Made by a program: the position numbers and the translations under genes. Shown here piece by piece: positions 1 through 48,719 of a stretch of DNA of 48,719 nucleotides; positions within the stretch are counted from its first letter, which is position 1, and each line of letters begins with the position of its first letter. The notes under the pieces were generated by a model. The model was not told the origin of the DNA, ran no database searches, and was given only the letters and a program-made list of their open reading frames with translations. This DNA comes from Thermosinus carboxydivorans Nor1 (GTDB lineage Bacteria > Bacillota > Negativicutes > Sporomusales > Thermosinaceae): NCBI RefSeq assembly GCF_000169155.1, contig NZ_AAWL01000018.1, positions 1 to 48,719 of the forward strand. The letters are read 5' to 3'.

Positions 1-1297
1 TGCGTTTGGCAATATTTAATAACGCTTGCCGGATTTGATTTTTGTCCAGCATACATTTGGGTAACTTTTCCGGGCTGAAATATTCTACTACGATATTTTG
101 CAAAAATGCCTGCCGCTCAATCACTTTTACAACTTCCTCAACGACAACACTCAACGACTGTATTTCCATCACCGGCGGCGCCGGGCGGGCGAGTTGCAAA
201 AATTCGTCGATGACCCCGCTGGCCTGGTCGACTTCGGCGATAATGGAAGTCATGCAATCGACAAGCTTGCTGTCATGATTGCATCTTTTCTGCAAAAGCT
301 GAGCATACCCACGAACCGTAGTTAACGGGTTTTTTATTTCATGGGCCATGCTGGCAACCATCTGACCGACAAGCGCCAATTTTTCTTTTTCCCGCAAGCC
401 GCTTTTGGTCTGTTGCAACTCTTTAATATACGCTTGCAAATCCTGCTCGGCTCGCTTGCGTTCTTCAATTTCTTGCTTGGCAGCCCCTAACTTATAGTAT
501 AGAAGCTTATGAGGTACTTGCAAGTTGGTTTCAACCATGGCTTTATATGTAAAATAGAATGACGCAAACTTAAACAGATGGCCAAACATGTGTATTAGAC
601 CATAGACATCAGTGTAAATAATAAAACAAAATTCTGCCCCGAGTATAGCTATAAAAACCAACCATAAAAACGGCAATACCGTTGGCTGAAACTGCTGTTT
701 GTGCGACCAGGTCACCGCAAGAGCCAATAAAACAATTGCCGAAATGATACATTCACTTAGTTTTTTAAAAACAGTAATTCCCAGCGAATCAATAAAACAA
801 TCAGGAAATATGCCCCAATAAAAAACAGATAATAAGAAAAAGGCCGAAACTGCCATATAGGCCGAGATAACTGCGGGCAGCCGCAGGCGCCGGTAAAAGT
901 AAGCAGGGGCGATTAGCAAGGATAGGCTTTGCAAAAATCTTGCGATAATCCCGAGTTGCGTAAGAAGATTGTCCCCTCCCCGAGTAAAGACGCCCATTCC
1001 TTTGTCAGCCAAGGTATGAAGTAAGTCAAAACCGCCAACAAAACCATAGGCAATGCCTATAAACATAAAATAATTATTTTTAGCAAGGTCACGAGTATTT
1101 AGCGCAAGGATAAAAACACTGAAGGCAATGATGACCGTGGCTAACTCGATAAGACTGTGAAATAGCAAGTAGTTTTCTAAGCGGACATAAGCCGCTATTA
1201 AAATCAACGCAAGTAATATGGTTCCCGCTTTAACTAAATTTATCGGCCACTTTGGCGCCGTTGACATATTTTGTCCAATGGTAAAACTATCTTCCAT
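1..1297 (-). CDS. MASE3-type membrane sensor histidine kinase (C-terminus outside window)
   Basis: This is a membrane sensor kinase that would autophosphorylate on histidine and pass the phosphate to an unseen response regulator. The reading frame starts at an ATG at 1297 and stays open to the window edge, giving 432 visible residues. Residues about 14-235 form a run of hydrophobic segments with the spacing of the MASE3 sensor domain. A short coiled linker rich in Glu, Arg and Gln follows. The H-box reads SMAHEIKNPLTTVRGYAQLL, with the phospho-acceptor at His319. The last visible residues (QALLNIAKR) are the start of the N-box of the ATPase domain, so the G-boxes lie beyond base 1. A second in-frame ATG at 1267 is a possible start. 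The stimulus cannot be read from the sequence. Confidence 0.85.
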   Translation of the reverse strand, partial: MEDSFTIGQNMSTAPKWPINLVKAGTILLALILIAAYVRLENYLLFHSLIELATVIIAFSVFILALNTRDLAKNNYFMFIGIAYGFVGGFDLLHTLADKGMGVFTRGGDNLLTQLGIIARFLQSLSLLIAPAYFYRRLRLPAVISAYMAVSAFFLLSVFYWGIFPDCFIDSLGITVFKKLSECIISAIVLLALAVTWSHKQQFQPTVLPFLWLVFIAILGAEFCFIIYTDVYGLIHMFGHLFKFASFYFTYKAMVETNLQVPHKLLYYKLGAAKQEIEERKRAEQDLQAYIKELQQTKSGLREKEKLALVGQMVASMAHEIKNPLTTVRGYAQLLQKRCNHDSKLVDCMTSIIAEVDQASGVIDEFLQLARPAPPVMEIQSLSVVVEEVVKVIERQAFLQNIVVEYFSPEKLPKCMLDKNQIRQALLNIAKR

Positions 1298-1395
1298 ATT
1301 AAGGTCGCTCCGATATCCACCATGCTAAATATTGGCAATTTTTTCGCGTATTACATATTATACTAAATACTACTGTCCGTCAATTTGAGAATTTA

Positions 1396-1436
1396 AAAAT
1401 GCCCGCAGATTTGATAATTATCTACGGGCATTTTTT
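1396..1436 (-). terminator. Rho-independent terminator after thrC
   Basis: A 10-bp inverted repeat (GCCCGCAGAT at 1401-1410, ATCTACGGGC at 1420-1429) has a 9-nt loop. It is flanked by A-rich and T-rich tracts, so it can end transcription from either strand. It lies just beyond the thrC stop codon and upstream of the sensor kinase. Confidence 0.8.
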
Positions 1437-1449
1437 ACAATCATCCCCG

Positions 1450-2657
1450 TTAAGCGACGGGAATATCTTCGTCCGGCTCTAGCGTGGGCACTTCCACCCG
1501 TACCGTGTCAGGATATTTAAGACCAGTACCGGTATTGAGCATAACCACTTTCTCATGCGGCTTGATCCAACCGTCGGCAAGCAGCTTTTTGGCCGCCGAT
1601 AGCGTAGCTGCGCCCTCGGGACAAATGAAGAGACCTTCTTTGGCCGCAATTTCGGCCTGAGCTCTCAGGATTTCTTCGTCCGAAACAGCCACCGCGCAGC
1701 CGCCCGTATTATATACTGCTTCAAGGACAAGGAAGTCGCCCAGCGCTTTGGGCACCGTGATGCCGAAAGCCACGGTAGAAGCGTTGTTCCAGAACTCGGA
1801 GGCCGGCTTCTTCTCCGCGTAAGCCTTAACAATAGGCGCACAACCTGCCGCTTGCACAGCAACCAGCCGCGGCATTTTTTCGCCGATCCAGCCAATCGCC
1901 TGCAGTTCTTTCAGTGCTTTGTAGATGCCGATCAGGCCAACTCCGCCGCCAGTAGGATAGAGGATGACGTCCGGCACTTCCCAGTTCATCTGCTCGGCGA
2001 TTTCCAGGCCCATGGTCTTTTTGCCTTCAATGCGGTACGGCTCTTTCAAAGTGGAGGCATCCATCCAGCCATGTTTAGCCACTGCCCGGCCGACAATCTT
2101 GCCGGCATCGCTGATTAAACCATTGACAAGGTAGAACTGGGCGCCGGCAATGGCGCACTCGTTGCGGGTAATAGCGGGGGCGTCAACAGGCATTACAATA
2201 TAGGCTTTAATGCCCGCTTTGGCGCAGTAGATGGCCCAGGCGGCTCCGGCATTGCCATTGGTGGGCATCGCCAAGGCTTTAACGCCCAATTCTTTGGCGC
2301 GGGACACACCGACAGCAGCGCCCCGGGACTTAAAGGTGCCGCTGGGAATAATGCCCTCGTCTTTCAGGTACAGATTAGGAAGGCCAATTTCGCTCCCCAG
2401 CGTGTCACAGTGAATAAGCGGCGTCATGCCCTCGCCAAGCGACACTTTATTCTTTTCGTTCGACCAGCGGCAATAGTTCGCGGTACCGCCAGAGATCAGG
2501 TTTACGCCCCGATAAGGTCGGATTTTTTAAAGTTGGCTTTGACCTTATCCAGGTCATAGCGGACCAGGAGCGGTGAGCCGCAGGCGCAAAGCTGCGTCAG
2601 TTTGTGCGGATCATAGGTTGCTCCGCATTTGGGGCATTCTAAATGGCTCATGTACAT
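1450..2657 (-). CDS. thrC: Threonine synthase, with two apparent frameshifts
   Basis: A PLP enzyme that converts O-phosphohomoserine to threonine. The start is ATG 2657, behind AGGAG at an 8-nt spacing. Residues 8-27 hold a small zinc-ribbon-like element (CPKCG and CACG) typical of long threonine synthases. The fold-type II PLP site is SGTFKSRGAA, and the phosphate-binding glycine loop is PTGGGVGLIG. The frame breaks twice: an extra base in the GGGG run complementary to 2507-2510 and another near 2450-2457. Removing both restores the expected segment KPDLWRYRELLPL followed by SLGEGMTPL, and a full 401-residue protein. I read the breaks as probable sequence errors rather than true inactivation. 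A threonine-synthase-like enzyme of other specificity cannot be excluded. Confidence 0.85.
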
Positions 2658-2730
2658 GAAAATCACTCCTTGTCATCTAAATCATGCAGGTATCCGGGCC
2701 AACAGACCGGTAGAGGCCAGTAGCCGGGAA

Positions 2731-3378
2731 TTAGTTCCGGCGAATTTTATGACTGCGAACCTCTTCCAGGTAGTTGTAAATCGAATACCTGGAAACACCA
2801 AGTGTCGCGGCAACCTGGTCAACTGCACCTTTCACCAAAAAAACACCTTTTTCGTCCAGCTGCTTGATAATATTGAGCTTTTCCTCACGGGGCAAACTGG
2901 CGACAGGAATATGGTAATTCTCCAGAATAGACTTTATAATGCCGTTAAGAGCCTCAGAAACGTCATTGCTAAAGGTTTCCTTTACGGCGCCGGTTTCTAC
3001 GGCCAGGCTTTTTTCCAGAAAATACTTCCAGGACAACATGGGCGTCAAGTCTACATTGATACACAGGCACCCGATAATATGGCCGTCATCATCGCGGACA
3101 AAGGTGGTCGACGACCGCAGCGTCTTGCCATCCCGCGTCGTTGTGCCGTAATTTAAGATATCCTTGCAATCGTCGCCGTACTTGCGCAGATTTTCCAGAA
3201 CCAGGTCGGTGAGCGGCGCGCCAACCTGGCGGTTAGTAACATTTCCTACGATGTACACTACTGACTGTTCCGGCCGAGTGACGTCGTGGATCACCACCTC
3301 GCTATAAACGCCGACGGTGGCATGAATAGCGTCAGCTACCGGTAGTAGAGCCTGTAATTTGGGATGCAGTGGTTGCAA
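2731..3378 (-). CDS. YheO/DauR-type transcriptional regulator (PAS plus HTH)
   Basis: A probable DNA-binding regulator of 215 residues. The N-terminal two thirds match the YheO-like PAS domain: the SEVVIHDVTRPEQSVVYIVGN and NRQVGAPLTDLVL stretches and a CLCINVDLT core strand. The C-terminal 60 residues form the partner helix-turn-helix (VAATLGVSRYSIYNYLEEVR). I chose the TTG start at 3378 because it follows GGGGTGG closely and gives the usual family length. An in-frame GTG at 3427-3429 would add 17 residues. The gene lies 73 bp upstream of thrC on the same strand and diverges from ridA, so it may control one or both. Its ligand is unknown; DauR, the best-known relative, controls D-arginine use. 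Confidence 0.8.
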   Translation of the reverse strand: MQPLHPKLQALLPVADAIHATVGVYSEVVIHDVTRPEQSVVYIVGNVTNRQVGAPLTDLVLENLRKYGDDCKDILNYGTTTRDGKTLRSSTTFVRDDDGHIIGCLCINVDLTPMLSWKYFLEKSLAVETGAVKETFSNDVSEALNGIIKSILENYHIPVASLPREEKLNIIKQLDEKGVFLVKGAVDQVAATLGVSRYSIYNYLEEVRSHKIRRN

Positions 3379-3511
3379 GTTTCCACCCCTTATATAGGTT
3401 AATCCACTTTTTCTTAAGAAAAATTCCACAAAAAATTACCAATTCCTTTTCCCATTTCCTAATTTTAATAAAAAATTATTAAAAAAGTTGAGAACAAAAA
3501 ATAATCTAATG

Positions 3512-3524
3512 GTTAAAATTTAAC
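3512..3524. promoter_or_regulatory. 13-bp palindrome in the yheO-ridA divergent region
   Basis: GTTAAA-A-TTTAAC is a perfect inverted repeat inside the AT-rich spacer between the YheO-type regulator and ridA. Its position fits an operator for the regulator, but no known YheO-family site was compared, so this is a guess. Confidence 0.3.
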
Positions 3525-3692
3525 ATAATCTGCGGAAAAACACCGGCTGCTCACGACAGTTCTGCGAAATAATTATAAAATCTATTAAAAGTTTTTAACC
3601 CGCTACGGTTGACAGATAATTTTTATCTGCCTAAACTTTATTTGGGGAGAAAAATGTTGGTTTTTGCCAACACAGACAAAGGAGAGGATAAA

Positions 3693-4079
3693 ATGTTAAC
3701 CGTTGTCAACACGGCCAATGCTCCAGCCGCGATTGGACCGTACTCGCAGGCAATTAAAGTCGGAAATCTCGTCTTTACATCCGGGCAAATCCCGATAAAT
3801 CCGGCTACCGGGGAGCTTGTGACCGGTTCGGTGGAAGAGCAGGCCCACCAAGTTCTGAAAAACGTCAAAGCTGTCCTTGAGGCGGCCGGCGCAAGTCTCG
3901 CCAGCGTCGTAAAAACTACGGTCTTTATTAAGGACATGAACGATTTTGCGAAAATCAACGCCGTCTACGCCACTTACTTCACCGCCAACCCGCCGGCTCG
4001 TTCCTGCGTCGAAGTGGCCCGCCTGCCCAAAGACGTGTTGGTCGAAATTGAAGCAATCGCTTACGTCGCCGATAAATAA
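3693..4079 (+). CDS. ridA: RidA-family reactive intermediate deaminase
   Basis: Hydrolyses 2-aminoacrylate and related enamines/imines released by PLP enzymes, protecting other PLP enzymes from damage. The 128 residues match the canonical size of this homotrimeric family. Diagnostic stretches are AIGPYSQAI near the N-terminus, [15 protein letters not shown], and the C-terminal [24 protein letters not shown], whose Arg contacts the substrate carboxylate in known members. I chose the ATG at 3693 because AAAGGAGAGG precedes it directly; the frame is open 84 bases further upstream but without a binding site there. The gene diverges from the YheO-type regulator and sits near thrC and dapL, both PLP-dependent, which suits its cleaning role. 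Confidence 0.92.
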
Positions 4080-4096
4080 AACCCTTTTATGCTAAG

Positions 4097-4135
4097 CCTC
4101 CCTGGCTACTAGCCCGGGAGGTCTCGCATTTTCGA
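4097..4135 (+). other. Hairpins after ridA, weak terminator candidate
   Basis: Two adjacent stems follow ridA: CCTCCC...GGGAGG with an inner GGC/GCC extension, then CTCG-CATTTT-CGAG. No clear T-tract follows, so termination is uncertain. The remaining spacer to dapL (about 4140-4250) shows no gene or riboswitch that I can recognise. Confidence 0.3.
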
Positions 4136-4251
4136 GGCTTTGCACCAACTCTGGGCGCAATCACACTAAATGAAATTCGGCAATATCTATGTTTCGCCAG
4201 GAATGACGCTAAAACTTTGGGGAAAAACTACCATTACTGGGAAAATCGGTG

Positions 4252-4257
4252 TATAAT
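4252..4257 (+). promoter_or_regulatory. Candidate -10 element for dapL
   Basis: A perfect TATAAT lies 39 bp upstream of the dapL start. I see no good -35 hexamer at 16-18 bp, so the promoter call rests on the -10 alone. Confidence 0.45.
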
Positions 4258-4295
4258 GTAGATTAACCATAGATTTCTGGTAAAGGAGAGCAAAG

Positions 4296-5529
4296 ATGGC
4301 AAGGATTAATGAAAACTATCTGAAACTACCCGGCAGTTATCTCTTTGCCGAAATTGCCCGCCGGGTCAGCAAGTTTAAAACCGAAAACCCTGATGCCGAC
4401 ATTATTCGCCTGGGAATTGGCGATGTAACCCGCCCACTGGCGCCGGCTGTTATTGAAAGCCTGCATAAGGCGGTCGATGAAATGGGACAAGCCGCCACTT
4501 TCCGCGGCTATGGCCCTGAGCAATGCTACGAATTCCTGATTGAAAAAATTATCGAAGGCGACTATGCGTCGCGCGGCGTGAAGCTGGATGTGGACGAAGT
4601 CTTTGTCAGCGACGGCTCGAAAAGCGATGTCGGCAACATCCAGGAAATTTTCGGCATCGACAATGTCGTGGCCATCACCGACCCTGTTTATCCGGTCTAT
4701 CTTGACAGCAATGTCATGGCCGGCCGGACCGGCGAGTATAAAGACGGCCGCTTTGAGAAAATCGTTTACCTCCCCTGCAATGCCGAAAACAATTTTGTCC
4801 CCGCCCTGCCTAAAGAAAAGGTGGACATGATTTATCTCTGCGTGCCCAATAACCCGACCGGTACTACCTTGTCCAAGGCCGAACTTAAGAAATGGGTAGA
4901 TTATGCCCGGGAAAACGACGCGATTATTCTCTTTGACTCTGCTTATGAAGCCTATATCCAAGAGCCAGATATTCCTCACAGCATTTACGAAATCGAGGGC
5001 GCGAAAGAAGTGGCCATCGAGTTTCGCTCCTTCTCGAAAACAGCCGGCTTCACCGGCACGCGCTGCGCTTACACGGTAGTGCCCAAAACCGTCATGGCCT
5101 CCACCGCCGCCGGCGAAAAGTACCCACTCAACAAGCTGTGGAACCGCCGCCAGACGACCAAGTTCAACGGCGTGCCCTACATCGTCCAGCGGGGCGCCGA
5201 AGCTGTCTACAGTCCTGAGGGGCAAAAGCAAATCCGCGAAACCATCCAATACTATATGACCAATGCCAAAATCATCCGCGAAGGGCTTGAGAGCGTGGGC
5301 CTGCAGGTCTTCGGCGGCGTCAACGCCCCTTATATCTGGCTCAAAACGCCTAACAATCTTGACTCCTGGGCTTTCTTTGACAAACTGCTCAGCGAGGCCC
5401 ATATCGTCGGCACGCCGGGCTCCGGCTTCGGTCCCTCCGGGTGAGGGCTACTTCCGCCTCACCGCGTTCGGCAGCCGTGAAAATACCGAGCGGGCCATCG
5501 AACGCATTAAAACCCGCCTCAAGCTGTAA
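4296..5529 (+). CDS. dapL: LL-diaminopimelate aminotransferase, one apparent frameshift
   Basis: Converts tetrahydrodipicolinate directly to LL-diaminopimelate with glutamate as amino donor, bypassing the succinyl or acetyl steps of lysine and peptidoglycan precursor synthesis. The N-terminus [20 protein letters not shown] and the GIGDVTRPL loop are typical of DapL. The Schiff-base lysine is Lys248 in [15 protein letters not shown]. The first frame ends prematurely at 5444 after GSGFGPSG. One extra G in the GGG run at 5439-5441 explains this, because the next frame continues with [19 protein letters not shown] to a stop at 5529. The corrected protein has 410 residues, normal for the family. 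AAAGGAG precedes ATG 4296. The gene faces lysA, the last enzyme of the same pathway. Confidence 0.93.
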
Positions 5530-5544
5530 AGAAAACCGAATATT

Positions 5545-5741
5545 GAACCACGGAGATAATCATGCCAATAAATTGGCACCACAAACCATGAACGCCCATT
5601 TTAACCACGGGAGGACGCAGAGAGCGCGATTTCATCGCGCTAAAAATTAAAATAAAAACTATTTCTCCGCGTCCTCTGCGGTTCCCTATATTCCCCATTT
5701 TGAAATTTATACATAGCTCCGTGTCCTCAGTGGTTCGTGCA
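5545..5741. repeat. Dispersed nested-palindrome element, copy A
   Basis: A multi-hairpin intergenic element. It holds the short palindrome TGCCAAT-AA-ATTGGCA, a GCGCGAT...ATCGCGC hairpin (about 5624-5640), and two CTCCGNGTCCTC-type arms (5665-5681 and 5717-5737). The arms pair with ACCACGGAG-type segments at 5546-5555 and 5602-5619. The same modules recur at 43471-43640 and 47733-47903, with degenerate pieces near 10988 and 24560. No coding capacity is evident. Confidence 0.75.
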
Positions 5742-5744
5742 AAG

Positions 5745-5784
5745 AAAAAAGTCCTGTCAGCGCATACGCTGACAGGACTTTTTT
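5745..5784 (-). terminator. Terminator of lysA
   Basis: A perfect 14-bp stem (5749-5762 with 5767-5780) closes a CATA loop and is flanked by A and T tracts. It abuts the lysA stop codon and can also terminate dapL transcription from the other side. Confidence 0.9.
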
Positions 5785-7069
5785 ATTCGGTTGTCGACGC
5801 GGCCGCCAGGTTCAGTTCACACTGAGGAAAGTTAAGGGTAGCAAATAAGTCGGCCAGCGTCTCGGCACGGCGGATGAGTTTCACGCTGCCGTCAGGGCGC
5901 AGCAAGAGTTCGGCCGAACGCAGTTTGCCGTTGTAGTTGAAGCCCATCGCATGGCCGTGGGCACCGGTGTCATGGATAACGACAATATCGCCGATATCGA
6001 TGCGGGGCAGCGGACGGTCGATAGCGAATTTATCGTTGTTTTCGCACAGCGAGCCGGTCACGTCGTAAATATGATCAAGCGGCCAATCTTCCTTGCCGGC
6101 CACAGTAATGTGGTGATAGGCGCCATACATGCCGGGCCGCATCAGATTGGCCATGCAGGCATCAAGCCCGACGTAATTCTTGTAAATTTCTTTTTTGTGC
6201 AGCACCCGCGCCACCAAATAACCATACGGACCGGTGATCATACGGCCGCATTCCATGGCCAGCTTGATCGGATGCAGGCCGTTAGCGACAATCTTAGCCT
6301 CATAGGCCTTGCGGATTTCTTCGCCCACATAGAAAAGGTCTACCGGTTGCTGCTCAGGGCGGTAGGGAATGCCAATGCCGCCGCCCAAGTCGATAAACTC
6401 AACTTTGATGCCGAGTTTTTGATAAATTTCAATGGCCAGGTCAAACATCATATTGGCCGTTTCGACAAAGCACTGCGGGTTGAGTTCGTTGGAAATGACC
6501 ATGGTATGCAGGCCGAACCGCTTGACCCCTTTGGCCTGCACGATGCGGTAGGCGTCAAAAATCTGCTGGCGCGTCAAGCCGTATTTGGCCTCTTCCGGCT
6601 TGCCGATGATGGTATTGCCCTGCTTAAGGAGCGGTCCGGGATTATAGCGGAATGAGATAATTTCCGGCAGGCCGGCGTGTTTTTCTAAAAACTCGATATG
6701 ACTGATATCATCCAGGTTGATAATCGCCCCAAGTTGTTTAGCTTTAACATACTCCTCAGCGGGCGTGTCGTTGGAGGAAAAGATAATTTCTTCGCCCGTA
6801 ATGCCTACCATTTCGGCCAGAACCAGCTCGGCCATCGAACTGCAATCGGCGCCAAAGCCCTCTTCCCGCAGGATCTGCAGGATATACGGATTAGGCGTTG
6901 CTTTTACGGCGAAATATTCTTTGAACCCAGGCGCCCAGGCAAACGCGGCCGTCAACTTTCTGGCATTTTCCCTGATACCCTTCTCATCATAAATATGAAA
7001 AGGCGTCTTATGCTGGCGAATGATTTCTTCCAATTTTGCTTTAGTAAAGGGGAGCTTTTTCTCTGCCAT
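5783..7069 (-). CDS. lysA: Diaminopimelate decarboxylase
   Basis: Decarboxylates meso-diaminopimelate to lysine, the last step of the pathway. The 428-residue protein has the fold-type III PLP barrel, with the cofactor lysine at Lys56 in YFAVKATPNP. Later landmarks are FIDLGGGIGIPY (phosphate-binding glycine loop), the ECGRMITGPYG segment, and GSLCENNDKFA, whose Cys comes from the partner subunit in known enzymes. I chose ATG 7069 because AGGAGGT precedes it; the frame is open 78 bases further but that stretch belongs to the riboswitch expression platform. A lysine riboswitch and its own promoter lie directly upstream, so expression should fall when lysine is plentiful. Confidence 0.95.
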   Translation of the reverse strand: MAEKKLPFTKAKLEEIIRQHKTPFHIYDEKGIRENARKLTAAFAWAPGFKEYFAVKATPNPYILQILREEGFGADCSSMAELVLAEMVGITGEEIIFSSNDTPAEEYVKAKQLGAIINLDDISHIEFLEKHAGLPEIISFRYNPGPLLKQGNTIIGKPEEAKYGLTRQQIFDAYRIVQAKGVKRFGLHTMVISNELNPQCFVETANMMFDLAIEIYQKLGIKVEFIDLGGGIGIPYRPEQQPVDLFYVGEEIRKAYEAKIVANGLHPIKLAMECGRMITGPYGYLVARVLHKKEIYKNYVGLDACMANLMRPGMYGAYHHITVAGKEDWPLDHIYDVTGSLCENNDKFAIDRPLPRIDIGDIVVIHDTGAHGHAMGFNYNGKLRSAELLLRPDGSVKLIRRAETLADLFATLNFPQCELNLAAASTTE

Positions 7070-7126
7070 GTCGAGATACCTCCTAATTAGAATAATGAAT
7101 GCGGCCGGGAGCGCCTCAGCTAATAT

Positions 7127-7162
7127 GAAAACGGCCTGCGAGTCCATCTCGCAAGCCGCTAA
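7127..7162 (-). terminator. Riboswitch-controlled terminator of lysA leader
   Basis: The stem CGGCTTGCGAG / CTCGCAGGCCG (arms at 7149-7159 and 7132-7142) is followed on the minus strand by GTTTTC. It lies between the lysine aptamer and lysA, which makes it the likely expression platform: lysine binding should favour this terminator. Confidence 0.75.
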
Positions 7163-7196
7163 AAATGCTTATGCCAAGCCCTATACTAGCCGTGCA

Positions 7197-7368
7197 AGAT
7201 AGCGCTCCACCCGAATTTGCTCGGATGACAGTCTTACCCTTATTTAGCGGCAAGACCAGCAGAAGGCCCTTGGCCATGACCTGCTGCTTCGGCGGATATT
7301 CCTTTCTGCACCCTTCATCGCCGGCCTGCTCATGAATGCATACTCTTAATAGCCGCACCTCTATCTCA
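7197..7368 (-). ncRNA. Lysine riboswitch (L-box) aptamer
   Basis: Reading the minus strand, the segment contains the L-box signature blocks in order: GATAGAGGTGCG, AAGAGTA, GATGAAGGGTGC, CCGCCGAAGC, AAGGGTAAGACTGTCATCCG and the closing GGTGGAGCGCTATC, which pairs back with the first block. It lies between a consensus promoter and lysA, the classic position for this riboswitch. The blocks were recognised by eye; a covariance-model search for the lysine riboswitch family would settle the exact ends. Confidence 0.9.
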
Positions 7369-7389
7369 CCATATTTAATTATCGTTTCT

Positions 7390-7418
7390 AGTATACCGAA
7401 GCCAGGCAGGTGTGTCAA
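7390..7418 (-). promoter_or_regulatory. Sigma-A promoter of the lysA leader
   Basis: TTGACA (7413-7418) and TATACT (7390-7395) on the minus strand are separated by exactly 17 bp. The predicted start falls a few bases upstream of the lysine aptamer. Confidence 0.88.
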
Positions 7419-7474
7419 CACTTTTCCTGCCCTTCCTCCTTCACGGCCGATCCTATTCCCCCAAGTTTGGAAGG

Positions 7475-9749
7475 CTATTTCAAGCGGCTTTTCGGTTTGG
7501 CGACCGCCTTGGCCTTGCCGCCGCTTTTCGCCTGGCGCTTAGTCCCCGTTTTACCCTTGGCCTTGTTTCCCTTCCGGCCGTTGCCGTTATCCGCCTTATC
7601 AGCTTCGCCGCGCCCCGGTTCGGCGACCCGGGCCTGGTCGATGGTGCGGTCGGCGGGATTAACGCGCACCACCCGCACGTTTACCGCATCGCCTAGGCGG
7701 TAGATGCGCTTACTGCGCTCGCCGATCAGGGCATACTGCTCTTCAATAAACTGGTAGTAGTCGTCATCCATGCTGGACACATGCACCAGACCTTCAACGC
7801 CGTTATCCAACTCAACAAACAGGCCAAAGGCGGTAACGCCGCTGATAATGGCGGGAAATTCGTCCCCGACGAACCGGGCCATGTATTCCACTTTCTTAAG
7901 GTCTACCGTCTCCCGCTCGGCCTCAGCCGCCGCCCGCTCCCGCTCTGACGAGTGCTGGGCCACGACGGGCAGCATCTTGGCCAGCTTTTCCCGCCGCTTG
8001 GCTGACAGTTCGCCGGTAGTGAATGTTTCGCGCAGAATGCGGTGGACGATCAGGTCCGGATAGCGGCGGATCGGCGAAGTAAAATGAGTATAATACCGGG
8101 CGGCCAAGCCGAAGTGGCCCAGGTTTTCCGCTTCATAGCGAGCCTGTTTGAGGGAGCGCAGCATAACCGTGCTGATAATCCGCTCTTCCGGCCGGCCGGC
8201 AATACGGGTAAGCACTTGCTGCAGGACAATCGGATGAATGTCATCGACCGTAGTTAACCGTTGGCCAAAATTATGGAGAAGAGCATTGAGCTTTTCCATC
8301 TTTTCCGTGTCCGGCTCCTCGTGCACGCGGTAGACGGCCGGCACGCCGAGCCGGTGCAGGTGTTCGGCCACCGTCTCGTTGGCCGCCAGCATGAACTCCT
8401 CAATGATGGACTCGGCGAGGCTGCGGACCCGCTTGACCAGCTCGACCGGCCGGCCCGCTTCGTCCAGCTTGACCTTTATTTCCGGGAAATCAAAATCGAT
8501 GGCACCGCGGCGCATGCGCCGCTCCCGCAGGATATGGCACAGCCGCGCCATTTCCTCCAGGTGATCGACAAGGTCGGCATACTGCCGCCGCAAGTTTTCA
8601 TCCCCGTCAACCAATATCCGCCGCACGATGTTATAGGACAGCCGCGTCTGGACGCGGATTACGCTGGGAAATATCTCGTAGTGGACAATGCGGCCGCCGG
8701 CGTCGATTTCCATATGGACCGACAAGGTCAGGCGGTCTTCGCCAGCATTGAGACTACAAATGCCGTTGGACAGCCGCGGCGGGAGCATCGGGCAGCACGC
8801 GGTCGACCAAATACACGCTGGTTCCCCGACGGCGGGCTTCAATGTCGAGCGGGGTGTTTTCCCGCACATAATAGCTCACATCGGCGATGTGGACGCCGAG
8901 CAGATAGCGCCCGGCGGGCAGCCGCTCAACATGGACGGCATCATCCAGATCTTTCGCGTCCTCTGCGTCAATCGTGACGATGGGCAAGTCGCGAAGGTCG
9001 CGCCGTCCCGCCAGTTCTGCCGCACTGATCTCTGCCGGCACGTCAGCCGCCGCCCGTTCTACCTCCGGCGGGAAGACCCGGGGCAGATTATGTTTGGTAA
9101 TGATGGATAAAATTTCGATCCCGGGGTCGCCTTTTTGTCCCAGCACCTCCACAATCCGCCCTTCGGCACTTCGCTGCCGCTCCGGCCACTTGGTGATTTC
9201 CACCACTACTTTGGCATTGTCTTTGGCACCGTTTCTTTCGCCTTTCGGCACAAAGATGTCCCGCCCCAGGCGAGGGTCGTCGGGGACAACGAAACCATAG
9301 TGGCGACTGGCCGCAAAGGTGCCGACGATCCGGTGGTTGGCCCGCTCGACAATCCGGATAATTTCCCCTTCCCGTTTTTTGCCGTGGGCGGGAGTACGGC
9401 GATGGATACGGGCGACAACCCGGTCGTTGTGCATGGCCGTCATGGCAGCGTCGGCGGTAATATAAATATCCGGTTCTTCGGGGTTATCGGGGACAACGAA
9501 GCCGTAGCCTTTGCCGCTGGCATGAAAACGGCCCACGACGAGATTCATGCGCTCCGGCACGCCGTACTTGCCGTAACGGGTCTTGATAATCAAGGCTTCG
9601 GCTTCCAGTTCTTGTAATATCGACCAAAATTCGGTCAGTTCTTTGCCCTTAAGGCCCATTTCCTGCGCCAGATCTTCCGCGGTGAGCGGCCGGTAGGCGT
9701 CGTTGCGCATAAAATCGAGAATCTTATCTTTTAAGGCCGTTTTTGCCAT
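7475..9749 (-). CDS. rnr: Ribonuclease R, one apparent frameshift
   Basis: A processive 3'-to-5' exoribonuclease that degrades structured RNA. Domain order in the joined product: N-terminal winged helix (about residues 5-70), two cold-shock domains (GYGFVVPDNPEEPDI, then HYGFVVPDDPRLGRD), the RNB catalytic domain with the metal-binding aspartates in DAEDAKDLDDAVHV, an S1 domain (ISGVTAFGLFVELDNGVEG), and a Lys-rich tail from about residue 720. The frame breaks at about 8789-8792, where an extra base turns VLPMLPPRLSNGI into VLPDAPAA. Corrected length is 757 residues, normal for the family. It follows the thioesterase gene by 17 bp and is probably cotranscribed with the esterase. Confidence 0.93.
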
Positions 9750-9766
9750 GTTTTCCCATCCTTTAT

Positions 9767-10168
9767 TTATACTTTCGCTTGGTCGACGACGGCGACGAGC
9801 GCCTTGCCTTCGGCCGTTACCGTGCCGTCCGGCAGGCGTACCTCGCCGGCCATTTCATAAAAGCGGCCCCGCTGAGCTACAATCCAGCCGGCAACCGTAA
9901 GGGCCTGTCCAATCGGGGTGGGCTGGCGGTACCGCACCTCCAGCCTGGCGGTCACGGCGTTTCCACCCTTGGCATATATGTAGCGGGCCATGATTTCATC
10001 AAGCAGGGTACTAACAATGCCGCCGTGCACGATGCCGTCATACCCCTGATGCTCCGGCCCGGCGGTAAAATTAGTGACATATGTGTTGTTTTCTTCCCGA
10101 AAAGTTAATTTCAGACCGATCGGATTTAGCCGCCCGCAGGCGAAGCACCACTGATTACGTTCCTCCAT
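9767..10168 (-). CDS. PaaI-type hotdog thioesterase
   Basis: A 133-residue single hotdog-fold protein of the PaaI/YigI thioesterase group, which hydrolyses acyl-CoA thioesters. The motif GIVHGGIVSTLLDE carries the conserved HGG turn and the acidic residue of the active-site helix. The N-terminus (NQWCFACGRLNPIGLKL) has the C-F-A-C-G-x-x-N-P-x-G-L pattern of a well-populated subfamily. The start ATG at 10168 lies 1 nt beyond the esterase stop codon, so the two are translationally coupled. The substrate is not predictable from sequence. Confidence 0.85.
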   Translation of the reverse strand: MEERNQWCFACGRLNPIGLKLTFREENNTYVTNFTAGPEHQGYDGIVHGGIVSTLLDEIMARYIYAKGGNAVTARLEVRYRQPTPIGQALTVAGWIVAQRGRFYEMAGEVRLPDGTVTAEGKALVAVVDQAKV

Positions 10169-10169
10169 C

Positions 10170-10904
10170 TCACTCTCTCCTCAAAAATGCGTCAATCTGG
10201 GCAAAAACCTCGTCCCGTTCCACATCCAGCGTCACCACATGCCCTGACCGCCCGAGCCAGATGAGCCGTTTGTCGACGCTGCCCAGGCGGTTAATAATGT
10301 GGCGGGCGCTCTCGGGCCGCACGGTATGCTCGGCCTGGGACTGAATAACAAGCGCCGGCGCCGTGATCACCGGCAGCAGTTTATCAACATGCTTGATAAG
10401 CTCCAATAAACTGGTAAGACAATCAAGCGGCATGCGGTCATAGCCAACGGTGTAAATAGGGTCGACGTCATAGCGTTTGCGTTTCTTGGGAATATAGCGC
10501 CGAAAGAGCCGGTACGCCGGCAACAGGGGCAGCCGCCGGTCGGCTAAGTAGATCGGGGCGCTAAGGGAAACCACCTTGTCCACCGGATATTCGGCCGCCA
10601 ATTTCAGCACCAGCAGGCCACCCATGGACAGGCCAACAGCCGCGACTTTGCGGCACAGCCCCCGCAGCAGATGATAGCCGTCCTCGACGGCGCTGTACCA
10701 ATGCGGCCAAGCCGTCAAACGCATTTCCCGCTCATTTGTGCCATGGCCGCACAGACGGGGCGCCAGCACGGTATAGCCGCGGGCATGAAGGTACTGTCCG
10801 CCCAGGCGCATTTCGGCCGGCGAACCGGTAAAGCCGTGCACCAGCAAAACACCATAGTCGCCGCCCGGCAGCAAAAACGGCTCGGCGCCACGGATAATCG
10901 CCAC
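10170..10904 (-). CDS. Alpha/beta-hydrolase carboxylesterase (YvaK/Est30-like)
   Basis: A 244-residue serine hydrolase. The oxyanion segment VLLVHGFTGSPAEM and the nucleophile elbow VGLSMGGLL place it with the small monoacylglycerol lipase/carboxylesterase group. The acid is probably the Asp/Glu near QSQAEHTVRPE, and the histidine lies in GRSGHVVTLDVERDEV. I chose the GTG at 10904 because GGAGG lies 7 nt upstream; the frame is open for 69 more bases. In many Firmicutes an est-like gene sits between secG and rnr, and that order is kept here apart from the inserted hppA and thioesterase genes. Confidence 0.88.
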   Translation of the reverse strand: MAIIRGAEPFLLPGGDYGVLLVHGFTGSPAEMRLGGQYLHARGYTVLAPRLCGHGTNEREMRLTAWPHWYSAVEDGYHLLRGLCRKVAAVGLSMGGLLVLKLAAEYPVDKVVSLSAPIYLADRRLPLLPAYRLFRRYIPKKRKRYDVDPIYTVGYDRMPLDCLTSLLELIKHVDKLLPVITAPALVIQSQAEHTVRPESARHIINRLGSVDKRLIWLGRSGHVVTLDVERDEVFAQIDAFLRRE

Positions 10905-10987
10905 CAGACCACCTCCCATATGTATTATCATTATACCATTATTAGGCAATTCTAAACACTGCCGCAAGAACAAAAGCGCTAACGCGC

Positions 10988-11048
10988 CTTTCTAATAAAA
11001 CCGCAAAGATGATCATGTCAATAAATGGCGCCACAAGCAATAGAAAGC
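10988..11048. repeat. Degenerate partial copy B of the nested-palindrome element
   Basis: The stretch ACCGCAAAGATGATCATG...CAATAAATGG...CCACAAGCAATG resembles the left module of copies A, D and E (ACCACGGAGATAATCATGCC, CCAATAAATTGG). The right module is missing. Confidence 0.5.
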
Positions 11049-11068
11049 AACATCATTCCACCACTTAC

Positions 11069-11117
11069 CTCATTCCTCATACTTCATACCTCATACTTCA
11101 TACCTCATACTTCATAC
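11069..11117. repeat. 7-bp tandem repeat, seven units
   Basis: Seven contiguous heptamers, one CTCATTC then alternating CTCATAC and TTCATAC, lie between the esterase and hppA. The same family forms a longer tract at 31818-31936. Units are directly adjacent with no spacers, so this is not a CRISPR array. Confidence 0.9.
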
Positions 11118-11153
11118 CACTTTCTACTTTCCGCTTACCATTTTCCATAGTTA

Positions 11154-11183
11154 AAAAGCGCCAGGGCTAGACCTGGCGCTTTC
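11154..11183 (-). terminator. Terminator of hppA
   Basis: An 11-bp perfect stem AAAGCGCCAGG / CCTGGCGCTTT with a 6-nt loop lies 4 bp beyond the hppA stop codon. Confidence 0.85.
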
Positions 11184-11187
11184 GTAA

Positions 11188-13187
11188 TTAGAAGAACAGC
11201 ATGGGAGCGATGATAAGGGAAATGGTGCCGGCAACTTTGATGAGCGGGTTCATTGCCGGACCGGAAGTATCCTTGAAGGGGTCGCCTACCGTATCGCCGA
11301 TAACGGCGGCGGCGTGCGTCGGCGTACTTTGCCGCCATATTTGCCGGCTTCAATGTACTTCTTCGCATTATCCCAGGCGCCGCCGGCATTGGACATGAAG
11401 ATGGCAAGCAGCACGCCGGTGGCGGTAGTACCGGCCAGGAAACCGGCCAGCGCTTTGGCGCCAAGCGCGAAACCAACGAGCAGCGGGGCGCCGACCGCGA
11501 ACAGACCAGGGGCAATCATTTCGCGGATCGCCGCCTTGGTGCTAATGTCAACACACCTCGCATAGTCAGGACGGCCGGTACCTTCCATAATCCCGGGAAT
11601 TTCGCGGAACTGACGGCGTACTTCGCCAATCATTTCAAAGGCCGCTTTACCGACAGCCTCCATGGTCAGGGCGCACACGATGAACGGCAGGGTAGCGCCA
11701 AGGAAGATGCCGATAATGACTCCCGGCTCGGTAAGGTTGACAACCAGCTTGCCGTCAACCAAGAGGCCAGTCAGTTTCGGGTTCTTGGCCACTTCTTCGC
11801 CGAACGCGGTAAACAACGCCAGCGCGGTGAGAGCGGCCGACCCGATAGCGAAGCCTTTGGCAATGGCCGCCGTGGTATTGCCGACCGAGTCCAGCTTGTC
11901 CGTTGTTTTACGGATTTCGGGGCCCAACTCGGCCATTTCGGCAATGCCGCCGGCGTTGTCGGCGACAGGACCGAACGAGTCAACGGCCACGACCATGCCG
12001 GCGGTGCACAGCATGCCCATGGCTGCCATGGCGATGCCGTAGATGCCGGCTTGGCTGTACGCCAGCCAGGTAGCGATGGCAAAGACAACCATCGGAATAC
12101 CAGTGCTGCGCAGACCTGTAGCCACACCGGTAATAATATTGGTAGCCGGACCGGTCTGGGAAGCGTCGGCAATATGCTGGGTGGGCTTATGGGCATTCGA
12201 AGTATAGTATTCGGTAATTATGCCGACAAGGACATTGACAGCCAGGCCGGCCACAATAGCGATGAAAATACCAAATCCTTTGGCGCCGAAAATTTGCGTC
12301 GCCAAGCCATACGCGATAACGGCGGTGATGATATTGGTGCCCCACAAACCGCGGTTAAGGGCGGCTTGGGGATCGCCATCCTCACCAGTGCGGACGAAAA
12401 AGGTACTGATAATAGCAGCCGCGATGCCGGCCGCGCCGATGAGCAGCGGGAACAGAACGCCGTTTACACCGTAGATGCTGTTGCCAATCAGCATGGCGGC
12501 GATAGTCGTAGCAGCATAGGATTCAAACAGGTCAGCGCCCATGCCGGCCGTGTCGCCGACATTGTCGCCTACGTTGTCAGCGATAACAGCCGGGTTGCGC
12601 GGATCGTCCTCAGGGATTCCTGCTTCCACTTTGCCGACCAGGTCGGCGCCTACGTCCGCGGCTTTGGTATAGATACCCCCGCCGATCCGGGCAAAAAAGG
12701 CGATGGCGCTGGCGCCAAAGGCAAAACTGTTAATAACGACAGGATCGCCGAAAATTATGTACAGCATCGATACGCCTAAGAGACCAAGACCGGCCACCGA
12801 CATGCCCATGACCGCGCCAGCGCGGAACGACACGCTTAGGGCTTTGTTAAGGCTGTGGCGGGCCGCTTCGGTCGTGCGGGCGTTGGACTTCGTGGTGGAA
12901 CTCATGCCCACATAGCCGGCAATAGCCGAGCACACGGCGCCAACCAGGAACGATACGGCCAATTTATACCCGTCAACAAAGTATAAAATGAGAAAGATAG
13001 CAACGGTGAAAGGAATGAGTGTCTTGTACTGACGGTTAAGGAAGGCCATGGCTCCTTCAAAGATAGCCTGGGAAATTTCCTGCATCTTTTTGTTGCCGGG
13101 GCTTTCTTTCAGCACACTGCCTGCCAGGTAAGCGGCGAACAGCAGGGCCAGCAAGCCAGCGCCCGGCGCAATAAATAGCAAATCCAT
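11188..13187 (-). CDS. hppA: K+-dependent membrane-bound pyrophosphatase, one apparent frameshift
   Basis: An integral membrane pyrophosphatase that couples PPi hydrolysis to H+ or Na+ export. Conserved acidic motifs are present: [40 protein letters not shown] and [16 protein letters not shown]. The motif [15 protein letters not shown] has Ala where K+-independent enzymes have Lys, so I predict K+ dependence; whether H+ or Na+ is pumped is open. One missing base at about 11325-11327 ends the first frame early. Restoring it gives [20 protein letters not shown] and a C-terminus ending in PMLFF at 11188, 666 residues in all. The gene follows secG by 87 bp and is probably in the same transcript. 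Confidence 0.93.
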
Positions 13188-13274
13188 GTAGCTCTTGTTC
13201 CTCCTTATTTACCGCGGGTTGTCCCGTAAAAATGCTTAAAAAGACCCCAATGTAGGCCATTGAGGTGCAGAGAA

Positions 13275-13505
13275 CTACTGCATAACTTTGACCAAGATCA
13301 TCGTGACGATGCCGAACAGCCCAGCAAGAAACATAGTCGCCTTTGCCAATAGTTCGTCAAGGCCTTTCTTTTTACCGCCAAACAGCGTCTCAGCGCCACC
13401 GGCGATTGCTCCGCCCATGCCGGCGCTTCGCCCCGACTGCAGCACCACCGACGCAATCAAGAGAATCGACAGGATGGCTTCCAATATCATCAATGCCGTT
13501 ACCAC
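13275..13505 (-). CDS. secG: Preprotein translocase subunit SecG
   Basis: A small accessory subunit of the SecYEG translocon. The 76 residues have two hydrophobic helices (about 4-21 and 55-74) joined by the polar Gly-rich loop QSGRSAGMGGAIAGGAETLFGG, whose GAE-LFG pattern is characteristic. The start is a GTG at 13505 behind a G-rich Shine-Dalgarno tract; an ATG five codons later is an alternative. It opens the minus-strand block that continues with hppA. Confidence 0.93.
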   Translation of the reverse strand: MVTALMILEAILSILLIASVVLQSGRSAGMGGAIAGGAETLFGGKKKGLDELLAKATMFLAGLFGIVTMILVKVMQ

Positions 13506-13541
13506 TTACCTCACACCCCCTACCCACCTTTGTACCATTTT

Positions 13542-13571
13542 ATTTTATCACACCCCTTTTTACATTGACAA
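13542..13571 (-). promoter_or_regulatory. Promoter of secG-hppA
   Basis: TTGTCA (13566-13571) and TAAAAT (13542-13547) on the minus strand are separated by 18 bp. They lie about 37 bp upstream of the secG start. Confidence 0.65.
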
Positions 13572-13887
13572 TGTCTTACAAATATTTTTGTCCGCTCGTT
13601 ATTCACCTACATTATTGCCAAATATTAGGCAAAGTAGTCTAGCCTACTAAAAAATAACCTAATCAATTGCCGTCTGTACCGTACCGCGACAGATGCACCA
13701 CGCCCGCAAAGCGCGCTAGATATAGCAATTCAGAATAAACCCGCCTTACACACTATTGTTTTCGCCAAAACGCATCGTCATATTCGCCTGTAAACTTCAT
13801 AAAATTGCCCTAGTACATTGATTGTGGCTCACCTGATGATTGCCTGCGCTACTGGTCGTAGCTATGATTATTGATAAATTAACAGCA
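13572..13887. other. Gene-free spacer upstream of secG
   Basis: About 300 bp without a convincing gene. Two small hairpins lie next to each other: TTGCC...GGCAA (13615-13632) and AGTAG...CTACT (13633-13648). I see nothing recognisable in 13690-13887. Confidence 0.5.
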
Positions 13888-13927
13888 AGTAAAAAAACTA
13901 ACGGATGCGTAATCACCACATCCGTTC
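13888..13927 (-). terminator. Terminator of the first TRAP operon
   Basis: The stem AACGGATG / CATCCGTT (13900-13907, 13919-13926) is followed on the minus strand by a run of seven T. It lies 56 bp beyond the dctM stop codon. Confidence 0.85.
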
Positions 13928-13982
13928 CACGTTTATTCGCATTAATTTTATAAGGACTAAGCTTAAGCAACAAAAACGCAAA

Positions 13983-15272
13983 TTACGAACCAATAAACCA
14001 GCTTAGAGGAACCAGGACAAGCTGCGGGAAGAAAGTAAGCAGAAGCAACAAAAGAATTTCGACCCACATGTATGGCATAACACCTTTGATGATGGCATCC
14101 ATTGAGACTTTCCCTACCCCGGCCGCTACGTTAAGTACTGTTCCGACCGGCGGAGTCAATAGACCGATCATATTGTTGAATACAAACATGAAACCGAAAT
14201 AAATGGGGTCAATGCCTGCTTTTTGAATAATTGGCATTAGAACCGGTGTGAGAATAAGGATGGTGGGCGTTGCATCCATGGCCGTGCCGACAAGTAAAAC
14301 GACGACGTTGATAGCAAACATCAACATGATTTTGTTTTCCATAACTGGGGCAAGTATTTGCGCAATTTGCGCAGGTATGTTTGCAACCGCGATCAGCCAG
14401 GACGATACCATAGCTGCTGCCGCCAAAAACATAATTATACTCGTTGTTTTTGCTGCCATAACCAAGGCCTCGATAATTTTATGTAAAGTCAGTTCACGAT
14501 ACACGACTACCCCGACGAACAATGCGTAAAAGGCGGCGATTGATGCAGCTTCCGTGGGAGTAAATACACCGCCGCGCAGACCTACAATAATGATAGCTGG
14601 GAGAATAAAAGCCCATAACGCTCCCCGGGCTGCCTTCAGTAGCTCTGCGAATGATTTGCGCGGCTGCACTTGGAACCGTTCTTTGCGTACAATCCAGGCC
14701 CAAGTAGCGGCCAAAAAGAAACAAAGTAACAGTCCAGGCACAATGCCCGACATAAACAGCTTGGGAATAGACACGTTACCCGTAACACCGAATATAATCA
14801 TCGGGACGCTAAGTGGCATAATTGGAGCAATGATACCTGCAGAAGCGATTAAAGCGGCTGATTTGGCGCGGTCATAACCGGCTTCCGCCATAATAGGGAT
14901 AAGAACAGCCCCCAGAGCGGCCGTGTCGGCGACCGCTGAACCCGATAATCCGGAGAAGATTAAACTGGCGATAATAGCGACATATCCCAATCCGCCGCGC
15001 ACATGCCCAACAAGAGCTACAGCAAAGGCAATAATACGCTTGGAAATCCCTCCTGCATTCATCAGCTCTCCGGCCAGGATGAAGAAGGCAATAGCCATGA
15101 GCGGGAAATTGTCAGCACCGTCTATCAGATTGGCAGCCAATATTTGCGTATCATACATACCCATATGAATGAGTAGGGCTATACCACTCATGATTAGCGC
15201 GAAAGCAATAGGAATTCCCAGCGCCATGACTGCCAAAAGTGATACCAAAAATACCGTCAATGTCATAGTCAT
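13983..15272 (-). CDS. dctM: TRAP transporter large permease DctM (system 1)
   Basis: The 12-helix transport subunit of a tripartite ATP-independent periplasmic transporter, which uses an ion gradient to import organic acids. The 429 residues are hydrophobic almost throughout, with the family stretches GGISKRIIAFA, GLSGSAVADTAALG and NNMIGLLTPPVGTVLNV. It overlaps the dctQ stop by 4 bp (ATGA), indicating translational coupling. It is clearly paralogous to the DctM at 17271-18560, sharing segments such as GAVADTAA-like turns and the TPPVGTVL loop. The substrate is not determined by this subunit. Confidence 0.93.
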   Translation of the reverse strand: MTMTLTVFLVSLLAVMALGIPIAFALIMSGIALLIHMGMYDTQILAANLIDGADNFPLMAIAFFILAGELMNAGGISKRIIAFAVALVGHVRGGLGYVAIIASLIFSGLSGSAVADTAALGAVLIPIMAEAGYDRAKSAALIASAGIIAPIMPLSVPMIIFGVTGNVSIPKLFMSGIVPGLLLCFFLAATWAWIVRKERFQVQPRKSFAELLKAARGALWAFILPAIIIVGLRGGVFTPTEAASIAAFYALFVGVVVYRELTLHKIIEALVMAAKTTSIIMFLAAAAMVSSWLIAVANIPAQIAQILAPVMENKIMLMFAINVVVLLVGTAMDATPTILILTPVLMPIIQKAGIDPIYFGFMFVFNNMIGLLTPPVGTVLNVAAGVGKVSMDAIIKGVMPYMWVEILLLLLLTFFPQLVLVPLSWFIGS

Positions 15273-15829
15273 AGTTTTCTATCTCCTTGCGTAGACCCGC
15301 CAACAGTCTGTTCTATTTTTTCTTTGTCTTCCGTATCAGTTATCATGACCAGGTCGTTCTCATCTATCTTGCCGGTGATTAGCCGGTATAGATTGTTCAG
15401 GGAAATGGCTACCATACTGACACTCGCAATCAGCCCGGAAACATAAACAAAGGCAAGAGGCAACCCCATCGATGGCGAGTTTTGGTTCATCGTAATGAGC
15501 GTCAATTTCCAGGTGCCTTCAGCGACCAGACACATGGTTATTAAAATCAGCAGATTGTTGACTACAAAAAGTACTTTCCTGCCTTTTACAGATAACTTTT
15601 GCACCAACGTATCAACGCCTAAATGAGCGTTTTCCTTATAAGCGATGATGGCCCCCAGAAAAATTAGCCAAATAAATAGATATCGGGAGGCTTCCTCGGC
15701 CCAAGTAAGCCCTGAGTTAAAAAAGTAACGAAGGATAACATTGGCAAATACAAATACGGCCATTAATGACAAACAAGCAGCTATGAGTCCATGAAGGAGG
15801 CGATTGAATGCTTTAGACAGACTTTCCAT
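15269..15829 (-). CDS. dctQ: TRAP transporter small permease DctQ (system 1)
   Basis: The four-helix small membrane subunit that joins DctM. The family signature WAEEASRYLFIWLIFLGAI is present, followed by the ENAHLGVDTL loop. I chose ATG 15829 because AAAGGAAGC precedes it at a normal spacing; the frame is open for 63 more bases. The corrected length is 186 residues, with a polar C-terminal tail of about 30 residues. A pair of overlapping hairpins separates it from the binding-protein gene upstream. Confidence 0.9.
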   Translation of the reverse strand: MESLSKAFNRLLHGLIAACLSLMAVFVFANVILRYFFNSGLTWAEEASRYLFIWLIFLGAIIAYKENAHLGVDTLVQKLSVKGRKVLFVVNNLLILITMCLVAEGTWKLTLITMNQNSPSMGLPLAFVYVSGLIASVSMVAISLNNLYRLITGKIDENDLVMITDTEDKEKIEQTVGGSTQGDRKL

Positions 15830-15910
15830 ATATATGCTTCCTTTCAAGACGCGTTTCGTCCATTTTTCTTTCACAGAATTCATATTGCGCACATGGCTTG
15901 ACAGTAAGCG

Positions 15911-15969
15911 AAAACTGTTTAATACGAGCGAGACTGTTGAAAACGCCCGTATTAAACAGTTTTCAACAG
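15911..15969 (-). other. Two overlapping hairpins between dctP and dctQ (system 1)
   Basis: Arms 15911-15926 and 15948-15963 form a perfect 16-bp stem. Arms 15934-15944 and 15959-15969 form a perfect 11-bp stem. The right arms share bases 15959-15963 and one arm of the second lies in the loop of the first, so both full stems cannot form together. This could be a leaky terminator, an mRNA-stabilising end for dctP, or a two-state attenuator. Confidence 0.75.
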
Positions 15970-15990
15970 CCCCGCGACAACTACCTGACT

Positions 15991-17025
15991 TTATTTAGCA
16001 TACTTTGCGATTTCTGCCTTTACTTCCTGGATAAGTTCTTTTCCTATCTCAGCCTCGAATTTAGTGGCAACATCCTTAGTTGCGTCCATAAAGGCTTTTT
16101 GCTGTTCCGGAGTCAGCTTAGTCACTACCATGCCGGTTTTCTCCAGGTTGGCCAAGGATTCCTTCATCATTTCCCGGTTGATCTTTCTCTGATACAGGCC
16201 TGCTTCTTTACCAGCCTTCAGTATTATATCCTGGTCTTCTTTAGGTAGAGTATCCCAGATCTTTTTACTAAACATTAAGACGAAAGGCGAATAGAAATGG
16301 TTAGTTAACGTAGCGTATTTTTGCACTTCATAGAATTTCTGGAGATAAATGGTAGTTACCGGGTTTTCCTGGCCGTCGATAATGCGCTGCTGCAAGCTAG
16401 TAAACAGCTCCCCGAAAGGCATCGGGGTCGGATTGGCGCCTAGCGCTCTAAACGCAGCCAAATGTACTGGGTTTTCCATCGTTCTGATCTTCAGACCTTT
16501 TACATCGTCTGGAGTTTTAACTTCTTTTACGCTGTTGGTAAGCTGCCGGTATCCGTTTTCCCAAAAGGCAATACCTTTAATTCCATTCTGCGAAAGTGAA
16601 TCCAGAAACTTTTGACCAATAGGCCCATCAAGAACCTTATCGGCAATTTCTTCATTGGGGAACAGGAAGGGCAGGTCAAATACCATCCATTTCTTGTCGA
16701 GCCCAGAAATAGGAGCAGTAGAGGGACATGTCATTTCCAGCGTGCCTGCCCGCAGCGCCGTCATCATCTTAGTGTCATCACCCAACTGGCTGTTGGCAAA
16801 AAGTTGCACCTCAATCCGGCCCTTTGATTCGCGCTCAACGATTTCCTTAAATTTTTGCAACCCCTTATATTGCGGGCTCTGCTCGTTGAGACCGATTCCC
16901 ACTTTGATAACCCGTTTTTCGGCCTTTTTTTCCGGCGTACTGGTGCTGCTGCTGCATCCTGTGAACAGAGCAACAGCGAGAGCGACAATAAGCAATACGC
17001 TGACCAACCTGAAAGCCTTTTTCAT
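15991..17025 (-). CDS. dctP: TRAP solute-binding lipoprotein DctP (system 1)
   Basis: Captures the substrate outside the membrane and delivers it to DctQM. It begins with a lipoprotein signal ending in LFTGC, with Cys24 as the lipidation site, followed by a Ser/Thr linker. The 344 residues carry the DctP core: GLKIRTMENPVHLAAFRALG contains the Arg that salt-bridges a carboxylate ligand in known members, and QQRIIDGQENPVTTI is the hinge motif. AGGAGGAGA precedes the ATG. It is the first gene of the operon. The ligand is probably a carboxylate but cannot be named. Confidence 0.92.
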   Translation of the reverse strand: MKKAFRLVSVLLIVALAVALFTGCSSSTSTPEKKAEKRVIKVGIGLNEQSPQYKGLQKFKEIVERESKGRIEVQLFANSQLGDDTKMMTALRAGTLEMTCPSTAPISGLDKKWMVFDLPFLFPNEEIADKVLDGPIGQKFLDSLSQNGIKGIAFWENGYRQLTNSVKEVKTPDDVKGLKIRTMENPVHLAAFRALGANPTPMPFGELFTSLQQRIIDGQENPVTTIYLQKFYEVQKYATLTNHFYSPFVLMFSKKIWDTLPKEDQDIILKAGKEAGLYQRKINREMMKESLANLEKTGMVVTKLTPEQQKAFMDATKDVATKFEAEIGKELIQEVKAEIAKYAK

Positions 17026-17152
17026 CGTCTCTCCTCCTAAATTAAAAATTTATACAAAATACCAGGTCGCGAAGACTTGCCTGGTATCTAGTAACTTGTC
17101 GCGACTCAACCCGAATTAAATGCAACGGCAAATGAAAAAAAATTCCTATTCC

Positions 17153-17180
17153 AGTATAGCATGTTCCATTTTATTTTCAA
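17153..17180 (-). promoter_or_regulatory. Promoter of TRAP operon 1
   Basis: TTGAAA (17175-17180) and TATACT (17153-17158) on the minus strand are 16 bp apart. The surrounding AT-rich segment repeats TTG(A/C)AAATAAAAT twice (17170-17210), a possible regulator site. Confidence 0.6.
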
Positions 17181-17270
17181 TATAAATTTTATTTGCAATA
17201 AAATAAATAATACAAAAACAGCCTGTAATCCGGCATGCAGATGCCAGATATCGCTAATTCGCTGGCTCCC

Positions 17271-18560
17271 TTAAGTAGTACGCAGACCCTGGTACCACTT
17301 CGGAATAGTCATAATGGTTTCTGGGACATAAGTGATGAGAAACAGCACGGCGATGAGCACAAGCACCAGCGGCAATACCCTGCGGGACAGTTCGGTAATG
17401 GAATGACCGCTGAGGCCGCAGCCGACAAACAATACTGTACCGACCGGCGGAGTAAGAAGACCGATGCACAAGTTGAAGACCATGACCACCCCGAAATACA
17501 AGGGATCGATGCCCAGATTCTTGGTGAGCGAAATCAGAATAGGCGCCAAAATCAGCAGGGCCGGGGTCAGATCCATTACCGTACCTACAAGAAGAAGGAA
17601 AAAGTTGATAATCAGCATGACAATTGCCGGATCGCTGGAAATAGACAGAATAGTTTCCGCAATAGACTGCGGTATGCGGCCGACGGTAATCATAAAACCG
17701 GTAGAAGTAGCGGCGGCGGCGACAAACATAACAACCGCCGAGTTAATGGCCGCATCAAGCAATATTTTGGGCAGCTTACTCAATTCCAGCTCACGGTAAA
17801 TAACAAACGACACGAAAAAAGCATAAAAAACAGCAATAACCGCCGCCTCGGTGGGTGTAAACACGCCGAAAACAATACCGCCGAGAATGATGAAGGGCAA
17901 AACCAGCGCCCAGGCGGCGTCTATGGTGCTCCTAAGCAGTGTAGCGAAAGACACGCGCGGCTTTATCGGGTAATTGGTCTTACGGGTGTGGAGATACCAG
18001 TAAATCATGAGAGCTATGCCCATAATCAGGCCGGGGACAATGCCGCCCAGAAACAGTCCGACGATGGAGACGCCGCCGATGACGCCATACAGTATCATTG
18101 GTACGCTTGGCGGAATAATCGGGCCGGTACAGCCAGCAGCACAGATAAGGGCGGCGCTGCGCTTAGAATCATAGCCTTCCCGCTTCATAACCGGATGGAG
18201 AATAGAACCTACGGCTGCAGTATCAGCCACGGCCGTGCCGGACACACCGGCAAAAATCATGCAGGCAATAACCGTAACATATCCCAAACCGCCCTTAACA
18301 TGCCCAACCAGGTCGCTGGCAAATTTTATAATGCGGGTAGAAATGCCGCCGTGGTTCATAATTTCTCCGGCCAGCATGAAAAACGGTATTGCCATGAGCG
18401 TATAGTTTTCCGCGCCAGCCATCATATGTTGAACAACTATCTGCGTATCAAAGCTGTTATTAAAAACCATAAGCGCAATCGTGCTGAGAATCAGGGCAAA
18501 TGCCACCGGAGCACCGAGCAGCAATGCGCCAAACAATGTAACCAGAAAAATCGTCAGCAT
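17271..18560 (-). CDS. dctM: TRAP transporter large permease DctM (system 2)
   Basis: A second 429-residue DctM permease. Landmarks are GGISTRIIKFASDLVGHVKG, GVSGTAVADTAAVGS, and the re-entrant loop NLCIGLLTPPVGTVLFVG. Its first codons overlap the end of dctQ by 7 bp. It is the last gene of its operon. The long stretch open on the opposite strand here is a by-product of hydrophobic codon usage. Paralogy with the system 1 permease suggests an old duplication of the whole operon followed by divergence. Confidence 0.93.
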   Translation of the reverse strand: MLTIFLVTLFGALLLGAPVAFALILSTIALMVFNNSFDTQIVVQHMMAGAENYTLMAIPFFMLAGEIMNHGGISTRIIKFASDLVGHVKGGLGYVTVIACMIFAGVSGTAVADTAAVGSILHPVMKREGYDSKRSAALICAAGCTGPIIPPSVPMILYGVIGGVSIVGLFLGGIVPGLIMGIALMIYWYLHTRKTNYPIKPRVSFATLLRSTIDAAWALVLPFIILGGIVFGVFTPTEAAVIAVFYAFFVSFVIYRELELSKLPKILLDAAINSAVVMFVAAAATSTGFMITVGRIPQSIAETILSISSDPAIVMLIINFFLLLVGTVMDLTPALLILAPILISLTKNLGIDPLYFGVVMVFNLCIGLLTPPVGTVLFVGCGLSGHSITELSRRVLPLVLVLIAVLFLITYVPETIMTIPKWYQGLRTT

Positions 18561-19045
18561 TGCTTTTCCCCCTTAGGCTTATCATTCTCCCCGCGCAACA
18601 GGCTGATAATATCCTTAAGCAGCAGTAGCAGCATAAAAAACGCCGCGAAAGGAATTATGGCATTAATAACGCCATAGGGGATTTGCGTTGCCGGCGCCGG
18701 CCAAACGATTGTCTGAAAATAGTACTTGACCCCGCCGTCAATAAGCACCAGTAAAGCGCCGCCAACCAGAATGTTACCAAGCAAGGCAACAATTTTCCTT
18801 GGCAACGGCGGCAAGACATTAAGCAGCAAATCAACTCCTAAATGCCGATGCCGCTTAAAGGCCAGCAGCGCCCCGAGAAAGATAATCCAGGTAAACATGA
18901 ATATGGCTATTTCTTCTGTCCAGGGAAATGCTTTAGCAAACAGGTAGCGCGCAATTACATTTATAAAGACAACTATTGCCATTAAGGCCAAGAGCAGTTC
19001 GACTACCCATTCTAAAGCGCGTTCGGCATATTCAAGCAACTTCAT
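18554..19045 (-). CDS. dctQ: TRAP transporter small permease DctQ (system 2)
   Basis: A 163-residue four-helix subunit with the family motif FPWTEEIAIFMFTWIIFLGA and the following KRHRHLGVDLL loop. I chose ATG 19045 because GGAGG precedes it; an upstream in-frame ATG at 19060 overlaps that ribosome-binding site. The C-terminus is a charged tail (RGENDKPKGEKQC). It lies downstream of a hairpin that separates it from dctP. Confidence 0.9.
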   Translation of the reverse strand: MKLLEYAERALEWVVELLLALMAIVVFINVIARYLFAKAFPWTEEIAIFMFTWIIFLGALLAFKRHRHLGVDLLLNVLPPLPRKIVALLGNILVGGALLVLIDGGVKYYFQTIVWPAPATQIPYGVINAIIPFAAFFMLLLLLKDIISLLRGENDKPKGEKQC

Positions 19046-19092
19046 AGCAACCTCCATCATAGCAAGAGCTACCAGTAGCTAAAATTACGGGA

Positions 19093-19118
19093 AGAGAGCC
19101 GGCCAAAACCGGCTCTCT
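19093..19118 (-). other. Intercistronic hairpin between dctP and dctQ (system 2)
   Basis: A perfect 10-bp stem (AGAGAGCCGG 19093-19102 with CCGGCTCTCT 19109-19118) encloses a 6-nt loop. No long T-tract follows, so partial termination or 3'-end protection of the dctP message is more likely than a full stop. Confidence 0.7.
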
Positions 19119-19168
19119 ATCGCTATGCCACTAATCACGCCGGGATTGTTTCGCGTGTATGATGATCT

Positions 19169-20188
19169 CTACTTGGTTTCCTTAATTCTCGTCACAATAT
19201 CTTTAAATTCAGGATACTGTTTATACCACTTTTCATAAACGGGTTGGACAGCTTTTTCCCATTCGGCACGGTCAGCTAATTCATCCACTTGGATGCCTTT
19301 TTGCTTCAGGGTAGCTACCGCCTCAGGCTCAAACTTTTTCATCAACTCAACTTCGTACTTAGCCGTTTCCACGGCCACTTCCTTGAAAATCTTCTGCTGC
19401 TCGGGCGTCAGGGTCTGCCAGAACTTTTCGCTGATCATGATAACGTTCGGGCCCATAATATGATTGGTCAACGTCAAATACTTCTGTACCTCATACCATC
19501 CGCTTGTCAGCAATGTGGCCGGCGGGTTTTCCTGGCCGTCGACGATTTTTTGCTGCAGGGCCGAGAAGAGTTCAGTCATCGGCATGGAAACAGTATTGAA
19601 GCCAAGCGCCTGCAAGCCGTCAATAAAGATGCTGTTGGTGGGGACGCGCAGTTTGATGTCGCGGGTGTCAGCAAGCGTCTTGATGGGGTGTTTCGAGTTG
19701 GAGACGGCGCGAAAACCGTTCACGTTCCAGGCCAGCGGACGAGTACCCTTTTCAATCATGCCTTTGGTGATCTCCTCACCGATCGGCCCATTCAGAACTT
19801 TCATCGCATGGTCATAATCCCGGAAGAGGTAAGGCATCTCTGGAATTTTGAGGCGGGGAAGCATTTCCGCCTGCAGCAGGCCGGCTACCGCCATCTCAAT
19901 GGTACCCATGCTGACACCATTAATAAAGTCTTTTTCCGAACCCAGCTGGTTGTTGTCGTAAATTTCCACCTTGAAGGCGCCATTAGTACGCTGCTCAAGC
20001 AGAGGCTTGAACTTTTCCCGCAACGCCACGTTCTGCGGATGGGTAGGCGGGAAGTAGTTAGCTATTTTCACTATCCTTGGCTGAGCCGCCTGCCCGCCCT
20101 GTGTCGCCTGTTTGCCGCTGCCGCCGCAGCCGGCCAGACTGACGACCAGTGCCGCAGCCATCACTAAGGCTGAAACTTTTTTCCACAT
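19169..20188 (-). CDS. dctP: TRAP solute-binding lipoprotein DctP (system 2)
   Basis: A 339-residue extracytoplasmic binding protein. The signal peptide ends at the lipobox VSLAGC, with Cys21 lipidated. The ligand Arg is in KLRVPTNSIFIDGLQALGF, and the hinge motif is QQKIVDGQENPPATL. I chose ATG 20188 because AAGGAGG lies 6 nt upstream; the frame is open 39 bases further. It diverges from the SDR gene across a 264-bp regulatory region, which hints that its substrate is consumed by the neighbouring dehydrogenases. The ligand, probably a sugar acid or hydroxy acid, is an inference from that context. Confidence 0.92.
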   Translation of the reverse strand: MWKKVSALVMAAALVVSLAGCGGSGKQATQGGQAAQPRIVKIANYFPPTHPQNVALREKFKPLLEQRTNGAFKVEIYDNNQLGSEKDFINGVSMGTIEMAVAGLLQAEMLPRLKIPEMPYLFRDYDHAMKVLNGPIGEEITKGMIEKGTRPLAWNVNGFRAVSNSKHPIKTLADTRDIKLRVPTNSIFIDGLQALGFNTVSMPMTELFSALQQKIVDGQENPPATLLTSGWYEVQKYLTLTNHIMGPNVIMISEKFWQTLTPEQQKIFKEVAVETAKYEVELMKKFEPEAVATLKQKGIQVDELADRAEWEKAVQPVYEKWYKQYPEFKDIVTRIKETK

Positions 20189-20339
20189 AACAAACCTCCT
20201 TGTCGTTTTTTGAATTTTGCGAAACAATCACGGCTGGTGCCCCTACGGGCAAATGGATTTTATTACATCTGTGTGAATTGGACGCCGCGGCAACAAAATC
20301 CTTTAAGTTCAAAAAATAATTTTCTCAGTTTCCATTCTA

Positions 20340-20375
20340 TTGAAAATTTTCTTTATAACTAGACTAAAATTTCAA
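20340..20375. promoter_or_regulatory. Inverted TTGAAA motif between dctP2 and the SDR gene
   Basis: TTGAAAATTTT (20340-20350) and AAAATTTCAA (20366-20375) form an approximate inverted repeat in the divergent promoter region. A related palindrome is found upstream of the 2-hydroxyacid dehydrogenase gene. It is a candidate operator for the nearby RpiR-family regulator. Confidence 0.4.
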
Positions 20376-20451
20376 CATCCGGCAGGATTCAAATTAATTT
20401 CGGACGAATGACTTTGAAAACTGAACGCTAATGTTAAGGAGTGATTTAGCC

Positions 20452-21219
20452 ATGGCAAACCTGTTCGACATAACGGACAAAGTCATCGTCGCGGTAGGTG
20501 GCAGTGGCGGCCTGGGGACGGCTATTTGTCTGGGCTTGGCCGAAGCGGGCGCCCATGTCATTCCCGTAAGCCGCAATAAAGAGAAGAATGCGGCCCTTGT
20601 TGCAAAAATTGAGGCCTTGGGCCGCCGGTCAATGACAGTGTCCATTGACGCCACTAACCGGGCCGAAATGGAGCAGCTCAAAGACGAAATCGTAGCCAAG
20701 TTCGGCCGCGTGGATGTGCTCATCAACGCCGCCGGGGCGCTGGTAAAAAAGCCCTTCCTGGAAGTTGGCGAAGATGAGTGGGACCATGTTATCAATGTGA
20801 ACTTAAAATCCATCTACACTGCCTGCCAAGTATTCGGCCCCATCATGCTAGAACAGGGCTACGGCAAAATCATCAATTTCTCATCCATGGGGGCTTTTTT
20901 GGGCATTACCCGTTCCAGCGCTTATTGCACCACTAAGGGCGGCGTAAACCAGCTCACCAAGGTACTGGCCTGCGAGTGGGGCCCCAAAGGCGTTAACGTC
21001 AACGCCATCGCTCCCGGCTTTTTCAAAACGCCGCTAAATGAGATGTTCCTTGGCCTGCCGGAAGTAGAAGCTAAGATCACCGGCGACACCCCCATGCGGC
21101 GGTACGGGAAGGCGCCTGATCTACTAGGTACTATTATTTTCCTGTCTTCCGCAGCCTCCGATTTTGTCACCGGTGCGGTTATCCCCGTTGACGGCGGCTA
21201 CTTGGCATTAGCCTTATAA
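20452..21219 (+). CDS. Short-chain dehydrogenase, gluconate 5-dehydrogenase/KduD-like
   Basis: A classical SDR oxidoreductase of 255 residues. The NAD(P)-binding Gly motif is VGGSGGLG at residues 15-22. The catalytic set is NAAG, Ser in INFSSMGAF, and YCTTK. It resembles enzymes that oxidise or reduce sugar acids, such as gluconate 5-dehydrogenase or 2-deoxy-D-gluconate 3-dehydrogenase, but the substrate cannot be fixed. I chose ATG 20452 because AAGGAG lies 10 nt upstream. It diverges from TRAP operon 2 and converges on the RpiR regulator, sharing a terminator with it. Confidence 0.88.
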   Translation: MANLFDITDKVIVAVGGSGGLGTAICLGLAEAGAHVIPVSRNKEKNAALVAKIEALGRRSMTVSIDATNRAEMEQLKDEIVAKFGRVDVLINAAGALVKKPFLEVGEDEWDHVINVNLKSIYTACQVFGPIMLEQGYGKIINFSSMGAFLGITRSSAYCTTKGGVNQLTKVLACEWGPKGVNVNAIAPGFFKTPLNEMFLGLPEVEAKITGDTPMRRYGKAPDLLGTIIFLSSAASDFVTGAVIPVDGGYLALAL

Positions 21220-21220
21220 A

Positions 21221-21257
21221 GCAAAAAATCTGCAGCCCTGCGCTGCAGATTTTTTGC
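21221..21257. terminator. Shared bidirectional terminator, SDR and rpiR
   Basis: A perfect 15-bp stem (GCAAAAAATCTGCAG with its complement, 21221-21235 and 21243-21257) encloses a 7-nt loop and has A/T tracts on both sides. It lies between the converging stop codons. Confidence 0.92.
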
Positions 21258-21262
21258 TTATA

Positions 21263-22126
21263 CTACACCCGCCGAATGGCAATCGCCTTACGAATTTTTT
21301 CCATGTTTTCCACGATGCAATCCTGCCGGTCAAGCATAACTCCGACATAGAGGGCGTCAACAATGGCCAGGTGGACCAGTCTGGCGGCCATAGCCTCGGA
21401 ACGGTATTCTGTCTCTTTCGCCGAACCGCACAAAGTAATATCGGCCAGCTTGCTTAACGGCGACTTCATGTAGCTGGTGATGGCAATCACCGTAGCGCCG
21501 TTCTGCTTAGCCATCGCGACAGAATCCAGGAGGTCGCGGTTAGCGCCAGTATGAGACACTGCAATGGCCAGGTCCCCTGGCTGCATCAGTGCAGCCGAGA
21601 TAATCTGCATATGTGGATCGGCGTAGGCGCGCACGGGAATTCCAAACCGCATAAACCGGTATTCAATATCGGCGGCAATTACCGCTGACCCGGCGGAGCC
21701 ATAGGCGTCGATGCGCCGCGCCTTGGTTATGGCGGCAACAGCTTTATCGAGAGCGGCTTCATCAATAATCTTGAGCGTATCCTGAAGCCCTTCGTTAATA
21801 TCGTGAAACACTTTCCGCGCAATAACGCCCATGGAATCTCCGGCGTTAACATCCTTATACACCAGTTCGGCCGGCGTGTACAAATCGCCGGCTAACGCTA
21901 TCTTGAAATGCTGATAGCCCCTATATCCCACTTTTTGGCAGAGACGGAAAATAGTAGCTTCGGCGCTGCCCGAAACCTCGGCCAGCTCAGTAATGGAAAG
22001 GTGGACCACCTTTGCGGCATTTTCCAGAATATAATCGGCCACCTTCTGTTCCGCCTTGGTTAGCGCCTTATAAATGCTGCGAATGCGCGGCAAACAGCCG
22101 CCAATATGGGTTTCTTGATTTTCCAT
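21263..22126 (-). CDS. RpiR/MurR-family regulator (HTH plus SIS)
   Basis: A transcription factor that senses a phosphosugar or sugar acid. Residues about 10-85 are the HTH_6 domain (TKAEQKVADYILENA, then SGSAEATIFRLCQKVGYRGY). Residues about 120-260 are the SIS sugar-isomerase-like domain, with IDAYGSAGSAVIAAD and AIAVSHTGANRDLLDS as ligand-binding loops. I chose ATG 22126 because GGAGG lies 7 nt upstream; an upstream in-frame ATG at 22150 lacks one. Its position between the SDR and the hydroxyacid dehydrogenase makes it the likely local regulator. Confidence 0.9.
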   Translation of the reverse strand: MENQETHIGGCLPRIRSIYKALTKAEQKVADYILENAAKVVHLSITELAEVSGSAEATIFRLCQKVGYRGYQHFKIALAGDLYTPAELVYKDVNAGDSMGVIARKVFHDINEGLQDTLKIIDEAALDKAVAAITKARRIDAYGSAGSAVIAADIEYRFMRFGIPVRAYADPHMQIISAALMQPGDLAIAVSHTGANRDLLDSVAMAKQNGATVIAITSYMKSPLSKLADITLCGSAKETEYRSEAMAARLVHLAIVDALYVGVMLDRQDCIVENMEKIRKAIAIRRV

Positions 22127-22168
22127 CAGTAAACCTCCGGGTCTTTTCAACTAGAATTATTTATACGT

Positions 22169-22197
22169 ATTGTATACTTATGGTGCTTCCGTTGCAA
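22169..22197 (-). promoter_or_regulatory. Promoter of the rpiR-family gene
   Basis: TTGCAA (22192-22197) and TACAAT (22169-22174) on the minus strand are 17 bp apart, 43 bp upstream of the chosen start. Confidence 0.65.
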
Positions 22198-22282
22198 CAA
22201 GCCTAATAAAAATAAAAACATCTTCGGCAAAGGGCAACCAATGTTCTTATTGCGGTAAAATTTAAACTGGAATATAATTATA

Positions 22283-22301
22283 TTTGAAAAATTTTTTCAA
22301 A
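22283..22301. promoter_or_regulatory. Perfect 19-bp palindrome upstream of the 2-hydroxyacid dehydrogenase
   Basis: TTTGAAAAA-T-TTTTTCAAA is a perfect inverted repeat centred at 22292 in the rpiR/dehydrogenase divergent spacer. Its TTGAAA/TTTCAA cores match the motif at 20340-20375. I infer an RpiR-family operator. Confidence 0.5.
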
Positions 22302-22368
22302 ACAGTACCTACTATTTTCCACCGCAAGCACTGAATGTCAACACCAAAACCAAGTAGAGGTGACAACC

Positions 22369-23322
22369 ATGACTAAAGTATTGGTAACTGCCCGCTCGTT
22401 CGCCAAATCGCCCGAAGCCAGAGCGGTACTCGAACAGGCGGGCTGCGAAGTGATCTTCAACCCATATGACCGGCCGCTGACAGAAGATGAGCTGGTCGAA
22501 TTAATCAAAGGAATGGACGCTTTAGTAGCCGGTATGGATGCGGTAACAGCCAAGGTCATTGCTGCCGGGCTGCCCACATTAAAAATTATCGCCAAACACG
22601 GCGTCGGCTACAACACTATCGACGTTGCCGCGGCAGCCGCCTACGGTATTCCCGTCACCATCACGCCGGGCGCCAATAACATCTCCGTGGCGGAACTGGC
22701 CATCGGACTGATGCTGGCCGTTGCCCGGCATATCCCGCAGATGGACGGTATTGTCCGCCGCGGCGGCTGGAGCCGCATGACAGGAAGCGAACTGTACGGC
22801 AAAGTACTGGGCATTATCGGCATGGGCAGCATCGGCTGCGAGGTAGCCAAACGCGCCCACGCTTTCGGCATGAAAATTATTGCTTATGATATCCGTCCCC
22901 GCCAGGACATGATAGAAAACTACGGTGTAACATACCTCCCCATGGCGGATTGTTTGGCCCAGGCTGACTTCCTCTCCCTCCATGCTCCTGCCCTGCCCGA
23001 AACAATCGGCATGATTAACAAAGACACGCTGAAAACCATGAAGCGGACGGCTTTCCTTATCAATACCGCCCGGGGCGACCTCATTGTCGAGGAAGACCTG
23101 TATGACGCTCTCAAAAACGGCGTTATCGCCGGCGCGGGCCTCGACACCTTTGTCCATGAACCAATCAGGGATGCCCGCCTGTTCACACTTGACAATGTGG
23201 TGCTTACCCCTCACGCCGGCGCTACTACCCACGAGGCGGTAACCCGCATGGGCGTAATGGCCGCGGAAGAAGTGGTGCGGGTACTATCCGGCCAGCCGCC
23301 CCAAAACCCGGTAAAAATATAA
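22369..23322 (+). CDS. D-isomer-specific 2-hydroxyacid dehydrogenase
   Basis: An NAD(P)-dependent reductase/dehydrogenase of 317 residues, related to D-3-phosphoglycerate and hydroxypyruvate/glyoxylate reductases. The nucleotide site is GIIGMGSIG. The catalytic Arg is in NTARGDLIVEEDL, and the His is in LTPHAGATTHEAV. There is no C-terminal ACT domain, so it is unlikely to be the feedback-controlled SerA. I chose ATG 22369 behind AGAGGTG. It lies between the RpiR-type regulator and the zinc dehydrogenase, so a role in sugar-acid or hydroxy-acid breakdown is likely. Confidence 0.88.
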   Translation: MTKVLVTARSFAKSPEARAVLEQAGCEVIFNPYDRPLTEDELVELIKGMDALVAGMDAVTAKVIAAGLPTLKIIAKHGVGYNTIDVAAAAAYGIPVTITPGANNISVAELAIGLMLAVARHIPQMDGIVRRGGWSRMTGSELYGKVLGIIGMGSIGCEVAKRAHAFGMKIIAYDIRPRQDMIENYGVTYLPMADCLAQADFLSLHAPALPETIGMINKDTLKTMKRTAFLINTARGDLIVEEDLYDALKNGVIAGAGLDTFVHEPIRDARLFTLDNVVLTPHAGATTHEAVTRMGVMAAEEVVRVLSGQPPQNPVKI

Positions 23323-23412
23323 GGGCATTAACGGTTGCCTGCAAAGACCTGGGGTCTTTCCGGCTTACATCGCCGCCAGGGGGCCGGAGTTTACCGCCAT
23401 TATCGGTACCCT

Positions 23413-24435
23413 TTAGTCAAAGCGCAGAATAATTTTGCATACTTCTTCGGGGTTGTTTGCAAACAATTCCATAGCCTTTGCCGCATCAGTAAATGGCAGC
23501 ACGTGCGTCACCAAGCCTGTCGGATCAACCTCCTTACCCGCTAGCCAGCGGATAACTTCCGGAAACTTTTTGTTGTTCAGCCGCGATCCTTTGATATCAA
23601 GTTCCCGCCGCATAATATCGGCTGGAACGATTTTGGCCGGCTCGACTGGAAAGCCCAGCACAATTACCTTACCTGCTTGGGAGACCAGCTTGGCCACGGC
23701 CAGCTCCAGCACGCCAATATTCCCGGTAGCCTCCATGACGATGTTGACGCCTTCCCCGCCGGCAAACTCCCGCACCGCTTCCAACAGATCAGTTTCCCTG
23801 GTGTTAATGGTCAGGTCGGCACCCATCGCCTTGGCCCGTTCAAGGCGAGAAGCAACAATATCCATGACAGCGACGCGTGCCCCCAGCCGTTTGGACGCTT
23901 GGAGAATAACAAGACCGATCGGTCCGGCACCGCACACCAAAACAGTGTCATCTTTTGTTACACCGGCACGGTCAACAGCCTCGGCGGCAATGCTGTAAGG
24001 CTCGACGGTAGCCGCCATTTCCCAGGGCAGGTCGGCAGGCAGTTTGTAAAGTTTATCGGCAGTAATTTTGATATATTCCTGGAACACGCCATCAATATGA
24101 ACACCCAACACCTTAACCTCCCGGCAGACGTTGTGCCGATTAGACCGACAGGCATAGCACCGGCCGCAGGAAAATACATTGTCAATCGCTACCCTGTCGC
24201 CCGGTTTTAAATCTTTCACTTCCGCCCCTGCCTGGTATACCTCGCCTACCGCTTCATGACCGAGAATGCGCGGATAAGTAGCAAACGGGTTTTGGCCATG
24301 GAAAATGTGGACATCCGATCCACAAATACCTGCAGCCTTGATCTTTACTACAACCTCACCGCCTACCGGCGCCGCCGGCATGGGGCGCTCACCAACCGTC
24401 AGCTGTCCCGGCTTTAGCACTTCGATTACTTTCAT
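23413..24435 (-). CDS. Zinc-dependent medium-chain alcohol/polyol dehydrogenase
   Basis: A 340-residue MDR-family dehydrogenase. Catalytic zinc ligands are Cys38 (AAGICGSDVHIFHG), His60 and Glu61 (GHEAVGE). The structural zinc site is the four-cysteine set 90, 93, 96 and 104. The Rossmann motif is VLVCGAGPIGLVI. It resembles galactonate, idonate, sorbitol and threonine dehydrogenases, but the substrate is not clear. I chose ATG 24435 behind GAGGTG. It converges on the 2-hydroxyacid dehydrogenase, and both probably act in one sugar-acid pathway fed by a TRAP importer. Confidence 0.88.
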   Translation of the reverse strand: MKVIEVLKPGQLTVGERPMPAAPVGGEVVVKIKAAGICGSDVHIFHGQNPFATYPRILGHEAVGEVYQAGAEVKDLKPGDRVAIDNVFSCGRCYACRSNRHNVCREVKVLGVHIDGVFQEYIKITADKLYKLPADLPWEMAATVEPYSIAAEAVDRAGVTKDDTVLVCGAGPIGLVILQASKRLGARVAVMDIVASRLERAKAMGADLTINTRETDLLEAVREFAGGEGVNIVMEATGNIGVLELAVAKLVSQAGKVIVLGFPVEPAKIVPADIMRRELDIKGSRLNNKKFPEVIRWLAGKEVDPTGLVTHVLPFTDAAKAMELFANNPEEVCKIILRFD

Positions 24436-24559
24436 TAGCAACACCTCGCAAATTATTTAAAGTTTTTTAAAAAAACTAACAACTATTTGTTCGCACATTA
24501 TCAACCGGAATCCTTTATCGGCCGGTCAATTCCAGTAAATTACAAATACCTATCAACCT

Positions 24560-24612
24560 CTGTGCGATGAAATCGCGCCTCCGTCTCCTCCGTAGTTAAC
24601 CAGTAACCCTGT
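24560..24612. repeat. Partial copy C of the nested-palindrome element
   Basis: CCTCTGTGCGATGAAATCGCGC and CTCCGTCTCCTCCGTAGTT-type segments match the hairpin and right-arm modules of the complete copies. The left module is absent. Confidence 0.5.
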
Positions 24613-24645
24613 ACACTGCGATTAAAAATTTATTCTTTCCGGTAT

Positions 24646-24692
24646 ACAAAAAAAATAGCCGGGTCAGGGCTCGTTGCCCCAACCCGGCTATT
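24646..24692 (-). terminator. Terminator of the glycolytic operon
   Basis: An 11-bp stem AATAGCCGGGT / ACCCGGCTATT (24654-24664, 24682-24692) has an inner GGGC/GCCC pairing. On the minus strand it is followed by a T-rich run. It lies 23 bp beyond the eno stop codon. Confidence 0.9.
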
Positions 24693-24714
24693 TCCACTTA
24701 TTACTTTCCACTTA

Positions 24715-26019
<1,305 letters not shown>

Positions 26020-27558
26020 CTATTTCTCCAGTAAGCTCCGGCCGGTCATTTCCGGCGGTATCGCAAGCCCGGCCAGTTCCAAAATGGTGGGAGCGATGTC
26101 AGCCAGGATGCCGCGCCGCAGCCTGCGCCCACGGTAGGCATCGGCGACAAGGATAAAGGGAACCTCATTGGTCGTGTGGGCGGTAAACGGTTCGCCCGTT
26201 TCATCCCGCATGCACTCGGCATTGCCGTGGTCGGCGGTTATGCAGACAATGCCGCCCCGTTCGCGCATGGTCGCTACCACCCGGCCCACACATTCATCCA
26301 CCGTGGCCACCGCTTGGACGGCAGCTTCAAACTTGCCCGAGTGGCCTACCATGTCGCCGTTGGCGTAGTTGATGACAATAAAGTCATATTTGCCGGACCG
26401 GATTTCCGCCACCGCCCGATCAGTGACGGCCGGTGCGCTCATTTCCGGCTGAAGGTCGTAAGTTGCCACTTTCGGCGAGGGAATGAGCACCCGGTCTTCG
26501 TTGGCAAAGGGCCGTTCCTCGCCGCCGTTGAAAAAGTAGGTGACATGGGCGTATTTTTCCGTCTCGGCGATGCGCAGCTGGGTCAGCCCCGCTTTGCTGA
26601 TCACCTCGCCCAGCGTGTTGGTCAAAAACTGCGGCGCGTAGGCGACCGGCACGGCCAGCGTTTCGTCATACTGGGTCATGGTCGCAAAGTGGAGCGGGAA
26701 ATAGCCGTAGCGGCGGTCAAAGCCGCTGAACTGGCTGTCCACGAAAGCACGGGTAAGCTGACGGGCCCGGTCGGGACGGAAATTGAAGAAGATGACGCCG
26801 TCACCGGCTTTAACGGCGCAGTCGCCGCAGCCGTCCACCACCGTTGGCATCACAAACTCGTCGGTTTCGCCCCGCGCGTACGCCGCTTCTACCGCCGCCC
26901 GGGCACTGGGCGCATGCAGGCCGTCCCGGTACACCAGGGCGGCGTACGCCTTTTCCGTGCGCTCCCAGCGCTTATCGCGGTCCATCGCCCAATACCGGCC
27001 GGCAATGGTGGCAATGCGTCCGATGCCCAAGTCCGCCATTTTCGTTTCAAGAGCATCGACATATTCCAGCGCATTGGCCGGTGGTACGTCGCGTCCGTCG
27101 AGGAAGGCGTGGACGTAAACGCGCTCCAGCCCCTGCCGTTTTGCCAGTTCCAATAGGGCGTAAAGGTGGTCGATGTGGCTGTGGACGCCACCGTCAGACA
27201 AGAGGCCCATCAGATGGAGCGCTCCCCCGCCGGCTTTCGTGCGGGTAGCTACATCAACCAGCACGGGGTTGACAAAAAAGCCTCCCTCACGGATATCCTT
27301 GCTGATGCGGGTCAGCTCCTGGTAAACAATCCGTCCGGCGCCGATATTCAGGTGGCCTACTTCCGAATTGCCCATCTGTCCCGCCGGCAGGCCAACGGCC
27401 TCCCCGGAGCTTATCAAAGTCGTACTGGGATAAAGCTCGGCCAAGAGGGCAATATGCCGCGTCCCGGCCTGGGCGATGGCGTTGAATGGGTCTTCGGCCC
27501 GGCCGATGCCCCAGCCGTCCAGGATGATGAGGGCGATTGGTTGCTGCAGTTTAGTCAC
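26020..27558 (-). CDS. gpmI: 2,3-bisphosphoglycerate-independent phosphoglycerate mutase
   Basis: Interconverts 3- and 2-phosphoglycerate using two Mn ions and no bisphosphoglycerate cofactor. The 512 residues carry the alkaline-phosphatase-like metal core: LIILDGWG at the N-terminus, the phospho-acceptor Ser in [29 protein letters not shown], and [10 protein letters not shown]. Length and motif order are those of the complete enzyme. It sits between tpiA and eno with short spacers. Confidence 0.97.
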
Positions 27559-27572
27559 GCCATCCTCTCCTT

Positions 27573-28325
27573 CTAGGTGCGAAACTTGACAATGCCGCTA
27601 AAGCTCACGGCGTCCAAGCTGGCGCCGCCTACCAGGGCGCCGTCGATGTCGCTCTGGGCCATCAGCTCGGCAATATTTTCCGGTTTGACACTGCCGCCGT
27701 ACTGAATGCGGACGCGGTCGGCCGCATCACCGAACATTTCCCGCACAATGGCCCGGATAAAAGCGCACACGGCGTTAGCATCCCGGGGTGAGGCCGTGCG
27801 GCCAGTACCGATGGCCCACACCGGCTCATAGGCAATAACCATGGCGGCTACCTGGTCGGCCGTCAGGCCGGCTAACCCTCCCCGGACCTGCTCGCCCACC
27901 ACCGCTGCGGTGGCACCGGCTTCCCGCTCGGCCAGGGTCTCGCCTACGCACATAATGGGAATAAGATCATGGGCCAGGGCGGCTTTGACCTTTTTGTTAA
28001 CCGTTTCATTGGTCTCTGCAAAATACTGGCGGCGCTCCGAATGGCCGATGATGCAATAATCGCAGCCCACATCGCGCAGCATGGCCGGCGATATTTCGCC
28101 CGTAAAGGCGCCCTGCTGCTCCCAGTGCACGTTCTGGGCGGCCAGCCGGACATGGGTGCCGCCCACGACGGTCCGCACCGAGTATAAAGCAGTAAAGGGC
28201 GGGCAGACAACAACCTCAACCTCGCCGGCATCGGCCGTAAGCCGGACAATGTCTTGCACCAGCGCCTGCGCTTCGGCAACCGTTTTATGCATTTTCCAGT
28301 TACCGGCAATAATGGGTTTACGCAC
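27573..28325 (-). CDS. tpiA: Triose-phosphate isomerase
   Basis: Interconverts dihydroxyacetone phosphate and glyceraldehyde 3-phosphate. In the 250-residue barrel the substrate Lys is in AGNWKMHK, the electrophile His in [12 protein letters not shown], and the catalytic Glu in [18 protein letters not shown]. The phosphate loop is [10 protein letters not shown]. It lies 11 bp after pgk and 14 bp before gpmI. Confidence 0.97.
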
Positions 28326-28336
28326 TTTTCCCCCTC

Positions 28337-29521
28337 CTATTTGTCCGCCAGGGCGGCAATGCCCGGAAGCACCTTGCCTTCGAGAAATTCAAGCGACGCG
28401 CCGCCGCCAGTGGAAATATGGGTAATACGCGCGGCCAAGCCTACCTTTTCCAGGGCGGCAATGGAATCGCCGCCGCCGACAATGCTGGTGGCGCCGGAGC
28501 CGGCAACCGCTTTGGCCACCGCCTCGGTCCCTTTGGCAAAAGCGTCGAATTCGAAGACGCCCATGGGCCCGTTCCACACAACCGTTTTGGCTCCTTGCAC
28601 CGCCTCGCCAAACGCCTTGGCCGTTTCCGGCCCGATGTCCAGCACCATCCACTCGGGGTCGATTTCGGCCACGCCGGCAACGCGCCAGGCGGCATCGGCG
28701 GCAAAGCGGTCAGCAATAACTACGTCGGTAGGCAGCAGCAATTTTAAGCCCTTGGCTTTGGCTTGGTCAATCAGCGTGGCGGCCAGTTCGACTTTATCCT
28801 CCTCCACCAGTGACTTGCCGGTGGCAAAGCCTTGGGCCCGCAGGAAAGTGTTGGCCATACCGCCGCCGATAATCAGGGTATCAACTTTGCCAAGTAGATT
28901 TTCAATAACACCGATTTTATCCGATACCTTCGCCCCACCGATTATGGCGACAAAGGGCCGGGTCGGATTGGTAACCGCCTGCCCGAGAAACGCGATTTCT
29001 TTTTCCATGAGAAAACCGGCTACCATCGGCACAAATTTAGTAATCCCTTCCACCGAGGCATGAGCGCGGTGCGACACCCCGAAGGCGTCGTTAACGGCCA
29101 CGTCGGCCAGACGGGCCAGGCTTTGGGCAAAGCGCTCATCATTTTTTTCTTCTTCTTTATGAAAACGCAGGTTTTCGAGCAGCAGCACCTGGCCGGGCTT
29201 AAGCTGGGCGGCTTTGGCCTCGGCCTCGGCGCCCACGCAGTCGGCGGCAAACAACACTTCCTGACCAAGGAGCTCACTGAGCCGCTTAGCTACCGGCGCC
29301 AGCGAATACTCAGGCGCCGGCGCGCCTTTGGGCCGGCCCAGATGGCTGGCGAGAATGACCGCCGCCCCCTGGTCGAGCAGGTAGCGGATAGTGGGCAATG
29401 TGGCCCGGATGCGGGTGTCGTCGGTAATGTGGCCGCTTTTGTCCATCGGCACATTATAGTCTACCCGGACAAAGACTTTTTTGCCGGTTACGGCGATATC
29501 CTTTACCGTCTTTTTATTCAT
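28337..29521 (-). CDS. pgk: Phosphoglycerate kinase
   Basis: Transfers phosphate from 1,3-bisphosphoglycerate to ADP. The N-terminal substrate motif is [12 protein letters not shown], followed by [11 protein letters not shown], the nucleotide-side segment [14 protein letters not shown], and the C-terminal [15 protein letters not shown] chose ATG 29521, which lies 8 nt after GGAGG; an in-frame ATG at 29536 lies within the leader. The corrected 394 residues are typical. A terminator-like hairpin sits between it and gap. Confidence 0.97.
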
Positions 29522-29534
29522 CTCCCATACCTCC

Positions 29535-29560
29535 AAAAAGGGGCACGCGCTGTGCCCCTT
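29535..29560 (-). other. Hairpin with short T-tract between gap and pgk
   Basis: A 9-bp stem AAGGGGCAC / GTGCCCCTT (29538-29546, 29552-29560) is followed on the minus strand by TTTTT and then directly by the pgk ribosome-binding site. It could attenuate transcription so that gap is made in excess over the downstream genes, or protect the gap mRNA end. Confidence 0.65.
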
Positions 29561-29564
29561 GGCA

Positions 29565-30584
<1,020 letters not shown>

Positions 30585-30597
30585 CTAAAAGAATAAT

Positions 30598-30629
30598 TTT
30601 TTTATTATTAAGATTTTTTATTATTAAGA
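30598..30629. repeat. 16-bp perfect tandem duplication at the cggR stop codon
   Basis: TTTTTTATTATTAAGA occurs twice without a gap (30598-30613, 30614-30629). The second copy contains the cggR stop codon (30624-30626). On the coding strand it produces a row of TAA triplets just before the gap leader. Confidence 0.9.
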
Positions 30630-31649
30630 GTTTATAATACCCTGGATGGCGCGGGCGGCGGCCTCGTCGGTAATCAGAATGTCCTGCCCGCCGGCCCCGG
30701 TGACAGCGACAATAGCGGCTGCCTTAGAGCTTCCGCCCGCTACGGCAATAACCCGGCCAATACCGGTTAAATCAGCCAGGCGCAACCCTACGCTGTTAGT
30801 AACATACACGACATCGCCCGTAATGGTGCAGTACTGGCCCAAGGCTTCGCCTACCGCGCCGCGGGCCGTAATTTCCCTGATCGTCTCTGCCGGCAAGCCG
30901 CGGCGGGCAGCCATTTGAGCCGCCTGTCCGATGCCATGAACCAAAATATGGGCGCGTTTAATCATGTCGGCTACTGCCCGTACGTTGCCGTCACTGGCAA
31001 GAATGGCCTCCAGCGCTTCCTCGCTTAAACCGTCAGGAATGTGCAGCAGGCGGTACCGCCCCCCCAGCTTGCCCGCAATCCGGGCAGCGATAGTATTGGC
31101 CTGGTATTCCACCTGTTCGCCCAACCCACCGCGGGCCGGCACCACCGTGGTGCCCGGCGCGCTAAACTGGACGGCGTCGGCGAGAGTAGCCATGGTAGAG
31201 CCGCCACTTACCGCAATGGTCATATTATCTCCCAGATATTGGCTTAATACTCCCGCGGCCGCTCGGCCGAGCTCGCGCTGCACCGCCGCGTCCGCCTGGC
31301 TATCGCCAGGAATGATAACTACCCGCTCAAGACGCAGTTTGACGGCAAGCTCTTCTTCCAGGTCAGTAAGCCCGCGCACCAGGCGGATATAAGCCGCCAG
31401 TTCGCTCAGCAGGGCGCCGCCTTCGTCGGTTACCGTCATGCCCAGCGGCGAAAAGTCGACCAAGCCGGCATTTTTTAAAAAATCTACCTGGGCACGAACA
31501 ATGCGCTCACCCACGCCCAGCATGGCGGCCAGCGCGCGCCAGCCTACCGGCTGGGCATACTGAATATGCCGGAGTATATTATAACGATCTTCCATAACAC
31601 TTATAAGTTCGGGAGCAATTTTTCGGTGCAGCCGGGCGATGTCTTTCAC
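30624..31649 (-). CDS. cggR: Central glycolytic genes regulator CggR (SorC family)
   Basis: Represses the gap operon and, in the well-studied Bacillus homologue, is inactivated by fructose 1,6-bisphosphate. The N-terminal winged helix (about residues 20-75: RYNILRHIQYAQPVGWRALA, then ERIVRAQVDFLKNAGLVD) is followed by a SorC/DeoR-type sugar-binding domain with AVSGGSTMATLADAV and ARGGLGEQVEYQ. I chose the GTG at 31649 behind GGAGGGGAG; the frame is open a further 63 bases. At 341 residues it matches the usual size. A two-repeat operator lies directly upstream, implying autoregulation. Confidence 0.95.
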   Translation of the reverse strand: MKDIARLHRKIAPELISVMEDRYNILRHIQYAQPVGWRALAAMLGVGERIVRAQVDFLKNAGLVDFSPLGMTVTDEGGALLSELAAYIRLVRGLTDLEEELAVKLRLERVVIIPGDSQADAAVQRELGRAAAGVLSQYLGDNMTIAVSGGSTMATLADAVQFSAPGTTVVPARGGLGEQVEYQANTIAARIAGKLGGRYRLLHIPDGLSEEALEAILASDGNVRAVADMIKRAHILVHGIGQAAQMAARRGLPAETIREITARGAVGEALGQYCTITGDVVYVTNSVGLRLADLTGIGRVIAVAGGSSKAAAIVAVTGAGGQDILITDEAAARAIQGIINS

Positions 31650-31665
31650 AAAGTTCTCCCCTCCG

Positions 31666-31702
31666 GGTCTATATATGTCCCACCGGTACCTGTTATGTCC
31701 CA
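31666..31702 (-). promoter_or_regulatory. CggR-like operator
   Basis: On the minus strand TGGGACATAACA is followed exactly 20 bp later by TGGGACATATAT and then AGAC. The Bacillus subtilis CggR operator has two GGGAC-N6-TGTC units at the same 20-bp period, so spacing and half-sites agree. It overlaps the cggR leader, consistent with repression of the whole operon. Confidence 0.8.
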
Positions 31703-31720
31703 TTCCGGCCAAAAAAATTC

Positions 31721-31766
31721 GCCACTATGACCTTAATTTAATAAATATTATTCGGCAAATAGTGGC
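31721..31766. repeat. 8-bp inverted repeat upstream of cggR
   Basis: GCCACTAT (31721-31728) and ATAGTGGC (31759-31766) flank a 30-bp AT-rich core expected to contain the cggR promoter. The -35 and -10 hexamers could not be fixed by eye. Confidence 0.5.
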
Positions 31767-31817
31767 AATTTCCTGCTAAGTTTTAAAAAACTTTAAACAC
31801 TTAACCCCGCCCCCAAC

Positions 31818-31936
31818 CTCACACCTCACACCTCACACCTCATACCTCACACCTCATACCTCATACCTCACACCTCACACCTCATACCTCATACCTCATA
31901 CCTCATTCCTCATACCTCATTCCTCATTCCTCATTC
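31818..31936. repeat. 7-bp tandem repeat, seventeen units
   Basis: Seventeen directly adjacent heptamers of CTCACAC, CTCATAC and CTCATTC. The last unit overlaps the stop codon of the MgtC-like gene (31931-31933), so the tract grows straight out of that gene's end. Variants are clustered: CTCATTC units are all near the gene, CTCACAC units towards cggR. A seven-unit tract of the same family lies at 11069-11117. Confidence 0.95.
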
Positions 31937-32596
31937 CCTTTTCACCGCCATCACACCGTCAATAGCCATAAGATTAGCGATTACCTCATTGACATTGACC
32001 CGGTCAGGAAAGTGCAGCATCAGCGTAACCAACAGCGAATGACCATGATCATCATGTTCTTCAATACGGATGTCGCGGATACTGACGCAGTGTTGTCCCA
32101 GATAAGACCCGATTTTGCCAATCTGCCCAGGCTTATCGACAATCGACAGGAGCAACGTGGCAGTATAACCTTGACTGTAGCTTTTTTCTAACCGGGAAAG
32201 CGTGGTAAGAGTCAGTAAAACCAGACAAGTAGTAAACAAGGCGCCCCAAAAATAGCCGGCCCCTACCGCCAGGCCTACACCTGATACCACCCAGATGCTG
32301 GCCGCTGTGGTCAGTCCCTTGACCGTCGCCCCTTCCTTCATGATGGTACCGGCGCCGAGGAAGCCGATGCCGCTCACCACTTGGGCCGCCAGCCGCGCCG
32401 GGTCGGCGTTGGTCTGGCCCTGTACCGAATAATAAATATTGATGGACAAAATCATGATGAGGCAAGACCCCAGACACACAAGCACATGGGTGCGAAGACC
32501 GGCCCATTTATTGCGCGACTGCCGTTCATAGCCGATAATACCGCCCAGCACGAAGGCCACGGCGACGCGGATGCAGATGTCAAGGTCACTGATCAT
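31931..32596 (-). CDS. MgtC/SapB-family membrane protein with C-terminal ACT-like domain
   Basis: A 221-residue membrane protein. The N-terminal 130 residues hold four or five helices with the MgtC signatures GGIIGYERQSRNKWAGLRTH, SGIGFLGAGTIMKEG and GLTTAASIWVVSGVGLAVG. Residues about 150-221 form a soluble ACT-like domain (SIVDKPGQIGKIGSYL). MgtC proteins affect Mg2+ starvation survival and F-type ATPase activity in pathogens, but the role in free-living anaerobes is unclear. GGAGG precedes the ATG. It is apparently monocistronic, between cggR and the glycosyltransferase operon. Confidence 0.9.
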   Translation of the reverse strand: MISDLDICIRVAVAFVLGGIIGYERQSRNKWAGLRTHVLVCLGSCLIMILSINIYYSVQGQTNADPARLAAQVVSGIGFLGAGTIMKEGATVKGLTTAASIWVVSGVGLAVGAGYFWGALFTTCLVLLTLTTLSRLEKSYSQGYTATLLLSIVDKPGQIGKIGSYLGQHCVSIRDIRIEEHDDHGHSLLVTLMLHFPDRVNVNEVIANLMAIDGVMAVKRE

Positions 32597-32927
32597 CCCG
32601 CCAACCTCCAGTGTAATGTGTAATATAAAAATAATATGCTAGATATGCTAGCGCCGCAATGCTTAAAGGAAAACCGGCGATGCAAATCAACTGTCGCGCG
32701 CAACCCGTTTATTTGCCTCAAGCTTTAAGATATTGTTGTGCTTAAGGTATTCTATATTTACTCGAATATTCCTTTTATTTCAATTTTCTCGTTAAACGCA
32801 ATGAAGCTTTCAGCTTGGAATAACGGGACTAACATATCCATCCACTCTTCACCAACAGTTCAAGAAGTTTCAACTCGCGTTCCGTTGCCATTCACAGCGA
32901 CGTTTTGAGCCGAGCCAAGCGTCTTTT
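32597..32927. other. Gene-free spacer upstream of the MgtC-like gene
   Basis: About 330 bp without a convincing gene. It holds a 9-bp tandem duplication (ATATGCTAG at 32634-32642 and 32643-32651). It also holds AACTGTCGCGCGC near 32689, which resembles the terminal palindrome of the dispersed element. No clear terminator follows the glycosyltransferase operon. Confidence 0.5.
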
Positions 32928-34442
32928 TTACTCCTCTTCTTGCCAGAAAAGCAACCGGGGCTTAGGGTCCAAGATAGATAAATATTGTTCTCTCACCCCA
33001 TAATGCGCTTGGGGATCAAGCTTTTGATAGCGATAGTATTTTTCCAGCCGGTCGGCCGGCCGGACCCACCCCCAGTGCTGCAAGCGCACCTGGCAAGTTG
33101 CTCCCCGCAGGCTGGCGATACTAATCGGAAAACGTCCGCAATGCTGGGCTGTTTCTTGCCAAACGTAATTATAACCGGGCTTGTAACGAACTAAAAACGG
33201 CCGGTAATATTTGTGCGCTTGCCAATATTCATCCTCGCGGTACTGTTTTTCGGTCCACATATCGTAAAGGCGGAAGTAATATGCGTCAAAATGAGGGCTG
33301 CGCAACAGATGAGGCATGACGTCAACAATTTTGTCCTCAAACACCTCGTCAGCATCCAAAATTAGTATCCAATCAGGTTTAGTTTCCACCGCCAGATCCC
33401 ACAGCTGCTTACGCAACGCCACTTCATTATGAAATCCCGGCTCGTCATTGACAACTATTTTATGCGGCAGGCTAGCAAGGCAACGGCGGCACACAGCAAT
33501 GGTATGGTCTGTGCTGGCATCGTCCAGGATGACAGCTTCATGCACATAACGGGTCGCATGGGTGAGTACTTTCTCCAAGTAACGGTCTGCCTCGTTGCGC
33601 ACCAACATTGCCAGCATCAGGCGGGGTGAAGGCCTTTGCTGAGCATAGTCATATAGTTCTTTATGCTGGCTAAGGCCAGACAATTCAGACTCCCGGTACA
33701 TATGGTAAGGCGGGTAACAGGTATCGGCATAAAGTTCGAACCCCAGTGCAGCTGCCCGCACGCAAAAATGGCGGTCTTCACCAATCAAGTCAAGATTATA
33801 AATTTTTCGAAAAGAAACACCCGCTCGCAAAGCCGCGGCGCTAATCAGCGTACACGCTCCAAGTCCTCCTACCTTGTATATTCCTGGACATTGTAGCATG
33901 CGCAAAAAATTATTTTGCCGTTGGGCAGTTTCTTCAGGACTTAACTCTTCCCCTGTCTGCAGAGCATGCAGCCGGTACTGCCCCCCCAGCCACACCTGCG
34001 GCAAAGGAATTAAGTCCTTTTCCCACCTGGTCCAATAGACCTCGGCAACAATATCTTTGCCCAAACTCACAAGGTGGGTAATGGTCTTAGGATGGAGCGC
34101 CAAATCGGAATCGACCAGGAAGAGATAATCAAACTCTCTGTCACGCGCCATTTGAATAAATATATCTTTATAGCGGGCCACTTTCCAAATGATGTCGTCC
34201 TGCCAAAAATGAGTTTGTTCGTTGCACTGGTAATAATGGGAATTTTCCATACCGCGCAAAATGGTAGTCTGGGGCTTAGCCGCGGCAAAGGCTTGCAGCT
34301 GATCACTTAAGACGTCATTGTCGTCAATGAACGCGTACTCTACTGCAAGCCCTGCTGTTTCCAGCTGCGCCAGGCAAGTAAGAAACTCAGCCAAGATGTT
34401 TGGTTTCTGCCTAACTGGGCTGGCGATTAACACCCGTTTCAC
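32928..34442 (-). CDS. Two-domain glycosyltransferase
   Basis: A 504-residue protein with two GT-A-like modules. The N-terminal half (LIASPVRQKPNILAEFL; LFLVDSDLALHP as metal site) resembles Anp1/GT-family proteins that act on surface or glycan acceptors. The C-terminal half is a GT2 domain (MLAMLVRNEADRYLEKVL; the DxD site is in WILILDADEVFED). The start is the GTG at 34442, which overlaps the preceding gene by 32 bp. It is the last of four glycosyltransferase genes read as one operon. Donor and acceptor are unknown. There is no signal peptide or membrane helix, so it acts in the cytoplasm. Confidence 0.85.
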   Translation of the reverse strand: MKRVLIASPVRQKPNILAEFLTCLAQLETAGLAVEYAFIDDNDVLSDQLQAFAAAKPQTTILRGMENSHYYQCNEQTHFWQDDIIWKVARYKDIFIQMARDREFDYLFLVDSDLALHPKTITHLVSLGKDIVAEVYWTRWEKDLIPLPQVWLGGQYRLHALQTGEELSPEETAQRQNNFLRMLQCPGIYKVGGLGACTLISAAALRAGVSFRKIYNLDLIGEDRHFCVRAAALGFELYADTCYPPYHMYRESELSGLSQHKELYDYAQQRPSPRLMLAMLVRNEADRYLEKVLTHATRYVHEAVILDDASTDHTIAVCRRCLASLPHKIVVNDEPGFHNEVALRKQLWDLAVETKPDWILILDADEVFEDKIVDVMPHLLRSPHFDAYYFRLYDMWTEKQYREDEYWQAHKYYRPFLVRYKPGYNYVWQETAQHCGRFPISIASLRGATCQVRLQHWGWVRPADRLEKYYRYQKLDPQAHYGVREQYLSILDPKPRLLFWQEEE

Positions 34443-35949
34443 CTAATAACACCCCCTGCCAGAACGATAATGGTAGATCATGGGGCGCAGTCGCTTGCAC
34501 AAGGACTGCGATCAGCCTGAGCTGTTCCCGCACGGCTAAGTCTGTCGCTTGTTTAATCCTCGCGATATTACCGCCGCCCATTTGCATAAGCGTACATTGC
34601 AGCAGCAATATTTCCGCCCCGTTAGTTAAAATGCCATAGACGTGTGCGGGCAGCGGTCCTGCCGTTGGCGCTGCAACAAGCAATTGGCGATATATATTGC
34701 AATAAGCTGTCATCGCCGCAATGTCATTGGCCTTGCCCCGCTCGCGAGCAGCGTACAGGCTGGCGGCAAGAGCCAATTCAAACCGACCGGCCTCATATGT
34801 CAACCTGAACAAATTTGCCGTTTTTTCTGATGAAAGCACGTTCACTAAAGCTTTCTCGCCTATCTCAGGGTTGTGCAACCACACTCTGAGCAGCCGCTGC
34901 CAACAATGCAACACGATTTTGCCCGAACTACTATTAATAGCTTCTATATAACACTCGACCGCCTGATCATATTTCCCAGCCAGCGAATACGCATCACCCA
35001 ACAAGGCGGTGAGTCGACCACGCTCTGCCAAGTATCCTTTATTTGCCACCTCCTCTAAAGCTGCGACGGCGTCCTGATAGTTATGTCGCTGCATAAGCCA
35101 CAAGCCATACAGGCAACGTATATCGGCGTTTTCTGGTAGCGCCAGTACAGCCTTGCGAAACCATGTTTCCGCACCAGGGTCGTCAGGCAGTGCCAACTTA
35201 ACCAGTAAAATCGCCGTAATTAGTTGCGGAATATAGCCTTCATCCCCTTTTAACAAAACAACGGCTTTTTGCAGCCACTCATCTGCCTGTTGATAGTCTT
35301 TATTATGAAGGTACTCAATTCCAAGACTGTAATGCAGAAACGGGTCTTGCACATTTTTTCTAAGCGCTTTGCGAATAATGGCGGTGTTACGGTTAAACTT
35401 CCGCTTATGTTCAATTTCCTGCCGGCAATACCCATAGTGGCGAATGGTAAAAGGGACGAAAGCAAGCCCGCCGCCTTCATTGCAGCTGAGAATAGTTCCG
35501 GCAATCTGCTCGTGAATCGTTCCCACGAATCTGTACTCAGGTAAATTTTTAAATAAACGGACAACATAATCATCAACCATGCTGCCGCTTTCATCTAAAT
35601 AGCTGCAAATCCGGAAATAATACCCTTCCGCCGGGGTTTGCCGCATAAAGGCGAGTAATTCCTGCCTAGTTACCGAGCTCAGTTCTTCATCGGCATCCAA
35701 TACTAGCAGCCAATCTCCCTGCGCTTTGCTGATGGCATAGTTGCGAGCCGCCGCAAAATCATCTTCCCACTCGTAAAAAAACACCCGTGCCCCATGCTCT
35801 CGCGCAACATTCACTGTATTATCGGTTGACCCTGTATCGACAACGACTATCTCATCCGCAATATTTGCAACGCTCTTTAGACACCGCGCGAGACAATGCT
35901 CTTCATTTTTGACGATGATACATAGCGAAAGAAAAACGGCTGTGTTCAT
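34411..35949 (-). CDS. GT2 glycosyltransferase with TPR-like tail
   Basis: A 512-residue protein. Residues 1-210 are a GT2 catalytic domain (SLCIIVKNEEHCLARCLKSV; DEIVVVDTGSTDNT; metal site Asp85-Ala-Asp87 in LVLDADEEL). The rest is built of helical repeats with TPR-like spacing (LGIEYLHNKDYQQADEWLQK is the clearest). This layout is shared with protein O/S-glycosyltransferases of the SunS type, though SunS identity is not claimed. It overlaps the previous gene by 4 bp (ATGA) and the next by 32 bp. Confidence 0.87.
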   Translation of the reverse strand: MNTAVFLSLCIIVKNEEHCLARCLKSVANIADEIVVVDTGSTDNTVNVAREHGARVFFYEWEDDFAAARNYAISKAQGDWLLVLDADEELSSVTRQELLAFMRQTPAEGYYFRICSYLDESGSMVDDYVVRLFKNLPEYRFVGTIHEQIAGTILSCNEGGGLAFVPFTIRHYGYCRQEIEHKRKFNRNTAIIRKALRKNVQDPFLHYSLGIEYLHNKDYQQADEWLQKAVVLLKGDEGYIPQLITAILLVKLALPDDPGAETWFRKAVLALPENADIRCLYGLWLMQRHNYQDAVAALEEVANKGYLAERGRLTALLGDAYSLAGKYDQAVECYIEAINSSSGKIVLHCWQRLLRVWLHNPEIGEKALVNVLSSEKTANLFRLTYEAGRFELALAASLYAARERGKANDIAAMTAYCNIYRQLLVAAPTAGPLPAHVYGILTNGAEILLLQCTLMQMGGGNIARIKQATDLAVREQLRLIAVLVQATAPHDLPLSFWQGVLLGETGVNRQPS

Positions 35950-37664
35950 CGGTATAACCCCCGCATCCTCGCAGTGTGTTTCAGTTCCTGCTCCGCTTGT
36001 TCAAGCTCAGCCAGCAGTTCAGTAGTTGCTACGGGTTCGCTGGCTAGGACTGCATGGACCGCCTTGATGACTTCGGCAAAGCGTTGCTGCTTGCGCACAT
36101 CACAAGGTTGGGCGACCAAACAGCGGCGCCTAAGGTCAAGTAGCGCTGCCACTGCCTTACGATTGACTAAAGGCTGCGAGACAGCGCAGCACATTTTTTT
36201 ATAAAGGCAAAATGCCGCCCAAAAGATATCCCGGTATTCCCGCTCGCGCCAAAGCTCCCACAGTTTTTCGCGTGCTTCAGCGCAGCGCTCCAGCATGAGC
36301 AAAGCGACAATTTCATCTCCTAAAACTTCGCCACTAAGCCTTTTGCCTTGGCGCCGCATCTGCCGCAAGCACTGTAAAGCGCTATAGATATCGCCCCCAT
36401 AAATCTGGCATTTAGCTAGCAATTCCCAGCCCGTGTCATGCTCAGGATTTGAGTGAGTCAAACAACGCAAGGCAATAGCCGGCATGCCCAGCGTCCAAAA
36501 CAATTCGGCCATTTTTTCCGCTACTTCAGGGACTTTAAGATAGTTACGCTCAGCCAGGAAATCCACCACGTCTTGCACACTATGCCGGGTCAATTTTAAC
36601 AAAACAAGCTGATACAGGGGGTAATAATAGTTTTGAGTATTGTTTAAGGCTGCTACATAGTATTGCATGGCCTCATTATACAAGCCGAGTTTTTCCGCGC
36701 AATAGCCCAAATGATAATGGGCCAAGTAGCCATTCGTTCCGTCAGTATGAAAATAAGCCAGCGCCGGCGGCCCTAATTTCACCGCTTCTTGGAACCACTT
36801 GCGGGCAACTTCGTATTCGCCTTTCAATTCGAACAGCACGCCGCCGTCGAAAAAAAGATCACAGTAATCGGGATAGCGTTCACTTTCTTCCAGGCATAGA
36901 CAAATTGCTTTGTCAATTTCTCCCAAATGTTTGTAGCACTGCATAAGGTAGCGAACAGCCGCGCTACGAAAAGTTACTTGCTGCAGTGAAAAATTACTCA
37001 ACGCTTGACGCAAAGCTACGGCAGCCAGCTCGATTCGCCCCAAGCCAAGCCACTCCGCGCCTAAATAATACTGCCAAAAGGGGTCGTCAGGCTCTTTAGC
37101 AAGCGCTTTTTTCAAGAGCGCAATATTTCTGCCCCTCCGCCTGCGCCGCTCCGCTGGCGCAACGGCATCGTGATATATCGCCGGACTCAAGGCAACGCCG
37201 ATTGTCGCTGGATCACTGACGTGCACATATTCATGAACAAACCCTTTGTAACGGTGCTCCCGCCGAAACAAGCGCAGTACCATAATCCTTTCCTGTTCCC
37301 GGCCGTCATTTGCTACTTTCAGGGCATATAAAGGCAAACAATAGGCGCTATAGCGGGGCTGATTAATCAAGGCATGAAGCTCACCCGGCTTGGCGTCCAG
37401 GCGCTCATCAGCGTCCAGCGAAAGTATCCATTCATGCGTCGTTTGATCGATAGCAAAGTTACGCGCCGCAGCAAAATCATTCTGCCAAGGCAAACAGTAA
37501 ACCTTATCTGTAAAAGTTCTGGCAATTTGTACGGTATCGTCGCACGAACCTGTGTCAACGACGACAATCTCGTCCACTACGTCCTTAACACTTGCCAAGC
37601 ATTTGGCAATACGGCTGCCCTCATTACGCACGATCATTGCTAAGGAAACGCGTTGAAATATCAT
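35946..37664 (-). CDS. GT2 glycosyltransferase with long TPR-like tail
   Basis: A 572-residue protein. The GT2 domain covers about residues 1-230, with SLAMIVRNEGSRIAKCL, DEIVVVDTGSCDDT and the DxD site at Asp84/Asp86 (LSLDADERL). The remainder is a helical-repeat tail (GGVLFELKGEYEVARKWFQE; HYHLGYCAEKLGLYNEAMQY). I chose ATG 37664, which overlaps the upstream stop codon by 4 bp and has GGAGG ahead of it; the frame is open 162 bases further but inside the neighbouring gene. It ends in a charged coiled-coil-like stretch. It is the second gene of the operon. Confidence 0.87.
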   Translation of the reverse strand: MIFQRVSLAMIVRNEGSRIAKCLASVKDVVDEIVVVDTGSCDDTVQIARTFTDKVYCLPWQNDFAAARNFAIDQTTHEWILSLDADERLDAKPGELHALINQPRYSAYCLPLYALKVANDGREQERIMVLRLFRREHRYKGFVHEYVHVSDPATIGVALSPAIYHDAVAPAERRRRRGRNIALLKKALAKEPDDPFWQYYLGAEWLGLGRIELAAVALRQALSNFSLQQVTFRSAAVRYLMQCYKHLGEIDKAICLCLEESERYPDYCDLFFDGGVLFELKGEYEVARKWFQEAVKLGPPALAYFHTDGTNGYLAHYHLGYCAEKLGLYNEAMQYYVAALNNTQNYYYPLYQLVLLKLTRHSVQDVVDFLAERNYLKVPEVAEKMAELFWTLGMPAIALRCLTHSNPEHDTGWELLAKCQIYGGDIYSALQCLRQMRRQGKRLSGEVLGDEIVALLMLERCAEAREKLWELWREREYRDIFWAAFCLYKKMCCAVSQPLVNRKAVAALLDLRRRCLVAQPCDVRKQQRFAEVIKAVHAVLASEPVATTELLAELEQAEQELKHTARMRGLYR

Positions 37665-39631
37665 TCTTGCGGCGCCTCCTCTAAGAGCTGCTTGAAGATT
37701 GGCATTTGCGGAAATTGCTGCGCCGCATCCCCCAGCAACTTCCGACGCATCGCTTGATATAACTTTATTAGCTTTACATAGTATTGCGGGCGCCGGGTAT
37801 CGATGGTTATAGCCCGATGATAACACAGGCTTCCGCGTTCAAACTGGTTTGTCTGAACAAGAATTTCCGCTAAATGGAACCAGGCCTCCGCACTATCGTC
37901 ATGTTCCTGTAAATATAACTCCGCATATTCAAGCGCGATGTCCCAATATTCATATTTGCTAAAAACATGGGACAGCTCCAAGGCATATTCTTTTTGCACC
38001 GTTTTATCTAGCCGCGCTAACAATCCTTGGGCGAGTGCTAATTCTCGCCTGTCCAGCGCACGCAAAACAATATCTTTGACTAGATCTATTCCTTCTTTCC
38101 CCAAAACTTGCAGCGGAACAGAACGCCGCGTATATAACGAATCCTTGAGCATGGCAACCACTTTACTTGCATCGGCTGACAAGCCAGCTGCCAAGAATTC
38201 ATCGCATAAGCTGCGTACTTTTTTACGGTTTTTCAACAACCAAAATCCCACGATTTTATTAAATTGCGCCAACGGAAATTGCGGATGGCCTGGCGGCATT
38301 TTGTCCAAAATGCGTATTGCTTCCATCAATCTTTGCTGTTGTATCAAACAAATGGCTTTCAAGACTTCGGTATAAGCTTCAATACTTGAACTATCAATTT
38401 TTTCAAAATAATTTAGGGCTAGCTCATACGCCCCTTCTGCAAAGCAAATCATCCCAATCAGGCGGTACGCGTCGGCAGTGCAAAATTCGCAGATTTTCTC
38501 GATTGCCCGCATGGCATATTCCGGGTATTTGCGAGGATTTAAAATACGCACAATGGCCTTAAGCGACAGGGCAAACTCCGCATTATCCCTCAGGCTGAGA
38601 ATATAATAGCGCAGGGCTTCTTCCTCGTCGCCAAACATTTCTGCCAAAGCGCCCAATTGGTAATAGGCGCGAAAGCCGCGGCAGCCGGCAAAAGACGCAT
38701 AATAGGCCGGCTGTTCTGGTGTAGCAATGGCTCGCTGGAACCATTCCCAAGCACCGGCATATGCTTGCTGCTCGAGCTGGATTATTCCCCCGTAGTAATA
38801 TAAGTCAGCATAATCGGGAAATAACTGCAGCCCTTTTGTTATAGCCGCCAATGCCAGTTCGTACTCGCGCGCTCCATAGTAAGCCAAGGCGATATACCTA
38901 AGCAGTTTGGGGTAGTAAACAACGCCGCTATCAACAGCCGCCGCTACTTTTGCCAATTCATCCGCCGCTTCCAGGTAACGCTCGGCCCGGTATAACTCTA
39001 CCCCGTAATGGTAGCGTAGCGTTTTATTATCGGGGTCATTAGCACATTCTCTGGTAATAATGCTTAAATTTCTGTTTATTTTGTCCTTAGCGATAATATG
39101 TTGCTGTAAGTAGCCATAGTGCCTAATAACAATCCCTTCGGCAACCTTAAATATTGCTTGCTTGTTCTTTTCGAGAATAACGTCAACAATCTGCTCATGA
39201 ATCGCTCCCCGAAAGCGGTATTCGGGCTTATTGCGAAACATCCTGAATACCAGGTCAGGTACAGTTTCGATGTTGTCGGCCGCGCCGATAAAATTTACGA
39301 CTTTCATAAAATATCCTTCGCATTCGTCAGTGATCACACGCCGCAGTACATCAGCACTGCCCGGCGCAAGCTCCTCGTCGGCATCAAGAAACAAAATCCA
39401 GTCGCCTGTAGCCAGTTCCAAGGAAGCGTTACGAGCAGCGCTAAAATCGTCTTGCCACTTGCGCGAAATTACTTTGGCGCCTGCCAACTCTGCGACTGCT
39501 CTTGTCCGGTCTGTCGAGCCCGTATCAACTACGACAATTTCGTCGACCGCCCCGCGCACACTATTTAAACACCGTGCCAAGTTTGCTTCTTCGTCTTTTA
39601 CAATCATGCACAAACTGATGGTTCTTACCAT
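37661..39631 (-). CDS. GT2 glycosyltransferase with extended TPR-like tail
   Basis: The first gene of the glycosyltransferase operon, 656 residues. The GT2 domain has SLCMIVKDEEANLARCLNSV, DEIVVVDTGSTDRT and the DxD site Asp83-Ala-Asp85. Residues about 230-656 are helical repeats (YYYGGIIQLEQQAYAGAWEW; AYYQLGALAEMFGDEEEALR; AWFHLAEILVQTNQFERGSL). AAAAGGAGT precedes the ATG. Such tails often recognise protein or oligosaccharide acceptors. It diverges from the repeat-protein gene at 39800 across 168 bp, which is the main reason to suspect that the repeat protein is an acceptor. Confidence 0.88.
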   Translation of the reverse strand: MVRTISLCMIVKDEEANLARCLNSVRGAVDEIVVVDTGSTDRTRAVAELAGAKVISRKWQDDFSAARNASLELATGDWILFLDADEELAPGSADVLRRVITDECEGYFMKVVNFIGAADNIETVPDLVFRMFRNKPEYRFRGAIHEQIVDVILEKNKQAIFKVAEGIVIRHYGYLQQHIIAKDKINRNLSIITRECANDPDNKTLRYHYGVELYRAERYLEAADELAKVAAAVDSGVVYYPKLLRYIALAYYGAREYELALAAITKGLQLFPDYADLYYYGGIIQLEQQAYAGAWEWFQRAIATPEQPAYYASFAGCRGFRAYYQLGALAEMFGDEEEALRYYILSLRDNAEFALSLKAIVRILNPRKYPEYAMRAIEKICEFCTADAYRLIGMICFAEGAYELALNYFEKIDSSSIEAYTEVLKAICLIQQQRLMEAIRILDKMPPGHPQFPLAQFNKIVGFWLLKNRKKVRSLCDEFLAAGLSADASKVVAMLKDSLYTRRSVPLQVLGKEGIDLVKDIVLRALDRRELALAQGLLARLDKTVQKEYALELSHVFSKYEYWDIALEYAELYLQEHDDSAEAWFHLAEILVQTNQFERGSLCYHRAITIDTRRPQYYVKLIKLYQAMRRKLLGDAAQQFPQMPIFKQLLEEAPQE

Positions 39632-39719
39632 AAATATTACTCCTTTTGCCTTTTGTATCAGTATATGCTACAGGCATTTGCGCGGTCCAACAAGATAACC
39701 ATAATCGGCTCAGCCGTGT

Positions 39720-39748
39720 CACCTCTTTGTTTTTAGTAACATAAAATA
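39720..39748 (+). promoter_or_regulatory. Candidate sigma-K (late mother-cell) promoter
   Basis: CACC at 39720-39723, a 16-bp spacer, then CATAAAATA at 39740-39748. The sigma-K consensus (mACm, 16 bp, CATAnnnTA) is met at every specified position. It lies 51 bp upstream of the repeat-protein start, with no comparable sigma-A promoter in the same spacer. A short AT-rich motif can arise by chance, so this is a strong hint rather than proof. Confidence 0.6.
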
Positions 39749-39799
39749 CACTAACAGCATTGTTTTGCTGAAATGATTACGCAAAGGAGTGTTTACAAA

Positions 39800-40486
39800 A
39801 TGCCAAACTTCAAGATCATCCAAGATATAGCCGACCAGGCGCGCGTAAAGGTATACGGTTCGCAAAACCTACCTTTGAAAACCGACGTTGAAGGCAGTTT
39901 AGCAATTACCGGCCCTGCAAGCGGCCTTTTGGTCACCGCTCCGGCGCAAGGCCTACTGGTCACTGCTCCGGCCGAAGGGCTGAACGTCACCGGGCCGGTA
40001 GGCGGCCTGCTCGTTACTGCGCCGTCCAAAGGCTTAATGGTAACCGCTCCGGCTGAAGGCCTTAGCATTACCGGCCCTGCAGGCGGCCTTTTGGTCACCG
40101 CTCCAGCCAATGGCTTGTTGGTTACAAGTACCGGCCTTTCGGTTGTTCCTACCGTAGCGACTACGGATGTGAGCGTGGAGATAACTGGTCTAACCGATAC
40201 AGCCGGCTGGCCTACCGACACGTACAATGTTATCGGTCTGAGACAGTTTTCGTTTGGCATAGTCAACCGTGCTACTTCGGCCGAAAACGCGCAAGCTACG
40301 GTTAAACTACAAATCAGTCCTGACGGTTCCACATGGGTTGACAACAGCAGCGTGGTTACTTTGAACCAGAACTCCGCAACTGCGCTAGTTGCGTCTATCT
40401 TCCTCAAATATGCTCGCGTATATTATGCAGCGGTCAACGCGGCCAGTACCGTAGACCTCTCCATCTTCCTGCAAGGGCAAGCTTAA
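39800..40486 (+). CDS. Repeat-containing DUF6385-like structural protein
   Basis: A 228-residue protein of unknown function. Residues 1-32 are a short polar head. Residues 33-112 are nine units of nine residues with the pattern GLLVTAPAx. Every third unit (1, 4 and 7) reads TGP rather than TAP, giving a 27-residue super-period likely to form a beta-solenoid. Residues about 120-228 form a beta-rich domain with LQISPDGSTWVDNSSVV and KYARVYYAAVNAAS, which I match from memory to DUF6385. There is no signal peptide, as for spore-coat proteins. I chose ATG 39800 behind AAAGGAG. The repeats offer many Thr residues, and one NVT. Confidence 0.75.
   Translation: MPNFKIIQDIADQARVKVYGSQNLPLKTDVEGSLAITGPASGLLVTAPAQGLLVTAPAEGLNVTGPVGGLLVTAPSKGLMVTAPAEGLSITGPAGGLLVTAPANGLLVTSTGLSVVPTVATTDVSVEITGLTDTAGWPTDTYNVIGLRQFSFGIVNRATSAENAQATVKLQISPDGSTWVDNSSVVTLNQNSATALVASIFLKYARVYYAAVNAASTVDLSIFLQGQA
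39896..40135 (+). repeat. 27-bp coding repeat with 81-bp super-period
   Basis: The DNA encoding residues 33-112 of the repeat protein. The block around 39898 and the block around 40060, two super-periods apart, are nearly identical over about 45 bp, including CGGCCTTTTGGTCACCGCTC in both. This points to duplication by 81-bp units rather than single 27-bp units. Confidence 0.85.
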
Positions 40487-40505
40487 TGCCGTGCCAGTTA
40501 TAAAT

Positions 40506-40549
40506 AAAGAAGTTTGTCTCTGGCGCTATCGTTAGAGGCAAACTTCTTT
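40506..40549 (+). terminator. Hairpin after the repeat-protein gene
   Basis: A 16-bp stem with G-T wobble (AAAGAAGTTTGTCTCT at 40506-40521, AGAGGCAAACTTCTTT at 40534-40549) lies 20 bp beyond the stop. The 3' arm ends in T-rich sequence but no long T-tract follows directly, so read-through to the next gene is possible. Confidence 0.7.
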
Positions 40550-40579
40550 ACATAACGGTCTTGGTATTCCAACCTGTCG

Positions 40580-40596
40580 TTTTTTTTTTTTTGACG
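40580..40596 (+). other. Run of 13 T followed by TTGACG-like hexamer
   Basis: Thirteen consecutive T at 40580-40592, whose last two bases begin TTGACG. This could be an upstream element and -35 box for the gene at 40636, but no good -10 was found. The run is also prone to length variation. Confidence 0.3.
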
Positions 40597-40635
40597 CACA
40601 ATGCAGCAAAAATTGTTGTTTAAAGGAGGTAAACC

Positions 40636-41481
40636 ATGGGTGAGAAAACATTTAAAAACCCCATAAAAAATGCCACTGCGGTTAATGGCAGAGTCCTACG
40701 CCATGAACCATTTAAAGGCGTTACGCTACTTGGTCATGCAATACGCGAGTACAATACGCTTGTCCAGTTTGACATCGCATCTCTACCGCCGTTAATAACC
40801 ATCGTGCGCAGTTTGTTCAACGTTTATTTGCTCAGGAAAAAATGCGCAAATGCGAACATAAAAAAAACTATTTCAGTTTATCAAATAATATCTCCATGGC
40901 GACGAGGCAGTCCGGTGCTGACAAACAACTCGCCGATCGATAGCGTTACCGTTTATGATACTGACAATGTTTTGTTGAGTTTTAACGTAACGCCTCTTGT
41001 TGTCGACTGGTATATGGGCAAAACTGCTAACTGTGGCTTGCTGTTAAAACTGGAAAATGATGTTTCTTCCTGCCTTTTAAGTTTAAATAGTAAAAAGACG
41101 CACAACCCGCAACTTCGGCCAAACTTGCAAATATCATTTTTAGATCCTTTGCCACCTGAAAACTTCAGCCATTTGCTAGATTTCGACGCTAACGTCATAA
41201 CCAGCGATACGATCCAAACGACAGTCGCACTAAGTATTCAACGCTTCAATTACTCTTGTTTTATCATTAACACCGGCGCCAGCAGCGCAACTGTGTCTTT
41301 GCAAATTAGCCCTGACGGCGTCTACTGGCTTACCGACGGAGCTGATCGCAACGTCCTCCCTGGCGAAATAATTACCATTGTGCCATCTTTTATCACCAGG
41401 TTTGCCCGCCTTGCATACCATTCGGCCACTCCGGGAAAAAGTACTAGCTTAGCCATACGTGTAAGAGGTTGCGCTAATTAG
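40636..41481 (+). CDS. DNRLRE-like plus DUF6385-like structural protein
   Basis: A 281-residue protein. Residues about 15-165 have the pattern of DNRLRE/jelly-roll surface domains: LVQFDIASLPPLITIVRSLF, a long strand-rich middle, a VTPLVVDWYMGKTANCGLLL segment and an LNSKKTHNPQLRPNLQISF end. Residues about 180-281 repeat the beta domain of the preceding protein (LQISPDGVYWLTDGADRNVL; TRFARLAYHSATPGKSTSLA). There is no signal peptide. AAAGGAGG precedes the ATG. Together the two genes suggest a structural pair sharing one C-terminal module. Domain names are from memory and should be confirmed by profile search. Confidence 0.7.
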   Translation: MGEKTFKNPIKNATAVNGRVLRHEPFKGVTLLGHAIREYNTLVQFDIASLPPLITIVRSLFNVYLLRKKCANANIKKTISVYQIISPWRRGSPVLTNNSPIDSVTVYDTDNVLLSFNVTPLVVDWYMGKTANCGLLLKLENDVSSCLLSLNSKKTHNPQLRPNLQISFLDPLPPENFSHLLDFDANVITSDTIQTTVALSIQRFNYSCFIINTGASSATVSLQISPDGVYWLTDGADRNVLPGEIITIVPSFITRFARLAYHSATPGKSTSLAIRVRGCAN

Positions 41482-41510
41482 CAAATAGCGCCCCCCAAAA
41501 GACAAAATTA

Positions 41511-41555
41511 CAAACCGCAACCATCGTTGAAAAACGACGGTTGCGGTTTGCTTTT
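41511..41555. terminator. Bidirectional terminator between the structural gene and lipA
   Basis: An 18-bp stem with one A-C mismatch (41511-41528 with 41533-41550) closes a GAAA tetraloop and is flanked by A/T-rich sequence. It serves the converging genes on both sides. Confidence 0.9.
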
Positions 41556-42438
41556 AAACATGTATTTCCCGGTAGAACTCACCGGCATGATAGGAGCTGC
41601 GCACAAGCGGCCCGGCCGCCACGCTTTTGAAGCCCATCTGCCGGCCGACTTCGGCCCATTTGGCAAACTCCGCGGGCGGGACATAGCGCTGCACGGGATA
41701 ATGCCGCCCGGTCGGCGCCAAGTATTGACCCAGGGTAATCATCGTGACACCGGCCGCCCGCACATCCTCGAGAACGGCCATCACTTCGGCCTCTTCCTCA
41801 CCCAACCCAAGCATGATCCCGGTTTTGATTTCGGTGCCCGGCTTAGCCGTCCTGGCTGCCTGCGCCAAAAGGTTTACCGACCGACGGTACTCCGCCCCCG
41901 GCCGCACGGCTAAATACAGGCGCGGCACCGTCTCCACGTTATGGGCAAAGACCTCGGGACCGGCGGCCAGCACGGTCGCCAGCGCCGCCGGCGCGCCGCG
42001 AAAATCGGGCGTAAGTACTTCTACCCGCGGCCGCCCCGGCAACTTGCGCAATTCGTTAATGACAGCGGCAAACTGCCCGGCTCCACCGTCGGGCAAATCG
42101 TCGCGGGTAACCGAAGTCACCACCACATGGGTAAGGCCCATTTCGGCCACGGCGGCAGCCAACCGGCGCGGTTCTTCGGGATCGACGGCCGGCGGACGGC
42201 CATGGTCTACGGCGCAAAAGGCGCAACTACGGGTGCAGGTATTGCCGAGAATAAGAAAGGTCGCTGTACCGTGGGAATAACAGCTCCCCTTATTGGGGCA
42301 GCGCGCCCCGTCGCATACGGTATGTAAGCGGTATCCGGCCAGCCGGCCAGCGGTCAGGGCATGGAGCGCCGGATTATCGGCCCGTTTGGCATCGCGCACC
42401 ATGGCGCGCAGCCAGGCAGGCACGGTCGTGCGTGTCAT
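41554..42438 (-). CDS. lipA: Lipoyl synthase
   Basis: A radical-SAM enzyme that inserts two sulphur atoms into octanoyl groups on lipoyl domains. The auxiliary cluster cysteines are Cys42, Cys47 and Cys53 (CX4CX5C), and the radical-SAM cysteines are Cys68, Cys72 and Cys75 (CX3CX2C). The C-terminal RSSYHAGE carries the conserved RSSY serine that ligates the auxiliary cluster. The 294-residue length is normal. The gene stands alone here, without lipB or lplA nearby, so the source of octanoyl groups lies elsewhere. Confidence 0.96.
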   Translation of the reverse strand: MTRTTVPAWLRAMVRDAKRADNPALHALTAGRLAGYRLHTVCDGARCPNKGSCYSHGTATFLILGNTCTRSCAFCAVDHGRPPAVDPEEPRRLAAAVAEMGLTHVVVTSVTRDDLPDGGAGQFAAVINELRKLPGRPRVEVLTPDFRGAPAALATVLAAGPEVFAHNVETVPRLYLAVRPGAEYRRSVNLLAQAARTAKPGTEIKTGIMLGLGEEEAEVMAVLEDVRAAGVTMITLGQYLAPTGRHYPVQRYVPPAEFAKWAEVGRQMGFKSVAAGPLVRSSYHAGEFYREIHV

Positions 42439-42509
42439 CTGTTACCAACGCCTTTCCGGTCAGTATTGTCTCCCTCCATTATACCGCACCCGCCCCGAAA
42501 TTAACAGCG

Positions 42510-43250
42510 CTAAACACCGGCCGGCACGACGGCGCAGGCCGGCGCCACCCGCACCGGCTCGCCGCTCTCTTTCTCACTGCCATTACGGCCGCAGATTTCC
42601 TGCCGCCGCTGCATGAAGCGCAAAGCCTCATCCCGTGAGGCAAACAAAGGAATGAGCGCATCGCCGCTAAACCAGGCACCCCACCGGCCGTCTGGCAGAC
42701 GGGTAATGTTGCCGGTATCGATCTCGATCATCCCCCGCCAGGGCAGCGGTCCGGGCAGGGACTCCGTTGCGGCGTTAAGCTGCCACAGACTGCCACCAAA
42801 CAGTGCCAGTAGCTCGCTATAGGTCAGCGTCGGCGTCCGGCCGGATAAAACTTCCAGATAACTCTGCAGGCATGCCAGGTGGCCGGAAGCGTACAGCAAA
42901 ATTGGGACGTTAGCGGCCGCCGTCTCAATAGCTTTAAGAACCTGGTCAAAAACTGCCAACGGATCGTCGTCCAGGCGGAACGGGACATTGGTCTCTTTGT
43001 ACCAGCGCGACGCAGAGCCAGGCTCATAAGTAAAGCCGGCCGGCTCCAGGATGGAACGAAACACGTCGCTATTGTCGTAAATGGCCGTCACTACCGCCAG
43101 CCGGTCTTCAAAGTCATATAGGGCAATATGGTCTGGCCACGAACGGCGATGAGTTTTCAGCTTAGGAAAACGGGAATAGTAAATCTTGCCCCCGGCAAAC
43201 CGTTCAAGCATTTCCGGCAGAGTGTACCGCAGCAAACGCATGCAGTTCAC
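42510..43250 (-). CDS. Hypothetical protein
   Basis: I do not recognise this 246-residue protein. It is soluble by appearance, with no signal peptide or clear membrane segment. It has a Trp-, Leu- and Arg-rich make-up and a middle segment IETAAANVPILLYASGHLAC that could be a nucleotide- or cofactor-binding strand-turn. A conserved-looking stretch is GNITRLPDGRWGAWFSGDAL. The GTG start at 43250 has GGAGG 7 nt upstream, which together with the long frame supports a real gene. It shares orientation with lipA across a 71-bp gap, so the two may be cotranscribed. Confidence 0.7.
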   Translation of the reverse strand: MNCMRLLRYTLPEMLERFAGGKIYYSRFPKLKTHRRSWPDHIALYDFEDRLAVVTAIYDNSDVFRSILEPAGFTYEPGSASRWYKETNVPFRLDDDPLAVFDQVLKAIETAAANVPILLYASGHLACLQSYLEVLSGRTPTLTYSELLALFGGSLWQLNAATESLPGPLPWRGMIEIDTGNITRLPDGRWGAWFSGDALIPLFASRDEALRFMQRRQEICGRNGSEKESGEPVRVAPACAVVPAGV

Positions 43251-43470
43251 AGTCTCACCTCCTCAGCATAGTCAGGCAAAAAACCGCTCTGGCACGGTTT
43301 TGGTTGCAAATCAGGCTAACCCGCTCCCGGCGGAAGGGAGGGGGTGCAAGGCAAATATTATTTTATATTATATCAAATTTTCTTTTGATGTTGTTAATTT
43401 TTTCTTAAGTTATCATCTTTTTTGTCTAATTCCTCGCCCAGCACAAAAATATTCGCGCGCCTTTTTAACA

Positions 43471-43640
43471 AAACCGCGAAGAAAATCATGCCAATAAATT
43501 GGCACCACAAGCGATGAAAATAGTTATTCAACCGCGGAGAACGCAGAGAGCGCGATATGCATCGCGCTAAAGTTAAAAAATATCCCCTCCGTGTCCTCTG
43601 TAGTTCCATTATATAAATTCAAGCGCGACAACTGTCGCGC
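43471..43640. repeat. Dispersed nested-palindrome element, copy D
   Basis: A complete copy. In order: a left module with CCAATAAATTGG, an AACCGCGGAGAACGCAGAGAG arm, the hairpin GCGCGAT-ATGC-ATCGCGC, a CCCTCCGTGTCCTCTGTAGTT arm complementary to the first arm, and a terminal palindrome GCGCGACA-AC-TGTCGCGC. It is nearly identical to copy E (47733-47903). Nothing else is seen in the 43251-43672 spacer. Confidence 0.85.
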
Positions 43641-43672
43641 GTGTGAAGTTGCCGGTTTTCAGTATAGAACGC

Positions 43673-43702
43673 TAAAAAAAAAGCTGCCCTTTCTTGGGCA
43701 GC
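43673..43702 (-). terminator. Terminator of the molybdoenzyme operon
   Basis: The stem GCTGCCC / GGGCAGC (43683-43689, 43696-43702) has a 6-nt loop and is followed on the minus strand by nine T. It lies 16 bp beyond the nrfD-like stop codon. Confidence 0.92.
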
Positions 43703-43717
43703 AGCTGAAGAGCAGTG

Positions 43718-44683
43718 CTACGAGCCGGTGAAGATTTGCCCCGCATAAAGGAAATAAAAACGCAGCAGCACAACGCCCACCAAGGCAATAGACGAGTTAA
43801 ACAGAACGGTGCGCAGCCGGTATACATGGCCATGCAGGGCGGTTACGGCAATGGCGACAGGCAGGATCAGGCCAATGCCGACCACGCCAATCCAGAACAC
43901 CTTAGCCCATACGCCAACGGTCAGGGCTTCCTTGGCAATGAGGTAATACTGGCCGCCCTGAAAGTACATGCCGGTAAACAACAAAAACAGCATGAAGAGT
44001 TCAAAGGGAATTACCCTGAGGTCAAGCGCCAACAAGTATTTGAGGTTTTGTTCGTCGACCGTGCTGCGAAAGCAGGTCAGACCGACGAGAATATTGGCGG
44101 CGATGCCGGCGGATATGCCGGAGACTAAGAAAAGCAGCGGCAAAATGGGCGTGTTGAAGAGCGGTTTGGCTACCAGCGCCGACAAGAGAAAACCGGTATA
44201 GGTCGCGACCCCGACGGCCAAGACGCACATAATCCCTTCGAGGGAGCGAGTCTGCTCAAGCCGCTCCACCAGCGGCAGGAGCGGTTTAAACCAGGGCGCC
44301 GACCACCCCTGTTCGCTGAGGGGCTTTTTAAAGATGATGGCGCTAAAGAGCAGCGCGAGCGGCGTGTAGATGCTCAGCAAAATAACGCCGATAGACATGA
44401 CGGAAGTGATTTGGTAGTGCAGCATCAGCAGGTAGAACGACAAGGGCTTGCCCAAATCGACAATGAGCAGGGCCAGACCGATAATAATGGTCGGCGGTGC
44501 GATCAGCGCTCCCGCTTTAATCAGCCCGTCCCACGGCGGTGTTTCGTTGCCCTCAATCCACTTGACCAGTAAGGCGGTAATAAGCGCCCCGCCGCTCAGG
44601 CCGGCCAGAAACAGATAGATCGCAATCGGCCAGCCCCAGGCTATTTCGGTGTATTGCGTAATATCGCCCCAGATGATATCCAT
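43718..44683 (-). CDS. NrfD/PsrC-type membrane quinone-interacting subunit
   Basis: The integral membrane subunit that links the quinone pool to the molybdoenzyme. The 321 residues form about eight or nine hydrophobic helices, beginning with the family N-terminus WGWPIAIYLFLAGLSGGALI. No heme-binding His pattern is evident, as expected for NrfD proteins. Its start codon overlaps the ferredoxin stop by 1 bp (TAATG-like junction), so the genes are coupled. It is the last gene of the three-gene operon. Confidence 0.92.
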   Translation of the reverse strand: MDIIWGDITQYTEIAWGWPIAIYLFLAGLSGGALITALLVKWIEGNETPPWDGLIKAGALIAPPTIIIGLALLIVDLGKPLSFYLLMLHYQITSVMSIGVILLSIYTPLALLFSAIIFKKPLSEQGWSAPWFKPLLPLVERLEQTRSLEGIMCVLAVGVATYTGFLLSALVAKPLFNTPILPLLFLVSGISAGIAANILVGLTCFRSTVDEQNLKYLLALDLRVIPFELFMLFLLFTGMYFQGGQYYLIAKEALTVGVWAKVFWIGVVGIGLILPVAIAVTALHGHVYRLRTVLFNSSIALVGVVLLRFYFLYAGQIFTGS

Positions 44684-45258
44684 TATACCTCACCTCCGCG
44701 CCAGTTCGGGATGGTAGTGACTTTCGGCTTGGTTCCCAAGTGCTGTTTGGGTTTGACGATGTAGTTTTTGCTTAGCACCGCCCGTACCTCGCTCTGCGGG
44801 TCATTGAGATCACCAAAGGTGAGCGCCCCAGTCGGACAAGCAGCGACACAGGCCGGTTTTTGCCCTTTGGCCGTGCGGTTGGTATAGCAGAAGGTGCACT
44901 TATCGGCCGCCCCGGTCTTAGGATTGATGAACCGGGCCTGATAGGGACAGGCAGTAACGCAATACTTGCAGCCGACACATTTTTTCTCGTCGATCAGATT
45001 GACGCCGTCCTTATTCGTATACGACGCGCCGGTCGGACAAACGCTGACGCACGGCGAATTATCGCACATCACACATGACTGACGGTGAAAATCCATGACC
45101 AGGTTAGGAAACCGACCCTTCGGCCCTTCGATCCAGACCTGTAGCCTTGCTACGCCGTCGGGAACTTTGTTTTCGGCCCGGCAGGCTATGCTGCAGGACT
45201 GGCAGCCTATGCATTTGTTGCTGTCATAGACCATGCCGTAGCGTTTTTGTTCAGCCAT
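44683..45258 (-). CDS. Four-cluster ferredoxin-like electron-transfer subunit
   Basis: A 191-residue iron-sulphur protein of the DmsB/PsrB/PhsB type that carries electrons between the membrane subunit and the molybdenum subunit. It has four cysteine sets: CIGCQSCSIACRAENK, CVMCDNSPCVSVCPTGA, CVGCKYCVTACPYQA, and CTFCYTNRTAKGQKPACVAA plus CPTGAL. That gives four [4Fe-4S] clusters. It has no signal peptide and would be exported with the Tat-targeted partner. It lies 18 bp downstream of the catalytic gene. Confidence 0.94.
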   Translation of the reverse strand: MAEQKRYGMVYDSNKCIGCQSCSIACRAENKVPDGVARLQVWIEGPKGRFPNLVMDFHRQSCVMCDNSPCVSVCPTGASYTNKDGVNLIDEKKCVGCKYCVTACPYQARFINPKTGAADKCTFCYTNRTAKGQKPACVAACPTGALTFGDLNDPQSEVRAVLSKNYIVKPKQHLGTKPKVTTIPNWRGGEV

Positions 45259-45276
45259 CCTCCACCCCTCCTTGTA

Positions 45277-47574
45277 TTATACCTTGCTTATAGTGACGCC
45301 GGTCGTTTGTATGGTCGAACCGCACACATCGGCCGTTACAAGCGGCAGGGCCAGGTTGGAATTTATGCCTTTTTTGTACGCCCTGCCGAGTCCCGGCGAC
45401 AGTCGCCCAAACCCGAAATAGCCAAACACCGTGTCCGGCCGTACACCCTCGGTAACCAGCACTTTTACCTGCTGCTGTCCGGTGCGGGTCTTAAGAATTG
45501 CCTTGTCACCGTCCTTAAGCCCCAGCTTGGCGGCAGTAGCCGGGTTTAACCACAGGCGGTTCTCCGACATCAGGTTATACAGCCACGGCACGTTGTGAGT
45601 ATGGCCGTTGGTATGAACGGCCACCTTGCCCTGTACAAAATACGCCTCGCCGGCTTCGGCCAGTTTAACCGGCCGGTAAACAGGTACGCCGCGGCCAAAC
45701 AATTCTTCTGCCTCTGTTGACAATAGCTCGATCTTTTTGCTCTTGGTCTTCAGGTTTAACAGCGGCTTGTCGATAATCCCCTGCGTATTGACCAGCTCTT
45801 TGGCTTCCGGAAACTTGGCCACAAACTCGGCTACCGACGCCCTGTCCCGCAAAAACAGCGGCTTGAGGCCAAAGTTGACAAATCCTTTTTCCTTACCCAT
45901 CCTGACCAGGTCAGCCTTGCCGCCCATTTGGATAAGGCGCAGCTCCTCAACATCCTTCCAGGGGAAATAAGCTCCCAACCCCAACTTCTCGGCCAGCTCC
46001 TTAAATATCTGCCAGTGCGGTCTGGTATCATACAGTGGTTCGACGACCTTTTGGCGCAGGGTATAGACCGGCACAGCACCGGAGTAGTCGTTGAACCCCT
46101 CGTCCCGCTCCAGATACGTGCTCTCTGGCAAAACGACGTCGGCATACCAGGCAGTGTCCGACATATTTATGTCACACACTACTACCAGGTCCATTTTTTT
46201 CAGCCCCTCAATGACCCGGTTAGTGTCCGGAATAGTAAGCACCGGATTATAGCGGTAAATAAACCAGCCTCTTATCGGATAAGGCTTCCCGGTCAGAGCC
46301 GCTTCCGGGATAGTCTGCACAACCCCGTCAATCGGCGGCACCAGGCTATACGGCTGCCCCTTGCTGCCGGCGCCATCGATGCGCGGCCTGCCCGGCTGGG
46401 GAAAGGGAGGCAGCTTGGGCCCGGCAATCGGCTGGATGACCGGCTTTCCTACCAGGCTGTTGATGAAGTTGGCGCTTTTGACAAAAAACGTACCGCCCGG
46501 TACTTCCAGATTGCCGAGAAGCAGGTTGGTGATGATAATCGCCCGCCGGAGCTCAAATTCTTCGGGCGTAGAAGTCGTCCGCCAGCCAAACTCCACCACT
46601 GCCCGCGGCCGGGCAGCGGCCAGTTCCCGGGCGATGCGCTCAATATCGGCAGCCCTGACGCCGCTCTCCTGTTCCGCCCAGGCCGGTGTGCAGGCGGTAA
46701 GACTAGCCTTTACAGCCTCAAACCCTTCCGTGTATTTGTCAATAAAGTCGCGGTCATACAGTCCGTCACGGATAAGCACATGATTAATGGCCAGGACGAC
46801 GGCCAGATCGGTCCCCGGCCTGATGGCGAACCACTCGTGCGCTTTCGCACTAGTGAGGGAAAACCGCGGGTCAAAAGACACCAGTTTGGCCCCCTTGCTG
46901 ACAGCCGTCATCACGCCGCGCGTCTGGGCCACATGGATGCCTTCAAAAAAATTCCGGCCAAAAGTAACCAGATATTTTACATTGGCATAGTCAATGCCAA
47001 GCGCGGCTGTGCCGAAAGTAGCCTCCAGGGCCACCGTTTTCGCCATCGGGCAGGTAGACTCATGATTGAAGGTATTCGGCGAGCCATAGGCTTTAGCCAG
47101 AGTATACAGATAGCCCATATGTGGGCCCTTGCGGCAGGCAAAAGCCATGGCCTCCGGGCCGTAGCGGGCCTTAATGTCCTGCATTTTTTCGGCTATGTAC
47201 GCATACGCTTCTTCATAGCTTACTTCTTTCCACTTGCCCTCGCCCCGCTCGCCGGTACGGATGAGCGGTTTCTTTAAACGCTGCGGGTCGTACAGCTGGG
47301 AAAAACCGGAGCCGCCACGAGCGCAGACCGTACCGCCGGTGGCCGCCCATTCGGGATTGCCGTTAATCAGCACCGTCTTGCCATCAACGACTTTCGCCTG
47401 AATCGGACAGCGGGAAGTGCACATCTCACAATAGCTGGCCTTGAATTCGGCAGAACCCTCCAATTGGATGTTAGCAGCCAAGGACGCCATGCGCGGCAGT
47501 GTCGGTGCCGCCGCCAGCGCTGCTGTAGCCGCGCCGGACAGCTTTAAGAATGTCCTGCGGGAAAACTTTTTCAC
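45277..47574 (-). CDS. Molybdopterin oxidoreductase, thiosulfate/polysulfide reductase-like catalytic subunit
   Basis: A 765-residue DMSO-reductase-family enzyme. The Tat signal SRRTFLKLSG is at residues 5-14. A [4Fe-4S] site uses Cys49, Cys52, Cys56 and Cys84. The likely molybdenum ligand is Cys175 in FNHESTCPMAK, as in PsrA/PhsA and Nap. The C-terminal domain has the molybdopterin-dinucleotide segment ENRLWLNPATAAKLGLKDGD. I chose the GTG at 47574 because AAGGGGGG lies upstream and the Tat signal starts there; the frame is open 33 more bases. With the ferredoxin and NrfD subunits it forms a Psr/Phs-type respiratory complex. Thiosulfate, polysulfide or a related oxyanion could be the substrate. 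Confidence 0.92.
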   Translation of the reverse strand: MKKFSRRTFLKLSGAATAALAAAPTLPRMASLAANIQLEGSAEFKASYCEMCTSRCPIQAKVVDGKTVLINGNPEWAATGGTVCARGGSGFSQLYDPQRLKKPLIRTGERGEGKWKEVSYEEAYAYIAEKMQDIKARYGPEAMAFACRKGPHMGYLYTLAKAYGSPNTFNHESTCPMAKTVALEATFGTAALGIDYANVKYLVTFGRNFFEGIHVAQTRGVMTAVSKGAKLVSFDPRFSLTSAKAHEWFAIRPGTDLAVVLAINHVLIRDGLYDRDFIDKYTEGFEAVKASLTACTPAWAEQESGVRAADIERIARELAAARPRAVVEFGWRTTSTPEEFELRRAIIITNLLLGNLEVPGGTFFVKSANFINSLVGKPVIQPIAGPKLPPFPQPGRPRIDGAGSKGQPYSLVPPIDGVVQTIPEAALTGKPYPIRGWFIYRYNPVLTIPDTNRVIEGLKKMDLVVVCDINMSDTAWYADVVLPESTYLERDEGFNDYSGAVPVYTLRQKVVEPLYDTRPHWQIFKELAEKLGLGAYFPWKDVEELRLIQMGGKADLVRMGKEKGFVNFGLKPLFLRDRASVAEFVAKFPEAKELVNTQGIIDKPLLNLKTKSKKIELLSTEAEELFGRGVPVYRPVKLAEAGEAYFVQGKVAVHTNGHTHNVPWLYNLMSENRLWLNPATAAKLGLKDGDKAILKTRTGQQQVKVLVTEGVRPDTVFGYFGFGRLSPGLGRAYKKGINSNLALPLVTADVCGSTIQTTGVTISKV

Positions 47575-47605
47575 ACCCAACCCCCCTTGTATGGATGTAG
47601 TAAAC

Positions 47606-47637
47606 AATTATTGTATTGATTTATTAATACAATAATT
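47606..47637. promoter_or_regulatory. 12-bp perfect inverted repeat upstream of the molybdoenzyme operon
   Basis: AATTATTGTATT (47606-47617) and AATACAATAATT (47626-47637) enclose an 8-bp core. The centre lies about 47 bp upstream of the start codon. The AT-rich symmetry and position suggest an operator for a redox or oxyanion-sensing regulator of unknown family. Confidence 0.6.
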
Positions 47638-47732
47638 AAATATCCTTCCTAAAAATTCCTGCCCCATTTTCAAATTTTTTTCCGAAAATTGTCCACCCTG
47701 AAAAACGGCGAGTTCAAGATGGAAAATATTAG

Positions 47733-47903
47733 GAAACCACAGAGATAATCATGCCAATAAATTGGCACCACAAAGCATGAAAACCGTTATTCAACCGCGG
47801 AGAACGCAGAGAGCGCGATATTCATCGCGCTAAAGTTAAAAAATACCCCCTCCGTGTCCTCTGTGGTTCCATTATATAAATTCAAGCGCGACAACTGTCG
47901 CGC
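47733..47903. repeat. Dispersed nested-palindrome element, copy E
   Basis: A complete copy, nearly identical to copy D through the terminal palindrome GCGCGACA-AC-TGTCGCGC. Immediately after the palindrome the two copies diverge (GTGTGAAG in D, ACGTAGCC here), and the transposase region follows. Confidence 0.85.
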
Positions 47904-47986
47904 ACGTAGCCCTTTGCGTCCTACTCCGAAAACTCACTTCAAAAATTTATGTCAACTACTTCGAATAGAGACAAAGAGATCCCAAG

Positions 47987-48015
47987 GCCTACTCTATAGG
48001 TTTTTTATAGTAGGC
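47987..48015 (-). other. Hairpin in the transposase 3' flank
   Basis: GCCTACTCTATA (47987-47998) pairs with TATAGTAGGC (48006-48015) with a 2-nt bulge and a T-rich loop. It may be a terminator or part of a structured non-coding end of the insertion sequence. The rest of the flank (47904-48048) has no gene. Confidence 0.5.
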
Positions 48016-48048
48016 ATTTGTAAAGAAGGATTTACTTTTAAACTGATC

Positions 48049-48719
48049 TTAAGCAACTATATTTTCAAGGTTTATTTCAATTCCTGCGTTTTGTAAAAGT
48101 TGAAGTGCTCTTTTTATTGCAGCATCTTTACTTCGCTGTTCAAAGTAGTTGGCACCTAATTCAATGTACGGCTGTTTTTTCTTGAGAATATGATAGGCAA
48201 TTATTAAAATGCTATGTCCTACAGCTACTGCAGCACGGTTAGAACCACGACGGGAACAGATTCTACGGTATTGAGACGCAAGATAAGTATCTTTTTGGCG
48301 GGCGGCAGAGCGAGCTGATTGTACAAGTGTTGTTCGCAGATGTTGGTTTCCTTTACGGGTTTTTCCTGATTTTCGCTTATCAGCGCTTTCGTTATGCCCT
48401 GGAGCCATTCCTGACCAAGATGAAAGATGCTCCGCGGATGGGAAGCGACTCATATCTACTCCAATCTCAGCAATGATTTCTTCTGCATTGCGCCGATTAA
48501 CACCGGGTATGGTGTCTAATAGCTCCAAGGCTTCTTCAAAAGGGCGCATACGGTCTGCTATTTCTTTATCCAATTCTTTAATACTTTCATCTAGCGTTTC
48601 AATATGTTTTAGTTGCATGGATAGCATCATTTTTTGATGGTAACCAAGAGAGCCCTTTAACGCCTTTTCTAAATCGGCAAGTTTATTACGCAAAGCTCCT
48701 TTTGCCATTTGCGCTAACT
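48049..48719 (-). mobile_element. IS110-family transposase, C-terminal part
   Basis: About 223 visible residues of a site-specific recombinase that moves a circular insertion-sequence intermediate. The C-terminal Transposase_20 domain is clear: LLDTIPGVNRRNAEEIIAEI, SAEHLSSWSGMAPGHNESAD, then GNQHLRTTLVQSARSAARQK. A helical, charged linker precedes it. The frame stays open through base 48719, so the N-terminal RuvC-like DEDD domain lies outside the window and the ATG at 48708 is internal. I see no stop or shift in the visible part. No terminal inverted repeats are expected for much of this family. Confidence 0.9.

Follow-up and report, generated by a model that had tools for sequence, protein, structure and literature searches.

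Most of what is known about endospore surfaces comes from relatives of Bacillus cereus and from C. difficile, and such surfaces have hardly been studied in other lineages such as the outer-membraned spore formers, the sulfate reducers and Paenibacillus. In C. difficile, the spore-surface protein BclA3 is sigma-K dependent (PMC3789822), and SgtA, whose gene lies upstream of bclA3, puts beta-O-GlcNAc on Thr of the BclA3 repeats (PMC7157674). Other points of reference are two glycosyltransferases, the Listeria flagellin O-GlcNAc transferase GmaR and the peptide S-glycosyltransferase SunS, and two types of fibre, the ENA pili and the F-ENA (DUF4183) fibres, F-ENA-4 having putative O-glycans on Ser/Thr (PMC11952670). 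The literature searched contains no mention of DUF6385, and nothing on the locus described here emerged from searches for Thr-rich spore glycoproteins linked to TPR glycosyltransferases or for the spores of these lineages.

Four glycosyltransferase genes facing two DUF6385 genes

The locus lies in a window of 48,719 nucleotides (the whole stretch of DNA analysed) from Thermosinus carboxydivorans Nor1 and comprises the following features:

GTA, 32928..34442, minus strand: two-part glycosyltransferase without TPR (PF00535, E 2e-12, Pfam)
GTB, 34411..35949, minus strand: GT2 with TPR and a DXD motif (DAD) (PF00535, E 4e-27; TPR_2, E 2e-10; Pfam)
GTC, 35946..37664, minus strand: GT2 with TPR, start at ATG 37664 (PF00535, E 8e-18, Pfam)
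GTD, 37661..39631, minus strand: first gene of the glycosyltransferase operon, GT2 at about residues 1-200, then a long TPR region
D1, 39800..40486, plus strand: conserved N-terminus, 9-residue Thr-periodic repeat (about 39899-40148), C-terminal DUF6385 jelly roll (40232-40480)
Inverted repeat, 40506..40549, plus strand: AAAGAAGTTTG...CAAACTTCTTT, read in the sequence between D1 and D2
D2, 40636..41481, plus strand: DNRLRE/CBM96-like N-terminal domain (residues 1-172), C-terminal DUF6385 (residues about 180-281)

The open reading frames and Pfam agree with the original prediction, which had described four coupled minus-strand GT2 genes, three of them with TPR tails, diverging from D1 and then D2. 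All four enzymes have a GT2 domain (E 2e-12 to 4e-27), and TPRs were found in GTB, GTC and GTD, not in GTA (Pfam). GTA and GTB overlap by 32 bp and GTB and GTC by 4 bp. The longest GTC frame begins at GTG 37826, but homology begins only at ATG 37664, which we therefore take as the start; the overlap with GTD is then 4 bp, and the predicted 4, 4 and 32 bp overlaps hold, as does the distance of 168 bp between the divergent starts of GTD and D1 (ATG 39800).

The DXD motifs of the glycosyltransferases are intact, a DADE motif is invariant in the GTD alignment, and the GmaR-like order of an N-terminal GT2 with DXD followed by TPR is present in GTB, GTC and GTD. SunS, which had been named as a known example, is a less apt model than GmaR, with TIGR04195 scores of 84-96 bits for GTB, GTC and GTD and 17 for GTA, far under the curated cut-off of 350. 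Among solved structures, the GTD profile is nearest to GmaR (E 3e-51; SunS, E 5e-35). GTA, the fourth cassette gene, is conserved in relatives and combines a GT-A-like N-terminal part carrying a DSD motif with a C-terminal GT2 (residues 281-413); it also gives a weak Anp1 match (Pfam).

Regarding the structural genes, D1 begins with the conserved motif MPNFKIIQDxxDQARxKxYGSxN and ends with DUF6385 (PF19912; E 1.4e-20, 73.6 bits against a gathering cut-off of 26.8). The Thr-rich 9-residue repeat that had been noticed between them is real: its unit is GLxVTAPAx, Thr stands at residues 37, 46, 55, 64, 73, 82, 91, 100 and 109, and the Thr autocorrelation at lag 9 is 0.77 (95% limit of shuffles, 0.46). 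Pfam gave no collagen match that would point to a GXY repeat in D1, and no sequence relative of D1 was found in the PDB. AF2 worked from shallow alignments of 16 and 10 rows, drawn only from the window and from genome contigs, and the D1 model is weak, with pLDDT around 50 over the repeat and the N-terminus, so that it does not give the geometry of the Thr ladder.

D2 shares the C-terminal domain, as had been proposed (DUF6385; E 4e-24, 84.9 bits against 26.8), and its likeness to DNRLRE proteins lies above the cut-off (NF033679, NCBIfam; E 2.8e-12, 47 bits against 34). Its N-terminal domain has a CBM96-type fold by structure comparison (8wab, Z 18.5; 7vbo, Z 16.1), which accounts for the weak pro-TGF-beta match that was its only one by sequence in the PDB. 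No clear promoter of its own precedes D2, and the inverted repeat upstream may be an attenuator.

Conservation, spore formers and promoter motifs

Of 60 relatives, 16 have both GTD and DUF6385, 2 have only GTD, 3 have only DUF6385 and 39 have neither (Fisher p 8.7e-10, a value which, like the others given here, overstates independence because the genomes counted are related). D1 stands beside GTD in 17 of the 18 GTD genomes. The two are adjacent in 12 of the 16 genomes that have both GTD and DUF6385, and the other 4 are cut by contig ends within D1, its N-terminus adjoining GTD. The cassette is also found in Desulfotomaculum, Desulfosporosinus and Paenibacillus, and an arrangement that recurs within one order, within one class and in further classes is not chance co-location. 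A comparison of DUF6385 neighbourhoods had been suggested, and cassette glycosyltransferases do recur beside the domain, in 16 of 19 relatives with DUF6385 and in 18 of the 27 phylum-wide genomes whose loci were fetched. No such enzyme adjoins it in 3 relatives and in 9 of those 27 genomes; since D1/D2 pairs also occur without these enzymes, the glycosyltransferases are an add-on to the structural pair and not obligatory.

That the locus belongs to a prophage, as tail fibre or cargo, has next to no probability. The folds do match the prophage proteins XepA and YomS, but D2 has no phage protein match, the one PHROG match was trivial with none useful for D1 or D2, the annotated parts of the flanks hold no phage genes, and conservation looks vertical across an order. 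A plasmid search with D1 returned one repeat-only match at 30%, to a peroxidase-family protein, which was disregarded.

Of about 305 genomes sampled, 51 have DUF6385, and all 51 distinct genomes encode SpoIVA (19/19 relatives, 33/33 phylum genomes); among SpoIVA-negative genomes it was found in none of 18 relatives and none of 34 phylum genomes. T. carboxydivorans itself encodes SpoIVA and sigma-K. In two genomes D2 is adjoined by yabG, which in C. difficile is a sigma-K-dependent spore protease gene (PMC3789822). A consensus derived from the upstream regions of relatives locates two putative divergent promoters:

Sigma-K-like promoter of the glycosyltransferase operon, 39659..39686, minus strand: AC-N17-CATATACTG, one mismatch to CATANNNTA
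Sigma-K-like promoter of D1, 39721..39748, plus strand: (GTC)AC-N17-CATAAAATA

The motif CATANNNTA precedes D1 in 22 of 37 upstream regions and GTD in 15 of 26, against 67 of 569 controls (p 6.5e-11 and 8.2e-8, respectively), while scrambled motifs and TATAAT showed no enrichment upstream of D1 or GTD. The -35 element AC lies at exactly 19 nt in 13 of 19 D1 and 7 of 15 GTD upstream regions. Judged by these motifs, both promoters look sigma-K-type. The original prediction had drawn no link to sporulation.

These data bear on whether the locus could encode a vegetative, S-layer-like cell-surface glycoprotein system. The genome encodes LpxC and hence an outer membrane, that is, a surface to decorate. 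We nevertheless hold this to be highly improbable, as neither signal peptides nor membrane segments are present in the cassette proteins, DUF6385 is confined to SpoIVA-positive genomes and the motifs are sigma-K-type, not TATAAT.

Repeat chemistry and the probable acceptor

The composition of the repeat follows the presence of the enzymes. Uncharged Thr/Ser-rich repeats occur in 34 of 47 loci with glycosyltransferases versus 0 of 13 without (p 2e-6), and Thr periodicity in nearly all sampled glycosyltransferase-associated D1s versus 0 of 4 D1s lacking them; a few loci (L073, L133 and L134) have charged repeats despite the enzymes. As uncharged Thr/Ser-rich repeats occur only in loci with glycosyltransferases, the idea of D1 as acceptor is independently strengthened. 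The earlier proposal that the enzymes modify one or both structural proteins is borne out in part: the neighbourhood comparison and the repeat chemistry favour it, and glycosylation itself is what we infer.

It is very unlikely that the sugar goes mainly to D2, with the D1 repeat left as an unmodified beta-solenoid in which the Thr ladder has a structural role. Unmodified beta-solenoids can indeed show regular Thr ladders, and cassette loci commonly contain a D2 homolog; however, the D2 sequence lacks any Thr-rich tract and the predicted model shows its domains as globular, the near-invariable neighbour of GTD is D1, and between the two proteins only D1 shifts in chemistry with the enzymes. 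Somewhat less remote, though still unlikely, is that these are sporulation enzymes for a different spore-surface glycan or for other coat proteins, in which case D1 and D2 would be co-regulated neighbours that stay free of sugar. The acceptors of GT2-TPR enzymes are many, pairs of the D1/D2 type also occur without glycosyltransferases, and in one relative (G014) two GTDs are accompanied by a DNRLRE protein, with no DUF6385 match. Against this stand the covariation of repeat and enzymes and the joint absence of GTD and DUF6385 in a 99%-complete congener (G001); moreover, the flanking genes read include no flippase, polymerase or sugar-nucleotide gene, and related GT2s adjoin collagen-like GXY proteins in Paenibacillus, Lysinibacillus and others.

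A putative spore-surface module and its known counterparts

We consider it likely that the locus is a late-sporulation mother-cell module in which cytoplasmic O-glycosyltransferases decorate the D1 Thr ladder of a spore-surface stalk. Sigma-K would transcribe two divergent units, gtD-gtC-gtB-gtA and D1(-D2). D1 would be the stalk protein, with an N-terminal segment probably serving anchoring or assembly, a beta-repeat of variable length bearing the ladder, and the DUF6385 jelly roll as head. GmaR/SgtA-like GT2-TPR enzymes would grip the repeat by their TPR arms and O-glycosylate its Thr, and the remaining glycosyltransferases, GTA in particular, would lengthen or diversify the glycan; the linkage, the identity of the sugar and this order of action we infer. 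D2, which joins this head to a CBM96-like, putatively carbohydrate-binding domain, would likely cap, anchor or cross-link the glycosylated stalk. The conserved cassette and its apparent late-sporulation control thus probably yield a sugar-coated filament or layer on spores.

In outer-membraned spore formers, sulfate reducers and Paenibacillus, a domain of unknown function is hereby linked to late sporulation and to likely protein O-glycosyltransferases. The 9-residue repeat with its single Thr is a directly testable acceptor, and its variants form a natural series for how GT2-TPR enzymes read their substrate. More tentatively, and with less than even confidence, DUF6385 proteins may be the subunits of another class of endospore appendage or nap, so far unrecognised, with ENA-like jelly-roll heads, a glycosylated Thr-laddered beta-solenoid stalk, lineage-swapped repeats and a dedicated four-enzyme cassette; it would extend through the spore-forming Bacillota and take in some with an outer membrane.

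The ENA subunits (Ena1B, Ena2A, Ena3A; PF13157) are single jelly rolls of the spore surface; their folds match with Z scores of 8.3-10.9, which other jelly rolls also reach. They have no repeat stalk, however, and D1 has no Cys for disulfide cross-links. PF13157 matched neither D1 or D2 nor anything else in this genome (Pfam), and homology to ENA was unsupported by profile comparison (hhalign, 0.4% probability, one side a single sequence). F-ENA fibres resemble D1 in an MP-type N-terminus and a beta head, but their N-terminal motif differs and DUF4183 gave no match in D1 or D2 at E 0.1 (Pfam).

Among the enzymes, SunS belongs to the same superfamily as the cassette glycosyltransferases and is a GT2 with a helical tail, but SunS-type S-glycosylation of the Cys-free D1 is not possible. 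GmaR, with about 180 residues of N-terminal GT2 followed by TPRs, is similar to GTD; it acts on flagellin and has an antirepressor domain, whereas GTD has only TPR after its GT2 and lies within a glycosyltransferase operon. As for SgtA and BclA3, here too a glycosyltransferase gene adjoins that of a Thr-rich repeat protein. BclA3 is collagen-like, whereas D1 would combine a beta repeat of non-collagen type with a DUF6385 head, and one glycosyltransferase there contrasts with four and a CBM96/DUF6385 partner here. The best reading is that the cassette functions like C. difficile SgtA/BclA3, with unrelated structural proteins.

Layout and conservation of the cassette

The original prediction, that four coupled glycosyltransferases face two DUF6385-like structural genes and modify one or both of their products, was correct in its observation of the operon: the coordinates of the six ORFs agree with an ORF reading of the window, and the overlaps of 4, 4 and 32 bp between the glycosyltransferase genes hold with the start of GTC at ATG 37664. 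The locus is organized as follows:

Window 26020-31712: housekeeping flank (cggR-gapA-pgk-gpmI glycolysis cluster)
Window 32928-39631, minus strand: four glycosyltransferase genes transcribed in the order GTD, GTC, GTB, GTA, each with a GT2 domain (Pfam)
Window 39800-40486, plus strand: D1 (9-residue Thr repeat and DUF6385), separated from the glycosyltransferase genes by 168 bp
Window 40506-40549: inverted repeat between D1 and D2
Window 40636-41481: D2 (DNRLRE and DUF6385), beyond D1
Window 41554-48708: housekeeping flank (lipA, an NrfD/Fe-S/molybdopterin oxidoreductase set and an IS110-type transposase)

TPR tails are present on GTD, GTC and GTB (Pfam), and GTA possesses a second GT-A-like part N-terminal of its GT2 domain. 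DUF6385 is above the Pfam cut-off in D1 and in D2, DNRLRE is above the NCBIfam cut-off in D2, and Thr occurs at exactly every ninth position from residue 37 to 109 of D1. The inverted repeat, which may set the D1:D2 ratio, has no T run directly behind it, a 13-T run being located further on. One heptamer forms two arrays that lie 20 kb apart between unrelated genes: ACCTCAT (17 copies, window 31816-31934) and TACCTCA (7.6 copies, 11066-11118).

In its own genome, DUF6385 occurs at the present locus only, and it was found in 19 of 60 relatives. In the neighbourhoods read, the GTD-GTC-GTB-GTA order is kept beside D1, usually together with D2. A GTD profile gave strong matches in 18 of these 60 relatives, 16 of which also encode DUF6385, while 39 have neither (co-occurrence, Fisher p 8.7e-10). 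In four seemingly non-adjacent cases the contig proved to end inside D1, a repetitive gene, and the N-terminus of D1 adjoins GTD; one further genome (G021) shows the same. With contig-end cases counted, D1 lies beside GTD in 17/18 GTD genomes; such glycosyltransferases adjoin DUF6385 in 18/27 phylum-wide DUF6385 genomes with fetched loci, and the recurrent neighbourhood that had been predicted is thus observed. The arrangement is present in Desulfotomaculum copahuensis, Desulfosporosinus lacus, Desulforamulus aquiferis, Thalassobacillus pellis and many Paenibacillus. The single congener examined (99% complete) has neither GTD nor DUF6385; the cassette was therefore gained or lost as a unit.

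Link to sporulation

SpoIVA is encoded by all DUF6385 genomes (19/19 relatives and 33/33 phylum-wide, own genome counted in both sets), and DUF6385 was absent from SpoIVA-negative genomes (0/18 relatives, 0/34 phylum-wide; p 2e-4 and 0.011). As its own genome encodes LpxC, SpoIVA and a sigma-K above the NCBIfam cut-off, the organism is an outer-membraned spore former and probably belongs to the Negativicutes. Simple hydropathy shows no membrane-like or signal-peptide-like hydrophobic stretch in any of the six proteins, which is compatible with a spore-surface location since this surface is built up from the cytoplasm of the mother cell.

The sigma-K -10 motif CATANNNTA lies upstream of D1 in 22/37 and of GTD in 15/26 distinct sequences, whereas the background, taken from intergenic regions ahead of the other genes in these loci, is 67/569; neither scrambled versions nor the housekeeping TATAAT were enriched upstream of D1 or GTD. 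The sigma-K -35 core is AC in the B. subtilis consensus, and AC was found exactly 19 nt ahead of the -10 motif at 13/19 D1 and 7/15 GTD sites. In the window, sigma-K-type promoters precede both D1 and GTD, the GTD copy having one mismatch. D2 adjoins yabG in two genomes; in C. difficile, yabG and bclA1-3 are under sigma-K control (PMC3789822).

Enzymes, candidate acceptor and predicted folds

Among solved structures, the GTD profile best matches GmaR (22ao, E 3e-51), followed by SunS. In GmaR, which puts GlcNAc on flagellin, TPRs follow a glycosyltransferase of about 180 residues (PMC9638930). An uncharged Thr/Ser-rich repeat occurs in 34/47 DUF6385 loci with glycosyltransferases versus 0/13 without (p 2e-6). 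This covariation of repeat chemistry with glycosyltransferase presence is the strongest indirect support for D1 as the putative acceptor. Repeat sequences are wholly unlike between lineages (GLLVTAPAE, GAVTFGAITG, ALPICTTSV, GATITAGTLTNLLN and others), and Thr periodicity occurs in nearly all glycosyltransferase-associated repeats; it was absent in 4/4 tested D1 repeats lacking these enzymes.

D1/D2 pairs without glycosyltransferases (L034, L135, L136, L137, L139) have charged repeats of the DLDIRDLNNATDSVLVYGNDG type, lie beside yabG in L136 and L137, and apparently represent a sister form of this spore module that is not glycosylated. Two giant homologs of D1, one of 850 aa (L042:5323-7875) and one of 1748 aa (L059:2695-7941), consist almost entirely of short repeats (GAVTFGAITG; GGTLDTIDSVLGATI). 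In L043, L050, L170 and L173, D1 repeats are Cys-rich plus Thr-rich (ALPICTTSVLPICTT), and disulfide cross-linking or S-glycosylation could occur in this one lineage.

In the AF2 model, D1 residues 124-228 form a confident jelly roll (pLDDT about 94), the rest being of low confidence. Among the folds closest to it are those of prophage XepA, PirA, GOLD domains and, at Z 8.3-9.7, four subunits of ENA pili; an independent match to Ena1B (Z 10.9) came from the half of D2 that carries DUF6385. Jelly rolls are common, however, and a profile comparison with one Ena protein did not support a relationship, so that kinship with ENA is no more than a lead. The D2 front half clearly matches a CBM96-type module (8wab, Z 18.5; 7vbo, Z 16.1), which suggests that D2 may bind glycan, possibly that of D1.

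Comparison with SgtA/BclA3

The cassette is better described as a putative sigma-K-type spore-surface glycoprotein module; that D1 would bear a sugar, which sugar, which enzyme would initiate and where D1 and D2 would sit on the spore are matters that we infer. Elsewhere, related GT2 enzymes adjoin collagen-like GXY proteins, the same arrangement as that of SgtA, which adjoins BclA3 and adds beta-O-GlcNAc to Thr of its repeats (PMC7157674). The present module would share the mode of working of SgtA/BclA3, whereas the structural proteins are unrelated.
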